DNA of 64,000 bases, from positions 9,176,001-9,240,000 of the forward strand of contig NC_133296.1 of NCBI RefSeq assembly GCF_005239225.2, given 5' to 3'. Positions 1 through 64,000 of this stretch are shown here, piece by piece. The notes below the pieces were generated by a model. The model did not search any database and was not told the origin of the DNA. It saw only the letters and a program-made list of their open reading frames with translations. The stretch is from Populus alba (taxonomy: Eukaryota; Streptophyta; Magnoliopsida; Malpighiales; Salicaceae). Position numbers and translations under genes: made by a program. Within the stretch, counting starts at the first letter, position 1. Each line of letters begins with the position of its first letter.

Positions 1-290
1 CGACCATCAGTTATTGCGGGGGGAGCAAAATGCAAGTTACGGACTGGATTCATATCAAGGGACATCCTACCCTTATTTTCATCAACATCAGAGCCCTTCA
101 AAGCATTTAAAAAATTCAATTTGGGGCTAAGGTGTAGCTGTTCTTGTTGCTTAGACCCAACCTTCAACTCATCACCTTTAGAACCCAACACAGGATTCAT
201 GTCATGACTATTTAGCATGTCTTGGAGCTCTAATTGTAAAGTATGTCCAGATTTAACTCCATTGTGTTGTTCAATGTCAGAGCTAACCAT
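1..290 (-). pseudogene. LINE A ORF1, N-terminal fragment
   Basis: This is the N-terminal ~96 codons of LINE ORF1, read leftward from the ATG at 288-290 and cut by the window edge. The ATG is the first methionine after an in-frame stop in the uninterrupted copies, so I take it as the start; a frame beginning further upstream at TTG has no ATG. The sequence equals the start of the better-preserved ORF1 at 4348-5646, before its DUF4283-like and zinc-knuckle regions. The nested LINE lies just upstream, separating the ORF from its own leader, so this copy is unlikely to be expressed normally. Confidence 0.75.
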
Positions 291-332
291 TGGAACAAAT
301 TTGACAGCAGAACACAAAGACAATTTGGCAGC

Positions 333-1481
333 GAGATCCTTTCTTTGGTCAGGTTCAGATATGAGCACTACCAGGGCTAAAGTGGCTTGGGATCAGGTAT
401 GTCTTCCAAAAAAGGAGGGGGGCTAGGCATAAAAAGGATAGCAGAATGGAACAAGATTGCCTTGTTGAAACATATTTGGAACTTGTGCAATGACTCAGAC
501 GGCTCAATCTGGTCTACTTGGATCAGATCCAATCTCTTGCGAGGTAGGAATTTCTGGACAATCAAGGCGCCAGGAAGCTGCTCTTGGGCTTGGGGAAAGA
601 TTCTAAAGCTCAGATCCTTAGCATGGCCGAAGATGAAGCACGTCATCGGAGATGGAATGACAACCTCTCTATGGTTTGACAATTGGCATCCTCACAGCCC
701 GCTCGCTGATACCTATGGTGAACGTTTCATCTATGATTCAGGTATGGAACACAACGCGAGAGTGAACGTGCTGATTAATAACTTAGAATGGAGAATTCCT
801 ATCACTCATGCTATTGGCTGGCACCCCATTTTAGAAGCTATTCCTTCCACCTCTACTCCTAAGGGGCAAAAGGATGAGATTGTTTGGTTGGATTCGCCAA
901 ATCAGAGTTTCTCAGTCAAAGTAGCTTGGGAACAACTAAGAATTCATCATCAAATGGTTGATTGGCATGACATCGTGTGGTTCAAGAATGCTGTCCCAAG
1001 ACATGCATTTCTTCTTTGGGTGGCTATCCAACGGAAACTCTCAACGCAGGATAGACTTCATCGGTTTGGTATTCATGGTCCCAATAGGTGCTCACTCTGT
1101 CTCTGCAATAATGAAGATCACAACCACTTGTTCTTTGAATGCTCCTTTGCGAAAGCATTATGGTGGAATGTTTGTGATAGATGCGACATTCCAAGAATGA
1201 CAAAAAGCTTGGATGAATGGATTCGATTGGCCACTGTCTCTTGGCATGGAAAAAGTTTCGTCAACTTTTCTCGTAAACTGGGTTTCGCAGCTACAGTGTA
1301 TTGTATCTGGCAAGAACGGAATGCAAGGATCTTTGCAGATGTGTCTAAAGCTTCGAATTTGGTTTTTGATCAAATCGAATGTATCATTCGCGATAAGCTT
1401 GTTTTGATAAGGAATGTTCAACAAACAGATGAAAACATAAGGATCCAAAGACTTTGGAGGGTCAATAACATGGACTCTTAA
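333..1481 (+). pseudogene. LINE ORF2, 3' third (region after RT and C-terminal zinc region)
   Basis: This encodes the C-terminal part of LINE ORF2, downstream of the catalytic RT motifs. One base is missing in the G run near 415-423 compared with the copies at 13.1 and 32.0 kb, so the frame breaks there and reopens to the stop at 1479-1481. The last ~180 residues hold the cysteine/histidine cluster (CSLCLCNNEDHNHLFFEC) and flanking aromatic residues typical of the plant reverse-transcriptase zinc-binding domain (zf-RVT). With no endonuclease or RT core present, the copy cannot mobilise itself. Confidence 0.9.
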
Positions 1482-1677
1482 TTTGATGTTTAGCTGGTTG
1501 TTTTTGTACCCCTAGCATATCTAGTTGGTCCAAGTTTTTGTTTTGTTGTGGCTAGCCTGTAGCCATTTGTTGGTTTTCGTTTCTGTCCTCATTGTAAATC
1601 TTGGGTATGCCCATTATATTCTTTGTATCATTTTCTTTTAATACATAAGTCAGCTTACCAAAAAAAAAAAAAAAAAA
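333..1677 (+). mobile_element. 5'-truncated LINE nested inside LINE A, poly(A) and target duplication present
   Basis: This plus-strand LINE starts inside the 3' half of ORF2 and runs through the 3' UTR to poly(A) at 1660-1677. It lies between two copies of the same 17 bases of LINE A (AAAGACAATTTGGCAGC, 316-332 and 1675-1691), a textbook target-site duplication from target-primed reverse transcription. A LINE has therefore jumped into another copy of its own family, in the opposite orientation. The 3' UTR is shared with all other copies and ends in AGCTTACC before the A tract. Confidence 0.95.
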
Positions 1678-1829
1678 GACAATTTGGCAGCATACAAATA
1701 CTAGAAAAAACTCAGTCCAAGAAGCACTAATAAGCGACCAGCACTATGATTGGAACACCGATCAGTTCAAACATCCCAACGGTTCAAAGGAAGATACACA
1801 TGTTATGTATAACATATTCAAAACTCAGC

Positions 1830-2339
1830 ACAGTTTAACGGTTGGATCGCCGCAGATCTTAATTATACCGAAACTGACCTGAGAATGACGACCTTCTGTT
1901 GAACATGTAGACAACGTTTCTGGAGGCTTAATTTCTAATCTCCACCGTTCAGAATGTGTATCATAACCAGATGCATCACATATCCAAAAATAAGCTTGAT
2001 CCAACGGTGGAAGAAGGAGAAATATGCCGGCGGCTCTGACTGTTCCGAGAAGGATTTCTCCAGAAATATTCAAATGGCTGGCTTCCGCAGGAGGAATCCA
2101 ATATGGACGATCCCTCTGGACAGAATGTAGGCAATATAGATGTTCACAACATACCAAAAAATAGTCTGGATCCAACGGTATAACAAGGCAAAATGGGCCG
2201 GCGACTCTGACAGCACTAGGGGGTTTTCCAGAAAATTTCAATTGTCCAGATTTCTTAAACGGCGGCAGCTTTAGAAGATCCCTCCGGTCAGAATGTAGAC
2301 AATAGTTCAGTTCACAACATAACCAAATCTTGGCTTGAT
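1830..2339 (-). repeat. LINE A 5' leader: three diverged ~170-bp tandem units
   Basis: The leader holds three related units at about 1830-2000, 2001-2171 and 2172-2339. The phrase TGATCCAACGG recurs near 2000, 2171 and 2339, giving periods of 171 and 168 bp, and each unit also carries GCCGGCG and CTCTGAC phrases. The same array is in LINE B (5827-6336) and LINE C (17465-17974). Tandem 5' units acting as promoter monomers are known in mammalian L1; a promoter role here is only an analogy. The stretch is open on the minus strand for about 190 codons but contains no ATG. Confidence 0.75.
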
Positions 2340-2427
2340 CCAACGGCGGTCGCCGGAGATATGGCTGTTGGAGCACCGCCCCTTTGAATCTTTCCTCTCT
2401 AACCTCTCTCTAACAGTTTTCAAGGTA

Positions 2428-4062
2428 AACAACTTTCATTCTCCCAGCTAGAATCTTCGCGATGCATTTGTATACTGTATTGTAGCAAGATATAGGACGA
2501 AAATCTGTCAACCTCGTAGGATTAGCAACTTTAGGGATAAGGGAAATGGATGTAGCATTCATTTCTTTAAGCATTCTACGAGTCTGGAAGAAGGAGCTAA
2601 CAGCATTGATTACATCTTCCCCCACTATGTGCCACATTCTTTTGAAGAAACCTGCGTTGAAGCCATCTGGACCAGGAGCTTTGTTGTTTTTCAAACTAAA
2701 CATAGCATGCTTAATCTCCTCTCTTGTTACATCTTGTGCTAGTACATGCTGTTGAGTTGCCGACAATTTGTAAATAATTGCCGATTGCATCACTTCCTCG
2801 TTCAGGACCCTAGGCATTTGTTTCACTCCCAATACACGCTGGAAGTATGCAATTACTTCTGATTTGATTGCCTCGTGTCCTTCAGCGACTTCTCCATCCT
2901 CCCTTGTAACCGAGAGAAGCTTATTTCTATTCTGTCTACCATTTACTGATTTGTGAAAGTAGCTAGTATTTCTGATCCCCCAAGGCTAAGCCATTGTATC
3001 CTTGCCTTTTTGTCTGAAAAAACACTCTTCCGCCCTGACAGTAGAAGCATAGTTACGAACAGCATCTCTTTCTCGCATACGCAATGTTGGATCCTCAGGC
3101 GCTGTATGCAGAGCTTGTTGAGCCCTATCCATGTGATCTTTTGCATCTTTGACTCTATCGGAAAAATATTGGAGAAGTGAGTCTTATTGAAATGTTTAAG
3201 TTCCTGCTTTAGCTTCCTTAGTTTGCAACACAGTTGATACATTGGACAACCTCCTGAATGCTGATCCCATACTTTCTTCACCAAGGGCATGAACTCGTCA
3301 TGATCCATCCACATATCGAAGAATCTGAATGGTTTCTTTATGTTCTGAACATTGCCAGTGACTTTTACCACCATGGGAGAATGATCTGACATACCAGCAG
3401 GCAAGAATCTCGCTTCCGACAATGGGAAGCGCATATTCCACTTCTCATTCACAAGCACTCTATCTAGTTTCCGCATAATCATATTCTCAGGACATTGGTT
3501 CGTCCAAGTATAATGCATACCTGAATACCGAAGATCATCCACTTTTGCTTCACGTATACATGTTTCCAATCTGTCCATATGACCAGCCCACGTAGAAGAC
3601 CCCCCTAACTTCTCTGACTGGTTGCGGATAGCATTAAAGTCGCCCATAAGAATCCATGGGGTTGACTCCCATCCATCACTACGACTCACAATATCAGACC
3701 ATAAAGCCTCACGTACAGATGCATTATTGTCTCCGTAAATGATTGAAGTATTAAAACAGATATTGGTAGCTAATATCATGACAGAAACATGGATAGCCTG
3801 GTCTGACATTCCCAGAACATCCACCTTCACCAAATCAGCATTCCAACAAACCCAAATACGACCACGACAAGAGAAATCATAATTATACAAGAATGACCAA
3901 TTACGCAGAAGAAGTTGCGAAACATTATCTTTATTCCTGTCTCTAACCGAGTTTCAACCAAACCAAAAAAAACCATCCTCTCTTGATGGATGAGCTGACG
4001 CAGTTTCTGAATGCTTTATGGGATCATTCAAACCTCTAACATTCCAACAATCCAATAATCAT
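2428..4062 (-). pseudogene. LINE B ORF2, endonuclease and N-terminal RT part, frameshifted
   Basis: ORF2 begins at the ATG at 4060-4062 with the endonuclease signature WNVRGLN. Further motifs follow: an ETRV-like segment, GDFNAI near 3640 and SDHSP near 3390, all expected of an apurinic-type LINE endonuclease. The start of the RT domain follows (NNKAPGPDG near 2680, and FRPIS). Compared with LINE C there are several one-base insertions, for example in CCAACAATCC near 4050 and around 2970-3010, so no continuous frame remains. The FADD catalytic block is missing because the copy ends at 2428. Confidence 0.9.
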
Positions 4063-4347
4063 AGGGAAATAGAGAGGAGTACCAAACATCAACACACGGA
4101 TTACCGTTGACTTGCCCCCCTCGAGGAGCCAGATTTCTTACTCTTCTTTGAAAAGCCTGGAGAACCCGTTTTCTTTTTTTTCTAGAGAGTCTCTAGCCTT
4201 GCTAGCTAACTGATTAATAAAAGTTTCCCCGTCAGAAGAAATCGGACTTTGCGGACTTGTTGGGATCAGTGACGTCGACTCCTTATCATTCATCTTCCTT
4301 ACCTGTATCCACCTCCCATAACTCCAATATCAACATTCACCTCATGA

Positions 4348-5646
4348 CTAACAGGGTTCAATGGTTGCATTACAGATGGTTGAACTTTGATCTAAAGAAG
4401 TACATGCATCCCCTTCCTCCGGCACCATGTCTGCTCGTAAGCTCTTCAAAATAAGAGGAGAGGTAGGATTTTCATCTTCATAACAACCAGCATTGGGCAC
4501 ATCTAATGTCGCAGATTCATTCGTATTACAATCAGCACTATGTAAAGCAGATGCTAAACAACCATTCTCATTACAATTAAGCTCTTTAGATGCCAAACAA
4601 TCATTCTCACCAATCGTAACACCCTTATTTCGCTTACCAACTACCTGCCATTGAAGCTGATTCTGCTTATTATCTGCATGTTTAGAGTTCACAGCTCCTA
4701 TTTTCCTTTTTCCCTCTGCCCCCATTGTACGATCATCAACTTTACTGGTAGCACATATCGCTGTGGTATGTCCAAAGACTTTGCAATTATTGCACCTTGA
4801 AGGAATCCATTCATAATCCGCTGAAATTGTTATGAATAACCCATTTGGACAGCGAAGGTCGTATTCCTTCACCAGCGTTTTCGAAGCTTCTATCTCAACG
4901 CAAACTCTTGCGTAGCTAAGCCTTTTACGCAACAATGTAGTAAGGTCAGCATGAAGGGGAACCCCAATAGCACTCGCTACACAACTCAGCCCCTTAACAG
5001 TCCAATACTCGAGAGGAACATTGTAGAGCTTAACCCATACCGGAACTCTATCCAGATCATCTTTCAAAAATTGCATGTTTGGATGCCAACGTTTAAGCAC
5101 CAAAGGTCTGTTGGCCATGTGCCATGGGGCTCTCTCCAGAACATTAGTGGCGCGATCGACATAATCAAAAGTGAAGAGAAAGAATCCATTATCAGAAGAT
5201 AAAACTTCGGATAGACCGTGGGAGCCCCATATTCTTTTAGCAATAGAATTAACAACAGGATAGGGTAATTTCTGACCCACGAAATGACCAACTAGAGTGG
5301 ATTTCCAAAGTTCACAGCCATCCTCAAACACATCAAGTGGAGGAGCTACTGTCACACGACCATCAGTTATTGCGGGGGGAGCAAAATGCAAGTTACGGAC
5401 TGGATTCATATCAAGGGACATCCTACCCTTATTGTCATCAACATCAGAGCCCTTCAAAGCATTTAAAAAATTCAATTTGGGGCTAAGGTGTAGCTGTTCT
5501 TGTTGCTTGGACCCAACCTTCAACTCATCACCTTTAGAACCCAACACAGGATTCATGTCATGACTATTTAGCATGTCTTGGAGCTCTAATTGTAAAGTAT
5601 GTCCAGATTTAACTCCATTGTGTTGTTCAATGTCAGAGCTAACCAT
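4348..5646 (-). CDS. LINE B ORF1 (DUF4283-like plus CCHC zinc knuckle)
   Basis: The best-preserved ORF1 in the window: 432 codons from the ATG at 5644-5646. Residues ~80-260 match the DUF4283-like region common in plant LINE ORF1 proteins (for example GHFVGQKLPYP, APWHMANRPLVLKRW, PVWVKLYNVPLEYW). It is followed by a CX2CX4HX4C knuckle (CNNCKVFGHTTAIC) near 4760-4800. ORF1 proteins of this type bind the element RNA. The C-terminal tail is cut by a frameshift near 4360; in LINE C it continues for about 75 more residues, rich in S, K and G, to just before ORF2. I see no other break in the frame. Confidence 0.85.
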   Translation of the reverse strand: MVSSDIEQHNGVKSGHTLQLELQDMLNSHDMNPVLGSKGDELKVGSKQQEQLHLSPKLNFLNALKGSDVDDNKGRMSLDMNPVRNLHFAPPAITDGRVTVAPPLDVFEDGCELWKSTLVGHFVGQKLPYPVVNSIAKRIWGSHGLSEVLSSDNGFFLFTFDYVDRATNVLERAPWHMANRPLVLKRWHPNMQFLKDDLDRVPVWVKLYNVPLEYWTVKGLSCVASAIGVPLHADLTTLLRKRLSYARVCVEIEASKTLVKEYDLRCPNGLFITISADYEWIPSRCNNCKVFGHTTAICATSKVDDRTMGAEGKRKIGAVNSKHADNKQNQLQWQVVGKRNKGVTIGENDCLASKELNCNENGCLASALHSADCNTNESATLDVPNAGCYEDENPTSPLILKSLRADMVPEEGDACTSLDQSSTICNATIEPC

Positions 5647-5826
5647 TGGAACAAATTTGACAGCAGAACACAAAGACAATTTGGCAGCATACAAATACTA
5701 GAAAGAACTCAGTCCAAGAAGAACTAATAAGCGACCAGCACTATGATTGGAACATCGATCAGTTCAAACATCCCAACGGTTCAAAGGAAGATACACATGT
5801 TATGTATAACATATTCAAAAATCAGC

Positions 5827-6336
5827 ACAGTTTAACGGTTGGATCGCCGCAGATATTAATTATACCGAAACTGACCTGAGAATGACGACCTTCTGTTGAA
5901 CATGTAGAAAACGTTGCTGGAGGCTTAATTTCTAATCTCCACCGTTCAGAATGTGTACCATAACCAGATGCATCACATATCCAAAAATAAGCTTGATCCA
6001 ACGGTGGAAGAAGGAGAAATATGCCGGCGGCTCTGACTGTTCCGAGAAGGATTTCTCCAGAAATATTCAAATGGCTGGCTTCCGCAGGAGGAATCCAATA
6101 TGGACGATCCCTCTGGACAGAATGTAGGCAATATAGATGTTCACAACATACCAAAAAATAGTCTGGATCCAACGGTATAACAAGGCAAAATGGGCCGGCG
6201 ACTCTGACAGCACTAGGGGGTTTTCCAGAAAATTTCAATTGTCCAGATTTCTTAAACGGCGGCAGCTTTAGAAGATCCCTCCGGTCAGAATGTAGACAAT
6301 AGTTCAGTTCACAACATAACCAAATCTTGGCTTGAT
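5827..6336 (-). repeat. LINE B 5' leader: three ~170-bp tandem units
   Basis: Same three-unit array as in LINE A, shifted by 3997 bp (units 5827-5997, 5998-6168 and 6169-6336). The sequences differ from LINE A at only a handful of positions, implying a recent common source. Confidence 0.75.
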
Positions 6337-6953
6337 CCAACGGTGGTCGCCGGAGATATGGCTGTTGGAGCACCGCCCCTTTGAATCTTTCCTCTCTAAC
6401 CTCTCTCTAACCCGGTCAATTGGATATCGTTTGCTTTGGGTTTCAAATTGGGGTCTCATTAGGTCTGATTCATAACGTTTTTGCGTCAGTCTATCAAACC
6501 TTATCGTAAATTTCTCAAACTTTATATTCTGTCTATTTGGGTTGGTAGAGCGCTATATCTGAAATTTTAGCTCAATTGGACATCATTGACTTTAGGTTCC
6601 AGATCCGGACTTAACTCGTCGTAAACGAGTCTGTTTTGCGTCAACTTTTGAAATTCACTTTCTTTCTGTTGTTTTTGTTTCTTGCCATTTATTTTCATCA
6701 TATCCAACGTATCTGGGTGTTGTTTCATCATTTTTCATACTTTGTTTCTGTTTTTTTTATTCGAGTCTTCAGTTTCGTTCATATTTCGGATAGACTCGCT
6801 TGCTACTCGCGAGACTATCATCGCAGCTTCGTTTTGCTTGTTTTCTGGTTTTTATTGCTTCTTGAGTCATATATATATATAGATATATTTGGATTGCGCT
6901 GCCAAGTTGGTTTTATTTGGTGTTGGTTTCAGTTTCGCAAGAACCGTAAGAAG

Positions 6954-7056
6954 GTGAGACGAGAGGTGTGAGCGTGTGAGGACATTCAGAGTGTTTGAGT
7001 GAAACACGAGCGACGTGAGGATATATATTTTTTTTTTCACTAACCAATTTTTGCAG
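6954..7056 (+). other. Putative 5'-leader intron of M element
   Basis: A 103-nt segment with AAG|GTGAGAC at its left edge and a pyrimidine-rich TTTTTGCAG|G at its right edge, with CTAAC nearby as a possible branch site, lying just before the ATG at 7066. Matching donor and acceptor sequences are visible in M copy 2 (before 46314) and in the two minus-strand copies (upstream of 57338 and 60963). Splicing is inferred from these signals only. Confidence 0.45.
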
Positions 7057-7065
7057 GTAAATATC

Positions 7066-7980
7066 ATGTCAGAACAAAACAACACACCGCGCCCTCCCGA
7101 TGTAGAGCTTAAATTCCAAATGCAAGCCATGACGAAGATGATGGAAAGAATGAATTTCACGATGGGGAACGTGTGTGACAGACTTGAGAAGGTGGCAATA
7201 CATGGTAACATGGCTGGAACATGTACCCAAGATGTGAGGAAGGGTGGTGCTGAATTGAAATCAAACCATGGCAGCGGGGCTGAAAGGCCAAAGTGGGATG
7301 ATTATGAGGATTTTGAGGAGGACATTGATGATAATGGTGATGGTGGTTTTAAGGATGAGACCATAGGCTATCGGGAAGCTTTTCGGCAGCCTAGAAACCA
7401 AAGGGATTTCATGTATTTTGATGAGTTGTTATGGCAAAAGAGAAGGGGGATTCAAAAGGAGAGGTGGTATCAAAGGGACAGAAATAAAGAGATTGGTGTT
7501 CTAAAAAAAGAATCCAAGAGTCTATCTCGTATTCTCGGGGAGATGAAGCAAGAACTTGATGTGTTAACGGCAGCAGTCAATTCGCAGCAAGCTTCAAAAA
7601 GAGAGGAGAAAAAATGTTGCAATGATGAAATACGAAAGACAATGGGTGCTACTTTCATCCAAAGTTGTTGGCGACGATTGTTGGCAAGAAAAGAATTCCA
7701 AAGGCTTCAAAATGAGGCTAAGGAATTTTTGGCTAGGATTCTTTTCCTAAAAGGATGCGGCAGCTTATTTTGGGAATCTCCTAATTCTACAAAGATCTTT
7801 AATGGGCTGCAACATAATTTTCAAGTGTGGCAAGGATTCATAAATGTTTCAGAATCCTTTTCTGGCAAGGATTCCTTATTCATCCTAGCTACAAAAAGGA
7901 AAGAAGATTTCAGAACTAATTCTACCTTCAGATTTGATTCTCCTAGCTTATATAGGACTTCTAAAGGGCTACAAATCTGA
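7066..7980 (+). CDS. M element hybrid ORF (gag-like N-terminus, coiled coil, IQ motif) fused to LTR sequence
   Basis: A 304-codon ORF starting at an ATG preceded by the intron-like acceptor. Residues 1-~100 look like the N-terminal tail of a chromovirus Gag: the NTPRPPDVELKFQMQAMTKM start, then an acidic stretch (DDYEDFEEDIDD). Residues ~120-200 are charged and probably coiled coil. Next comes one IQ-like calmodulin-binding motif (FIQSCWRRLLARKEFQRL). After residue ~220 the frame enters LTR sequence across a deletion and stays open to 7980. No enzyme domain is present. The IQ part is shared with family N, so it was acquired before the two split. Function unknown; a host origin is inferred. 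Confidence 0.6.
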   Translation: MSEQNNTPRPPDVELKFQMQAMTKMMERMNFTMGNVCDRLEKVAIHGNMAGTCTQDVRKGGAELKSNHGSGAERPKWDDYEDFEEDIDDNGDGGFKDETIGYREAFRQPRNQRDFMYFDELLWQKRRGIQKERWYQRDRNKEIGVLKKESKSLSRILGEMKQELDVLTAAVNSQQASKREEKKCCNDEIRKTMGATFIQSCWRRLLARKEFQRLQNEAKEFLARILFLKGCGSLFWESPNSTKIFNGLQHNFQVWQGFINVSESFSGKDSLFILATKRKEDFRTNSTFRFDSPSLYRTSKGLQI

Positions 7981-8494
7981 TCCTATCATATTTAGGATAT
8001 TAAATTCGGATTTATTTATTTTAATGTTATTTTCTTCTTAGTTTAGGGTATATTTATATTATTTGAGTTTAATTGTAAGTGGGCATCATATAAGTCCACA
8101 TAAGGGGTCCATTAGGGTCCATTAGGGTTTATTTTACTTTGCAGTCACTATAAATAAAGGCATAACCAGACATGTGAGAAGGGAATTCATATTAATAAAA
8201 CTTCTTGTTTGCCGCACTTTGTGTGTGTGTTGGTGAGATAATCTCCCTTCCATGGTTCTCTAAAGAACTGAAAACGACTTATCGAAGAACAACTGTCTTC
8301 GTGGCGTCATCCTTATGCTTCTCGTTCGCGAATCAATATTCGTTGGGTGGGGGTTTACGTTTCCAATAGTGCTGGTGCCTAGGTACAAGTTATCTTTGTG
8401 TCACACTCCTATCAAACCTGATTTACTTGGCTTTCCGGGAATTGGTGTCTTTGTGTGTGGGTTGCGTGACCACGTGATCACGAGGTTCGCATCA
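7728..8494 (+). repeat. 3' LTR of M copy 1, internally truncated
   Basis: Matches the last ~770 bp of the ~1013-bp M LTR seen at 55608-56620. It contains a TATA-like box (CTATAAATAAA, 8148-8158) and ends with the near-palindrome around 8471-8488 and ...GGTTCGCATCA. Confidence 0.8.
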
Positions 8495-8857
8495 AGAACG
8501 GAACACAAGGATCTTTGCAGATGTGTCTAAAGCTTGAATTTGGTTTTTGATCAAATCGAATGTATCATTCGCGATAAGCTTGTTTTGATGAGGAATGTTC
8601 AAGAAACAGATGAAACATAAGGATCCAAAGACTTTGGAGGGTCAATAACATAGACTCTTAATTTGATGTTTAGCTGGTTGTTTTTGTACCCCTAGCATAT
8701 CTAGTTGGTCTAAGTTTTTGTTTGGTTATGTGGCTAGCCTGTAGCCATTTGTTGGTTTTCGTTTCTGTCCACATTGTAAAAAATCTTGGGTATTGCCCAT
8801 TATATTCTTTGTATCATTTTCTTTTAATACATAAGTCACCTTACCAAAAAAAAAAAA
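8495..8857 (+). mobile_element. LINE 3' tail (truncated insertion)
   Basis: The last ~60 codons of ORF2 plus 3' UTR and poly(A) of the LINE family, beginning AGAACGGAACACAAGG and ending in an A tract at 8846-8857. It carries small differences from the other tails (an extra TTATG in the 3' UTR and CACCTTACC instead of CAGCTTACC). It lies exactly between the M copy 1 LTR end and a gypsy-2 fragment, and I see no clear target duplication. Confidence 0.9.
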
Positions 8858-9931
8858 TGTTTCGCTATTTCTAGTGATGTTTTCTATACTCTAATCTTTC
8901 TACCTTAGCACATTGAGGATAATGTCTCATTTTGGTTAGGAGGAAAGGATAGTAGTTGATATGTTAAAAAAAAAAAAAAGTAACTGTGTTTTCTATTTCA
9001 TAAACTATTTGCAAAACTGTTGTTACTAGGATGACAGAGTAAAAGAGTTTTTTTTTGGTTAAAGTGACTCTTAAGACGCATCTTAGTAAACATTCTTAAC
9101 AAGGTCTTATCAGAATACTTCTTGAAATATTCAGGTTTACAAACTCTGGTATTGTTATCACTTGATTCTGCTCATATGCTCATTTAACAAGTATTCTTAA
9201 ATCTTCATTTTCACACGCACACTTTAACATATGATTGTGGGATGTACATTGGATTATTACATTATTTATGTTCTTTTGTTAAAGGTAACAACTAAGGGAA
9301 AGGGATAATTTGGAAAAAAAAAATAGATAAGTTTGGTTTCATAGCCTCCTTAATCTAAGCAATTAAGCCCAAAGGGGTGTTTTAACACGTAATACCCTAA
9401 AGTCAACTGACTTGGGAGCTATTGGCCTAACGCTTGTTACATGGGTTGAGGAGAAAAGCGTAAGGGAATCAAACATTGCACTATCTACATATCAGTATCT
9501 GCAACCCGAGTTAAGCTCGTAGGGGTGTCTCAATACCTAATAACTAAGACCAACTGATTTGAGAATCATTAGCCGAAAGCTCGTTACATGGGTTAAAGAT
9601 GCATTGGGTTTTAAGTTATATATATATATATATATAAAAGAAGATAATAATCTCAACCCAAGGAAGTTAACCTTAAACATTAGAACAAAATTTTGTTTTC
9701 TTCCAAGTAAAGCCCCATAACTATATGTTGATATTTTGAGCACAAAAGAAACGTTTATTAATATCTTGTTTAAGAGGCATTGAGCAGTTATATGAATTTA
9801 ATTAGAGTTTGTTTATCTAGATAGATTAATAGAAGTTGAATGATGAATGCCTTGCTTTGTGGAATTTGCAAATTGTTTTTCTATATTAACACTTTGATTA
9901 CTAGGGACTCATAATAAGCTAGTTGGGGATG

Positions 9932-10851
9932 TGTGATTAGTACTTAAAAGTACTTTTTATCAAAGTTTTATATCATCATTTTGCACTTGAAGTCAATAAC
10001 TCAACTAAAGCATGTTTTATAATAATATACCTAATAATATAAGATACTTTAATTTTATGGTAAATGTTCATCTTAAATGCAGGCCTATCACATAAATGAA
10101 AGGATTGATTGATGAGTTTAAGTATTGAAATTGAAAGGACAAAGAGAGGGCCAAACTTAGAAAAAAGATGTTGGTGCAGTCCAAATTGGAACACTGTTCG
10201 GTAATTCGATCATATCTCGAGTTCTAGATGTCCAAATGACCTTAATTTTTTGGACAGATTCGGTAAGACATATGCCTACAACTTTCATGTGGAGTCCAAG
10301 ATTTAAAAATGCCGTTTTCAAGTCCAAATTATAGCAACAACAGAGAAGTTCGAATCTATCCTGTAGCCCGGACATTATTCAGTGTTCAGCCCATATCTCG
10401 AGTTTTAGAAGTCCAAATGACCTCAATTTTTTTTCCTGGAAAGATAAGACAATTTCTTATAACTTTCATGCGTACAGGTGGTTCCTGTTCTGATGCTAGC
10501 AATGATGTTTTATTCAGATAATAAGATAATGATTTTCACAAAGTCAAGAGTTGGTCACCCACTCAACAATTAGTCATCAAATCAATAGTTCTAAATTTTG
10601 ACCTATAAAAGGAGGCATTTGCCATGCATTTAGGGGCTTGGTTATTCAGATCAAGAGCTTGCTCTTGCTCTCTCTCTGTCTCTCTCTTTATATATTTTTT
10701 TTGTAATTCTTAAGTTTTGCTTTCATTAATATCTTATTTATGCTTTTCATTTCCTGTCCTTTACTTAGTTAACTTGTATCTTATTTATGTTCTTAGTTTG
10801 TTTATTTATGTTTCTCTTCTTCGTTATGTTTAGCTAAGTTTATTATGTCAA
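9932..10851 (+). repeat. Gypsy-2 LTR (left ~920 bp), promoter included
   Basis: Begins TGTGATTAGTACTTAAAAG after a weak polypurine stretch (AGTTGGGGATG). It contains two diverged copies of a ~100-bp segment (10200-10290 and 10385-10475, sharing CATATCTCGAGTT and GTCCAAATGACCT) and a TATA box (CCTATAAAAGGAGG, from 10602). The right part is missing because gypsy-1 copy 1 starts at 10852. Confidence 0.85.
10602..10615 (+). promoter_or_regulatory. TATA box of gypsy-2 LTR promoter
   Basis: CCTATAAAAGGAGG, conserved in the other LTR at 38701-38714, with pyrimidine-rich sequence (CTCTCTCTGTCTCTCTCT) about 70 bp downstream. Transcription from the LTR is inferred. Confidence 0.6.
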
Positions 10852-11585
10852 TGATGCGAACCTCGTGATCACGTGGTCACGCAACCCACAATCAAGATTG
10901 AGATCTGATCCCGAAAAGCCGAAATAGGTCTGATATGAGTGCGACACAATGGAAACCTGCCCCAAGGCACCAACACTATTGGAATGAGTAGAATGACGCC
11001 ACAAAGCCAGTTAATCTTCGATAAGTCAGATTCAGTTCGTTCAAGAACTGAAGAATGCAAGAATCACTCTCACACGTTAAAACTGAAAATTTCAGAATAA
11101 TAATCATCAAAGCTGCCGAAATTTTGGCCTACATGAGTTTAAATAGTTCTTGAAAAGTTAACCCTAATGGACCCTTTATGTGGACTTATATGAGGTCCAC
11201 TCAAAACTGGCCCAAAACCCTAAAATGAAAAGCCCATAACCCTAAAATGAAAAGCCCATAACTTAATCCAAACAAGCCTTGGATCCTAGCTTAAAACAAA
11301 GTATGAATTAAGCCCAAACAAGCCTTGGGCTGTAGCTAACAAAATAAAATAAAGCCCTTATCTCATGGCCCAAATAAGGTTGTATTGGACTCCTCTTCCA
11401 CATGGATAAGATGTACTAGGATCTCCTCTTGATACTCTAATGGACCTTCCAATTCTGACTTGGTGGAAACCTTCAAAACTAATGCATTCAATGCGTCTTT
11501 CAATGTCTTTGTCTTGGACCGAGTCATTGGTCCATTTGGAACATGTAATAGGTCCTTGCTGGTGTTTCTGGGCTGGTCTGCATCA
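10852..11585 (-). repeat. 3' LTR of gypsy-1 copy 1
   Basis: 734 bp, from TGATGCAGACC at 11585 (minus strand) to TTCGCATCA at 10852. Compared with copy 2 (47942-48831) about 160 bp is missing near 11350. Near the end of the LTR lies the 18-bp near-palindrome that includes a CACGTG core. Flank on the left: GTCAA of the gypsy-2 LTR. Confidence 0.85.
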
Positions 11586-11843
11586 TCCCCTCTCTCCTCG
11601 AAAGGATTCGACCTCGAATCAAAATCTGTGTCAAACAAAGTAAGATCAGCAACACTAAAGGTAGCACTAACACTATACTCACCTGGAAGGTCGATTTTGT
11701 ATGTGTTGTCATTGATTCTCTCTAAAACCTGAAAAGGACCATCACCACGAGGCTGTAATTTTGATTTCCTTTGGTTAGGAAATCGTTCCTTACGCATGTG
11801 CACCCATACCCAATCACCGGGTTGGAAAACAACCAGTTTACGT
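11363..11843 (-). CDS. Gypsy-1 pol C-terminus (integrase tail, extending into the LTR)
   Basis: The last segment of gypsy-1 pol, split from the rest by LINE C (its reading frame resumes exactly at the duplicated target bases). It carries the integrase C-terminal phrases [20 protein letters not shown] and GDGPFQVLERINDNTYKIDL. It then crosses the polypurine tract (residues SNPFEERGDD) and continues into the LTR, passing GPMTRSKTK before the stop near 11363. An integrase tail encoded partly in the 3' LTR is a known trait of CRM-type chromoviruses, where this tail is thought to steer integration. I see no ordinary chromodomain. Confidence 0.8.
11586..11600 (-). other. Polypurine tract of gypsy-1 copy 1
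   Basis: CGAGGAGAGAGGGGA on the minus strand, immediately before the LTR start TGATGCAGACC. It primes plus-strand DNA synthesis. The equivalents in N and M elements (GAAGAGGGAGGGAA and GAAGAGAGAGGGAA) occupy the same place. Confidence 0.8.
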
Positions 11844-12047
11844 CCCTTATTTGCTGTTTTTTTTTTTTTGGTAAGCTGACTTATGTATTAAAAGAAAATG
11901 ATACAAAGAATATAATGGGCATACCCAAGATTTACAATGAGGACAGAAACGAAAACCAACAAATGGCTACAGGCTAGCCACAACAAAACAAAAACTTGGA
12001 CCAACTAGATATGCTAGGGGTACAAAAACAACTAGCTAAACATCAAA

Positions 12048-15000
12048 TTAAGAGTCCATGTTATTGACCCTCCAAAGTCTTTGGATCCTTATGTTTTCAT
12101 CTGTTTGTTGAACATTCCTTATCAAAACAAGCTTATCGCGAATGATACATTCGATTTGATCAAAAACCAAATTCGAAGCTTTAGACACATCTGCAAAGAT
12201 CCTTGCATTCCGTTCTTGCCAGATACAATACACTGTAGCTGCGAAACCCAGTTTACGAGAAAAGTTGACGAAACTTTTTCCATGCCAAGAGACAGTGGCC
12301 AATCGAATCCATTCATCCAAGCTTTTTTGTCATTCTTGGAATGTCGCATCTATCACAAACATTCCACCATAATGCTTTCGCAAAGGAGCATTCGAAGAAC
12401 AAGTGGTTGTGATCTTCATTATTGCAGAGACAGAGTGAGCACCTATTGGGACCATGAATACCAAACCGATGAAGTCTATCCTGCGTTGAGAGTTTCCGTT
12501 GGATAGCCACCCAAAGAAGAAATGCATGTCTTGGGACAGCATTCTTGAACCACACGATGTCATGCCAATCAACCATTTGATGATGAATTCTTAGTTGTTC
12601 CCAAGCTACTTTGACTGAGAAACTCTGATTTGGCGAATCCAACCAAACAATCTCATCCTTTTGCCCCTTTAGGAGTAGAGGTGGAAGGAATAGCTTCTAA
12701 AATGGGGTGCCAGCCAATAGCATGAGTGATAGGAATTCTCCATTCTAAGTTATTAATCAGCACGTTCACTCTCGCGTTGTGTTCCATACCTGAATCATAG
12801 ATGAAACGTTCACCGTAGGTATCAGCGAGCGGGCTGTGAGGATGCCAATTGTCAAACCATAGAGAGGTTGTCATTCCATCTCCGATGACGTGCTTCATCT
12901 TCGGCCATGCTAAGGATCTGAGCTTTAGAATCTTTCCCCAAGCCCAAGAGCAGCTTCCTGGCGCCTTGATTGTCCAGAAATTCCTACCTCGCAAGAGATT
13001 GGATCTGATCCAAGTAGACCAGATTGAGCCATCTGAGTCATTGCACAAGTTCCAAATATGTTTCAACAAGGCAATCTTGTTCCATTCTGCTATCCTTTTT
13101 ATGCCTAGCCCCCCCTCCTTTTTTGGAAGACATACCTGATCCCAAGCCACTTTAGCCCTGGTAGTGCTCATATCTGAACCTGACCAAAGAAAGGATCTCA
13201 TAATTTGCTCAACATTTTTCACTACTTCCCCAGGTAATAGGAATAGAGATGCCCAATAGACCTGGATGGAGAATAAGACTGAGTTAATCAGTTGTACTCG
13301 CCCTGCGAAAGAGAGTGTTCTACAGGTCCAATGTCGAACTTTGGCGGTAATTCGATCCACGAGGCCCTTACAATTAACAGCCTTTAGTCTGGACGAGATA
13401 AGAGGCACTCCCAAATATTTCATAGGAAGCTCCCCCTCTCTAAACCCAAGAATACTGATAATCTGTTCCCTCTCAGCTCCTAACGAACCGCTCAAGAAGA
13501 TGTCACTTTTGTTTGGATTTGGATATAGACCTGATAGAACCTGAAACTCTGTGAGTACATTTTTTATCATACGGATTGAATGTACATCCCCTTTGCTGAA
13601 TATCATCAAGTCGTCGGCAAAGCAAAGATGAGAAATTCTGTCCTTCTTGCATCTCCAGTGGAACTTGAAGTTTTTGGTTGGCACTCATATTGCAGAACAG
13701 CCCTGACAGGATTTCCATGCATAGGACAAACAAATATGGAGATAATGGATCACCTTGTCTCAGCCCTCTCCCCCCTTGGAAGTAACCCGCAAGTTCACCA
13801 TTGACGTTGATTGAGAATTGACATGATGTAACACAAACCATGATCCAATCAATGACTGTTCTAGGGAATCCCATTTTTATCAACGTAGCATCAACGAAAT
13901 CCCACCGAACAGAGTCATAAGCCTTCATCAGGTCTACTTTCATAGCAACAACGAGCAGGACCCGTAGTTGTGTGATAGCCTTTCATTAGTTCCTGAGACA
14001 AAAGAATATTGTCGCTGATTCTCCGTCCAGAGATAAAAGCTGTTTGATACGGACCTACTAAGGATGGTAAAAAACAACTTTCATTCTCCCAGCTAGAATC
14101 TTCGCGATGCATTTGTATACTGTATTGCAGCAAGATATAGGACGAAAATCTGTCAACCTCGTAGGATTAGCAACTTTAGGGATAAGGGAAATGGATGTAG
14201 CATTCATTTCTTTAAGCATTCTACGAGTCTGGAAGAAGGAGCTAACAGCGTTGATTACATCTTCCCCCACTATGTGCCACATTCTTTTGAAGAAACCTGC
14301 GTTGAAGCCATCTGGACCAGGAGCTTTGTTGTTTTTCAAACTAAACATAGCATGCTTAATCTCCTCTCTTGTGACATCTTGTGCTAGTACATGCTGTTGA
14401 GTTGCCGACAATTTGTAAATAATTGCCGATTGCATCACTTCCTCGTTCAGGACCCTAGGCATCTGTTTCACTCCCAATACACGCTGGAAGTATGCAATTA
14501 CTTCTGATTTGACTGCCTCGTGTCCTTCAGCGACTTCTCCATCCTCCCTTGTAACCGAGAGAAGCTTATTTCTATTCTGTCTACCATTTACTGATTTGTG
14601 AAAGTAGCTAGTATTCTGATCCCCCAAGCTAAGCCATTGTATCCTTGCCTTTTGTCTGAAAAAACACTCTTCCGCCCTGACAGTAGAAGCATAGTTACGA
14701 ACAGCATCTCTTTCTCGCATACGCAATGCTGGATCCTCAGGCGCTGTATGCAAAGCTTGTTGAGCCCTATCCATGTGATCTTTTGCATCTTTGACTCTAT
14801 CGGAAATATTGGAGAAGTGAGTCTTATTGAAATGTTTAAGTTCCTGCTTTAGCTTCCTTAGTTTGCAACACAGTTGATACATTGGACACCCTCCTGAATG
14901 CTGATCCCACACTGTCTTCACCAAGGGCATGAACTCGTCATGATCCATCCACATATCGAAGAATCTGAATGGTTTCTTTATGTTCTGAACATTGCCAGTG

Positions 15001-15702
15001 ACTTTTACCACCATGGGAGAATGATCTGACATACCAGCAGGCAAGAAATCTCGCTTCCGACAATGGGAAGCGCATATTCCACTTCTCATTCACAAGCACT
15101 CTATCTAGTTTCCGCATAATCATATTCTCAGGACATTGGTTCGTCCAAGTATAATGCATACCTGAATACCGAAGATCATCCACTTTCGCTTCACGTATAC
15201 ATGTTTCCAATCTGTCCATATGACCAGCCCACGTAGAAGACCCCCCTAACCTCTCTGACTGGTTGCGGATAGCATTAAAGTCGCCCATAAGAATCCATGG
15301 GGTTGACTCCCATCCATCACTACGGCTCACAATATCAGACCATAAAGCCTCACGTACAGATGCATTATTGTCTCCGTAAATGATTGAAGTATTAAAACAG
15401 ATATTGGTAGCTAATATCATGACAGAAACATGGATAGCCTGGTCTGACATTCCCAGAACATCCACCTTCACCAAATCAGCATTCCAACAAACCCAAATAC
15501 GACCACGACAAGAGAAATCATAATTATACAAGAATGACCAATTACGCAGAAGAAGTTGCGAAACATTATCTTTATTCGTGTCTCTAACCCGAGTTTCAAC
15601 CAAACCAAAAAAAACCATCCTCTCTTGATGGATGAGCTGACGCAGTTCTGAATGCTTTATGGGATCATTCAAACCTCTAACATTCCAACATCCAATAATC
15701 AT
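12048..15702 (-). pseudogene. LINE C ORF2 (endonuclease, RT, zinc region), frameshifted
   Basis: ORF2 from the ATG at 15700-15702. In order: endonuclease (WNVRGLN, GDFNAI near 15290, SDHSP near 15040), RT (NNKAPGPDG near 14330, FRPIS, RQGDPLSPYLF near 13750, FADDLMIF near 13600), then the C-terminal zf-RVT-like cysteine/histidine cluster near 12430. All catalytic blocks are recognisable, yet one-base insertions or deletions near 15050, 14060, 13950, 13670, 12650 and 12330 break the frame. Length (about 1,215 codons) fits a complete plant L1 ORF2. The stop is shared with the other copies just before the 3' UTR. Confidence 0.9.
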
Positions 15703-15740
15703 AGGGAAATAGAGAGGAGTACCTAACATCAACACATGGA

Positions 15741-17284
15741 TTACCTTGACTTGCCCCCCCTCGAGGAGCCAGATTTCTTACTCTTCTTTGAAAAGCCTGG
15801 AGAACCCGTTTTCTTTTTTTCTAGAGAGTCTCTAGCCTTGCTAGCTAACTGATTAACAAAAGTTTCCCCGTCAGAAGAAATCGGACTTTGCGGACTTGTT
15901 GGGATCAGTGACGTCGACTCCTTATCATCATCTTCCTTACCTGTACCACCTCCCATAACTCCAATATCAACATTCACCTCATGACTAACAGGGTTCATGG
16001 TTGCATTACAGATGGTTGAACTTTGATCTAAAGAAGTACATGCATCCCCTTCCTCCGGCACCATGTCTGCTCGTAAGCTCTTCAAAATAAGAGGAGAGGT
16101 AGGATTTTCATCTTCATAACAACCAGCATTGGGCACATCTAATGTCGCAGATTCATTCGTATTACAATCAGCACTCTGTAAAGCAGATGCTAAACAACCA
16201 TTCTCATTACAATTAAGCTCTTTAGATGCCAAACAATCATTCTCACCAATCGTAACACCCTTATTTCGTTTACCAACTACCTGCCATTGAAGCTGATTCT
16301 GCTTATTATCTGCATGTTTAGAGTTCACAGCTCCTATTTTCCTTTTGCCCTCTGCCCCCATTGTACGATCATCAACTTTACTGGTAGCACATATCGCTGT
16401 GGTATGTCCAAAGACATTGCAATTATTGCACCTTGAAGGAATCCATTCATAATCCGCTGAAATTGTTATGAAATAACCCATTTGGACAGCGAAGGTCGTA
16501 TTCCTTCACCAGCGTTTTCGAAGCTTCTATCTCAACGCAAACTCTTGCGTAGCTAAGCCTTTTACGCAACAATGTAGTAAGGTCAGCATGAAGGGGAACC
16601 CCAATAGCACTCGCTACACAACTCAGCCCCTTAACAGTCCAATACTCGAGAGGAACATTGTAGAGCTTAACCCATACCGGAACTCTATCCAGATCATTTT
16701 CAAAAATTGCATGTTCGGATGCCAACGTTTAAGCACCAAAGGTCTGTTGGCCATGTGCCATGGGGCTCTCTCCAGAACATTAGTGGCGCGATCGACAGAA
16801 TCAAAAGTGAAGAGAAAAGAATCCATTATCAGAAGATAAAACTTCGGATAGACCGTGGGAGCCCCATATTCTTTTAGCAATAGAATTAACAACAGGATAG
16901 GGTAATTTCTGACCCACGAAATGACCAACTAGAGTGGATTTCCAAAGTTCACAGCCATCCTCAAACACATCAAAGTGGAGGAGCTACTGTCACACGACCA
17001 TCAGTTATTGCGGGGGGAGCAAAATGCAAGTTACGGACTGGATTCATATCAAGGGACATCCTACCCTTATTTTCATCAACATCAGAGCCCTTCAAAGCAT
17101 TTAAAAAATTCAATTTGGGGCTAAGGTGTAGCTGTTCTTGTTGCTTAGACCCAACCTTCAACTCATCACCTTTAGAACCCAACACAGGATTCATGTCATG
17201 ACTATTTAGCATGTCTTGGAGCTCTAATTGTAAAGTATGTCCAGATTTAACTCCATTGTGTTGTTCAGTGTCAGAGCTAACCAT
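15741..17284 (-). pseudogene. LINE C ORF1, frameshifted
   Basis: ORF1 from the ATG at 17282-17284 to a stop at 15741, 39 bp before the ORF2 ATG. It shows the same DUF4283-like and CCHC regions as 4348-5646, and in this copy the complete C-terminal tail is visible (LASKARDSLEKKKTGSPGFS and a final basic SSRGGKSR). Frame shifts occur near 16970, 16700 and 16470, for example GAAATAACCC where other copies have GAATAACCC. In a functional relative the product would coat LINE RNA; this copy would give only fragments. Confidence 0.88.
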
Positions 17285-17464
17285 TGAAACAAATTTGACA
17301 GCAGAACACAAAGACAATTTGGCAGCATACAAATACTAGAAAAAACTCAGTCCAAGAAGCACTAATAAGCGACCAGCACTATGATTGGAACACCGATCAG
17401 TTCACACATCCCAACGGTTCAAAGGAAGATACACATGTTATGTATAACATATTCAAAAATCAGC

Positions 17465-17974
17465 ACAGTTTAACGGTTGGATCGCCGCAGATCTTAATTA
17501 TACCGAAACTGACCTGAGAATGACGACCTTCTGTTGAACATGTAGACAACGTTGCTGGAGGCTTAATTTCTAATCTCCACCGTTCAGAATGTGTATCATA
17601 ACCAGATGCATCACATATCCAAAAATAAGGTTGATCCAACGGTGGAAGAAGGAGAAATATGCCGGCGGCTCTGACTGTTCCGAGAAGGATTTCTCCAGAA
17701 ATATTCAAATGGCTGGCTTCCGCAGGAGGAATCCAATATGGACGATCCCTCTGGACAGAATGTAGGCAATATAGATGTTCACAACATACCAAAAAATAGT
17801 CTGGATCCAACGGTATAACAAGGCAAAACGGGCCGGCGACTCTGACAGCACTAGGGGGTTTTCCAGAAAATTTCAATTGTCCAGATTTCTTAAACGGAGG
17901 AAGCTTTAGAAGATCCCTCCGGTCAGAATGTAGACAATAGTTCAGTTCACAACATAACCAAATCTTGGCTTGAT
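17465..17974 (-). repeat. LINE C 5' leader: three ~170-bp tandem units
   Basis: Units 17465-17635, 17636-17806 and 17807-17974, the third copy of the same array. In all three LINE copies the array is free of stop codons in one frame yet lacks any ATG. Confidence 0.75.
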
Positions 17975-18017
17975 CCAACGGTGGTCGCCGGAGATATGGC
18001 TGTTGGAGCACCGCCCC

Positions 18018-21010
18018 TTATTTGCTTTAGAAGAGTAAAGTCTGTTCTTTTTCTCTATTTGTAGTCGAACTCCCTCATGGAGTTCTCTCACCATCTTTTC
18101 CTTCTTTGCACCATCTAAACTTACCCTTTCTTCAAAAGGTAAAGGAATTAAGTCCATAGGAGTTAGTGGATTAAAACCATAAACAATTTCAAAAGGAGAA
18201 AAAGTAGTAGTTGAATGCACAGTTCTATTATAAGCAAACTCAACAAAAGGCAAACATTCTTCCCAACTTTTCAAATTCTTTTGAATTACAACACGTAAAA
18301 GTTGGGATAATGTTCTATTCACTACCTCAGTTTGTCCATCTGTTTGAGGATGGCATGTTGTCGAAAATAAGAGTTTAGTTCCCAACTTTCCCCATAAGGT
18401 CTTCCAAAAGTAACTAAGGAACTTAACATCACGATCTGACACTATACTCTTAGGAATGCCATGCAAACGTACAATCTCTCTAAAGAACAAGTCTGCGATA
18501 TGAGATGCATCATCTGTTTTATGGCATGCAATGAAATGCGCCATTTTAGAAAACCTATCTACCACAACAAAGAAAGAGTCTCTGCCTTTCTTTGACCTAG
18601 GTAAACCTAAAACAAAGTCCATAGAGATATCTACCCAAGGTTCAGTAGGCACAGGTGGTGGTGTATATAGTCCATGCGATTGTACTCTAGATTTTGCCTT
18701 TCTACAAGCAATGCACTGTTCACAAATTCGTTGCACATCTCTTTTCATCTTTGGCCAATAGAAATGCTCATGCAATACATCCAAGGTTTTCGCAACCCCA
18801 AAGTGACCCATTAAACCACTCTCATGTGCTTCACGAACAAGCAATTCACGCAAAGAACTAGCAGGAACACACAATCTATTTTCTTTGAACAAATAACCAT
18901 CCATCAAATAAAACTTACCGAAAGCCGAATGTCCACATGCATTATAAATCTCAGCAAAGTCAGAGTCATTATCATACAATTCCTTCACATATTCAAAACC
19001 TAACAATCTAGTATTCATGGTGTGTAAAAGAACATACCTGCGCGAGAGTGCATCAGCTACGATGTTCTCTTTCCCTTGCTTATACTTGATTACGTAAGGA
19101 AAAGTTTCAATGAATTCAACCCATTTTGCATGCCTCCTATTCAACTTACCTTGTCCTTTCAGATGTTTCAAGGACTCATGATCCGAATGGATTACGAACT
19201 CTTTTGGCCACAAGTAATGTTGCCATGTCTCAAGTGCTCTTACCAAAGCATAGAGTTCTTTGTCGTATGTGGGATAGTTCAAGGTCGCTCCACTTAACTT
19301 CTCACTGAAATACGCAATAGGTCTCCGATCCTGCATCAAAACAGCACCTATTCCTATTCCAGACGCATCACATTCTATTTCAAATGCTTTTGTAAATTCA
19401 GGTAAACCCAAAACAGGTGCAGAACATAATTTCTCTTCCAAAAAAACAAAAGCCAACTCTTGTTCCTCCCCCCATCTAAACCCAACTGACTTTTTAACAA
19501 CTTCATTCAAGGGCGCAGCTATTGTGCTGAAATCTTTCACAAAACGCCTGTAAAAACTAGCTAACCCATGAAAACTTCTTACCTCACTTACCGATTTGGG
19601 TGCAGGCCATTCCCGGATGGCCTTAACTTTCTCCTCATCCATCTCGATACCATGTGCAGTTACAACATAGCCAAGAAACACAATTTTCTCCATGCAAAAG
19701 GCACACTTTTTAAGATTAGCATACAATTTCTCACTACGCAACACAATAAGTACATTACGCAAATGATCAAGATGCTCAGTTAAGTTCTTGCTATATATCG
19801 AAATGTCATCAAAATACACAACCACAAACTTACCTATGAATGCACGCAACACATGATTCATTAAACGCATAAACGTACTAGGTGCATTTGTAAGTCCAAA
19901 CGGCATTACTAACCATTCATACAAACCATGCTTAGTCTTAAATGCTGTTTTCCATTCATCACCTTCTTTCATCCTAATTTGATGGTACCCACTTTTCAAG
20001 TCAATTTTAGAGAAAATACAGGATCCATGTAACTCATCTAACATGTCATCAAGCCTAGGGATGGGATGTCTATACTTTACCGTTATGTTGTTGATGGCTC
20101 GGCAATCAACACACATCCTCCATGTTCCATCCTTCTTTGGCACAAGTAGCACGGGTACAGCACACGGGCTCATACTCTCACGAATGTAGCCCTTTTCCAT
20201 CAGCTCATCAACTTGCCTTTGAAGCTCCTTCGTCTCCTCGGGATTGCTTCTATAAGCTGGTCGGTTAGGAATTGAAGCTCCGGGTACGAAATCAATCTGA
20301 TGCTCTATCCCCCTCAATGGTGGTAATCCGCTAGGAGTATCATCGGGGAACACATCATCAAATCCCTGCAACAAAGAAATAGCAACACTAGGCACAATAT
20401 GATCAAGATCATTAGTATTAAAGTAAGCCTCTTTGTACACAAGTAAGATCATTGGCTTGTTAGTGAAAAATGCAGATCTGACCTCACCCTCTCTAGCATA
20501 AAAATTAGGTTGTTTCTTTAGTTTTTCCACACAATTCTCATCACACTTGCTGACTTTCTTCACTCCTCTTGTCTTACCTCCACTCTCGGCCAGATTTGGG
20601 TGTTTTTGAGTTGTGGTCGAATGGTTTGATTTGTTTGGAGTGTTGGCCGAATATTTGCTTGTGTTTGGATGGGTGGCCGAATGGGTTGTTGTGGTTTGGG
20701 TTCTAGCCGAATCTGATGGTCTTCTCTCCTCTTTTTCCTCACCTTGATTTTCTCTCCCCATTGCCTCATGCTCACTTTTTAGCTTTATTTGATCATCATA
20801 CACCTGTTTGGGTGTAAGAGGTACAAGAGTGATGGTTTTACCATCTTTTACAATGGTATACCTATTTTTAACCCCATCATGAATTGCCTTCCTATCATAT
20901 TGCCATGGTCTCCCCAACAAGATGTGACTTGCTTGCATTGGTACCATGTCGCACAGAACTTCATCAACATATTTCCCAATCGAAAATGGAACCACAACCT
21001 GTTTAGTCAC
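18018..21010 (-). CDS. Gypsy-1 pol: protease end, RT, RNase H and integrase (uninterrupted frame)
   Basis: About 1,000 codons without a stop, between the LINE E and LINE C insertions. In order: end of the protease region ([13 protein letters not shown]), a spacer rich in T, S and N, RT ([33 protein letters not shown]; catalytic YFDD near 19810), RNase H ([29 protein letters not shown], all acidic residues present), integrase zinc region (H-H-C-C ending CEQCIAC) and integrase core with all three acids ([26 protein letters not shown]). The enzymes would copy the RNA into DNA and insert it. Integrase wording resembles CRM-type chromoviruses. The clean frame suggests recent activity. Confidence 0.92.
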
Positions 21011-21734
21011 TTTTTTTTTTTTTTTTTTTTTTTGGTAAGCTGACTTATGTATTAAAAGAAAATGATACAAAGAATATAATGGGCATACCCAAGATTTACA
21101 ATGAGGACAGAAACGAAAACCAACAAATGGCTACAGGCTAGCCACAACAAAACAAAAACTTGGACCAACTAGATATGCTAGGGGTACAAAAACAACCAGC
21201 TAAACATCAAATTAAGAGTCCATGTTATTGACCCTCCAAAGTCTTTGGATCCTTATGTTTTCATCTGTTTGTTGAACATTCCTTATCAAAACAAGCTTAT
21301 CGCGAATGATACATTCGATTTGATCAAAAACCAAATTCGAAGCTTTAGACACATCTGCAAAGATCCTTGCATTCCGTTCTTGCCAGATACAATACACTGT
21401 AGCTGCGAAACCCAGTTTACGAGAAAAGTTGACGAAACTTTTTCCATGCCAAGAGACAGTGGCCAATCGAATCCATTCATCCAAGCTTTTTGTCATTCTT
21501 GGAATGTCGCATCTATCACAAACATTCCACCATAATGCTTTCGCAAAGGAGCATTCAAAGAACAAGTGGTTGTGATCTTCATTATTGCAGAGACAGAGTG
21601 AGCACCTATTGGGACCATGAATACCAAACCGATGAAGTCTATCCTGAGTTGAGAGTTTCCGTTGGATAGCCACCCAAAGAAGAAATGCATGTCTTGGGAC
21701 AGCATTCTTGAACCACACGATGTCATGCCAATCA
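21011..21734 (-). mobile_element. LINE E: 5'-truncated insertion in gypsy-1 protease region
   Basis: A ~0.7-kb LINE 3' end on the minus strand (T run at 21011-21033, 3' UTR, end of ORF2). It lies between CCTGTTTAGTCACTTT at 20999-21014 and 21735-21750, a 16-bp target duplication. Removing the insert puts the gag-protease frame back in register with the downstream pol frame, so LINE E is younger than gypsy-1. The ORF2 part is intact to its stop but holds only the zinc region. Confidence 0.95.
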
Positions 21735-22877
21735 CCTGTTTAGTCACTTTCACTTCACCACTATCATTCAGCCATTGCAATCTATATGATTTAGCATGCT
21801 TAGCAGTACACAAATTCAGTTTACTAACAAGGGTGGCACTGCAAACATTAACACAGCTTCCACTATCTATAATTAAACCACACACCTTTCTTTGTACGTA
21901 ACAACGCGTATGGAAGATGTTCTCCCTTTGTTCATTAGTATCATCTTCTTTGACCTGAACCTGAAGTGTTCGCCTTATAACCAAGGACTCCTCAACCGGT
22001 AATGCTAACTCATCCCCATCACTATCCTCCAATGGTGGCATGCCTTCACAATCAGAACTGTCACTTTCAGATTCCACATCACCATTATCTCTAATCATCA
22101 TGATTCTCTTGTTTGGACACTCTGAAGCATAATGTCCATGTCCCTGACACCTGAAACATTTAACATCACGAGTACGTTTAGGTTGAGTTTCAGATTTACC
22201 TTTGGCATCAGTAGGGACATCAACTTTAGCCTTTGGGCGGACAGTGCCCTCTCTCTTTAGATTCGGCTTCCAAGATGATGACGAACCCGAATTAAACGCT
22301 GGCCGAGCATGCCCCCTCCTAAGTTGTCTCTCAACCTTCGTCGCCATGTGAACCATGTCCTTTAGCTCCACATAGTGCTGTAGCTCAACCACATTAGCAA
22401 TGTCCCGATTCAACCCATTAAGAAATCTAGCCATGGTGGCTTCTCTATCCTCAACAACATTAGCCCGAATCATTGCTATCTCCATCTCTTTGTGATATTC
22501 ATCTACTGTCTTATAACCTTGATTCAGACCTTGGAGCTTCAGATATAAGTCTCTATAATAGTGGTTTGGCACAAATCGTCTCCTCATTAAGACTTTCATC
22601 TCCCCCCAAGTCTGAACGGGTCGCTCGCCATTCCTCCTCCTACTGATCACAATCTGATCCCACCAAATCAACGCATACTCCGTAAACTCAATTATCACCA
22701 ATTTCACCTTTTTCTGTTCAGAATAGCTATGGCAATCAAAAATCCAATCTACCTTTTTCTCCCACTCCAAATAAGCCTCGGGATCATTTTTACCTTGAAA
22801 GGTAGGAATTTTCAGTTTAATGGTGTCCAAGTCCCCATCCATATCTTCATAAGTGCTCATGCCACGAAAATTCACAT
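21735..22877 (-). CDS. Gypsy-1 gag and protease (5' end disrupted)
   Basis: An open frame continuous with pol across LINE E. The first methionine visible in frame is at 22858-22860 (MSTYEDMDGDLD), but the frame is open further up to the junction near 22921, so the normal Gag N-terminus is probably lost. Features: Gag core (FQGKNDPEAYLEWEKKVDWI; ALIWWDQ; LNRDIANVV), a CX2CX4HX4C knuckle (CFRCQGHGHYASEC, near 22110-22150), an acidic linker, and an aspartic protease active site (LIIDSGSCVNV). Gag packages the RNA; the protease cuts the polyprotein. A copy of the same region, with extra codons near the knuckle (GPSRSEPP), is at 54754-55607. Confidence 0.88.
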
Positions 22878-23751
22878 TCCTCCTAGCCCTGTTCGATCCA
22901 GACCTGATTCCTTGGCCAGCTGATGCAAAATCATATCAGTTTGTTAAAAAGAAAAAAAAATCAGAAAGAAATAGAGAAAAGAGTGATTAGTTGAAATTTG
23001 AAGGATCATTCAATTTTTGCCGCAAAAACACAAATCTTGGTGAACCACAAGCAAACCACCTCGGAATCTATTTAAACTTCATATTCAGTCTATTGGGGGT
23101 GGGATCGCATGATATATCAAAGTTGGGCTTATTCTGATATTATTTGCTTGAGGTTTTAATTCGAGTTTCAATTCTGCCGCAAAACACTACTCTTAGTGAA
23201 CCCTAGGTAAAACACCTTGGCATCTATTGAAACTTAATATTCTAAGTATTGGGTATGCGATTGCACCATATATTAAATTTGGGCATATTTTGATTCCGGC
23301 TTCTGGAGGTTTTAATTGGAGGATCAATTCTGCCGCAAACTTATCATACAAGGAGTTTGGGTACCTAGAAATTAGAGAACGACCTATAAATTGATTTTTG
23401 GTGATTTCATAGTATTGTAATAATACAAATTAAATTCGAGGTTATTTGGATATCGGTTTCTTTAGGTTTCCCGAATTAGGTCTTGTTTTGTCGTAACGGG
23501 TCTGTTTGGTGTTATCTTTCAAAACTTGTTTTGTTTCTGTTGATTTCGTTCCTGCCATTATACTATCATCATATTTTGATATTTGGCTGTTGTTTGAGTC
23601 ATTTTCATCACCCTCGCATTAGTTTGTTTTTCGATAAGTTCTGGTCCAAACAAAAGTCAGATTTGTATTCTCGAGTCTAAATCAATGTTCTTCATGCTAT
23701 AAAACTCTATTCTTGTCGTCGTCTTCTTGTTTTTTTTCCCCTATCTGTGTC

Positions 23752-24651
23752 ATGTATTCACTAAGGGAGAGGGAACAGAGGAGGATTGTAGATCAACGAT
23801 GCAAAATACTAAGCCATGGTTTGGGGGTTCTAGAACTAGAAGTTGACAAGTGTAGAAGATTATTCTATGATCTTGAAGCTTCATGGGAAAAAGAGGTACA
23901 ACGCCAAAAGGATGAAAGACGAAGGAGAGTCGCTGTGGTTATCATTCAAAAGTATGTACGCAAGTGGTGAGTACGGCGTGCTTATTTGAAATTCATGTCA
24001 GTCACTACTTCTATACAGTGTTGTTGGAGAAAGGTGTTAGCAATAAGGGGATTCCGAAGGCTTAAACAAGAGGCTACTGAAGTCACCATTAATGCTATTC
24101 AAGATTCGAGGGCGAATCTTCTTGAAGAGGGAGGGAATGATACGGTTCAGCCCTGTGATACGACCCAAGTAAGGTCAGATTCGGATTTTGGCGTAAAAAG
24201 CGCAACAATCCAGGTTTACGGCAACAGTCATAATTCTCAATCCGACCGTCGGATCGGGCTAATATGTTATGTGGACTCTCCAGACATATCTTACTACCTT
24301 GGGTTAAAATTGCAGGTCAATCGGAGTTCGGTAAGGCACCCCAATACTGGTCAACAGAGGCTGTACGGATTTTGTTATTTACTTCCATTTGACTTGTGGA
24401 CTTCCTATTTGATTAGGATTCTTTTTCTCCAAGGATGTGGGAGCTGGTTTTGGGAATTTCCTAGTTCCACAAGGATCTTTAATGAGTTGCAATATAATCT
24501 CCTAGTGTGGCAAGGATTCATTAATGTTTCAGAATCCTTTTCTTATAAGGATTCCTTATTCATCCTAGCTACACAAGGAAAGAAGGGCTGGTGGTATTTA
24601 ATGACAAGTCACTTATTTTTATTATTTTCTTTAATGTTTGGGCTTAATTAA
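23752..24651 (+). pseudogene. N element ORF: coiled coil, two IQ motifs and LTR-encoded tail, one in-frame stop
   Basis: Starts at ATG 23752 (MYSLREREQRR). Residues ~1-65 are highly charged and probably helical (EKEVQRQKDERRRR). Two IQ-type motifs follow, VVIIQKYVRKW..VRRAY and SIQCCWRKVLAIRGFRRL. A single stop (TGA at 23968-23970) sits between W and V where N copy 2 has a leucine codon; the same frame then continues through the polypurine tract (SRANLLEEGGND) into the LTR and ends at 24651. IQ motifs usually bind calmodulin or myosin light chains in host proteins. No retrotransposon enzyme is encoded. The role of the product in the element is unknown. Confidence 0.6.
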
Positions 24652-25081
24652 AACTTTGTTTTGAGCTAGGGTCCAAGGCTTGTTTGGATCAGGTTATGGG
24701 CTTTTCAGTTTAGGGTTTTGGGCCAGTTTTGAGTGGACCTCATATAAGTCCACATAAGGGGTCCATTAGGGTTAACTTTTCAAGAACTATTTAAACTCAT
24801 GTAAGCCACAATTTCGGCAGATTTGATGATTATTATTCTGAATTTTTCAGTTTTAACGTGTGAGAGTGATTCTTGCATTCTTCAGTTCTTGAACGAACTG
24901 AATCTGACTTATCGAAGATTAACTGGCTTCGTGGCGTCATTCTACTCATTCCAATAGTGTTGGTGCCTTGGGGCAGGTTTCCATTGTGTCGCACTCATAT
25001 CAGACCTATTTCGGCTTTCCGGGATCAGATCTCAATCTTGATTGTGGGTTGCTTGACCACGTGATCACGAGGTTCGCATCA
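24138..25081 (+). repeat. Complete LTR of N copy 1 (944 bp)
   Basis: Runs from TGATACGGTTCAGCCC to GGTTCGCATCA. The second half (from about CCAAGGCTTGTTTGGAT) is close to the gypsy-1 LTR and the first half is close to the M LTR. The near-palindrome CGTGACCACGTGATCACG lies 14-31 bp before the LTR end. Confidence 0.9.
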
Positions 25082-25834
25082 TCGAGGCAAATCGTTTTAC
25101 GCAATTTTACGTAACAGAATTGAAACCCAGACCAAACGATCTCGAAATGACCTCAAATTCAATATTTAGTATTGAAATACTATGAAAACACCAAAAATCA
25201 ATTTATAGGTCGCTCTATAATGTCTAGGTACCCAAACCCCTTGTATGATCAGTTTGCGGCAGAATTGAACCTCCAATTAAAACCTCCAGAAACCGAATCA
25301 AAATAATCCCAACTTTAATATGTGATGCAATCGCATACCCAATACTCAGAATATGAAGTTTTAATAGATTCCAAGGTGTTTTACCTAGGGTTCACTAAGA
25401 GTAGTGTTTTTGCGGCAGAATTGAAACTCGAATTAAAACCTCAAGCAAATAATATCAGAATAAGCCCAAATTTGATATATCATGCGATCCCACCCCCAAT
25501 AGACTGAATATGAAGTTTAAATTGATTCCGATGTGGTTTGCTTATGGTTCACCAAGATTTGTGTTTCTGCGGCAAAAATTGAATGATCCTTCAAATTTCA
25601 ACTAATCACTGTTTTCTCTATTTCTTTCTGATTTTTTTTTCTTTTTAACAAACTGATATGATTAGAGGCAGTAATAAGATGAAATATAAACTTTTTTTTT
25701 TTTTTTTGCTTAGATGACACAGACACGAAGAACAAGAAGATGGATGCAAACACTAAAAAACTTAAGGGACACTAAAAAAAACGAAAATAACAGAATGATA
25801 TGACCTTGTTTCGGAGCCTAGCTCTGATACCAAC
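25082..25834 (-). other. CRM-type 5' leader and PBS (gypsy-1 copy 1)
   Basis: No coding sequence is visible. On the minus strand it starts with the primer binding site TGGTATCAGAGCT (25832-25820, complementary to the 3' end of initiator tRNA-Met) two bases from the LTR. It then continues as AT-rich leader with repeated phrases (GCGGCAGAATTGAA...TTAAAACC) matching N leaders at 22930-23400 and 53270-53860. It ends abruptly at the N copy 1 LTR. Confidence 0.8.
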
Positions 25835-26043
25835 TGATGCGAACCTCGTGATCACGTGGTCACGCAACCCACAATCAAGATTGAGATCTGATCCCGGAAA
25901 GCCGAAATAGGTCTGATATGAGTGCGACACAATGGAAACCTGCCCCAAGGCACCAACACTATTGGAATGAGTAGAATGACGCCACGAAGCCAGTTAATCT
26001 TCGATAAGTCAGATTCAGTTCGTTCAAGAACTGAAGAATGCAA
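25835..26043 (-). repeat. Gypsy-1 5' LTR fragment
   Basis: The last ~210 bp of a gypsy-1/N-type LTR, from TGATGCGAACC at 25835 (minus-strand LTR end) to ...GAATGCAA, where a LINE tail replaces the rest. Confidence 0.85.
25847..25864. promoter_or_regulatory. Near-palindrome with G-box core near LTR end
   Basis: CGTGATCACGTGGTCACG: 16 of 18 positions are self-complementary and the centre is CACGTG, the core bound by plant bZIP and bHLH factors. It lies about 12 bp inside the LTR end in almost every gypsy-1, N and M LTR in the window (for example 10864, 47954, 55620, 58300, 61921). Degenerate forms occur at 43230 and 54035. Binding by any host factor is inferred. Confidence 0.5.
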
Positions 26044-26197
26044 AGACTTTGGAGGGTCAATAACATGGACTCTTAATTTGATGTTTAGCTGGTTGTTTTT
26101 GTACCCCTAGCATATCTAGTTGGTCCAAGTTTTTGTTTTGTTGTGGCTAGCCTGTAGCCATTTGTTGGTTTTCGTTTCTGTCCTCATTGTAAATCTT
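26044..26197 (+). mobile_element. LINE 3' UTR fragment without poly(A)
   Basis: A 154-bp piece of the LINE 3' end (GACTTTGGAGGGTC to TTGTAAATCTT), cut on both sides: a gypsy-1 LTR at the left, a gypsy pol-tail fragment at the right. It marks a rearrangement joint, because a normal insertion would keep its A tract. Confidence 0.85.
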
Positions 26198-26290
26198 TAG
26201 CTCTTGTGATTGGCCCAATTGGTACCTCCAATGGATCATTGGCATGATTACGCTTGGTGTTGGGCTGATCCACATCACTTTTACTTGCTA
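26198..26290 (-). pseudogene. Short gypsy pol C-terminal fragment
   Basis: About 90 bp on the minus strand coding for a pol-tail phrase (VDQPNTKRNHANDPLEVPIG then PITRAK), the region just upstream of a 3' LTR in chromovirus-type gypsy elements. It is related to, but clearly different from, the gypsy-1 tail, so it belongs to a further family. Too short to classify. Confidence 0.55.
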
Positions 26291-26304
26291 ATAGATCTAT
26301 AAAA

Positions 26305-26715
26305 GTGCCTAGAGGAATAGTTGAGGATGTGTTAGTACAAGTTGATAAATTCATTTGTCCTGTGGATTTTGTTGTCTTGGATACACAACCTGTTGAAGCA
26401 TGTAATTCAATTCCTGTCATTTTAGGACGTCCATTTCTTGCCACTTCTAATGCATTGATTAATTGTAGGAATGGACTGATGAAGCTATCATTTGGAAACA
26501 TGACATTGGAGATGAATATTTTCAACATTTACAAGCAACCTGGAGATGATAATGATTTACAGGAAGTGGACTTTATTGAAAAATTAGTTCATGATCAATT
26601 TCAAACCACTTCCAGTGAAACTGAGATTGATGAATCTGATGATTTGCAAATGGTCTACTTTCAGGAATCAAAGGCATGCAATTGGAGACCACAAATTGAA
26701 GAATTGCCATCATGA
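26305..26715 (+). pseudogene. Gypsy-2 protease fragment
   Basis: Begins VPRGIVEDVLVQVDKFICPVD and passes PVILGRPFLATSNALINC, the typical C-terminal half of Tat/Athila-type protease. The catalytic D-S/T-G part lies to the left and is missing. A stop at 26713-26715 interrupts a frame that carries on afterwards (PPKPELKSLPFNLKYSFLEE), the usual linker to RT. Confidence 0.8.
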
Positions 26716-27617
26716 TCAATTGAGCCCATACCCTCAAGTGTTCAACCACCAAAACCTGAATTGAAGTCGTTACCATTTAATCTCAAATACTCATTTTTGG
26801 AAGAAAATGAAACTTTTCCGGTAATAATCTCTTCCAAACTTAATGCACATCAAGAAGGTAAGTTATTACAAAATTTTGAAAAATGCACAAAAATGCATTA
26901 GGATGGACCATAGCTGACATAAAGGAATTAGCCCTTTGATTTGCACACACAGGATTTATTTGGAGGAAAATGCTAAACCCTCTAGAGAAAATGCAACGAA
27001 GGCTTAATCCTAATATGAAAGAAGTAGTGAAAAAATGAAGTCATTAAGCTTCTAGATAATGGAAATCATTTATCCTATTTCTGACAGCAAAATGGGTAAG
27101 TCCTACCCAAGTTGTACCCAAAAAGTCTGGAGTCACTGTGATAACGAATGAGAAAAATGAGTTAATTCCAACTAGGACTGTTACTGGTTGGCGCATGTGC
27201 ATTGACTATAGGAAACTTAATTCAATGACTAGAAAAGATCATTTCCCTTTACCTTTCATGGACCAAATCCTAGAAAGAGTTGCAGGTCATGAATTTTATT
27301 GTTTCCTAGATGGCTATTCAGGTTACAATCAAATTGAAATTGCATTGGAAGATCAAGAGAAGACTACTTTCACATGTCCATTTGGTACTTTTGCATATCG
27401 AAGGATGCCTTTTGGATTATGTAATGCACCAGCCACGTTTCAAAGATGCATGCTTAGCATATTCAGTGATATGGTTGAACGTTTTCTTGAATTTTTTATG
27501 GATGATTTTTCTGTTTTTGGTGATTCATTTGATGATTGTTTGACTAACTTAGAAAAGGTTTTGAGCAGGTGTGAAGAGAAGAATCTTGTATTGAATTGGG
27601 AAAAATGTCACTTTATG
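26716..27617 (+). pseudogene. Gypsy-2 RT, broken N-terminus and good core
   Basis: The N-terminal RT part (26716-27137) is shifted several times but recognisable (RRLNPNMKEVVKK, SPTQVVPKKSGV-like). From 27138 a clean frame holds GWRMCIDYRKLNSMTRKDHFP, FLDGYSGYNQI, TCPFGTFAYRRMPFGLCNAP and the catalytic FMDDFSVFG near 27500. LINE D interrupts after KCHFM at 27617; the frame is taken up again at 33275. Confidence 0.88.
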
Positions 27618-27825
27618 ATCCGCGGCGATCCAACCGTTAAACTGTGCTGATTTTTTAATATGTTATACATAACATGTGTATCTTCCTTTGAACCGTTGGG
27701 ATGTTTGAACTGATCGGTGTTCCAATCATAGTGCTGGTCACTTATTAGTGCTTCTTGGACTGAGTTTTTTCTAGTATTTGTATGCTGCCAAATTGTCTTT
27801 GTGTTCTGCTGTCAAATTTGTTCCA

Positions 27826-29368
27826 ATGGTTAGCTCTGACATTGAACAACACAATGGAGTTAAATCTGGACATACTTTACAATTAGAGCTCCAAGACATG
27901 CTAAATAGTCATGACATGAATCCTGTGTTGGGTTCTAAAGGTGATGAGTTGAAGGTTGGGTCTAAGCAACAAGAACAGCTACACCTTAGCCCCAAATTGA
28001 ATTTTTTAAATGCTTTGAAGGCTCTGATGTTGATGAAAATAAGGGTAGGATGTCCCTTGATATGAATCCAGTCCGCAACTTGCATTTTGCTCCCCCCGCA
28101 ATAACTGATGGTCGTGTGACAGTAGCTCCTCCACTTGATGTGTTTGAGGATGGCTGTGAACTTTGGAAATCCACTCTAGTTGGTCATTTCGTGGGTCAGA
28201 AATTACCCTATCCTGTTGTTAATTCTATTGCTAAAAGAATATGGGGCTCCCACGGTCTATCCGAAGTTTTATCTTCTGATAATGGATTCTTTCTCTTCAC
28301 TTTTGATTCTGTCGATCGCGCCACTAATGTTCTGGAGAGAGCCCCATGGCACATGGCCAACAGACCTTTGGTGCTTAAACGTTGGCATCCGAACATGCAA
28401 TTTTGAAAGATGATCTGGATAGAGTTTCCGGTATGGGTTAAGCTCTACAATGTTCCTCTCGAGTATTGGACTGTTAAGGGGCTGAGTTGTGTAGCGAGTG
28501 CTATTGGGGTTCCCCTTCATGCTGACCTTACTACATTGTTGCGTAAAAGGCTTAGCTACGCAAGAGTTTTGCGTTGAGATAGAAGCTTCGAAAACGCTGG
28601 TGAAGGAATACGACCTTCGCTGTCCAAATGGGTTATTCATAACAATTTCAGCGGATTATGAATGGATTCCTTCAAGGTGCAATAATTGCAATGTCTTTGG
28701 ACATACCACAGCGATATGTGCTACCAGTAAAGTTGATGATCGTACAATGGGGGCAGAGGGCAAAAGGAAAATAGGAGCTGTGAACTCTAAACATGCAAAT
28801 AATAAGCAGAATCAGCTTCAATGGCAGGTAGTTGGTAAACGAAATAAGGGTGTTACGATTGGTGAGAATGATTGTTTGGCATCTAAAGAGCTTAATTGTA
28901 ATGAGAATGGTTGTTTAGCATCTGCTTTACAGAGTGCTGATTGTAATACGAATGAATCTGCGACATTAGATGTGCCCAATGGCTGGTTGTTATGAAGATG
29001 AAAATCCTACCTCTCCTCTTATTTTGAAGAGCTTACGAGCAGACATGGTGCCGGAGGAAGGGGATGCATGTACTTCTTTAGATCAAAGTTCAAACCATCT
29101 GTAATGCAACCATGAACCCTGTTAGTCATGAGGTGAATGTTGATATTGGAGTTATGGGAGGTGGTACAGGTAAGGAAGATGATGATAAGGAGTCGACGTC
29201 ACTGATCCCAACAAGTCCGCAAAGTCCGATTTTCTTCTGACGGGGAAACTTTTATTAATCAGTTAGCTAGCAAGGCTAGAGACTCTCTAGAAAAAAAGAA
29301 ACGGGTTCTCCAGGCTTTTCAAAGAAGAGTAAGAAATCTGGCTCCTCGAGGGGGGGCAAGTCAAGGTA
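27826..29368 (+). pseudogene. LINE D ORF1, frameshifted
   Basis: Starts at the ATG at 27826-27828 and follows the same protein as 4348-5646 through the DUF4283-like region and the CCHC knuckle (CNNCNVFGHTTAIC near 28676-28720), ending at the basic SRGGKSR-type tail before ORF2. Breaks lie near 28020 (deleted base), 28405, 28565, 28980, 29090 and 29230. Not functional as written. Confidence 0.88.
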
Positions 29369-29407
29369 ATCCGTGTGTTGATGTTTGGTACTCCTCTCTA
29401 TTTCCCT

Positions 29408-32400
29408 ATGATTATTGGATGCTGGAATGTTAGAGGTTTGAATGATTCCCACAAAGCATTCAGAACTGCGTCAGCTCATCCATCAAGAGAGGATGGTTTT
29501 TTTTTTGGTTTGGTTGAAACTCGGGTTAGAGACAGGAATAAAGATAATGTTTCGCAACTTCTTCTGCGTAATTGGTCATTTCTTGTATTAATTATGATTT
29601 CTCTTGTCGTGGTCGTATTTGGGTTTGTTGGAATGCTGATTTGGTGAAGGTGGATGTTCTGGGAATGTCAGACCAGGCTATCCATGTTTCTGTCATGATA
29701 TTAGCTACCAATATCTGTTTTAATACTTCAATTATTTACGGAGACAATAATGCATCTGTACGTGAGGCTTTATGGTCTGATATTGTGAGTCGTAGTGATG
29801 GATGGGAGTCAACCCCATGGATTCTTATGGGCGACTTTAATGCTATCCGCAACCAGTCAGAGAGGTTAGGGGGGTCTTCTACGTGGGCTGGTCATATGGA
29901 CAGATTGGAAACATGTATACGTGAAGCGAAAGTGGATGATCTTCGGTATTCAGGGTATGCATTATACTTTGGACGAACCAATGTCCTGAGAATATGATTA
30001 TGCGGAAACTAGATAGAGTGCTTGTGAATGAGAAGTGGAATATGCGCTTCCTATTGTCGGAAGCGAGATTTCTTGCCTGCTGGTATGTCAGATCATTCTC
30101 CCATGGTGGTAAAAAGTCACTGGCAATGTTCAGAACATAAAGAAACCATTCAGATTCTTCGATATGTGGGATGGATCATGACGAGTTCATGCCCTTGGTG
30201 AAGAAAGTATGGGATCAGCATTCAGGAGGGTGTCCAATGTATCAACTGTGTTGCAAACTAAGGAAGCTTAAAGCAGGAACTTAAACATTTCAATAAGACT
30301 CACTTTCTCCAATATTTCCGATAGAGTCAAAGATGCAAAAGATCACATGGATAGGGCTCAACAAGCTCTGCATACAGCGCCTGAGGATCCAACATTGCGT
30401 ATGCGAGAAAAGAGATGCTGTTCGTAACTATGCTTCTACTGTCAGGCGGAAGAGTGTTTTTTCAGACAAAAGGCAAGGATACAATGGCTTAGCTTGGGGG
30501 ATCAGAATACTAGCTACTTTCACAAAATCAGTAAATGGTAGACAGAATAGAAATAAGCTTCTCTCGGTTACAAGGGAGGATGGAGAAGTCGCTGAAGGAC
30601 ACGAGGCAGTCAAATCAGAAGTAATTGCATACTTCCAGCGTGTATTGGGAGTGAAACAGATGCCTAGGGTCCTGAACGAGGAAGTGATGCAATCGGCAAT
30701 TATTTACAAATTGTCGGCAACTCAACAGCATGTACTAGCACAAGATGTCACAAGAGAGGAGATTAAGCATGCTATGTTTAGTTTGAAAAACAACAAAGCT
30801 CCTGGTCCAGATGGCTTCAACGCAGGTTTCTTCAAAAGAATGTGGCACATAGTGGGAAGATGTAATCAACGCTGTTAGCTCCTTCTTCCAGACTCGTAGA
30901 ATGCTTAAAGAAATGAATGCTACATCCATTTCCCTTATCCCTAAAGTTGCTAATCCTACGAGGTTGACAGATTTTCGTCCTATATCTTTGCTGCAATACA
31001 GTATACAAATGCATCGCGAAGATTCTAGCTGGGAGAATGAAAGTTGTTTTTACCATCCTTAGTAGGTCCGTATCAAACAGCTTTTATCTCTGGACGGAGA
31101 ATCAGCGACAATATTCTTTTGTCTCAGGAACTAATGAAAGGCTATCACACAACTACGGGTCCTGCTCATTGTGCTATGAAAGTAGACCTGATGAAGGCTT
31201 ATGACTCTGTTCGGTGGGATTTCGTTGATGCTACGTTGATAAAAATGGGATTCCCTAGAACAGTCATTGATTGGATCATGGTTTGTGTTACATCATGTCA
31301 ATTCTCAATCAACGTCAACGGTGAACTTGCGGGTTACTTCCAAGGGGGGAGAGGGCTGAGACAAGGTGATCCATTATCTCCATATTTGTTTGTCCTATGC
31401 ATGGAAATCCTGTCAGGGCTGTTCTGCAATATGAGTGCCAACCAAAACTTCAAGTTCCACTGGAGATGCAAGAAGGACAGCATTTCTCATCTTTGCTTTG
31501 CCGACGACTTGATGATATTCAGCAAAGGGGATGTACATTCAATCCGTATGATCAAAAATGTACTCACAGAGTTTCAGGTTCTATCAGGTCTATATCCAAA
31601 TCCAAACAAAAGTGACATCTTCTTGAGCGGTTCGTTAGGAGCTGAGAGGGAACAGATTATCAGTATTCTTGGGTTTAGAGAGGGGGAGCTTCCTATGAAA
31701 TATTTGGGAGTGCCTCTTATCTCGTCCAGACTAAAGGCTGTTAATTGTAAGGGCCTCGTGGATCGAAATTACCGCCAAAGTTCGACATTGGACCTGTAGA
31801 ACACTCTCTTTCGCAGGGCGAGTACAACTGATTAACTCAGTCTTATTCTCCATCCAGGTCTATTGGGCATCTCTATTCTATTACCTGGGGAAGTAGTGGA
31901 AAAATGTTGAGCAAATTATGAGATCCTTTCTTTGGTCAGGTTCAGATATGAGCACTACCAGGGCTAAAGTGGCTTGGGATCAGGTATGTCTTCCAAAAAA
32001 GGAGGGGGGGCTAGGCATAAAAAGGATAGCAGAATGGAACAAGATTGCCTTGTTGAAACATATTTGGAACTTGTGCAATGACTCAGATGGCTCAATCTGG
32101 TCTACTTGGATCAGATCCAATCTCTTGCGAGGTAGGAATTTCTGGACAATCAAGGCGCCAGGAAGCTGCTCTTGGGCTTGGGGAAAGATTCTAAAGCTCA
32201 GATCCTTAGCATGGCCGAAGATGAAGCACGTCATCGGAGATGGAATGACAACCTCTCTATGGTTTGACAATTGGCATCCTCACAGCCCGCTCGCTGATAC
32301 CTACGGTGAACGTTTCATCTATGATTCAGGTATGGAACACAACGCGAGAGTGAACGTGCTGATTAATAACTTAGAATGGAGAATTCCTATCACTCATGCT

Positions 32401-33069
32401 ATTGGCTGGCACCCCATTTTAGAAGCTATTCCTTCCACCTCTACTCCTAAGGGGCAAAAGGATGAGATTGTTTGGTTGGATTCGCCAAATCAGAGTTTCT
32501 CAGTCAAAGTAGCTTGGGAACAACTAAGAATTCATCATCAAATGGTTGATTGGCATGACATCGTGTGGTTCAAGAATGCTGTCCCAAGACATGCATTTCT
32601 TCTTTGGGTGGCTATCCAACGGAAACTCTCAACGCAGGATAGACTTCATCGGTTTGGTATTCATGGTCCCAATAGGTGCTCACTCTGTCTCTGCAATAAT
32701 GAAGATCACAACCACTTGTTCTTCGAATGCTCCTTTGCGAAAGCATTATGGTGGAATGTTTGTGATAGATGCGACATTCCAAGAATGACAAAAAGCTTGG
32801 ATGAATGGATTCGATTGGCCACTGTCTCTTGGCATGGAAAAAGTTTCGTCAACTTTTCTCGTAAACTGGGTTTCGCAGCTACAGTGTATTGTATCTGGCA
32901 AGAACGGAATGCAAGGATCTTTGCAGATGTGTCTAAAGCTTCGAATTTGGTTTTTGATCAAATCGAATGTATCATTCGTGATAAGCTTGTTTTGATGAGG
33001 AATGTTCAACAAACAGATGAAAACATAAGGATCCAAAGACTTTGGAGGGTCAATAACATGGACTCTTAA
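29408..33069 (+). pseudogene. LINE D ORF2, frameshifted (endonuclease, RT, zinc region)
   Basis: Begins at ATG 29408 (MIIGCWNVRGLN). Endonuclease GDFNAI near 29830, RT NNKAPGPDG near 30790, YDSVRWDFVDATL near 31200, RQGDPLSPYLF near 31360 and FADDLMIF near 31500 are all visible, and the zf-RVT cluster lies near 32680. At least ten one-base changes break it, for example near 29450, 29590, 29960, 30110, 30240, 30850 and 31770. The segment 31044-31799 keeps the RT catalytic core open. Confidence 0.9.
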
Positions 33070-33274
33070 TTTGATGTTTAGCTGGTTGTTTTTGTACCCC
33101 TAGCATATCTAGTTGGTCCAAGTTTTTGTTTTGTTGTGGCTAGCCTGTAGCCATTTGTGGGTTTTCGTTTCTGTCCTCATTGTAAATCTTGGGTATGCCC
33201 ATTATATTCTTTGTATCATTTTCTTTTAATACATAAGTCAGCTTACCAAAAAAAAAAAAAAATGTCACTTTATG

Positions 33275-35041
33275 GTAACAAACGGCATTGTACTTGGTCA
33301 CATTGTTTCATCGAAAGGAATTGAGGTTGACAAATCTAAAATCGAGTTAATTGCCAACTTACCAATACCAAAATCTGTTAAGGATGTTAGATCATTCTTA
33401 GGACATGCTGGTTTTTACAGAAGGTTCATCAAAGATTTTAGTGTAATATCTAAGCCCTTGAGTAACCTTCTAACAAAGGATAATATTTTTGAATGGACTG
33501 AACATTGTGAAGAAGCCTTTGTTAAACTTAAAAACTTGCTTACTTCTGCTCCTGTCATTCAACCTCCTAATTGGTCATTACCTTTTGAAATAATGTGTGA
33601 CGCTAGTGATTATGTCGTGGGTCCTGTCTTGGGACAAAGAAAAGAAAAGAAACCTTATGTGATTTACTATGCAAGTAAAACTTTAAATAGTGCTCAAATG
33701 AATTACACCACCACTGAAAAAGAATTACTTGCAGTAGTATTTGCTTGTGATAAATTCAGATCTTATCTTGTTGGCTCACCTATTTGTTTTTTTAGTGATC
33801 ATGCAGCATTTGAAATATCTTCTTTCTAAGAAAGATTCTAAGGCTAGATTGGTGCGGTGGATTTTGTTACTTCAAGAATTTGATATCACAATCAAAGACA
33901 AGAAAGGCACCGAAAATGTTGTTGCAGATCATTTGTCAAGATTGACAACAGATTCGAAATCTGACATCACACCAATCGATGACTACTTTCCCGATGAATC
34001 TTTATTTTCCATTTCTACGATGCCTTGGCTTGCTAATATTGTTAATTTTCTTGTTTCAGGACAATTGCCAGCTCATTGGAGTACCCAAGACAAAAGAAAG
34101 TTCTTGAACGAAGTGAAGAACTTTTATTGGGATGACCCTTATTTATTCAAATATTGTCCTGATCAAATATTTTGAAGATGCATTCCTGACAATGAGGTAA
34201 GTAGTGTCATTAAATTTTGTCATTCTGAGGCATGTGAGGGTCATTTCTCATCAAGAAAGACAACTGCAAAAATCTTACAAAGTGGATTTTATTGGCCCAC
34301 CATGTTCAAAGACTCACATGTATTCTGCAAGACTTGTGAAAATTGTCAAAAGTTGGGATCTATTTCAAAACGTCACATGATGCCTTTAAATCCTATTCTT
34401 GTCATTGAGATCTTTGACTGTTGGGGTATAGATTTCATGGGTCCATTTCCTCCATCATTTGGTTTCGTGTACATATTAGTCGCAGTAGATTATGTTTCAA
34501 AATGGATAGAGGCAATTCCAAGTCGAAACAATGATCACAAAACAATGATAAAACATCATTAGGTATGTCACCTTATAGACTAGTCTATGGAAAACCTTGT
34601 CACTTGCCTGTGGAAATTGAACATAAAGCTTATTGGGCTATTAAAGCTTTCAATTCAAACATTGATGATGCTAGTCAGCTGCGAAAATTGCAAATAAATG
34701 AGCTTGAGGAAATTAGAAATGATGCATATGACAATTCAAGAATTCATAAAGCAAGAATCAAAGAGTTTCATGACAAGAAAATACTGAGAAAAACATTCAA
34801 TGTTGGTCAAAAAGTCTTGCTTTATAATTCTCGACTCCATTTATTTCCTGGAAAACTAAGATCAAGATGGAGCGGTCCTTTTATTGTGAAACATGTGTAT
34901 CCATATAGGGCCTGTGATATCGAGAATCCAAAGAATGGCAATGTTTTCAAGGTAAATGGGCATCGGTTGAAAGTTTATTTTGACAATTTTTCAGTTGAAA
35001 ATGACTCTACTGAATTGAGTGATCCTGTATATAAAGATTGA
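33275..35041 (+). pseudogene. Gypsy-2 RNase H and integrase, deleted in the integrase core
   Basis: After LINE D the frame continues with GFYRRFIKDFS, then RNase H ([20 protein letters not shown]). A shift near 33800 moves it one frame on to VVADHLSRL. The integrase zinc region ends [12 protein letters not shown] and the first core acids are present ([20 protein letters not shown]). Near 34560 a deletion of roughly 120 codons removes the second and third catalytic regions; the frame restarts at [24 protein letters not shown] and runs through the integrase C-terminal part ([18 protein letters not shown]) to the stop at 35041. The missing section is partly preserved in copy 3 (63152-63868). Confidence 0.88.
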
Positions 35042-35251
35042 TTCTTTTTCTCACATTGTTTTGTGTTTGTTTTGGTGTATCTTTTGTTTTGCTAGTTTCT
35101 CTCACCCCGGTCAAATGGCGGATAACGATACTCCGTGACTCTTAAGTCGATTCTTTCAGTTTCCCATGATAACTGATATCTGTGTATATAATTGTGCAAT
35201 TCTCTGCTCTTTCTTTTTTCTTTGAATCTCCCATCCAATTCTCATTTAAAA
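35042..35251 (+). other. Spacer between integrase and ORF3
   Basis: About 210 bp with no gene. It contains pyrimidine-rich stretches (TCTGCTCTTTCTTTTTTCTTTGAATC) just before the ORF3 ATG, compatible with a splice acceptor region or leader, but no clear AG|G context was chosen. Confidence 0.4.
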
Positions 35252-35800
35252 ATGGACACCACTCTTGAAAAATTTAAAAAGTATTTTCCCGCTCTGCCTC
35301 AGAATGCGATTACAAAAATTTACCGTGCTAGGTGTGAAAGATTAAGGTTGTTAATGAACCATGGAATTCCTGAAGATATTCATTGGCTGATTGAAGCAAA
35401 GGTCCGATTATCAGGTGAGTCCTCCAATTATTTCATTTCACACATGCCTAGAACAGGTAAAAGCACTTTTGCAAAGAAACGTCGTGCAAAACGACTGAAA
35501 GTCTGTCACAGATGTGCCAGATGGACTTGTAATGCGACATGTCGTTCTTTAGGAATGGTATCTATAAATCGTGAAGATAAAATACAATTCATTAAGGATG
35601 GCCTGAGTAAGGGGTCTTTAGATAATCTTTTGTTGACCCTTGAGACGCATCCTAGTGGAGATGTGCATCGTGTAATTCATGATTTATGGCCACAATTCCA
35701 TAAAGAACATGATCGACTTAGTCTTGGGAATCTGACTAAAAAATACCCTGTTTGCCAGTTTTTAAGAAAACTGGATGGGAAGCCTATCCCCGACCCATAG
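35252..35800 (+). CDS. Gypsy-2 ORF3, unrecognised 182-residue protein with a cysteine cluster
   Basis: A clean ATG-to-stop ORF (MDTTLEKFKKYFPALPQNAI start) between integrase and LOG. I do not recognise the family. The centre is very basic (KKRRAKRLK), followed by CHRCARWTCNATC, a CX2CX4CX3C cluster that could bind zinc or nucleic acid. No signal peptide or membrane span is visible, so it is not an obvious envelope-type protein, although that is the position where env-like genes sit in Athila-type elements. It stays open in an element whose pol is broken, which may mean recent death of the copy. Origin from the element or from the host is open. Confidence 0.6.
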   Translation: MDTTLEKFKKYFPALPQNAITKIYRARCERLRLLMNHGIPEDIHWLIEAKVRLSGESSNYFISHMPRTGKSTFAKKRRAKRLKVCHRCARWTCNATCRSLGMVSINREDKIQFIKDGLSKGSLDNLLLTLETHPSGDVHRVIHDLWPQFHKEHDRLSLGNLTKKYPVCQFLRKLDGKPIPDP

Positions 35801-36040
35801 AGAGCGTTTAAGCCGTTCTTGGACGTAAAACCAAGAAAAGATGTGAGCCACAATCACAACTACCTGTACATACATGCTTTGTCAAAATAAGTAAATAAAG
35901 AGAGAGAGAGTGTGAGAATACAGCTGGCCTACATATAGGTGGTATGATTGCATTTTCACTTTTTCATCTATAAATTCTTCTCTTCCATCCCTTCATTTCT
36001 ACTCATCTCATACATTCATCAAATATAGAAGTGTGTAGAA
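35801..36040 (+). promoter_or_regulatory. Putative promoter and leader of LOG
   Basis: 240 bp between ORF3 and LOG. It holds a GA repeat (35899-35910) and a TATA-like box (CTATAAATT, 35968-35976) about 70 bp before the ATG. A CT-rich, AG-poor leader (TTCTTCTCTTCCATCCCTTC) follows, typical of a plant transcription start. If real, LOG was captured together with its own promoter and could be transcribed independently of the LTR. No experimental support. Confidence 0.45.
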
Positions 36041-36694
36041 ATGGCAGGTTCCTCAAGTCATCACATAAAAAATATTTGTGTTTTCAGTGGATCCAGTCCT
36101 GGGAAAGAAAAAGAGTTTTTAGAATCAGCAAATCATCTTGGTCAGGTACTAGCTGAGAGAAAGATTCATTTAGTGTATGGGGGAGGCAGCCTTGGGTTAA
36201 TGGGAGGTGTTTCAATGGCTGCATTTTTAGGAGGCAGTCAAGTTTTGGGGGTTGTCCCCAAAGCTTTAGCAAATGGGGACATCATTGGAAAAACAATTGG
36301 AGAGGAACTACAGGTCCCAACAATGTCTGACCGACTGAATACCATGTTTAACCATGCTGATGCCTTCATTGCCTTACCAGGTGGTCTGGGCACATTGGAA
36401 GAGATCTTTCATATTTCATCTTGGGCCCAACTGCACATTCACCATAAACCTACAGGTTTGTTAAATGTTAATGGTTTTTATGATAAGTTGATGTCTTTCC
36501 TTGATCAAGCTGTGGAACAGGAATTTCTAACATCTTCAGCACGACAAATCATAATCTCTGCTTCTACTGCTGAACAATTGATTGACCAAGTACAATCTTT
36601 CATCCCTGTCATTGATCCTTGCATGAGTCGCCTAGATTGGTCAGCTAAGGAAAGCCGTAAAAAGCTTAGATTAGATTTGAGCCTTCATCTGTGA
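36041..36694 (+). CDS. LOG-type cytokinin riboside 5'-monophosphate phosphoribohydrolase, intronless, inside gypsy-2
   Basis: 217 residues, the normal LOG length, with ATG and stop intact and no intron visible. LOG enzymes release active cytokinin bases and ribose 5-phosphate from cytokinin nucleotides in the cytosol. Motifs: CVFSGSSPG (13-21), GGGSLGLMG (47-55), PGGLGTLEE (113-121, the PGGxGTxxE nucleotide-binding motif), WAQL (128-131) and KPTGLLNVNGFYDKL (136-150). The usual M-x-x-R-K-x-x-M reads MSDRLNTM (95-102), so Arg98 is kept and the Lys is Leu; the PGGYGT tyrosine is also Leu117. Activity is therefore uncertain. It lies between ORF3 and the gypsy-2 untranslated region, on the element strand. 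Typical plant LOG genes have several exons, which suggests a retrocopy. Confidence 0.88.
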   Translation: MAGSSSHHIKNICVFSGSSPGKEKEFLESANHLGQVLAERKIHLVYGGGSLGLMGGVSMAAFLGGSQVLGVVPKALANGDIIGKTIGEELQVPTMSDRLNTMFNHADAFIALPGGLGTLEEIFHISSWAQLHIHHKPTGLLNVNGFYDKLMSFLDQAVEQEFLTSSARQIIISASTAEQLIDQVQSFIPVIDPCMSRLDWSAKESRKKLRLDLSLHL

Positions 36695-36824
36695 AACCTT
36701 GTGATTGACCAAGTACAATCTTTCATCCCTGTCATTGATCCTTGCATGAGTCGCCTAGATTGGTCAGCTAAGGAAAGCCGTAAAAAGCTTAGATTAGATT
36801 TGAGCCTTCATCTGTGAAACCTTG
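36579..36824 (+). repeat. 123-bp tandem duplication of the LOG 3' end
   Basis: Bases 36579-36701 are repeated directly at 36702-36824 with no difference that I can see. The unit covers the last ~38 codons, the stop and a few bases of 3' flank. The first unit belongs to the intact LOG ORF; the second lies after the stop and is untranslated. Identity of the two units implies a recent event or an assembly artefact. Confidence 0.9.
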
Positions 36825-38088
36825 TGTCTTATGGTTTTATTAATAGCATATTATTTTGTTTTGTCACTTCTTATATTTGTTTAAGTGTGTTTCAGGTTTA
36901 TCATTGTTCGTTGTTTCAGGTGATGTCTTCCATACTATATCTTTCTACCTTAGGACATTGAGGACAATGTCTCGTTTTGGTTGGGGGGAGAGGGTAGTAG
37001 TTTAAAAAAAAAAAAACTAACCAACTAACTGTTTTTGTTTTTAAAAAACCATTTGGCAAAACTGTTATTACTAGGATGGCAGAGTAAAGAGGAATTATTC
37101 TTGAGACGCATCTTAGTTTTTTAAAAAATTTTCTAATGGTTATTTGCAATATTCATAACAAGGCCTATTAGAATACTTCTTGAAATATTCAGGTTTACAA
37201 ACTCTCGCATTGTTATCACTTGATTCTGCTCATATACTCATTTAACAAGTATTATTAAAACTTCATTTTCACACACACACTTTAACATATGATTGTGGGT
37301 TGCACATTGGATTATTACATTATTTATGTTCTTTTGTTGAAGGTAACAACGAAGGGTAAGGGATAGCATATAATTTGCAAAAAAAAATAAATGATGATAA
37401 TATTGATGATAATAAAAACGTAGATAAGTTTGGTTTCGTAGCCTCCCTAACCTAAGCAATTAAGCCCGAAGGGGTGTTTTAACACCTAATACCCTAAAGT
37501 CAACTGACTTGGGAGCTATTGGCCCAAAGCTTGTTACATGGGTTAAGGAGAAAAGCTTAAGGGAATCAAACATTGCACTATCTGCGTATCAGTATCTGCA
37601 ACCCGAGTTGTTAAGCTCGTAGGGGTGTCTGAACACCTAATGCCCTAAGACCAACTGGTCTGGGAGTCATTAGCCTAAAACTCGTTACATGGGTTAAAGA
37701 TACATTATGTTTTAAGTTGTATATGTATATAAATAAAATTAAAAAAAAAAAAGAGAAGAAGAAAGAAAAAAAAAAGAGAAAAAAAAAAGTAAATATAATA
37801 ATAATCCCAACCCAAGGAAGTTCACCTTAAACGTTTGAACATAATATTGTTTTCTTCCAACAAAAGCCCCATCATCTATGTTTTCATATATTGAGCATAT
37901 AAAAAGAAGGTTTATTAATATCTTGTTGAAGAAGTATGAAGCAGTAATATAAATTTAATGAGAGTTTGTTTATCTGGATCGATTAATAGAAGTTGAATGA
38001 TGAATGCCTTGCTTTGTGATACTTGCAAATTGTTTCTCTATTTTAACGCTTTAGATTACTAGGGACTAGTAATAAGCTGGTTGGGGGG
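36825..38088 (+). other. Gypsy-2 3' untranslated region with polypurine tracts
   Basis: No gene. It contains the ACATTGAGGACAATGTCTC phrase and a purine-rich GGTTGGGGGGAGAGGG (36978-36993). Then come AT-rich sequence, an A/G-rich stretch (37739-37790) and two related units (about 37440-37555 and 37606-37700) that share CCTAA..C..AAG.CAACTG.....GGGAG..ATT and CTCGTTACATGGGTTAA phrases. It ends in GGTTGGGGGG at 38079-38088 right before the LTR, the likelier functional polypurine tract. The region is also seen at 8880-9931. Confidence 0.75.
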
Positions 38089-38700
38089 TGTGATTAGTAC
38101 TTAAAAGTGCATGTTTATCAAGGTTTTATATCATCATTTTGCACTTGAAGTATCAATAACTCCTTAACTAAAGCATGTTTTATAATAACAAGTTTGATAC
38201 TATAAGATACCTTAATTTATGGTAAATGCTCATCTTAAATGCAGGCCTATCACATAAATAAAAGGATTGATTGATGAGTTTAAGTATTGAAAGTGAAAGG
38301 ACAAAGAGATGGCCAAACTTAGAAAAGAGATGCCGGTGCAGTCCATTTTATCTGGATGGAAAGGTAAGACAAAGGCCTACAACTTTCATGGGAGCCCAAT
38401 ATTTAAAAAGGCCGTTTTGAAGTCCAAACTGAAGGAACAACGAAGAAGTCCGAAGCTGTCCTGCAGCCCAGACACTATTTAGTGTTCAGCCCATATCTTG
38501 AGTTCTAGAAGTCCAAATGACCTCATCTTTTTTTTGTTGGAAAGCTGAGACAATTTCCTAGAACATTCCTGAGGATTCTGGGCAAATTATGATGTTAGCA
38601 ATGACGTCTTGTTCAGACAAGAAGATAAGGATTGTCACCAAGTCAAGATGTGGCCACCCACTCATCAATTAATTAACAAATCAATAGTTTCAAATTTTGG

Positions 38701-38711
38701 CCTATAAAAGG
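38701..38711 (+). promoter_or_regulatory. TATA box of gypsy-2 3' LTR
   Basis: CCTATAAAAGG, same place as in the LTR at 9932-10851, followed by a CT-rich stretch near 38765. Confidence 0.6.
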
Positions 38712-39436
38712 AGGCACTTACCATGTATTGAGACATCTTGGTTTTCAGATCAAGATCATGCTCTTACTTTCTCTCTTTGTATTGCTTATGTTTTGCTTTC
38801 ATTAATATCAAGTTTATGCACTTAATTTCCTTTCCTTTACTTAGTTAACTTCTTTCTCATTTATGTTCTTATCTTGTTCATTTATGTTTCTTTCTTTCAT
38901 TATGTTTAGCTAAGTTAATTATGTCAACGTGAAAAGGGTACACTAATGGTGTAAGAATAAGTATAATATAAACTTAACATGGACCTTAACGTTGGATACT
39001 AACATGTTTTATATTTGTTATCTTGTTCACTTTTAATACTTTGCTTGTTAAATGGTTAATCTAGATTTATGTTGTATAACACTTGGTACAACAAATATTT
39101 GGTACTTTCGTAGCCCATACTGTATGGTATAACCGACACCTGAGCTATGAAAGGGATTTGATTTGTTGTTAACACAAGTTATAATCATGAATGCCTGCCA
39201 ACATTTACAAGTATTAGCCTTATTTGAATAAGATAACTAATGTAATCATGTTAACAATTTATAATCTGATTGGAACCTCCTTTATGTGTGGTTTCCAATT
39301 GAGTAATAAAAGTTTATATTATACTTGTTTGAAGTACCATTAGTGGATCCTCTAACCTTGACATTTGTTTTTATCATTGTTTAATCCTTACATTAATCTT
39401 CCAACTCAAAGTTCTCATTAATTTCTTCCTTCTTTT

Positions 39437-39437
39437 C

Positions 39438-39479
<42 letters not shown>

Positions 39480-39650
39480 TATCTGTTCATAAACTCAGTA
39501 TATAGGCTGGAAACCTGTGACCCGATCTTTTAGATCATTCTCAGGTATAACAACACCACGTACTGAGTATTATTATTATTACTATTACTACTACTACTAT
39601 TGTTATTATTATCGTTATTATTGTTATTGTTGTTGTTATTGTGTTGTTAT
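39437..39650. repeat. ATT-type microsatellites in gypsy-2 LTR
   Basis: A pure ATT tract (39437-39480), then 39568-39650 with mixed ATT, ACT and GTT triplets, separated by ~85 bp of unique LTR sequence. Both lie inside the LTR and likely vary in length between copies. Confidence 0.85.
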
Positions 39651-39761
39651 TTATAATTTATACAATTAACCTCTCTGTGGTTCGACCCCGGTCTTGCCGG
39701 GTTATTTATTACTTCGACACTCCTGCACTTGGGAGAAGACATCAAGCTTTTGGTCGTGTCA

Positions 39762-40942
39762 CTTGCAAAACTTATTTTGTTTCTGTTGATTTCGTTCCTG
39801 CCATTCCACTATCATAATATTTTGATATTTGGCTATTGGTTGAGTCATTTTTCATCACTTTTGCATTTGTTTGTTTTTTTTATAAGTTCTGGTCCAAACA
39901 GATGTCAGATTCGTAATCTCGATTCTAAATCAGTGTTCTAAAATCTATTCATGTCTTCATCTTTTTTCTTTTTTTTTCCCCTGTCTATATCATGTATTCA
40001 CGAAGGGAGAGGGAACAGAGGATGATTGTAGATCAACAATGCAAAAGGCCAAGCCATGGTTTGGGGGTTTTAGAACGAGAAGTTGACAAGTGTAAAAGAT
40101 TGTTCTATGATCTTCAAGCTTCATGAGAAGAGGAGGTACAACGCCAAAAGAATGAAAGACCAAGAAGAGTCGCTGTGGTTATCATTCAAAAGGATGTACG
40201 CAAGTGGTTAGTACGACATTCTTATTTGAAATTCTTGTCAGTCACTACTTCTATACAATTTTGTTGGAGTAAGGTGTTAGCAATAAGAGAATTTCGAAGG
40301 TTTAAACAAGAGGCTACTGAAGTCGCTATTCATTCTATTCAAGATTCGAGGGCGAATCTTCTTGAAGAGGGAGGGAATGATATGGTTCAGCCTTGTGATA
40401 CGAACCAAGTAAGGTCAGATTCATATTTTTGCGTAAAAAGCGCAACAGTCATAATTTTTAATCCGACCATAATTTTTAATCTGACTGTGGTTATCATAAT
40501 TTTTAAGGTTCGCCTACCTTGGGATAAATATCCAGGTCAATTGGAGTTCGGGAAGGCACCGCAATACTGGTCAACAGAGGTCGTACGAATTTTGTTATTT
40601 ACTTCCGTTTGACTTGTGGACTTCCTATTTGGTTAGGATTCTTTTCCTACAAGGATGTGGCAGCTAATTTTGGGAATTTCTTGGTTCCACAAGGGTCTTT
40701 AATGAGCAACAATATAATCTGCAAGTGTGGCAGGGATTCATTAATGTTTCAGAATCCTTTTCTTATAAGGATTCCTTATTTATCCTAGCCACACAAGGAA
40801 AGAAGGGCTGGTGGTATTTAATGAAAAATTAATTATTTTTATTAGTTTAGGGTTTTTGATTCAGTTTTGTATGGGGTTAGTTCAGCTCACAAGAGTAAAT
40901 CCATTAGGGTTACTTTTAGGAACCTTTTAAACACATGTAACC
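39762..40942 (+). mobile_element. N element copy 3, decayed, both ends truncated
   Basis: Plus-strand N remnant: end of leader (39762-39985), ORF remnant from ATG 39991 (MYSRREREQR) with a stop after LQAS and further changes, polypurine tract (AAGAGGGAGGGAA, about 40365-40377) and part of the LTR (40378-40942). The LTR has an expansion in which CATAATTTTTAA is repeated three times (40450-40505). The second IQ-like motif (SIQFCWSKVLAIREFRRF) is still legible. It is more diverged than N copies 1 and 2 and thus older. Confidence 0.75.
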
Positions 40943-42359
40943 AAGATATTGTACATTTGCATGGCATTCCTAAGACTATAGTGTTAGATCGTGATGTTAA
41001 GTTCTGGCAAGAACGGAATGCAAGGATCTTTGCAGATGTGTCTAAAGCTTTGAATTTGGTTTTTGATCAAATCGAATATATCATTCGCGATAAGCTTGTT
41101 TTGATGAGGAATGTTCAACAAACAGATGAAAACATAAGGATCCAAAGACTTTGGAGGGTCAATAACATGGACTCGCGATAAGCTTGTTTTGATGAGGAAT
41201 ATTCAACAAACAGATGAAAACATAAGGATCCAAAGACTTTGGAGGGTCAATAACATGGACTCTTAATTTGATGTTTAGCTGGTTGTTTTTATACCCATAG
41301 CATATCTAGTTGGTCCAAGTTTTTGTTTTGTTGTGGCTAGCCTGTAGCCATTTGTTGGTTTTCGTTTCTGTCCTCATTGTAAATCTTGGGTATGCCCATT
41401 ATATTCTTTGTATCATTTTCTTTTAATACATAAGTCAGCTTACCAAAAAAAAAAAGACTCTTAATTTGATGTTTAGCTGGTTGTTTTTGTACCCCTAGCA
41501 TATCTAGTTGGTCCAAGTTTTTGTTTTGTTGTGGCTAGCCTGTAGCCATTTGTTGGTTTTCGTTTCTGTCCTCATTGTAAATCTTGGGTATGCCCATTAT
41601 ATTCTTTGTATCATTTTCTTTTAATACATAAGTCAGCTTACCAAAAAAAAAAGATATTGTACATTTGCATGGCATTCCTAAGACTATAGTGTTAGATCGT
41701 GATGTTAAGTTCCTTCGCTACTTAATGAATAATTTATTGGGAAATAAACTCTTATTTTCGACAACATGTCATCCTCAAACAGATTGGCAAAATAGGGTAC
41801 TGTGTAGAACATTATCCCAACTTTTTCTTTTTGTAATTCAAAAGAATTTGAAAAGTTGGGAAGATTGTTTGCCTTTTGTTGAGTTTGATTATAATAGAAC
41901 TGTGCATTCGACCATTGGTTTCTCTCCTTTTAAAATTGTTTATGGTTTTATTCTACTAACTCCTATGGACTCAATTCCTTTATCTTTTCAAGAAAGGGGA
42001 CGTTTAGATGATGAAAATAAGGCAAAGATGGTGAGACAACTCCATGAGGGAGTTCGACTGCAAATAGAGAAAAAGAACAAACTTTACGGTTTTAAAGCAA
42101 ATAAAGGACTTAAGCTGGTTGTTTTTCAACTCGGTGATGGGGTTTGGGTGCACATGCATAAAGAACAATTTCCTAACCAAAGAAAATGAAAATTACACCC
42201 TCATGGTGATGGTCCATTTTAGCTTTTAGAGAGAATCAATGACAACGTATACAAAATTAACCTTGCAGGTGAGTATGATGCTGTTACCTTTAATGTTGCA
42301 GATCTTACGTTGTTTGACATAGATTTTGATCTGAGGTCGAATCCTTTTGAGAGAGGGGA
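40943..42359 (+). pseudogene. Gypsy-1 copy 3: integrase and pol tail, interrupted by LINE tails
   Basis: Plus-strand gypsy-1 integrase from HGIPKTIVLDRDVKF (duplicated at 40943-41004 and 41651-41712 around a LINE insertion) through TCHPQTDWQNRV (normal DGQTEV, so the catalytic Glu region is altered), [12 protein letters not shown] and KLYGFKANKG. A stop follows QFPNQRK at 42187-42189, where copy 1 continues. A shifted frame then codes the pol tail and crosses into the LTR (GPMTRSKTKALKEAL). An internal deletion (near 41722) removes about 10 codons. Clearly dead and diverged from copies 1 and 2. Confidence 0.85.
41005..41650 (+). mobile_element. Two stacked LINE 3' tails flanked by a 62-bp duplication
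   Basis: First tail: begins TGGCAAGAACGG at 41005 and ends in poly(A) at 41643-41650. Inside it, after ...CATGGACTC at 41174, a second tail begins GCGATAAGCTTG and ends in poly(A) near 41456, after which GACTCTTAATTTG resumes the first tail; GACTC is the small duplication of the inner insertion. The outer insertion is flanked by 62 identical bases of gypsy-1 (40943-41004 and 41651-41712), far longer than the 12-18 bp seen for the other LINEs here. Confidence 0.88.
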
Positions 42360-43255
42360 TTGTGTGGACCAGCCCCGAAGCACCAGCAAGGACCTATTAC
42401 AAGTTCCAAATGGTCCAATGACACGGTCCAAGACAAAGGCATTGAAAGAGGCATTGAATGCATTGGTGTTTAATGTTTCAACCAAGTCAGAATTGAAAGG
42501 TACATCAGAGTATCAAGAGTAAACCCTAGTAAATCTTATCCATGTGTAAGAGGGGTCCAACACAACCTTATTTGGGCCATAAAATAAGGACACCAAAGGA
42601 AACAAAAAAATTCCACTACAACTTAGAAACAACATGGGTGGCTACGTTTTCCTTTTGTTTCTAGGATTAAACTGCTGCATGGAAGGCTATAAATAAAGCT
42701 TGAATCAATTCTATAATATCTTACTTTCGTTTCTTCTTCTCATGGCAAAACATGGATTTAATATTAGGGGCTTTTTTTTTTTTTTGTTAGCTATAGCTTA
42801 AGGCTTGTTTGGGCTTTAATTAATACTTTATTTTCAGTTTGAATCCAAGGCTTGTTTGGATTAAGTTATGGGCTTTTCAGTTTAGTGTTTTGGGTCAGTT
42901 TTGAGTGGACCTCGTATAAGTCCACATAAGGGGTCTATTAGGCTTAATTTTTCAAGAACTATTTAAACTCATGTAAGCCAAAATTTTTGTAGTTTTTGAT
43001 GAGTATTACTTTTGTATTTTTCAGTTTTAACGTGTGAGAGTGATTCTTGCATTCTTCAGTTCTTGAACGAATTAAATTTGACTTATCGAAGATTAATTGG
43101 CTTTGTGGCGTCATTCTACTCATTCCAATACTGTTGGTGCCTTGGGACAAGTTTTCATTGTGACACACTCCTATTAGACCTATTTAGGCTTTCTAGGATC
43201 AAATCTCAATCTTGATTGCAGGTTATGTGACCGCATGATCACAAGGTTTGCGTCA
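42360..43255 (+). repeat. Gypsy-1 copy 3 LTR (896 bp), followed by a PBS
   Basis: From TTGTGTGGACC (TGATG start mutated) after GAGAGAGGGGA, to GGTTTGCGTCA at 43255. Bases 43258-43269 read TGGTATCAGAAC, a PBS with one change. The same LTR thus serves as the 3' LTR of copy 3 and as the 5' LTR of the leader to its right, a tandem arrangement with a shared LTR. Confidence 0.82.
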
Positions 43256-44261
43256 GATGGTATCAGAACTAGGCTCCAAAACAAAGTCATATCCTTCGGT
43301 TATTTTTGTTTTTTTAATGCTCCTTTAAGTTTTTCAGTGTTTGCGTGCATCTTCTTGTTCTTCGTGTCCACGTCATCTAAGCAAAAAAAAACAAAAAAGG
43401 GTTATATTTCATCTTATTACTTCATTGGGGGCAAGATCACATCATATATCCAATTGGAACTTATTCTGATATCGTTTGCTTTAGGTTTTGATTTGAAGTT
43501 CAATTCTACCATAGAAACAATACTCTTAGTGAAGCTTACCAAAAAAAAAAAACAATACTCTTAGTGAACCATAAGAAAATCACCTCATAATAAATTGGAA
43601 CTTCATATCATGTCTATTGAGAGTGCAATCGCAAGGTATATAAAATTTAGGCTTATTTAGATTCGTTTGCTTAAGGTTTTAATTTGACGTTCAATTCGCC
43701 GCAAAAACACTATTCTTAGTGAACCATAAGCAAAACATCTTAGAATCAATTGAAACTTTATATTCGATGTGTTTGGGATGATATTACACCATAAGCAAAA
43801 CTTTATATATTAAATTTGAGCTTATTTTGATATCAGCTTCTGGAGGTTTTATTTGGAGGTTCAATGTTGCCGTAAACTGATTATAAAGGGGTTTGGGTAT
43901 TGAGATATAAGATAACGACCTCTAAATTGAGTTGGCTTGTTTGTTTAGTATTATAATACTAAATATTGAATTTGAGGTCATTTCAAGATCGTTTGGTCTG
44001 GATTTCAATACACGCAAAGATTGCGTAACAGGTTAGATTTGCATCAAGTTTCAAAACGTGATCCTTACTGTTTTTTTTTTTTTTTAATATTTTTTTTTCT
44101 ATTATATTTGGGTTATTTATGAGTCAAGTAATTGTTTTCTCTAATATTCACTTCTGTTTTATTTGGTGTCTTCATTTCGTCCACAATTCATACGAATTTG
44201 CATTGCTACTCGCGAAATCGTAATCGTACTTTTGTTTTGCTTTGTTTCAGTATATTTATTG
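43256..44261 (+). other. CRM-type leader after a shared LTR
   Basis: No gene. PBS at 43258-43269, then leader with the repeated phrase TTCTACC/TGCCG..AAAACACT..CTTAGTGAACCATAAG seen in N and gypsy-1 leaders. The last 200 bp (GCTACTCGCGAAATCG) resemble M leaders. It is more diverged than the other leaders. It contains a 17-nt LINE insertion (43533-43549) and ends at a fragment on the other strand. Confidence 0.7.
43515..43567 (+). mobile_element. Minimal LINE insertion (17 nt) with 18-bp target duplication
   Basis: AAACAATACTCTTAGTGA occurs at 43515-43532 and again at 43550-43567. Between them lie only AGCTTACC and nine A. AGCTTACC plus poly(A) is exactly the 3' end of the window's LINE family, so this is a LINE insertion truncated to its last 8 nucleotides. 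The same leader phrase is single in the other leaders (for example near 43720). Confidence 0.85.
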
Positions 44262-44676
44262 AATCTTGAGGTTGAAAATTATAATTAGAGTGCGCTTCAA
44301 AGGCCACTAACTTTGATTTGTTGATTTCAATTCCTAAAGAACCAAAAGAAAGCAAGTTGTGAGGTAAAAGGCTAGCTGACATCAACGCAAAACTCACCCA
44401 AAACCTCTTCGTGATATGTTTTAATGAAAAAAGGTACATAGACCTGCTTTATCACCAGAATCTTCCCATCCTCGTTCAGCCATCGCAAACTATATGGCTT
44501 GGGATGTGGAATGGTAGTTAAACCCAATTTCTCCACCAAGGTAGTTGACGCAACATTAGTGCAACTTCAATTATTAATGATCATCCTACACACCTTATCT
44601 CGAATTTGACATTGAGTATGAAAGATGTTCTCGCATTGCTCATCACTAATGTCAATTTGTGCATTCAGAACCCGTT
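44262..44676 (-). pseudogene. Diverged gypsy protease fragment
   Basis: On the minus strand it codes for part of an aspartic-protease region similar to gypsy-1 (FHTQCQIRDKVC, then NVASTTLVEKLGL, then YSLRWLNEDGKILVIKQV). The active-site D-S-G is lost (INN followed by a stop, then SC). Similarity to gypsy-1 is partial, so it represents another CRM-like lineage or an old copy. It lies opposite in strand to both neighbours. Confidence 0.65.
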
Positions 44677-45311
44677 TGATATCATCCAAGCAATGTCAAA
44701 TTCGGATTTTGATGTAAAATGTGCAACTATCCAGTTTTACGGCAATAGTCATAATTCTCAATCCTACCATTGGATCGGGCTGAACTTTTACGTGGAGTCT
44801 CCTGACATGTTGTCCTACATTGGGTTAAAATATCATGTCAATCGAAAAGGCATCCAAACACGGGTCAACAGAGGTTGTACGAGTTTTGTTATTAACTTCC
44901 TTTTGACTTGTGGACTTCCTATTTGGCTAGGATTCTTTTCCTAAAAGGATGTGGCAGCTTGTTTTGGAAATCTTCTAATTCTACAAAGATCTTTAAAACT
45001 TCAGATTAATAAAATTTCTTGTTTGTCGCACTTTGTGTGTGTGTGTGGGTGGGATAATCTCCCTTCCTTGGTTCTCTAAAGAACTGAAAATGACTTATCT
45101 AAGAACAACTGGCTTTGTGGCGTCATCCTTATACTTCTCGTTCGCGAATCAATATTCATTGGGTGGGGGGTTTACGTTTCCAATAGTGCTGGTGCCTAGG
45201 TACAAGTTATCTTTGTGTCACACTCCTATCAAACCTGATTTACTTGGCTTTCCGGGAATTGGTGTCTTTGTGTGTGGGTTGCGTGACCACGTGATCACGA
45301 GGTTCACATCA
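44677..45311 (+). repeat. 5' LTR of M copy 2, internally deleted
   Basis: Starts TGATATCATCCAAGC and ends GGTTCACATCA. About 370 bp is missing near 45000 compared with the full M LTR. The near-palindrome precedes the end. Confidence 0.85.
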
Positions 45312-45313
45312 TT

Positions 45314-45325
45314 TGGTATCAGAGC
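45314..45325 (+). other. Primer binding site (initiator tRNA-Met) of M copy 2
   Basis: TGGTATCAGAGC, two bases after the LTR end. Equivalent sites on the minus strand end two or three bases before the LTRs at 25835, 54023, 55608, 58288 and 61909. Confidence 0.85.
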
Positions 45326-46111
45326 TTGGCTCCATTAATCAAGTTATATCCTTATGAAATTTTCGTTTCTTGTTGTTTCTGTAAAAAGTCCTTAGTGTCC
45401 AATTTCTTCTCCTTGATTTTGCAGCCTTATAAAAAAAAAAAAGTTATTTCATCTTGTAACAGTCCAAAATATATTAGTATCAAAAAAAAAAAAAAAAAGA
45501 AAAAAAATCGTTCAAAGAGACATTTATTGGTTTCTGCCGTAGAAAACTAAACAAAGGAAAATTGGACCAAATCAACACGAAATTAGCTCAAATTTGATAA
45601 ACTTGTTATTGGTACCCTAATCGCATCCCATATTAAGTTTAGGGTCAATTGGATATCGTTTGCTTTGGTTTTCAATTTTGTTCTAATTAAGTCCGATTCA
45701 TATTGTTTTTACGTCAGTATATCAAACCTTATCGTAACTTAATCAAATTTTATATTTTGTCTATTTGGGTTGATATCGCACTATATCTGAAATTTTAACT
45801 CAATTGGACATCATTTACTGTAGGTTCCAGATTTCGACTTAACTCGTCGTAAACGAGTCTATTTTGCGTCAACTTTTAAAATTTGGATTCTTTATGTTGT
45901 TTTTGTTTCTTGCAGTTTATTTTCATTATATCCAACATATCTGGGTGTTGTTTCATCATTTTTCATATTTTTATTTCATCATTTTTCATATTTTTGTTTT
46001 CGTTTTTTATTCGAGTCTTCAGTTTCGTTCATATTTTGAATAGACTCGCTTGCTACTCGCGAGACTATCATCGTAGTTTTGTTTTGCTTATTTTCTTGTT
46101 TTTATTGCTTC

Positions 46112-46146
<35 letters not shown>

Positions 46147-46313
46147 GATTGCGCTACCAAGTTAGTTTTATTTGGTGTTGGTTTCAGTTTCACAAGAACT
46201 GCAAGAAGGTGAGACAAGAGGTGTGGGTGTGTGAGGACATTAAGAGTGTTTGAGCGAAACACGAGTGATGTGAGGATTTGTTTTACCAGTAACCAATTTT
46301 TACAGGTACTATC
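45326..46313 (+). other. M copy 2 leader
   Basis: No gene. Contains A-rich tracts (45430-45440 and 45483-45508), a TA repeat (46114-46142) and an intron-like segment before the ATG (AAG|GTGAGAC near 46208 and TTTTTACAG|G near 46305). Same layout as 6412-7065. Confidence 0.75.
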
Positions 46314-47028
46314 ATGTCAGATCAAAACAACACACCGCGCCCTCCCGATGTAGAACTTAAATTCCAAATGCAAGCCATGACAAAGATGATGGAAAGAATG
46401 AATTTCACGATGGGGAATATGCGTGACAGACTTGAGAAGGTGGCAAAACATGGTAATGTGGCTAGAATATGTACTCGAGATGTGAGGAAGGTTGGGGCTG
46501 AATTGAAATCAAACCATGGCAATGGGGCTGAAAGGCTAAAGTGGGATGGTTATGAGGATTTTGATGAAGACGTTGATGATGATGGTGATGGTGGTTTTAA
46601 GAATGAGACCATAGGCTATCGGGAAGGTTTTTGGCAGCCTAGAAACCGAAGGGATTTCATGTATTTTGATAAGGTGCTATGGCAAAAGAAAAGGTAGATT
46701 CAAAAGGAGAGGTGGTATCAAAGGGAGATAAATAAAGATATTAGTGTTCTAAAAAAAGAATCCAAGAGTGTATCTCGTATTCTAGCAGAGATGAAGCAAG
46801 AAGTTGATGTGTTAACGGTAGCAGTCAATGTGCAGCAAGCTTCAGAAAGAGGAGAAAAAAATGTTGCAATGATGAAATACGAAAAAGAATGGTTACTACT
46901 TTCATCCAAAGTTGTTGGCTATGATATTTGGCAAGAAAAGAACTACAAAGGCTTCAAAATGAGGCTAAGGAATTGTCCATTTAACTTGTTGGTGATTCCA
47001 GGACCAATCATCTTGAAGAGAGAGGGAA
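46314..47028 (+). pseudogene. M copy 2 hybrid ORF with early stop
   Basis: ATG at 46314 (MSDQNNTPRPPD). The gag-like N-terminus and acidic stretch (DFDEDVDDDGDG) are intact to codon 127, where KKR is followed by TAG (46695-46697); copies 1, 3 and 4 have GGG or similar there. The frame continues with coiled-coil residues, then shifts near 46855 before the IQ motif (the DIWQEKNYKGF section is in the wrong frame). Not functional for the IQ part. Confidence 0.8.
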
Positions 47029-47908
47029 TGATACGATCCAGACAAGGTCAAATTCGGATTTTGACGTAAAATGGGCAACTCTCCAGTTTTACGGCAATAG
47101 TCATAATTCTTAATCCTACCATTGGATCGGGCTGAAATTTTACGTGAATTCTCCTGACATGTTGTCCTACCATGGTTTAAAATATCTTGTCAACTGGAGT
47201 TTAGAAAGGCATCCAAACACAGGTCAACAAAGCCTATACGAGTTTTGTTATTTACTTCCTTTTAACTTGTGGACTTCCTATTTGGCTAGGATTCTTTTCC
47301 TAAAAAGATGTGACAACTTGTTTTGGAAATCTCCTAATTCTACAAAGATCTTTAATGGGCTGCAACATAGTTTCCAAGGACATCAAAGGAAAGGGGGCAG
47401 CAACACAAATTTGATTCTAGAATATTTAGGATGGTAATTTTCGGATTTTTATTATTTTCTTCTTAGTTTTTGGGTTATTATTACTTATTTGGGCCAATTG
47501 TAAGTGGGCTTCATATAAGTCCACCTAAGGGGGGTCCATTAGGGTTTCATTAAGTTTAGAGTCAGTATAAATAGAGGCATAACCAAACATGTAAGGTTAC
47601 GCAATTTTCATATCAATAAACCTCTTTGCTGCACTTGTTGTGTGTTGGTGGGATAATCTCCCTTCCTTGGTTCTCTAAAGAACTGAAAACGACTTATCGA
47701 AGAACAACTGGCTTCGTGGCGTCATCTTTATACTTCTCGTTCGGGAATCAATATTCGTTGGGTGGGGGTTTACGTTTCCAATAGTGCTGGTGCCTAGGTA
47801 CAAGTTATCTTTGTGTCACACTCCTATCAAACCTGATTTACTTGGCTTTCCGGGAATTGGTGTCTTTGCGTGTGGGTTGCGTGACCACGTGATCACGAGG
47901 TTCGCATC
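47029..47908 (+). repeat. 3' LTR of M copy 2 (880 bp)
   Basis: Starts TGATACGATCCAGAC after GAAGAGAGAGGGAA and contains the box GTATAAATAGAGGC near 47567. It ends after the near-palindrome. 47909-47941 is a 33-bp scrap matching M internal sequence on the minus strand (CACCTCATCAAAATACATGAAA). Confidence 0.85.
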
Positions 47909-47941
47909 GTAACACCTCATCAAAATACATGAAAATGTAAT

Positions 47942-48831
47942 TGATGCGAACCTCGTGATCACGTGGTCACACAACCCACAATCAAGATTGAGATCTGATC
48001 CCGGAAAGCCGAAATAGGTCTGATAGGAGTGTGACACAATGGAAACCTGCCCCAAGGCACCAACACTAGTGGAATGAGTAGAATGACGCCACGAAGCCAG
48101 TTAATCTTTGATAAGTTAGATTCAGTTCGTTCAAGAACTGAAGAATGCAAGAATCACTCTCACACGTTAAAACTGAAAAATTCAGAATAATAATCATCAA
48201 AGCTGCCAAAATTTTGGTTACATGGGTTTAAATAGTTCCTGAAGAATTAACCCTAATGGACCCCTTATGTGGACTTATTTGAGGTCCACTCAAAATTGAC
48301 CCAAAACCCTAATCTGAGAAGCCCATAACTTAATCCAAACAAGCCTTGGATCCTAGCTTAAAACAAAGTATTAATTAAGCCCAAACAAGCCTTGGGCTGT
48401 AGCTAACAAAATAAAATAAAGCCCATAATATTAAATCCATGTTCTGGCATGAGAAGAAGAGAATGAACTAAAATAGTACATAACTGATTGAAGGCTTATT
48501 TATAGCCTTCCATGCAGCCCCTTAATCCTAGAAACAACAGGAAAAGGTAGCCACCATGTTGTTTCCAAGTTGTAGTAGGATTCTTTTGTTTCCTTTGCTG
48601 TCCTCACTTCATGGCCCAAATAAGGTTGTATTGGACCCCTCTTGCAGATGGATAAGATGTACTAGGGTCTCCTCTTGATACTCCAATGGACCTTCCAATT
48701 CTGACTTGGTGGAAACCTTCAAAACCAATGCATTCAATGCGTCTTTCAATGTCTTTGTCTTGGACCGAGTCATTGGTCCATTTGGAACATGTAATGGGTC
48801 CTTGCTAGTATTTCTGGGCTGGCCCCCATCA
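47942..48831 (-). repeat. 3' LTR of gypsy-1 copy 2 (890 bp)
   Basis: From TGATGGGGGCCAGCCC at 48831 (minus) to TTCGCATCA at 47942. The fullest gypsy-1 LTR: it keeps the ~160 bp lost from copy 1, including CTATAAATAAGCC near 48510 (minus strand), a likely TATA box. Confidence 0.85.
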
Positions 48832-49471
48832 TCCCCTCTCTCCTCGAAAAGATTCGACCTCGAATCAAAATCTGCGTCAAACAACGTAAGATCACCAACA
48901 TTAAAGGTAGCACTAACACTATCAAAATCTGCGTTGTCATTGATTCTCTCTAAAACCTGAAAGGGACCATCACCACGAGGCTGTAATATTGATTTTCTTT
49001 GGTTAGGAAATCATTCCTTACGCATGTGCTCCCATACCCAATCACCGGGTTGGAAAACAACCAGTTTACGTCCCTTATTTGCTTTAGAAGCGTAAATTCT
49101 GTTCTTTTTCTCTATTTGTAGTTGAACTCCCTCATGGAGTTCTCTCACCATCTTTGCCTTCTTTTCACCATCTAAACTTACCCTTTCTTCAAAATGTAAG
49201 GGAATGAAGTCCATAGGAGTTAGTGGATTAAAACCATAAACAATTTTAAAAGGAGAAAAAGTAGTAGTCGAATGCACAGTTCTATTATAAGCAAACTCAA
49301 CAAAAGGCAAGCATTCTTCCCAACTTTTCAAATTCTTTTGAATTACAACACGTAAAAGTTGGGATAATGTTCTATTCACTATCTCAGTTTGTCCATCTGT
49401 TTGAGAATGGCATGCTGTCGAAAATAAAAGTTTAGTTCCCAACTTTCCCCATAAAGTCTTCCAAAAGTAAC
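48832..49471 (-). pseudogene. Gypsy-1 copy 2: integrase C-terminal half and pol tail
   Basis: Minus strand. Integrase from [20 protein letters not shown] (catalytic Glu present) through [35 protein letters not shown] and [14 protein letters not shown] stop follows (49011), then a further frame carries the pol tail into the LTR (SRSNLFEERGDD...GPMTRSKTK); a ~25-bp deletion near 48915 removes part of the tail. Its upstream parts are missing: N copy 2 abuts at 49472. The gag-protease piece at 54754-55607 may be the other end of the same element. Confidence 0.85.
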
Positions 49472-49482
49472 TGATGCGAACC

Positions 49483-51769
49483 TTTTTTTTGGGTAAGCTG
49501 ACTTATGTATTAAAAAAAATTGATACAAAGAATAAAATGGGCATACCCAAGATTTACAATGTGGACAGAAACGAAAACCAACAAATGGCTACAGGCTAGC
49601 CACATAACCAAAACAAAAACTTAGACCAACTAGATATGCTAGGGGTACAAAAACAACCAGCTAAACATCAAATTAAGAGTCTATGTTATTGACCCTCCAA
49701 AGTCTTTGGATCCTTATGTTTTCATCTGTTTGTTGAACATTCCTCATCAAAATAAGCTTATCGCGAATGATACATTCGATTTGATCAAAAACCAAATTCA
49801 AAGCTTTAGACATATCTGCAAAGATCCTTGTGTTCCGTTCTTGCCAGATACAATAGACTGTAGCTGCGAAACCCAGTTTACGAGAAAAGTTGACGAAACG
49901 TTTTCCATCCCAAGAGACAGTGGTCAATCGAATCCATTCATCCAAGCTTTTTGTCATTCTTGGAATGTCGCATCTGTCACAAACATTCCACCATAATGCC
50001 TTCGTAAAGAGCATTCAAAGAACAAGTAATTGTGATCTTCATTATTGCGGAGACAGAGTGAGCACCTATTGGGACCATGAATACCAAACCGATGAAGTCT
50101 ATCCTGCGTTGAGAGTTTTCGTTGGATAGCCACCCAAAGAAGAAATGCATGTCTTGGGACAGCATTCTTGAACCACACGATGTCATGCCAATCAACCATT
50201 TGATGATGAATTCTTAGTTGTTCCCAAGCTACTTTGACCGAGAAACTCTGATTTGGCGACCCAAACAATCTCATCCTTTTGCCCCGCTTCTAATAATGGG
50301 GTGCCAGCCAATAGCAATTCTCCATTCTAAGTTATTAAAGCACCACTCTCGCTCATACCTTTAGATGAAACCACCGTAAGTATCAGCGAGCGGGCTGTAA
50401 GGATGCCAATTGTCAAACCATAGAGAGGTTGTCATTCCATCTCCGATGATGTGCTTCATCTTCGGCCATGTTAAGGATCTGAGCTTTAGAATCTTTCCCC
50501 AAGCCCAAGAGTAGCTTCCTGGCGCCTTGATTGTCCAGAAATTCCTACCTCGCAAGAGATTGGATCTGATCCAAGTAGACCAGATTGAGCCATGTGAGTC
50601 ATTGCACAAGTTCCAAATATGTTTCAACAAGGCAATCTTGTTTCATTCTGCTATCCTTTTTATGCCTAGCCCCCCCTCCTTTTTTGGAAGACATACCTGA
50701 TCCCAAGCCACTTTAGCCCTCGTAGTGCTCATATCTGAACCTGACCAAAGAAGGGATCTCATAATTTGCTCAACATTTTTCACTACTTCCCCAGGTAATA
50801 GGAATAGAGATGCCCAATAGACCAGGATGGAGAATAAGACTGAGTTAATCAGTTGTACTCGCCCTGCGAAAGAGAGTGTTCTGTAGGTCCAATGTCAAAC
50901 TTTGGCGGTAATTCGATCCACGAGGCCCTTACAATTAACAGCCTTTAGTCTGGACGAAATAAGAGGCACTCCCAAATATTTCATAGGAAGCTCCCCCTTT
51001 CTAAACCCAAGAATACTGATAATTTGTTCCCTCTCAGCACCTAACGGACCGCTCAAGAAGATATCACTTTTGTTTGGATTTGGATATAGACCTGATAGAA
51101 CTTGAAACTCTATGACAACATTTTTGATCATACGAATTGAATGTACATCCCCTTTGCTGAATATCATCAAGTCGTCGGCAAAGCAAAGATGAGAAATTCT
51201 GTCCTTCTTGCATCTCCAGTGGAACTTGAAATTTTGGTTGGCACTCATATTGCAGAACAGCCCTGACAGGATTTCCATGCATAGGACAAACAAATATGGA
51301 GATAATGGATCACCTTGTCTCAGCCCTCTCCCCCCTTGGAAGTAACCCGCAAGTTCACCGTTGACGTTGATTGAGAATTGACATGATGTAACACAAACCA
51401 TGATCCAATCAATGATTGTTCTAGGGAATCCCATTTTTATTAACGTAGCATCAACGAAATCCCACCGAACCGAGTCATAAGCCTTCATCAGGTCTACTTT
51501 CATAGCACAACGAGCAGGACCCGTAGTTGTATGATAGCCTTTCATTAGTTCCTGAGACAAAAGAATATTGTCGTTGATTCTCCGTCCAGAGATAAAAGCT
51601 GTTTGATACGGACCTACTAAGGATGGTAAAAACAACTTTCATTCTCCCAGTTAGAATCTTCGCGATGCATTTGTATACTGTATTGCAGCAAGATATAGGA
51701 CGAAAATCTGTTAACCTCGTAGGATTAGCAACTTTAGGATAAGGGAAATGGATGTAACATTCATTTCTT
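49483..51769 (-). mobile_element. LINE F: 5'-truncated, with target deletion
   Basis: Minus-strand LINE from poly(T) at 49483-49490 to within the RT region near 51769. ORF2 is split into several frames, and a ~60-bp stretch around 50280-50360 is shortened in pieces. It divides the N copy 2 LTR after TGATGCGAACC, and the LTR resumes at AAGAATCACTCT; about 190 bp of the LTR is missing and no target duplication is visible. So the insertion deleted its target, or a later deletion took one flank. Confidence 0.88.
49673..51769 (-). pseudogene. LINE F ORF2 fragment
   Basis: RT core (YDSVRWDFVDATL, RQGDPLSPYLF, FADDLMIF in the frame 51635-50895), then the downstream region and zinc cluster in shifted frames (50630-50361, 50274-49954, 50014-49673). 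The stop is shared with other copies. The several short deletions near 50280-50370 are not seen in other copies. Confidence 0.88.
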
Positions 51770-52268
51770 CAAGAATCACTCTTACACGTTAAAACTGAAA
51801 AATTCAGAATAATAATCATCAAAGCTGCCAAAATTTTGGTTACATGGGTTTAAATAGTTCCTGAAGAATTAACCCTAATGGACCTCTTATGTGGACTTAT
51901 ATGAGGTCCACTCAAAACTGGCCCAAAACCCTAAACTAAAAGGCCCATAACCTGATCCAAACAAGCCTTGGATCCTAGCTGAAAACAAACTATTAATTAA
52001 GCCCAAACATGAAAGAAAATAATAAAAATAAGTAACTTGTCATTAAATACCACCAGCCCTTCTTTCCTTGTGTAGCTAGGATGAATAAGGATTCTGAAAC
52101 ATTAATGAATCCTTGCCACACTAGGAGATTATATTGCAACTCACTAAAGATCCTTGTGGAACTAGGAAATTCCCAAAACCAGCTCCCACATCCTTGGAGG
52201 AAAAGAATCCTAATCAAATAGGAAGTCCACAAGTCAAATGGAAGTAAATAACAAAATCCGTACAGCCT

Positions 52269-52874
52269 CTATTGACCAGTATTGGGGTGCCTTCCCGAAC
52301 TCCGATTGACCTGCAATGTTAACCCAAGGTAGTAAGATATGTCTGGAGAGTCCACATAAAATATTAGCCCGATACAACGGTCGGATTGAGAATTATGACT
52401 GTTGCCGTAAACCTGGACTGTTGCGCTTTTTACACCAAAATCCGAATCTGACCTTACTTGGGTCGTATCACAGGGCTGAACCGTATCATTCCCTCCCTCT
52501 TCAAGAAGATTCGCCCTCGAATCTTGAATGGCATTAATGGTGACTTCAGTAGCCTCTTGTTTAAGCCTTCGGAATCCCCTTATTGCTAACACCTTTCTCC
52601 AACAACATTGTATAGAAGTAGTGACTGACAAGCATTTCAAATAAGCACGCCGTACTAACCACTTGCGTGCATACTTTTGAATGATAACCACAGCGACTCT
52701 CCTTCGTCTTTCATCCTTTTGGCGTTGTACCTCTTTTTCCCATGAAGCTTCAAGATCATAGCATAATCTTCTACACTTATCAACTTCTCGTTCTAGAACC
52801 CCCAAACCATGGCTTAGTATTTCGCATCGTTAATCTACAATCCTCCTCTGTTCCCTCTCCCTTAGTGAATACAT
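52269..52874 (-). pseudogene. N copy 2 ORF: coiled coil and two IQ motifs
   Basis: From ATG 52872-52874 (MYSLREREQRRIVD) a stop follows at once (TAA near 52831), after which the frame is open from LERE near 52800 to 52269. It holds EVDKCRRLCYDLEASWEKEV, both IQ-type motifs (VVIIQKYARKWLVRRAYLK and SIQCCWRKVLAIRGFRRL), the polypurine-tract residues (SRANLLEEGGND) and LTR-encoded residues. The IQ core is intact here, unlike in copy 1. Confidence 0.65.
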
Positions 52875-54022
52875 GACACATATAGGGGGAAAAAACAAGA
52901 AGATGACGACAAGAATAGAGTTTATAGCATGAAGAACATTGATTTAGACTCGAGAATACAAATCTGACTTTTGTTTGGACCAGAACTTATCGAAAAACAA
53001 ACTAATGCGAGGGTGATGAAAATGACTCAAACAACAGCCAAATATCAAAATATGATGATAGTATAATGACAGGAACGAAATCAACAAAAACAAAACAAGT
53101 TTTGAAAGATAACACCAAACAGACCCGTTACGACAAAACAAGACCTAATTCGGGAAACCTAAAGAAACCGATATCCAAATGACCTCGAAATTAATTGGTA
53201 TTATTACAATACTATGAAATCACCAAAAATCAATTTATACGTCGTTCTCTTATTTCTAGGTACCCAAACTCCTTGTATGATCAGTTTGCGGCAGAATTGA
53301 TCCTCCAATTAAAACCTCCAGAAGCCGGAATCAAAATATGCCCAAATTTAATATATGGTGTGATCTCATCCCCAATACACATAATATGAAGTTTCAACAG
53401 ATTCTAAGGTGTTTTTCTTACGGCTCACTAATAGTAGTGTTTCTGTGGCAGAATTGAACCTCGAATTAAAACCTCAAGCAAACAATATCGAAATATGTCC
53501 AAATTTGATATATGATGCGATCTCATCCCAAATAGACTGAATATGAAGTTTAAATTGATTCCAAGGTGTTTTACCTAGGGTTCACTAAGAGTAGTGTTTT
53601 TGCGGCAGAATTGAAACTCGAATTAAAACCTCAAGCAAATAATATCATAATAAGCCCAACTTTGATATATCATGCGATCCCACCCCCAATAGACTGAATA
53701 TGAAGTTTAAATTGATTCCGAGGTAGTTTGCTTATGGTTCACCAAGATTTGTGTTTCTGCGGCAAAAAATTGAATGATCCTTCAAATTTCAACTAATCAC
53801 TCTTTTCTCTATTTCTTTCTGATTTTTTTTTTTTAACAAACTGATATGATTAGAGACAGTAACAAGATGAAATATAAACTTTTTTTTTTTGCTTAGATGA
53901 CACAGACACGAAGAACAAGAATATGGATGCAAACACTGAAAAACTTAAGGGACACTAAAAAAAAAAAAACGAAAATAACAGAATGATATGACCTTGTTTC
54001 AGAGTCTAGCTCTGATACCAAC
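52875..54022 (-). other. N copy 2 leader and PBS
   Basis: No gene. AT-rich leader with repeated phrases (GCGGCAGAATTGA..CTC..ATTAAAACCTC at 53290, 53450 and 53605) and T/A-rich tracts (53828-53838 and 53880-53890). PBS TGGTATCAGAGCT on the minus strand at 54020-54008. Confidence 0.75.
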
Positions 54023-54753
54023 TGATGCGAACCTCGTGATCACGTCGTCACGCAACCCACAATCAAGATTGAGATCTGATCCCGGAAAGCCGAAATAGGT
54101 CTGATATGAGTGCGACACAATGGAAACCTGCCCCAAGGCACCAACACTATTGGAATGAGTAGAATGAAGCCACGAAGGCAGTTAATCTTCGATAAGTCAG
54201 ATTCAGTTCGTTCAAGAACTGAAGAATGCAAGAATCACTCTCACACGTTAAAACTGAAAAGTTCAGAATAATAATCATCAAAGCTGCCGAAATTGTGGCT
54301 TACATGAGTTTAAATAGTTCTTGAAAAATTAACCCTAATGGACCTCTTATGTGGACTTATATGAGGTCCACTCAAAACTGGCCCAAAACCCTAAACTAAA
54401 AGGCCCATAACCTGATCCAAACAAGCCTTGGATCCTAGCTGAAAACAAACTATTAATTAAGCCCAAACATGAAAGAAAATAATAAAAATAAGTAACTTGT
54501 CATTAAATACCACCAGCCCTTCTTTCCTTGTGTAGCTAGGATGAATAAGGATTCTGAAACATTAATGAATCCTTGCCACACTAGAGAGATTATATTGCAA
54601 CTCATTAAAGATTCTTGGTGGAACTAGGAAAATTCCAAACCAGCTCCCACATCCTTGGAAGGAAAAGAATCCTAATCAAATAGGAAGTGTACAAGTCAAA
54701 TGGAAGTAAATAACAAAATCCGTACAGCCTCTATTGACCAGTATTGGGGGTGC
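54023..54753 (-). repeat. 5' LTR of N copy 2, start truncated
   Basis: Ends TTCGCATCA at 54023 and extends to ...CCAGTATTGGGGGTGCC, where gypsy-1 protease sequence begins. The near-palindrome has one change (CACGTCGTCACG). The part matching the 3' LTR is almost identical, so insertion was recent. Confidence 0.82.
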
Positions 54754-55607
54754 CTTTAGTCACTTTAGTCATTTCACTTCACCCACTATCATTCAGCCAT
54801 TGCAATCTATATGGTTTAGCATGCTTAGCAGTACACAAATTCAGTTTATTAACAAGGGTGGCACTGCAAACATTAACACAGCTTCCACTATCTATAATTA
54901 AACCACACACCTTTCTTTGTACGTAACAACGCGTATGGAAAATGTTCTCCCTTTGTTCATTAGTATCATCTTTTTTGACCTGAACCTGAAGTGTTCGCCT
55001 TATAACCAAGGACTCCTCAACCGGTAATGCTAACTCATCACCATCACTATCCTCCAATGGTGGCATGCCTTCACAATCAGAACTGTCACTTTCAGATTCC
55101 ACATCACCATTATCTCTAATCATCATGATTCTCTTGTTTGGACACTCTGAAGCATAATGTCCATGTCCCTGACACCTGAAACATTTAACATCACGAGTAC
55201 GTTTAGGTTGAGTTTCAGATTTACCTTTGGCATCAGTAGGGACATCAACTTTAGCCTTTGGTGGTTCACTTCTAGAAGGACCAAAGGATCTTGGGCGGAC
55301 AGTGCCCTCTCTCTTTAGATTCGGCTTCCAAGATGATGACGAACCCGAATTAAACGCTGGCCGAGCATGCCCCCTCCTAAGTTGTCTCTCCACCTTCGTT
55401 GCCATGTGAACCATGTCCTCTAGCTCCACATAGTGTTGTAGCTCAACCACATTAGCAATGTCCCGATTCAACCCATTAAGAAATCTAGTCATGGTGGCTT
55501 CTCTATCCTCAACAACATTAGCCCGAATCATTGTTATCTCCATCTCTTTGTGATATTCATCTACTGTCTTATAACCTTGATTCAGACCTTGGAGCTCTGA
55601 TACCAAA
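54754..55607 (-). pseudogene. Gypsy-1 gag-protease fragment fused to a PBS
   Basis: Minus strand: LQGLNQGYKTVDEYHKEMEI, LNRDIANVVELQHYVELEDM, the CCHC knuckle CFRCQGHGHYASEC, the acidic linker and protease LIIDSGSCVNVCSATL up to LQWLNDSG. It matches 21750-22560 closely but has an extra PSRSEPP stretch near 55270. At its start, the PBS (TTTGGTATCAGAGCT) of the LTR at 55608 passes directly into CCAAGGTCTGAATC; the shared AGCT suggests a microhomology deletion that removed leader and Gag N-terminus. No start codon of its own. Confidence 0.82.
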
Positions 55608-56620
55608 TGATGCGAACCTCGTGATCACGTGGTCACGCAACCTACACACAAAGACACCAATCCCCGGAAAGCCAAGTAAATCAGGTTTGATAGGAGTGTG
55701 ACACAAAGATAACTTGTACCTAGGCACCAGCACTATTGGAAACGTAAACCCCCACCCAACGAATATTGATTCGCGAACGAGAAGTATAAGGATGACGCCA
55801 CGAAGACAGTTGTTCTTCGATAAGTCGTTTTCAGTTCTTTAGAGAACCATGGAAGGGAGATTATCTCACCAACACACACACACAAAGTGCGGCAAACAAG
55901 AAGTTTTATTAATATGAATTCCCTTTCTCACATGTCTGGTTATGCCTTTATTTATAGTGACTGCAAAGTAAAATAAACCCTAATGGACCCCCTTATGTGG
56001 ACTTATATGATGCCACTTACAATTTAAACCCAAATAATATAAATATACCCTAAACTAAGAAGAAAATAACATTAAAATAAATAAATCCGAATTTAATATC
56101 CTAAATATGATAGGATCAGATTTGTAGCCCTTTAGAAGTCCTATATAAGCTAGGAGAATCAAATCTGAAGGTTGAATTAGTTCTGAAATCTTCTTTCCTT
56201 TTTGTAGCTAGGATGAATAAGGAATCCTTGCCAGAAAAGGATTCTGAAACATTTATGAATCCTTGCCACACTTGAAAATTATGTTGCAGCCCATTAAAGA
56301 TCTTTGTAGAATTAGGAGATTCCAAAAATAAGCTGCCGCATCCTTTTAGGAAAAGAATCCTAGCCAAATAGGAAGTCCACAAGTCAAAAGAAAGTAAATA
56401 ACAAAACCCGTACAGCCTCTGTTGACCCGTGTTTGGATGCCTTGCCGAACTCCGATTGACATGATATTTTAACCCAAGGTACAAAAAGATGTCAGGGGCC
56501 TCCACGTAAAATTTCAGCCCGATCCAACGGTGGGATTGAGAATTATGACTATTTCCGTAAAACTGGATAGTTGCGCATTTTACGTCAAAATCCGAATTTG
56601 ACCTTGGCTGGATCGTATCA
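55608..56620 (-). repeat. M LTR (left), 1013 bp, complete
   Basis: TGATACGATCCAGCC at 56620 to TTCGCATCA at 55608. A TATA-like box (CACTATAAATAAAGG, minus strand) lies near 55950. The first part is open in frame with the internal ORF for about 165 codons. Confidence 0.9.
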
Positions 56621-57338
56621 TTCCCTCTCTCTTCAAGATGATTCGTCCTCGAATCACCAACAAGTTGAATGGACAATTCCTTAGCCTCATTTTGAAGCCT
56701 TTGGAATTCTTTTCTTGCCAACAATCGTCGCCAACAACTTTGGATGAAAGTAGCACCCATTGTCTTTCGTATTTCATCATTGCAACATTTTTTCTCCTCT
56801 CTTTTTGAAGCTTGCTGCGAATTGACTGCTGCCTGTTAACACATCAAGTTCTTGCTTCATCTCCCCGAGAATACGAGATAGACTCTTGGATTCTTTTTTT
56901 AGAACACCAATCTCTTTATTTCTGTCCCTTTGATACCACCTCTCCTTTTGAATCCTCCTTCCTCTTTTTCCATAACAACTCATCAAAATACATGAAATCC
57001 CTTTGGTTTCTAGGCTGCCGAAAAGCTTCCGATAGCCTATGGGTCTCATCCTTAGAAACCACCATCACCATTATCATCAATGTCCTCCTCAAAATCCTCA
57101 TAATCATCCCACTTTGGCCTTTCAGCCCCGCTGCCATGGTTTGATTCAATTCAGCACCACCCTTCCTCACATCTTGGGTACATGTTCCAGCCCATGTTAC
57201 CATGTATTGCCACTTCTCAGTCTGTCACACTACGTTCCCATCGTGAAATTCATTCTTTTCCATCATCTTCGTCATGGCTTGCATTTGGAATTTAAGCTCT
57301 ACATCGGGAGGGCGCGGTGTGTTGTTTTGTTCTGACAT
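56621..57338 (-). pseudogene. M copy 3 hybrid ORF, frameshifted
   Basis: ATG at 57336-57338 (MSEQNNTPRPPD). Same order as copy 1: gag-like N-terminus, acidic run, coiled coil, IQ motif (FIQSCWRRLLARKEFQRL at about 56700-56760) and polypurine-tract residues (DSRTNHLEERGND). One-base changes near 57260, 57230, 57135, 57045, 56965 and 56835 break it. From the IQ motif the frame continues cleanly into the LTR down to 56116. Confidence 0.8.
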
Positions 57339-58287
57339 GATATTTACCTGCAAAAATTGGTTAGTGAAAAAAAAATATATATCCTCACGTCGCTCGTGTT
57401 TCACTCAAACACTCTGAATGTCCTCACACGCTCACACCTCTCGTCTCACCTTCTTACGGTTCTTGCGAAACTGAAACCAACACCAAATAAAACCAACTTG
57501 GCAGCGCAATCCAAATATATCTATATATATATATATGATTCAAGAAGCAATAAAAACCAGAAAACAAGCAAAATGAAGCTGCGATGATAGTCTCGCGAGT
57601 AGCAAGCGAGTCTATCCGAAATATGAACGAAACTGAAGACTCGAATAAAAAAAACAGAAACAAAATATGAAAAATGATGAAACAACACCCAGATACGTTG
57701 GATATGATGAAAATAAATGGCAAGAAACGAAAACAACAGAAAGAAAGTGAATTTCAAAAGTTGACGCAAAACAAACTCGTTTACGACGAGTTAAGTTCGG
57801 ATCTGGAACCTAAAGTCAATGATGTCCAATTGAGCTAAAATTTCGGATATAGCGCTCTACCAACCCAAATAGACAGAATATAAAGTTTGAGCAATTTACG
57901 ATAAGGTTTGATAGACTGACGCAAAAACGTTATGAATCAGACCTAATAAGACCCGAATTTGAAACCCAAAGCAAACGATATCCAATTGAGCTCATTCTGA
58001 GTTCATTTGATCAAATTTTCCTTTGTTTAGTTTTCTGCAGCAGAAACAAACAAATGACTTTTTCTTTGTTTTTTTTTTTTTTCCTTTGTTTTAATGCAAC
58101 TGATATATTTTGTTCAGGAAACGAAACGAGATAACTTTTTTTTTTTTTTTTTGATAATGGATATCAAATCAAGAGAAGAAGAAATTGGACACTAAGGAAT
58201 TATTTTTTTTTTTTTTTGCGGAAACAACAAGAAACGAAATTTCAGAAGGATATAACCTGATTAATGGAGCCAAGCTCTGATACCAAA
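57339..58287 (-). other. M copy 3 leader and PBS
   Basis: No gene. Intron-like segment next to the ATG, TA repeat near 57520-57535, T-rich tracts (58068-58081, 58136-58152, 58203-58217) and PBS TGGTATCAGAGCT (minus strand) at 58285-58273. Nearly identical to 60964-61908 apart from one-base length differences. Confidence 0.8.
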
Positions 58288-59302
58288 TGATGCGAACCTC
58301 GTGATCACGTGGTCACGCAACCCACACACAAAGACACCAATCCCCGGAAGCCAAGTAAATCAGGTTTGATAGGAGTGTGACACAAAAGATAACTTGTACC
58401 TAGGCACCAGCACTATTGGAAACGTAAACCCCCACCCAACGAATATTGATTCGCGAACGGAGAAGTATAAGGATGACGCCACGAAGACAGTTGTTCTTCG
58501 ATAAGTCGTTTTTCAGTTCTTTAGAGAACCATGGAAGGGAGATTATCTCACCAACACACACACACAAGTGCGGCAAACAAGAAGTTTTATTAATATGAAT
58601 TCCCTTTTCACATGTCTGGTTATGCCTTTATTTATAGTGACTGCAAAGTAAAATAAACCCTAATGGACCCTTATGTGGACTTAATATGATGCCCACTTAC
58701 AATTAAACCCAAATAATATAAATATACCCTAAACTAAGAAGAAAATAACATTAAAATAAATAAATCCGAATTTAATATCCTAAATATGATAGGATCAGAT
58801 TTGTAGCCCTTTAGAAGTCCTATATAAGCTAGGAGAATCAAATCTGAAGGTAGAATTAGTTCTGAAATCTTCTTTCCTTTTTGTAGCTAGGATGAAATAA
58901 GGAATCCTTGCCAGAAAAAGATTCTGAAAACATTTATGAATCCTTGCCACACTTGAAAATTATGTTGCAGGCCCATTTAAAGATCTTTGTAGAATTAGGA
59001 GATTCCCAAAATAAGCTGCCGCATCCTTTTAGGAAAAGAATCCTAGCCAAATAGGAAGTCCACAAGTCAAAAGGAAGTAAATAACAAAACCTGTAGAGCC
59101 TCTGTTGACCCGTGTTTGGATGCCTTGCCGAACTCCGATTGACATGATATTTTAACCCAAGGTACGAAAACATGTCAGGGGCCTCCACGTAAAATTTCAG
59201 CCCGATCCAACGGTGGGATTGAGAATTATGACTCTTTCCGTAAAACTGGATAGTTGCGCATTTTACATCAAAATCCGAATATGACCTCGGCTGGATCATA
59301 TC
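58288..59302 (-). repeat. M LTR (middle), shared by two internal regions
   Basis: From ...GGCTGGATCATATC at 59302 (start, last base displaced by the N LTR insertion) to TTCGCATCA at 58288. Contains many one-base insertions compared with the left LTR (for example near 58920-58980). Confidence 0.88.
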
Positions 59303-60240
59303 TGAACGGTTCAGCCCCTGTGATACGCCCAAGTAAGGTCAGATTCGGATTTTGGGTAAAAAGCGCAACAATCCAGGTTTACGGCAACAGTCATAATTCT
59401 CAATCCCACCGTTGGATCGGGCTGAAATTTTACGTGGACTCTCCAGACATATCTTACTACCTTGGGTTAAAATTGCAGGTCAATCGGAATTCGGTAAGGC
59501 ACCCCAATACTGGTCAACAGAGGCTGTACGGATTTTGTTATTTACTTCCATTTGACTTGTGGACTTCCTATTTGATTAGGATTCTTTTCCTCCAAGGATG
59601 TGGGAGCTGGTTTTTGGGAATTTCCTAGTTGCACAAGGATCTTAATGAGTTGCAATATTAATCTCCTAGTGTGGCAAGGATTCATTAATGTTTCAGAATC
59701 CTTTTTCTTATAAGGATCCTTATTCATCCTAGCTACACAAGGAAAGAAGGGCTGGTGGTATTTTAATGACAAGTCACTTATTTATTATTTTCTTTAATTT
59801 GGCTTAATTAAAACTTTGTTTTGAGCTAGGGTCCAAGGCTTGTTTGGATCAGGTTATGGCTTTTCAGTTTAGGTTTTGGGCCAGTTTTGAGTGGACCTTC
59901 ATATAAGTCCACATAAGGGGTCCATTAGGGTTAACTTTTCAAGAACTATTTAAACTCATGTAAGCCACAATTTCGGCAGCTTGGATGAATATTATTCTGA
60001 ATTTTTCAGTTTTAACGTGTGAGAGTGATTCTTGCATTCTTCAGTTCTTGAACGACCTGAATCTGACTTATCGAAGATTAACTGGCTTCGTGGCGTCATT
60101 CTACTCATTCCAATAGTGTTGGTGCCTTGGGGCAGGTTTCCATTGTGTCGCACTCATATCAGACCTATTTCGGCTTTCCGGGATCAAATCTCAATCTTGA
60201 TTGTGGGTTGCGTGACCACGTGATCACGAGGTTCGCATCA
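59303..60240 (+). repeat. Solo N LTR inserted in the M array
   Basis: 938 bp on the plus strand, TGAACGGTTCAGCCC to GGTTCGCATCA, close to 24138-25081. The left flank ATATC (59298-59302) and right flank GTATC (60241-60245) are a 5-bp target duplication with one difference, matching the M LTR terminus GTATCA. So an N element inserted 1 bp inside the M LTR end and later collapsed to a solo LTR. Confidence 0.88.
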
Positions 60241-60246
60241 GTATCA

Positions 60247-60963
60247 TTCCCTCTCTCTTCAAGATGATTCGTCCTCGAATCACCAACAAGTTGAATGGAC
60301 AATTCCTTAGCCTCATTTTGAAGCCTTTGGAATTCTTTTCTTGCCAACAATCGTCGCCAACAACTTTGGATGAAAGTAGCACCCATTGTCTTTCGTATTT
60401 CATCATTGCAACATTTTTTCTCCTCTCTTTTTGAAGCTTGCTGCGAATTGACTGTTGCCGTTAACACATCAAGTTCTTGCTTCATCTCCCCGAGAATACG
60501 AGATAGACTCTTGGATTCTTTTTTTAGAACACCAATCTCTTTATTTCTGTCCCTTTGATACCACCTCTCCTTTTGAATCCTCCTTCTCTTTTGCCATAAC
60601 AACTCATCAAAATACATGAAATCCCTTTGGTTTCTAGGCTGCCGAAAAGCTTCCCGATAGCCCTATCGGTCTCATCCTTAAAACCACCATCACCATTATC
60701 ATCATGTCCTCCTCAAAATCCTCATAATCATCCCACTTTGGCCTTTCACCCCACTGCCATGGTTTGATTTCAATTCAGCACCACCCTTCCTCACATCTTG
60801 GGTACATGTTCCAACCATGTTACCATGTATTGCCACCTTCTCAAGTCTGTCACACACGTTCCCCATCGTGAAATTCATTCTTTCCATCATCTTCGTCATG
60901 GCTTGCATTTGGAATTTAAGCTCTACATCGGGGAGGGCGCGGTGTGTTGTTTTGTTCTGACAT
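60247..60963 (-). pseudogene. M copy 4 hybrid ORF, frameshifted
   Basis: ATG at 60961-60963. The gag-like N-terminus is shifted near 60930 (extra G) and again near 60748, 60705 and 60660. From the FMYFDELLWQKRR region (60617) to the IQ motif and LEERGND near 60247 the frame is open for about 120 codons. The IQ sequence is identical to copies 1 and 3. Confidence 0.8.
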
Positions 60964-61908
60964 GATATTTACCTGCAAAAATTGGTTAGTGAAAAAAAAT
61001 ATATATATCCTCACGTCGCTCGTGTTTCACTCAAACACTCTGAATGTCCTCACACGCTCACACCTCTCGTCTCACCTTCTTACGGTCTTGCGAAACTGAA
61101 ACCAACACCAAATAAAACCAACTTTGGCAGCGCAATCCAAATATATCTATATATATATATATGATTCAAGAAGCAATAAAACCAGAAAACAAGCAAAATG
61201 AAGCTGCGATGATAGTCTCGCGAGTAGCAAGCGAGTCTATCCGAAATATGAACGAAACTGAAGACTCGAAATAAAAAAACAGAAACAAAATATGAGAAAA
61301 ATGTAATGAAACAACACCCAGATACGTTGGATATGATGAAAATAAATGGCAAGAAACGAAAACAACAGAAAGAAAGTGAATTTCAAAAGTTGACGCAAAA
61401 CAAACTCGTTTACGACGAGTTAAGTCCGGATCTGGAACCTAAAGTCAATGATGTCCAATTGAGCTAAAATTTCGGATATAGCGCTCTACCAACCCAAATA
61501 GACAGAATATAAAGTTTGAGCAATTTACGATAAGGTTTGATAGACTGACGCAAAAACGTTATGAATCAGACCTAATAAGACCCGAATTTGAAACCCAAAG
61601 CAAACGATATCCAATTGAGCTCATTCTGAGTTCATTTGATCAAATTTTCCTTTGTTTAGTTTTCTGCAGCAGAAACAAACAAATGACTTTTTCTTTGTTT
61701 TTTTTTTTTTCCTTTGTTTTAATGCAACTGATATATTTTGTTCAGGAACGAAACGAGATAACTTTTTTTTTTTTTGATATGATATCAAATCAAGAGAAGA
61801 AGAAATTGGACACTAAGGAATTATTTTTTTTTTTTTTGCGGAAACAACAAGAAACGAAAATTTCAGAAGGATATAACCTGATTAATGGAGCCAAGCTCTG
61901 ATACCAAA
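60964..61908 (-). other. M copy 4 leader and PBS
   Basis: No gene. Same content as 57339-58287: intron-like segment, TA repeat (61146-61162), T-rich tracts and PBS at 61906-61894. Confidence 0.8.
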
Positions 61909-62920
61909 TGATGCGAACCTCGTGATCACGTGGTCACGCAACCCACACACAAAGACACCAATCCCCGGAAAGCCAAGTAAATCAGGTTTGATAGGAGTGT
62001 GACACAAAGATAACTTGTACCTAGGCACCAGCACTATTGGAAACGTAAACCCCCACCCAACGAATATTGATTCGCGAACAAGAAGTATAAGGATGACGCC
62101 ACGAAGATAGTTGTTCTTCGATAAGTCGTTTTCAGTTCTTTAGAGAACCATGAAAGGGAGATTATCTCACCAACACACACACACAAAGTGCGGCAAACAA
62201 GAAGTTTTATTAATATGAATTCCCTTCTCACATGTCTGGTTATGCCTTTATTTATAGTGACTGCAAAGTAAAATAAGCCCTAATGGACCCCTTATGTGGA
62301 CTTATATGATGCCCACTTACAATTAAACCCAAATAATATAAATATACCCTAAACTAAGAAGAAAATAACATTAAAATAAATAAATCCGAATTTAATATCC
62401 TAAATATGATAGGATCAGATTTGTAGCCCTTTAGAAGTCCTATATAAGCTAGGAGAATCAAATCTGAAGGTAGAATTAGTTTCTGAAATCTTCTTTCCTT
62501 TTTGTAGCTAGGATGAATAAGGAATCCTTGCCAGAAAAGGATTCTGAAACATTTATGAATCCTTGCCACACTTGAAAATTATGTTGCAGCCCATTAAAGA
62601 TCTTTGTAGAATTAGGAGATTCCCAAAATAAGCTGCCGCATCCTTTTAGGAAAAGAATCCTAGCCAAATAGGAAGTCCACAAGTCAAAAGGAAGTAAATA
62701 ACAAAACCCGTACAGCCTCTGTTGACCCGTGTTTGGATGCCTTGCCGAACTCCGATTGACATGATATTTTAACCCAAGGTACGCAAACATGTCAGGAGCC
62801 TCCACGTAAAATTTCAGCCCGATCCAACGGTGGGATTGAGAATTATGACTATTTCCGTAAAACTGGATAGTTGCGCATTTTACGTCAAAATCCGAATTTG
62901 ACCTTGGCTGGATCGTATCA
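61909..62920 (-). repeat. M LTR (right), 1012 bp, complete
   Basis: TGATACGATCCAGCC at 62920 to TTCGCATCA at 61909. A LINE fragment abuts at 62921, so the target duplication of the array cannot be tested on this side. Confidence 0.9.
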
Positions 62921-62992
62921 GTTCTTGCCAGATACAATACACTGTAGCTGCAAAACCCAGTTTACGAGAAAAGTTGACGAAACTTTTGCCAT
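62921..62992 (-). mobile_element. LINE fragment (72 bp, late ORF2)
   Basis: Minus-strand piece matching LINE bases such as 21378-21450 (GTTCTTGCCAGATACAATAC). Neither poly(A) nor 3' UTR is present; it is a rearrangement scrap between an M LTR and gypsy-2. Confidence 0.85.
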
Positions 62993-63018
62993 AGAAATAG
63001 CAAACACTGACAAACAAA

Positions 63019-63151
63019 GGCTCAAATCCAATCTAATCGTTTTATGGCTTTTCTTAGTTGACCAATTTATACGACTCATGGAGGGATCAATTATAGGGAT
63101 AAAAGATTGTAATTGGTCAATCAATTGTTTAGCAGTAGCAGCAAAGATTAT
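63019..63151 (-). pseudogene. LOG C-terminal fragment in gypsy-2 copy 3
   Basis: About 43 codons aligned with the LOG C-terminus of 36041-36694: TAKQLIDQLQSFIPIIDP then SMSR.NWS.K.S.K..RLDLSL. By eye about 30 of 43 residues agree, so the two LOG sequences diverged well before the nested insertions seen elsewhere. The normal stop is changed (TGA to TCA) and the frame runs on. It is fused upstream to integrase (YRTAYKT) across a deletion that removed the integrase C-terminus, ORF3 and most of LOG. Confidence 0.8.
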
Positions 63152-63868
63152 GTTTTATAAGCAGTTCGATAAGCCCAAAATGCATCATTAAGTCTTAAAG
63201 ACCCGTTTTTCCGATTAGGGTTCACTATTTTCTCCAAGATTTGTTTGATCTCCCTACTAGCAAGTTCTACCTATCCACTCATCTGAGGGTGATAAAGGGT
63301 GGCAACTTTGTGTGTGATTCCATATTTCTTCATTAAAGACCCAAATGGCTTTTCGTATAAATGTGTTCCACCGTCACTTTTCATGGCTCAAGGATTCCAA
63401 ATTGACTTAAAATTTTTTTCTTTCAAAAAATTTTATCACTATTTTGTGATCATTGTTTCGACTTGGAATTTCCTCTATCCATTTTGAAACATAATCTACT
63501 TCGACTAATATGTACAAGAAACCAAATAATGGAGGAAATGGACCCATGAAATCTATACCCCAACAGTTAAAGATCTCAATGACAAGAATAGAAATTTAAA
63601 GGCATCATGTGACGTTTTTAAATAGATCCCAACTTTTGACAATTTTCACAAGTCTTGCAGAATGCATGTGAGTCCTTGAACATGCCTTAGAATGACAAAA
63701 TTTAATGACACTACTTACCTCATTGTTAGGAATGCATCTTCGAAATATTTGATCAGGACAATATAAGGGTCATCTCAATAAAAGTTTTTCACTTTGTTCA
63801 AGAACTTTCTTTTGTCTTGGGTACTCCAATGAGCTGGCAATTGTCTTGAAACAAGAAAATTAACAATA
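63152..63868 (-). pseudogene. Gypsy-2 copy 3 integrase, decayed
   Basis: Read from 63868 leftward, the zinc region and core are legible but carry several stops and shifts. It contains the middle of the catalytic core (second acidic block and HPQ region) that copy 2 lacks, showing that the copy 2 gap is a deletion. Just past the HPQ block the glutamate region reads as [19 protein letters not shown]. Confidence 0.75.
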
Positions 63869-64000
63869 TGATACGATCCAGGCAAGGTTAAATTCGGATT
63901 TGACGTAAAATGTGCAACTATCCTAGTTTTTATGTCACACTCCTATCAAACTTGATTTACTTGGCTTTCCGAGAATTGGTGTCTTTGCGTGACCACGTGA
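63869..64000 (+). repeat. M LTR with large internal deletion, runs off the window
   Basis: Starts TGATACGATCCAGGC at 63869 inside gypsy-2 copy 3 integrase and, after about 80 bp, jumps to LTR sequence near the 3' end (GTCACACTCCTATCAAAC). It reaches the near-palindrome (GCGTGACCACGTGA) at the window edge. Confidence 0.8.

Follow-up and report, generated by a model that had tools for sequence, protein, structure and literature searches.

The window analysed here, a 64-kb stretch of Populus alba DNA, contains at 36041..36694 on the + strand an intact, intronless LOG-type open reading frame (ORF) of 217 codons, identified by an ORF scan, domain profiles and comparison with its genome copies. Profile searches matched it above cut-off to PF03641 (1.3e-37) and TIGR00730 (3.1e-51), and it carries both a PGGLGTLEE motif of the PGGXGTXXE type and the catalytic arginine and glutamate. 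Its best relatives of solved structure are Arabidopsis At2g37210 (LOG3) and At5g11950 (LOG8), following the numbering used in PMC4979012.

The ORF lies in a broken copy of an LTR retrotransposon, in which RNase H, integrase, ORF3, LOG, an untranslated stretch of ~1.3-1.4 kb and a 3′ LTR follow one another on the + strand. An earlier sequence-only reading of this DNA had placed the intact LOG ORF between integrase/ORF3 and the untranslated region plus 3′ LTR, on the element's strand, and the ORF, domain and flank data agree with it. A protease-region and reverse transcriptase (RT) part containing stops (approximately 26278..27616, +; RVT_1 1.7e-29 in 27060-27647) is followed by a foreign L1-type LINE of ~5.6 kb, which sits inside the RT (27619..33262, +, boundaries approximate) and is flanked by a 16-bp target duplication, AAAATGTCACTTTATG. 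Beyond it lie an RT connection/RNase H segment with its frame broken at the end (33272..33826, +; ORF list and domain profile), an integrase core fragment with an rve match of 0.0002, below that profile's cut-off (34302..34562, +), and the integrase C-terminal part (34565..35041, +; ORF list). The integrase frame, like that of RNase H, is interrupted, and part of the integrase has been deleted after ~34553. ORF3 (35252..35800, +; 182 codons), which domain profiles relate to viral NABP and carlavirus cysteine-rich proteins, separates integrase from LOG.

Downstream of the LOG stop codon, self-comparison revealed a 125-bp stretch that repeats the LOG 3′ end exactly and in tandem (36579-36703, repeated at 36702..36826, +); it lies outside the ORF and is absent from the other copies fetched from the genome (see below), where the next stretch begins at +685/686 and not at +809. 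Comparison with the fetched copies delimits the untranslated region from LOG to the polypurine tract (36827..38079, +) and the 3′ LTR (38091..39762, +), which is ~1.67 kb long and of the form TG...CA. The polypurine tract occupies 38080..38090 (+), and the upstream LTR pieces in two fetched copies (L019 and L020) start at the base that corresponds to 38091. Another G tract resembling a polypurine tract occurs at 36978-36990, ~1.1 kb before the LTR-adjoining one. The LINE at 27619-33262 also has a counterpart within the window, at 11857-17497, which is 98.8% identical and in the opposite orientation.

Sequence comparison further identified a second element copy on the − strand, comprising RNase H/integrase fragments (63431..63888) and LOG residues 171-217 (63011..63151), which are joined to the integrase by a deletion that removed ORF3. 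The LOG fragment thus immediately follows integrase, in the same orientation, as the sequence-only reading had described, and is identical to the window LOG at 33 of 47 residues (70.2%); pN/pS for this pair is 0.62 on 47 codons. A related copy, ~80% identical, consists of untranslated region and part of the LTR (8861..10851, +).

Lineage of the element

The RT of the poplar element, for which profile support comes from RVT_1, is presumably Athila-like. Athila elements carry an extra ORF between pol and the 3′ LTR, and the poplar element likewise carries ORF3 and LOG there. The stretch from RNase H to integrase contains no extra RNase H: in the window it is filled by the RNase H end and the zinc-finger part of the integrase, and in copy L012 the gap between the two matches is ~490 bp. 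Ogre/Retand (Tat) elements of angiosperms carry an extra, archaeal-type RNase H at this place, according to the accessible text of PMC6317226. Because this extra domain is missing from its expected place, we favour Athila over Tat and rule out the latter lineage. The earlier label of Tat/Athila-type therefore holds for Athila but not for Tat, and the LOG-bearing element is, as judged from its sequence, an Athila-like Ty3/gypsy retrotransposon.

The LOG-bearing family in the P. alba genome

Searching the P. alba genome with LOG gave 1782 first-look candidates, of which 150 were scored; these all matched over the full length at 94-100% identity, 139 of them with no internal stop. The same search with ORF3 gave 1703 first-look candidates, of which 150 were scored (93-100% identity); unscored candidates enter as first-look counts, and the identity and length figures cover the 150 scored rows of each search. 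With 150 of 150 scored LOG matches full length, a chance ORF is ruled out.

We fetched 20 LOG copies, spaced three or four rows apart over the first 60 of the list, with 4.5 kb upstream and 3.5 kb downstream, and compared their flanks, a comparison that the sequence-only reading had proposed. Downstream of LOG, the element's untranslated region and LTR are present in 20/20. Upstream, ORF3 is found in 19 copies (in two of these as a 63-residue stump only), integrase in 15 (four of them with short divergent stretches), RT in 12, and either RT or integrase in 16; in the fetched stretches of the other four (L017, L019, L020 and L031), neither RT nor integrase was matched at E 1e-10. In the four copies with divergent integrase (L021, L025, L029 and L030), ORF3 is preceded by just a C-terminal integrase stretch (70-72%), with RT unmatched across the 4.5 kb fetched; they possibly represent another subfamily.

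Since LOG-picked copies are biased for LOG presence and carry no information on how frequently LOG is lost, we also picked copies by ORF3, taking every seventh listed row (ranks 7 to 140, 20 of 150) and reading 901 bases downstream. LOG sequence follows ORF3 in 19 of these 20 places, 12 of the 20 being also among the 150 scored LOG rows. In 14 the LOG is full length and ungapped (12/14 stop-free), and the remaining five comprise two with one gap, one in two pieces, one reduced to residues 1-130 and one decayed (65%, four stops). Many copies with common flanks rule out a single nested host gene. That LOG belongs to a retrotransposon family, as the sequence-only reading had argued, is strongly supported by the full-length matches (150/150), the shared flanks (20/20 downstream, 19/20 for ORF3) and the presence of LOG in 19/20 ORF3-picked copies; LOG is not confined to a single locus, nor is the fragment at 63019 closer to a host LOG.

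Between ORF3 and LOG (window 35960-36040), 22 of 25 copies contain CTATAAAT ~70 bases ahead of the LOG start, the other three having TTATAAAT by eye. CTATAAAT may be a candidate internal promoter, in a region that is equally conserved as a whole.

Copies L017 and L031 have one deletion junction in common: the deletion took away RT, the integrase core and the greater part of both RNase H and ORF3 and left LOG intact. Both encode an ORF of 968-988 aa ahead of LOG; in L031, on which the domain search was run, this ORF contains gag (4.1e-21), an integrase zinc-binding domain (5.9e-11) and a protease match below cut-off (0.0075). A primer binding site for tRNA-Asp, a feature linked to Athila, follows the 5′ LTR at 18/18 bases in L017 and 16/18 in L031, and none was found in L019, L020 or the window. 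Over 1078 bases, the 5′ LTRs of L017 and L031 share 99.4% and 99.1% identity with the 3′ LTR of the respective copy, and the primer site follows; these two copies therefore seem to represent a non-autonomous subfamily with LOG that transposed recently.

Selection on LOG

Substitution rates between element LOG copies, a further comparison suggested by the sequence-only reading, were taken from the 14 full, ungapped ORF3-picked LOGs. They give a pN of 0.0183 and a pS of 0.0519, a ratio of 0.35 (codon bootstrap 0.21-0.62), which omission of the other six of the 20 may have lowered. Selection keeps LOG in these young poplar copies. Among 25 LOG-picked copies, pN/pS was 0.21 for LOG (25/25 usable, three with a stop), 0.37 for ORF3 (14/25 usable, five with a stop) and 0.50 for integrase (10/25 usable, four with a stop), and the same 25 LOG copies compared with the window alone gave 0.42. 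A neutral simulation with like picking returned 0.47-0.67 when all copies were of one age and 0.00-0.48 when ages were mixed. The LOG-picked value of 0.21 is biased low by the picking, and we therefore relied on the ORF3-picked 0.35. Splitting the variants of the 14 LOGs into singletons (27 non-synonymous to 21 synonymous) and shared ones (10 to 8) adds nothing to the case for selection because the non-synonymous share is about equal in the two classes.

A viral-type neighbour

ORF3 matches PF05515 Viral_NABP (3.8e-7) and PF01623 Carla_C4 (2.7e-5), scoring 30.7 against a gathering cut-off of 23 and 24.5 against 20.9, and thus above both; 32 and 30 of 38 aligned ORF3 relatives match the two viral profiles at E 0.001. 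Its basic tract, KKRRAKR, is followed by a C-x2-C-x4-C-x3-C finger. Among the 120 ORF3 relatives listed out of 637 reported protein matches, partial ones included, the finger pattern is present in 82 and finger plus basic tract in 66. Carlavirus and allexivirus cysteine-rich proteins (PF05515, PF01623) have the same layout of a basic tract and then a four-cysteine finger, but ORF3, unlike them, is carried by a retrotransposon, and its homology to them rests on profile scores. A predicted structure of ORF3 had a pLDDT of 59.6 and a second structure model one of 38, and both were discarded.

Viral proteins of the NABP/CRP kind, which combine a nuclear localisation tract with a zinc finger, are described as silencing suppressors in the accessible text of PMC12172455, where the chrysanthemum virus B member is a transcription factor inducing hyperplasia. 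ORF3 was rejected as env: the env position invoked in the sequence-only reading is right as a place but not as an identity, as ORF3 there resembles a viral cysteine-rich protein. Its presence suggests that plant RNA viruses and retrotransposons have exchanged genes. In the viral contigs scanned, no relatives of LOG, ORF3 or the ORF3 alignment were found.

Host LOGs and relatives in other plants

A query with the C-terminal 69 residues of LOG3 separated the 150 scored rows into three places matching at 83-89%, over residues 13/14-65 only, and 147 matching at 51-54%, over residues 1-69 (3-69 in one). The three look like host LOG exons, separate from the element LOGs, and further host exons may fall below the 150 scored rows.

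At the protein level, 8000 candidates were scored against the window LOG and the best 120 listed, 119 of them at 80-96% and one Xanthoceras protein (P0109) at 63%. Exactly 217 aa were found in 99/120, and the named sources are P. alba, P. x canadensis, P. trichocarpa, P. nigra and Xanthoceras. The 120 relatives listed in a second LOG search include 13 named Xanthoceras clusters together with proteins of Acer, Reevesia and Melia; with Populus, these genera are rosids of different orders. The Acer protein (P0255) is one chain of ORF3 (9.7e-51, without the finger), a linker (1.4e-8) and LOG, and in two Xanthoceras proteins (P0109 and P0242) a piece matching the L031 gag-protease ORF (1.5e-14 and 1.5e-13) stands between two LOG parts.

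We built a LOG tree with host genes, which had likewise been suggested, from 68 rows: 66 of 213 aligned plant rows, hand-picked for spread, and two of the three bacterial LOGs found among genome contigs, as outgroup. The 41 element-type rows form one clade (99/99), apart from the 25 sampled host rows, with named members from Populus, Reevesia, Melia, Acer and Xanthoceras, and the poplar-type rows form one clade within it (100/99). Most of the host rows were gathered by a single similarity search, and an unsampled host group may have been the donor, or there may have been a second capture. The poplar element clade also takes in three entries (P0087, P0105 and P0289, from P. trichocarpa and P. 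nigra) that NCBI names as LOGL10 host enzymes.

Active site and prenyl pocket

In CgLOG, Arg99 and Glu122 are proposed to be catalytic, and Met96, His97, Lys100, Glu125 and Trp129 form the prenyl site, whose residues are identical in AtLOG3, OsLOG and CpLOG, as described in the accessible text of PMC4979012. We mapped the pocket positions through AtLOG3 in the alignment onto 120 poplar-type rows (the window and 119 listed clusters). The catalytic Arg is kept in 114 and Glu in 116 of these, pocket Met in 119 and Trp in 115, whereas pocket His, Lys and Glu are found in 0/120 each. His is replaced by Ser (91), Phe (22) or Tyr (7), Lys by Leu (80), Met (37), Ile (2) or His (1), and Glu by His (117) or by Arg, Tyr or Gln (1 each). 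All 14 full-length ORF3-picked copies have Ser, Leu and His at the three sites and keep both catalytic residues, and the Pro of the PGGXGTXXE motif is replaced in 2/14.

The 17 Xanthoceras-type rows, including the Acer protein, retain His, Lys and Glu in 17/17 and Met and Trp in 16/17 each; the Acer protein alone lacks pocket Met and the catalytic Arg. Between the two types, 16 intermediate rows (among them three from Reevesia and one from Melia) have His in 12 cases, with Lys exchanged for Met or Ile in 14 and Glu for Gln in 15; the catalytic Arg of the single Melia protein is replaced by Gln. On the tree, this series reads as a stepwise pocket change inside the element lineage. The poplar rows have another main residue at 22 of 95 host-invariant positions, so the pocket change does not stand alone. 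Conservation in poplar rows, calculated from 206 aligned rows after seven of the 213 that belonged to none of the sets had been set aside, correlates only weakly with that in host rows (Spearman coefficient 0.17, p 0.02), with p 0.14 for invariant versus variable host columns.

Compared with the cytokinin riboside 5′-monophosphate phosphoribohydrolases LOG3, LOG8 and CgLOG, the poplar element LOG has the family, the PGGXGTXXE motif and the catalytic Arg/Glu in common, but it is without pocket His, Lys and Glu, is intronless and is 51-54% identical to LOG3 over the C-terminal 69 residues. The accessible text of PMC11593424 notes that plant LOGs with common motif residues can differ in main product. 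The poplar protein could also be weak or dead, its catalysis lost, because CgLOG lost almost all activity when catalytic or AMP-binding residues, apart from one serine, were replaced by alanine (accessible text of PMC4979012).

Discussion

We consider it probable that an Athila-like LTR family carries LOG as an accessory gene, captured once, kept by selection, presumably to the element's benefit, and likely encoding an active hydrolase with a changed pocket and substrate. A single capture of a plant LOG coding sequence would have preceded the split of the Populus, Reevesia/Melia and Acer/Xanthoceras element lineages and would have placed LOG behind integrase, adjoining the viral-type cysteine-rich ORF; selection would have retained it since. 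The poplar protein is most likely still a nucleoside-5′-monophosphate phosphoribohydrolase, as suggested by the catalytic Arg/Glu and phosphate loop in nearly all rows, and its altered prenyl pocket points to a substrate that is probably not, or not mainly, a cytokinin nucleotide.

The sequence-only reading had proposed that the element may raise cytokinin. Release of cytokinin from nucleotides by the element LOG, favouring cell division or meristem fate wherever the element is expressed, would be in keeping with LOG family membership, the PGGLGTLEE motif and the conserved catalytic Arg/Glu, and the Xanthoceras-type elements, with pocket His/Lys/Glu in 17/17 rows and Met and Trp in 16/17 each, make it possible for that group. 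We nevertheless regard it as unlikely, and as unsupported for the poplar copies, where pocket His/Lys/Glu are replaced in 120/120 rows and the window LOG scores 115.9 against a cut-off of 300 for the NCBIfam cytokinin equivalog NF058542, a model that may not fit plant enzymes. Because the catalytic core is kept and the cytokinin pocket lost, a changed substrate is favoured over cytokinin release. It also appears doubtful that hydrolysis was lost and the LOG fold retained as a scaffold that binds nucleotides or dimerises, for instance to bind element RNA or particles: the ORF is under selection despite losing the counterpart of the Lys that binds adenine in CgLOG, as such a role would allow, but the catalytic Arg (114/120) and Glu (116/120) persist in poplar-type rows and both are present in 14/14 ORF3-picked copies.

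The youth of the copies, at 94-100% identity, and the similar non-synonymous share of singleton and shared variants (27 to 21 and 10 to 8) are what one would expect of a functionless passenger that is open only because there was little time for decay. Such a passenger is improbable in view of the ORF3-picked pN/pS of 0.35, with its upper bound of 0.62, and of the proteins from other plant families, which at ~57-63% identity have preserved both the motif and an open frame. Confusion of a host gene or retrogene family with element cargo, which the host-enzyme name LOGL10 given by NCBI to some of these proteins might invite, is highly improbable and is refuted for the copies examined: the downstream flank is common to 20/20 and ORF3 to 19/20, host exons are distinct, and the three named LOGL10 rows lie inside the poplar element clade. 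An accessory LOG with a changed substrate is accordingly the reading we prefer among these. A more specific version, which we put forward tentatively, is that a rosid-tree element lineage carries a two-gene cassette, in which a viral-type zinc-finger protein, a possible silencing suppressor or transcription factor, accompanies a LOG that was stepwise re-pocketed to another nucleotide. If so, a selfish element would have turned a hormone enzyme into its own tool against the host cell.

The abstract of Steinbauerova et al. (2011) reportedly mentions two Athila-like elements with similarity to LOGL4. Their study is cited by Alvarado-Marchena et al. (2022), who report, in the accessible text of PMC9289625, that consensus sequences of LTR elements contain a YgdH/LOG domain in two Citrus species and, once the five-copy filter is dropped, in P. 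trichocarpa. To the sequence-only reading an intact hormone enzyme at the env position had been unfamiliar; LOG domains in LTR elements are in print. Those elements are Ty3/gypsy with a LOG domain, as here, but theirs is a domain-level survey, whereas we describe whole ORFs in many copies, selection, a fixed viral-type neighbour, one clade and pocket change. A Phalaenopsis Ty3/gypsy lineage with an AlkB m6A demethylase, described in the same source, likewise has an extra enzyme ORF fixed in one lineage; the enzyme differs, and its activity was shown in vitro, whereas the LOG here is known from sequence. Extra ORFs counted in PMC6317226, in its accessible text, are those of at least 250 codons, and ORF3 and LOG are both shorter. 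Term searches of the accessible text of a review (PMC7264820) and a Retand paper (PMC11963269) returned no mention of cytokinin, Citrus or Populus. Within the open-licence full-text literature, we found neither a further LOG-retrotransposon paper nor an NABP-type viral ORF in plant retrotransposons; LOG in LTR elements is already known, and its extent, selection, viral-type neighbour, single clade and stepwise pocket change were not found in that literature.

The series from the Xanthoceras type through the Melia/Reevesia type to poplar offers a natural experiment in which an element reshapes a captured enzyme. Were silencing to be released, the many young, open hormone-enzyme ORFs could shift the balance of nucleotides or cytokinin. 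The Populus LOGL10 entries that fall in the element clade (P0087, P0289 and P0105) can mislead counts of the LOG gene family.
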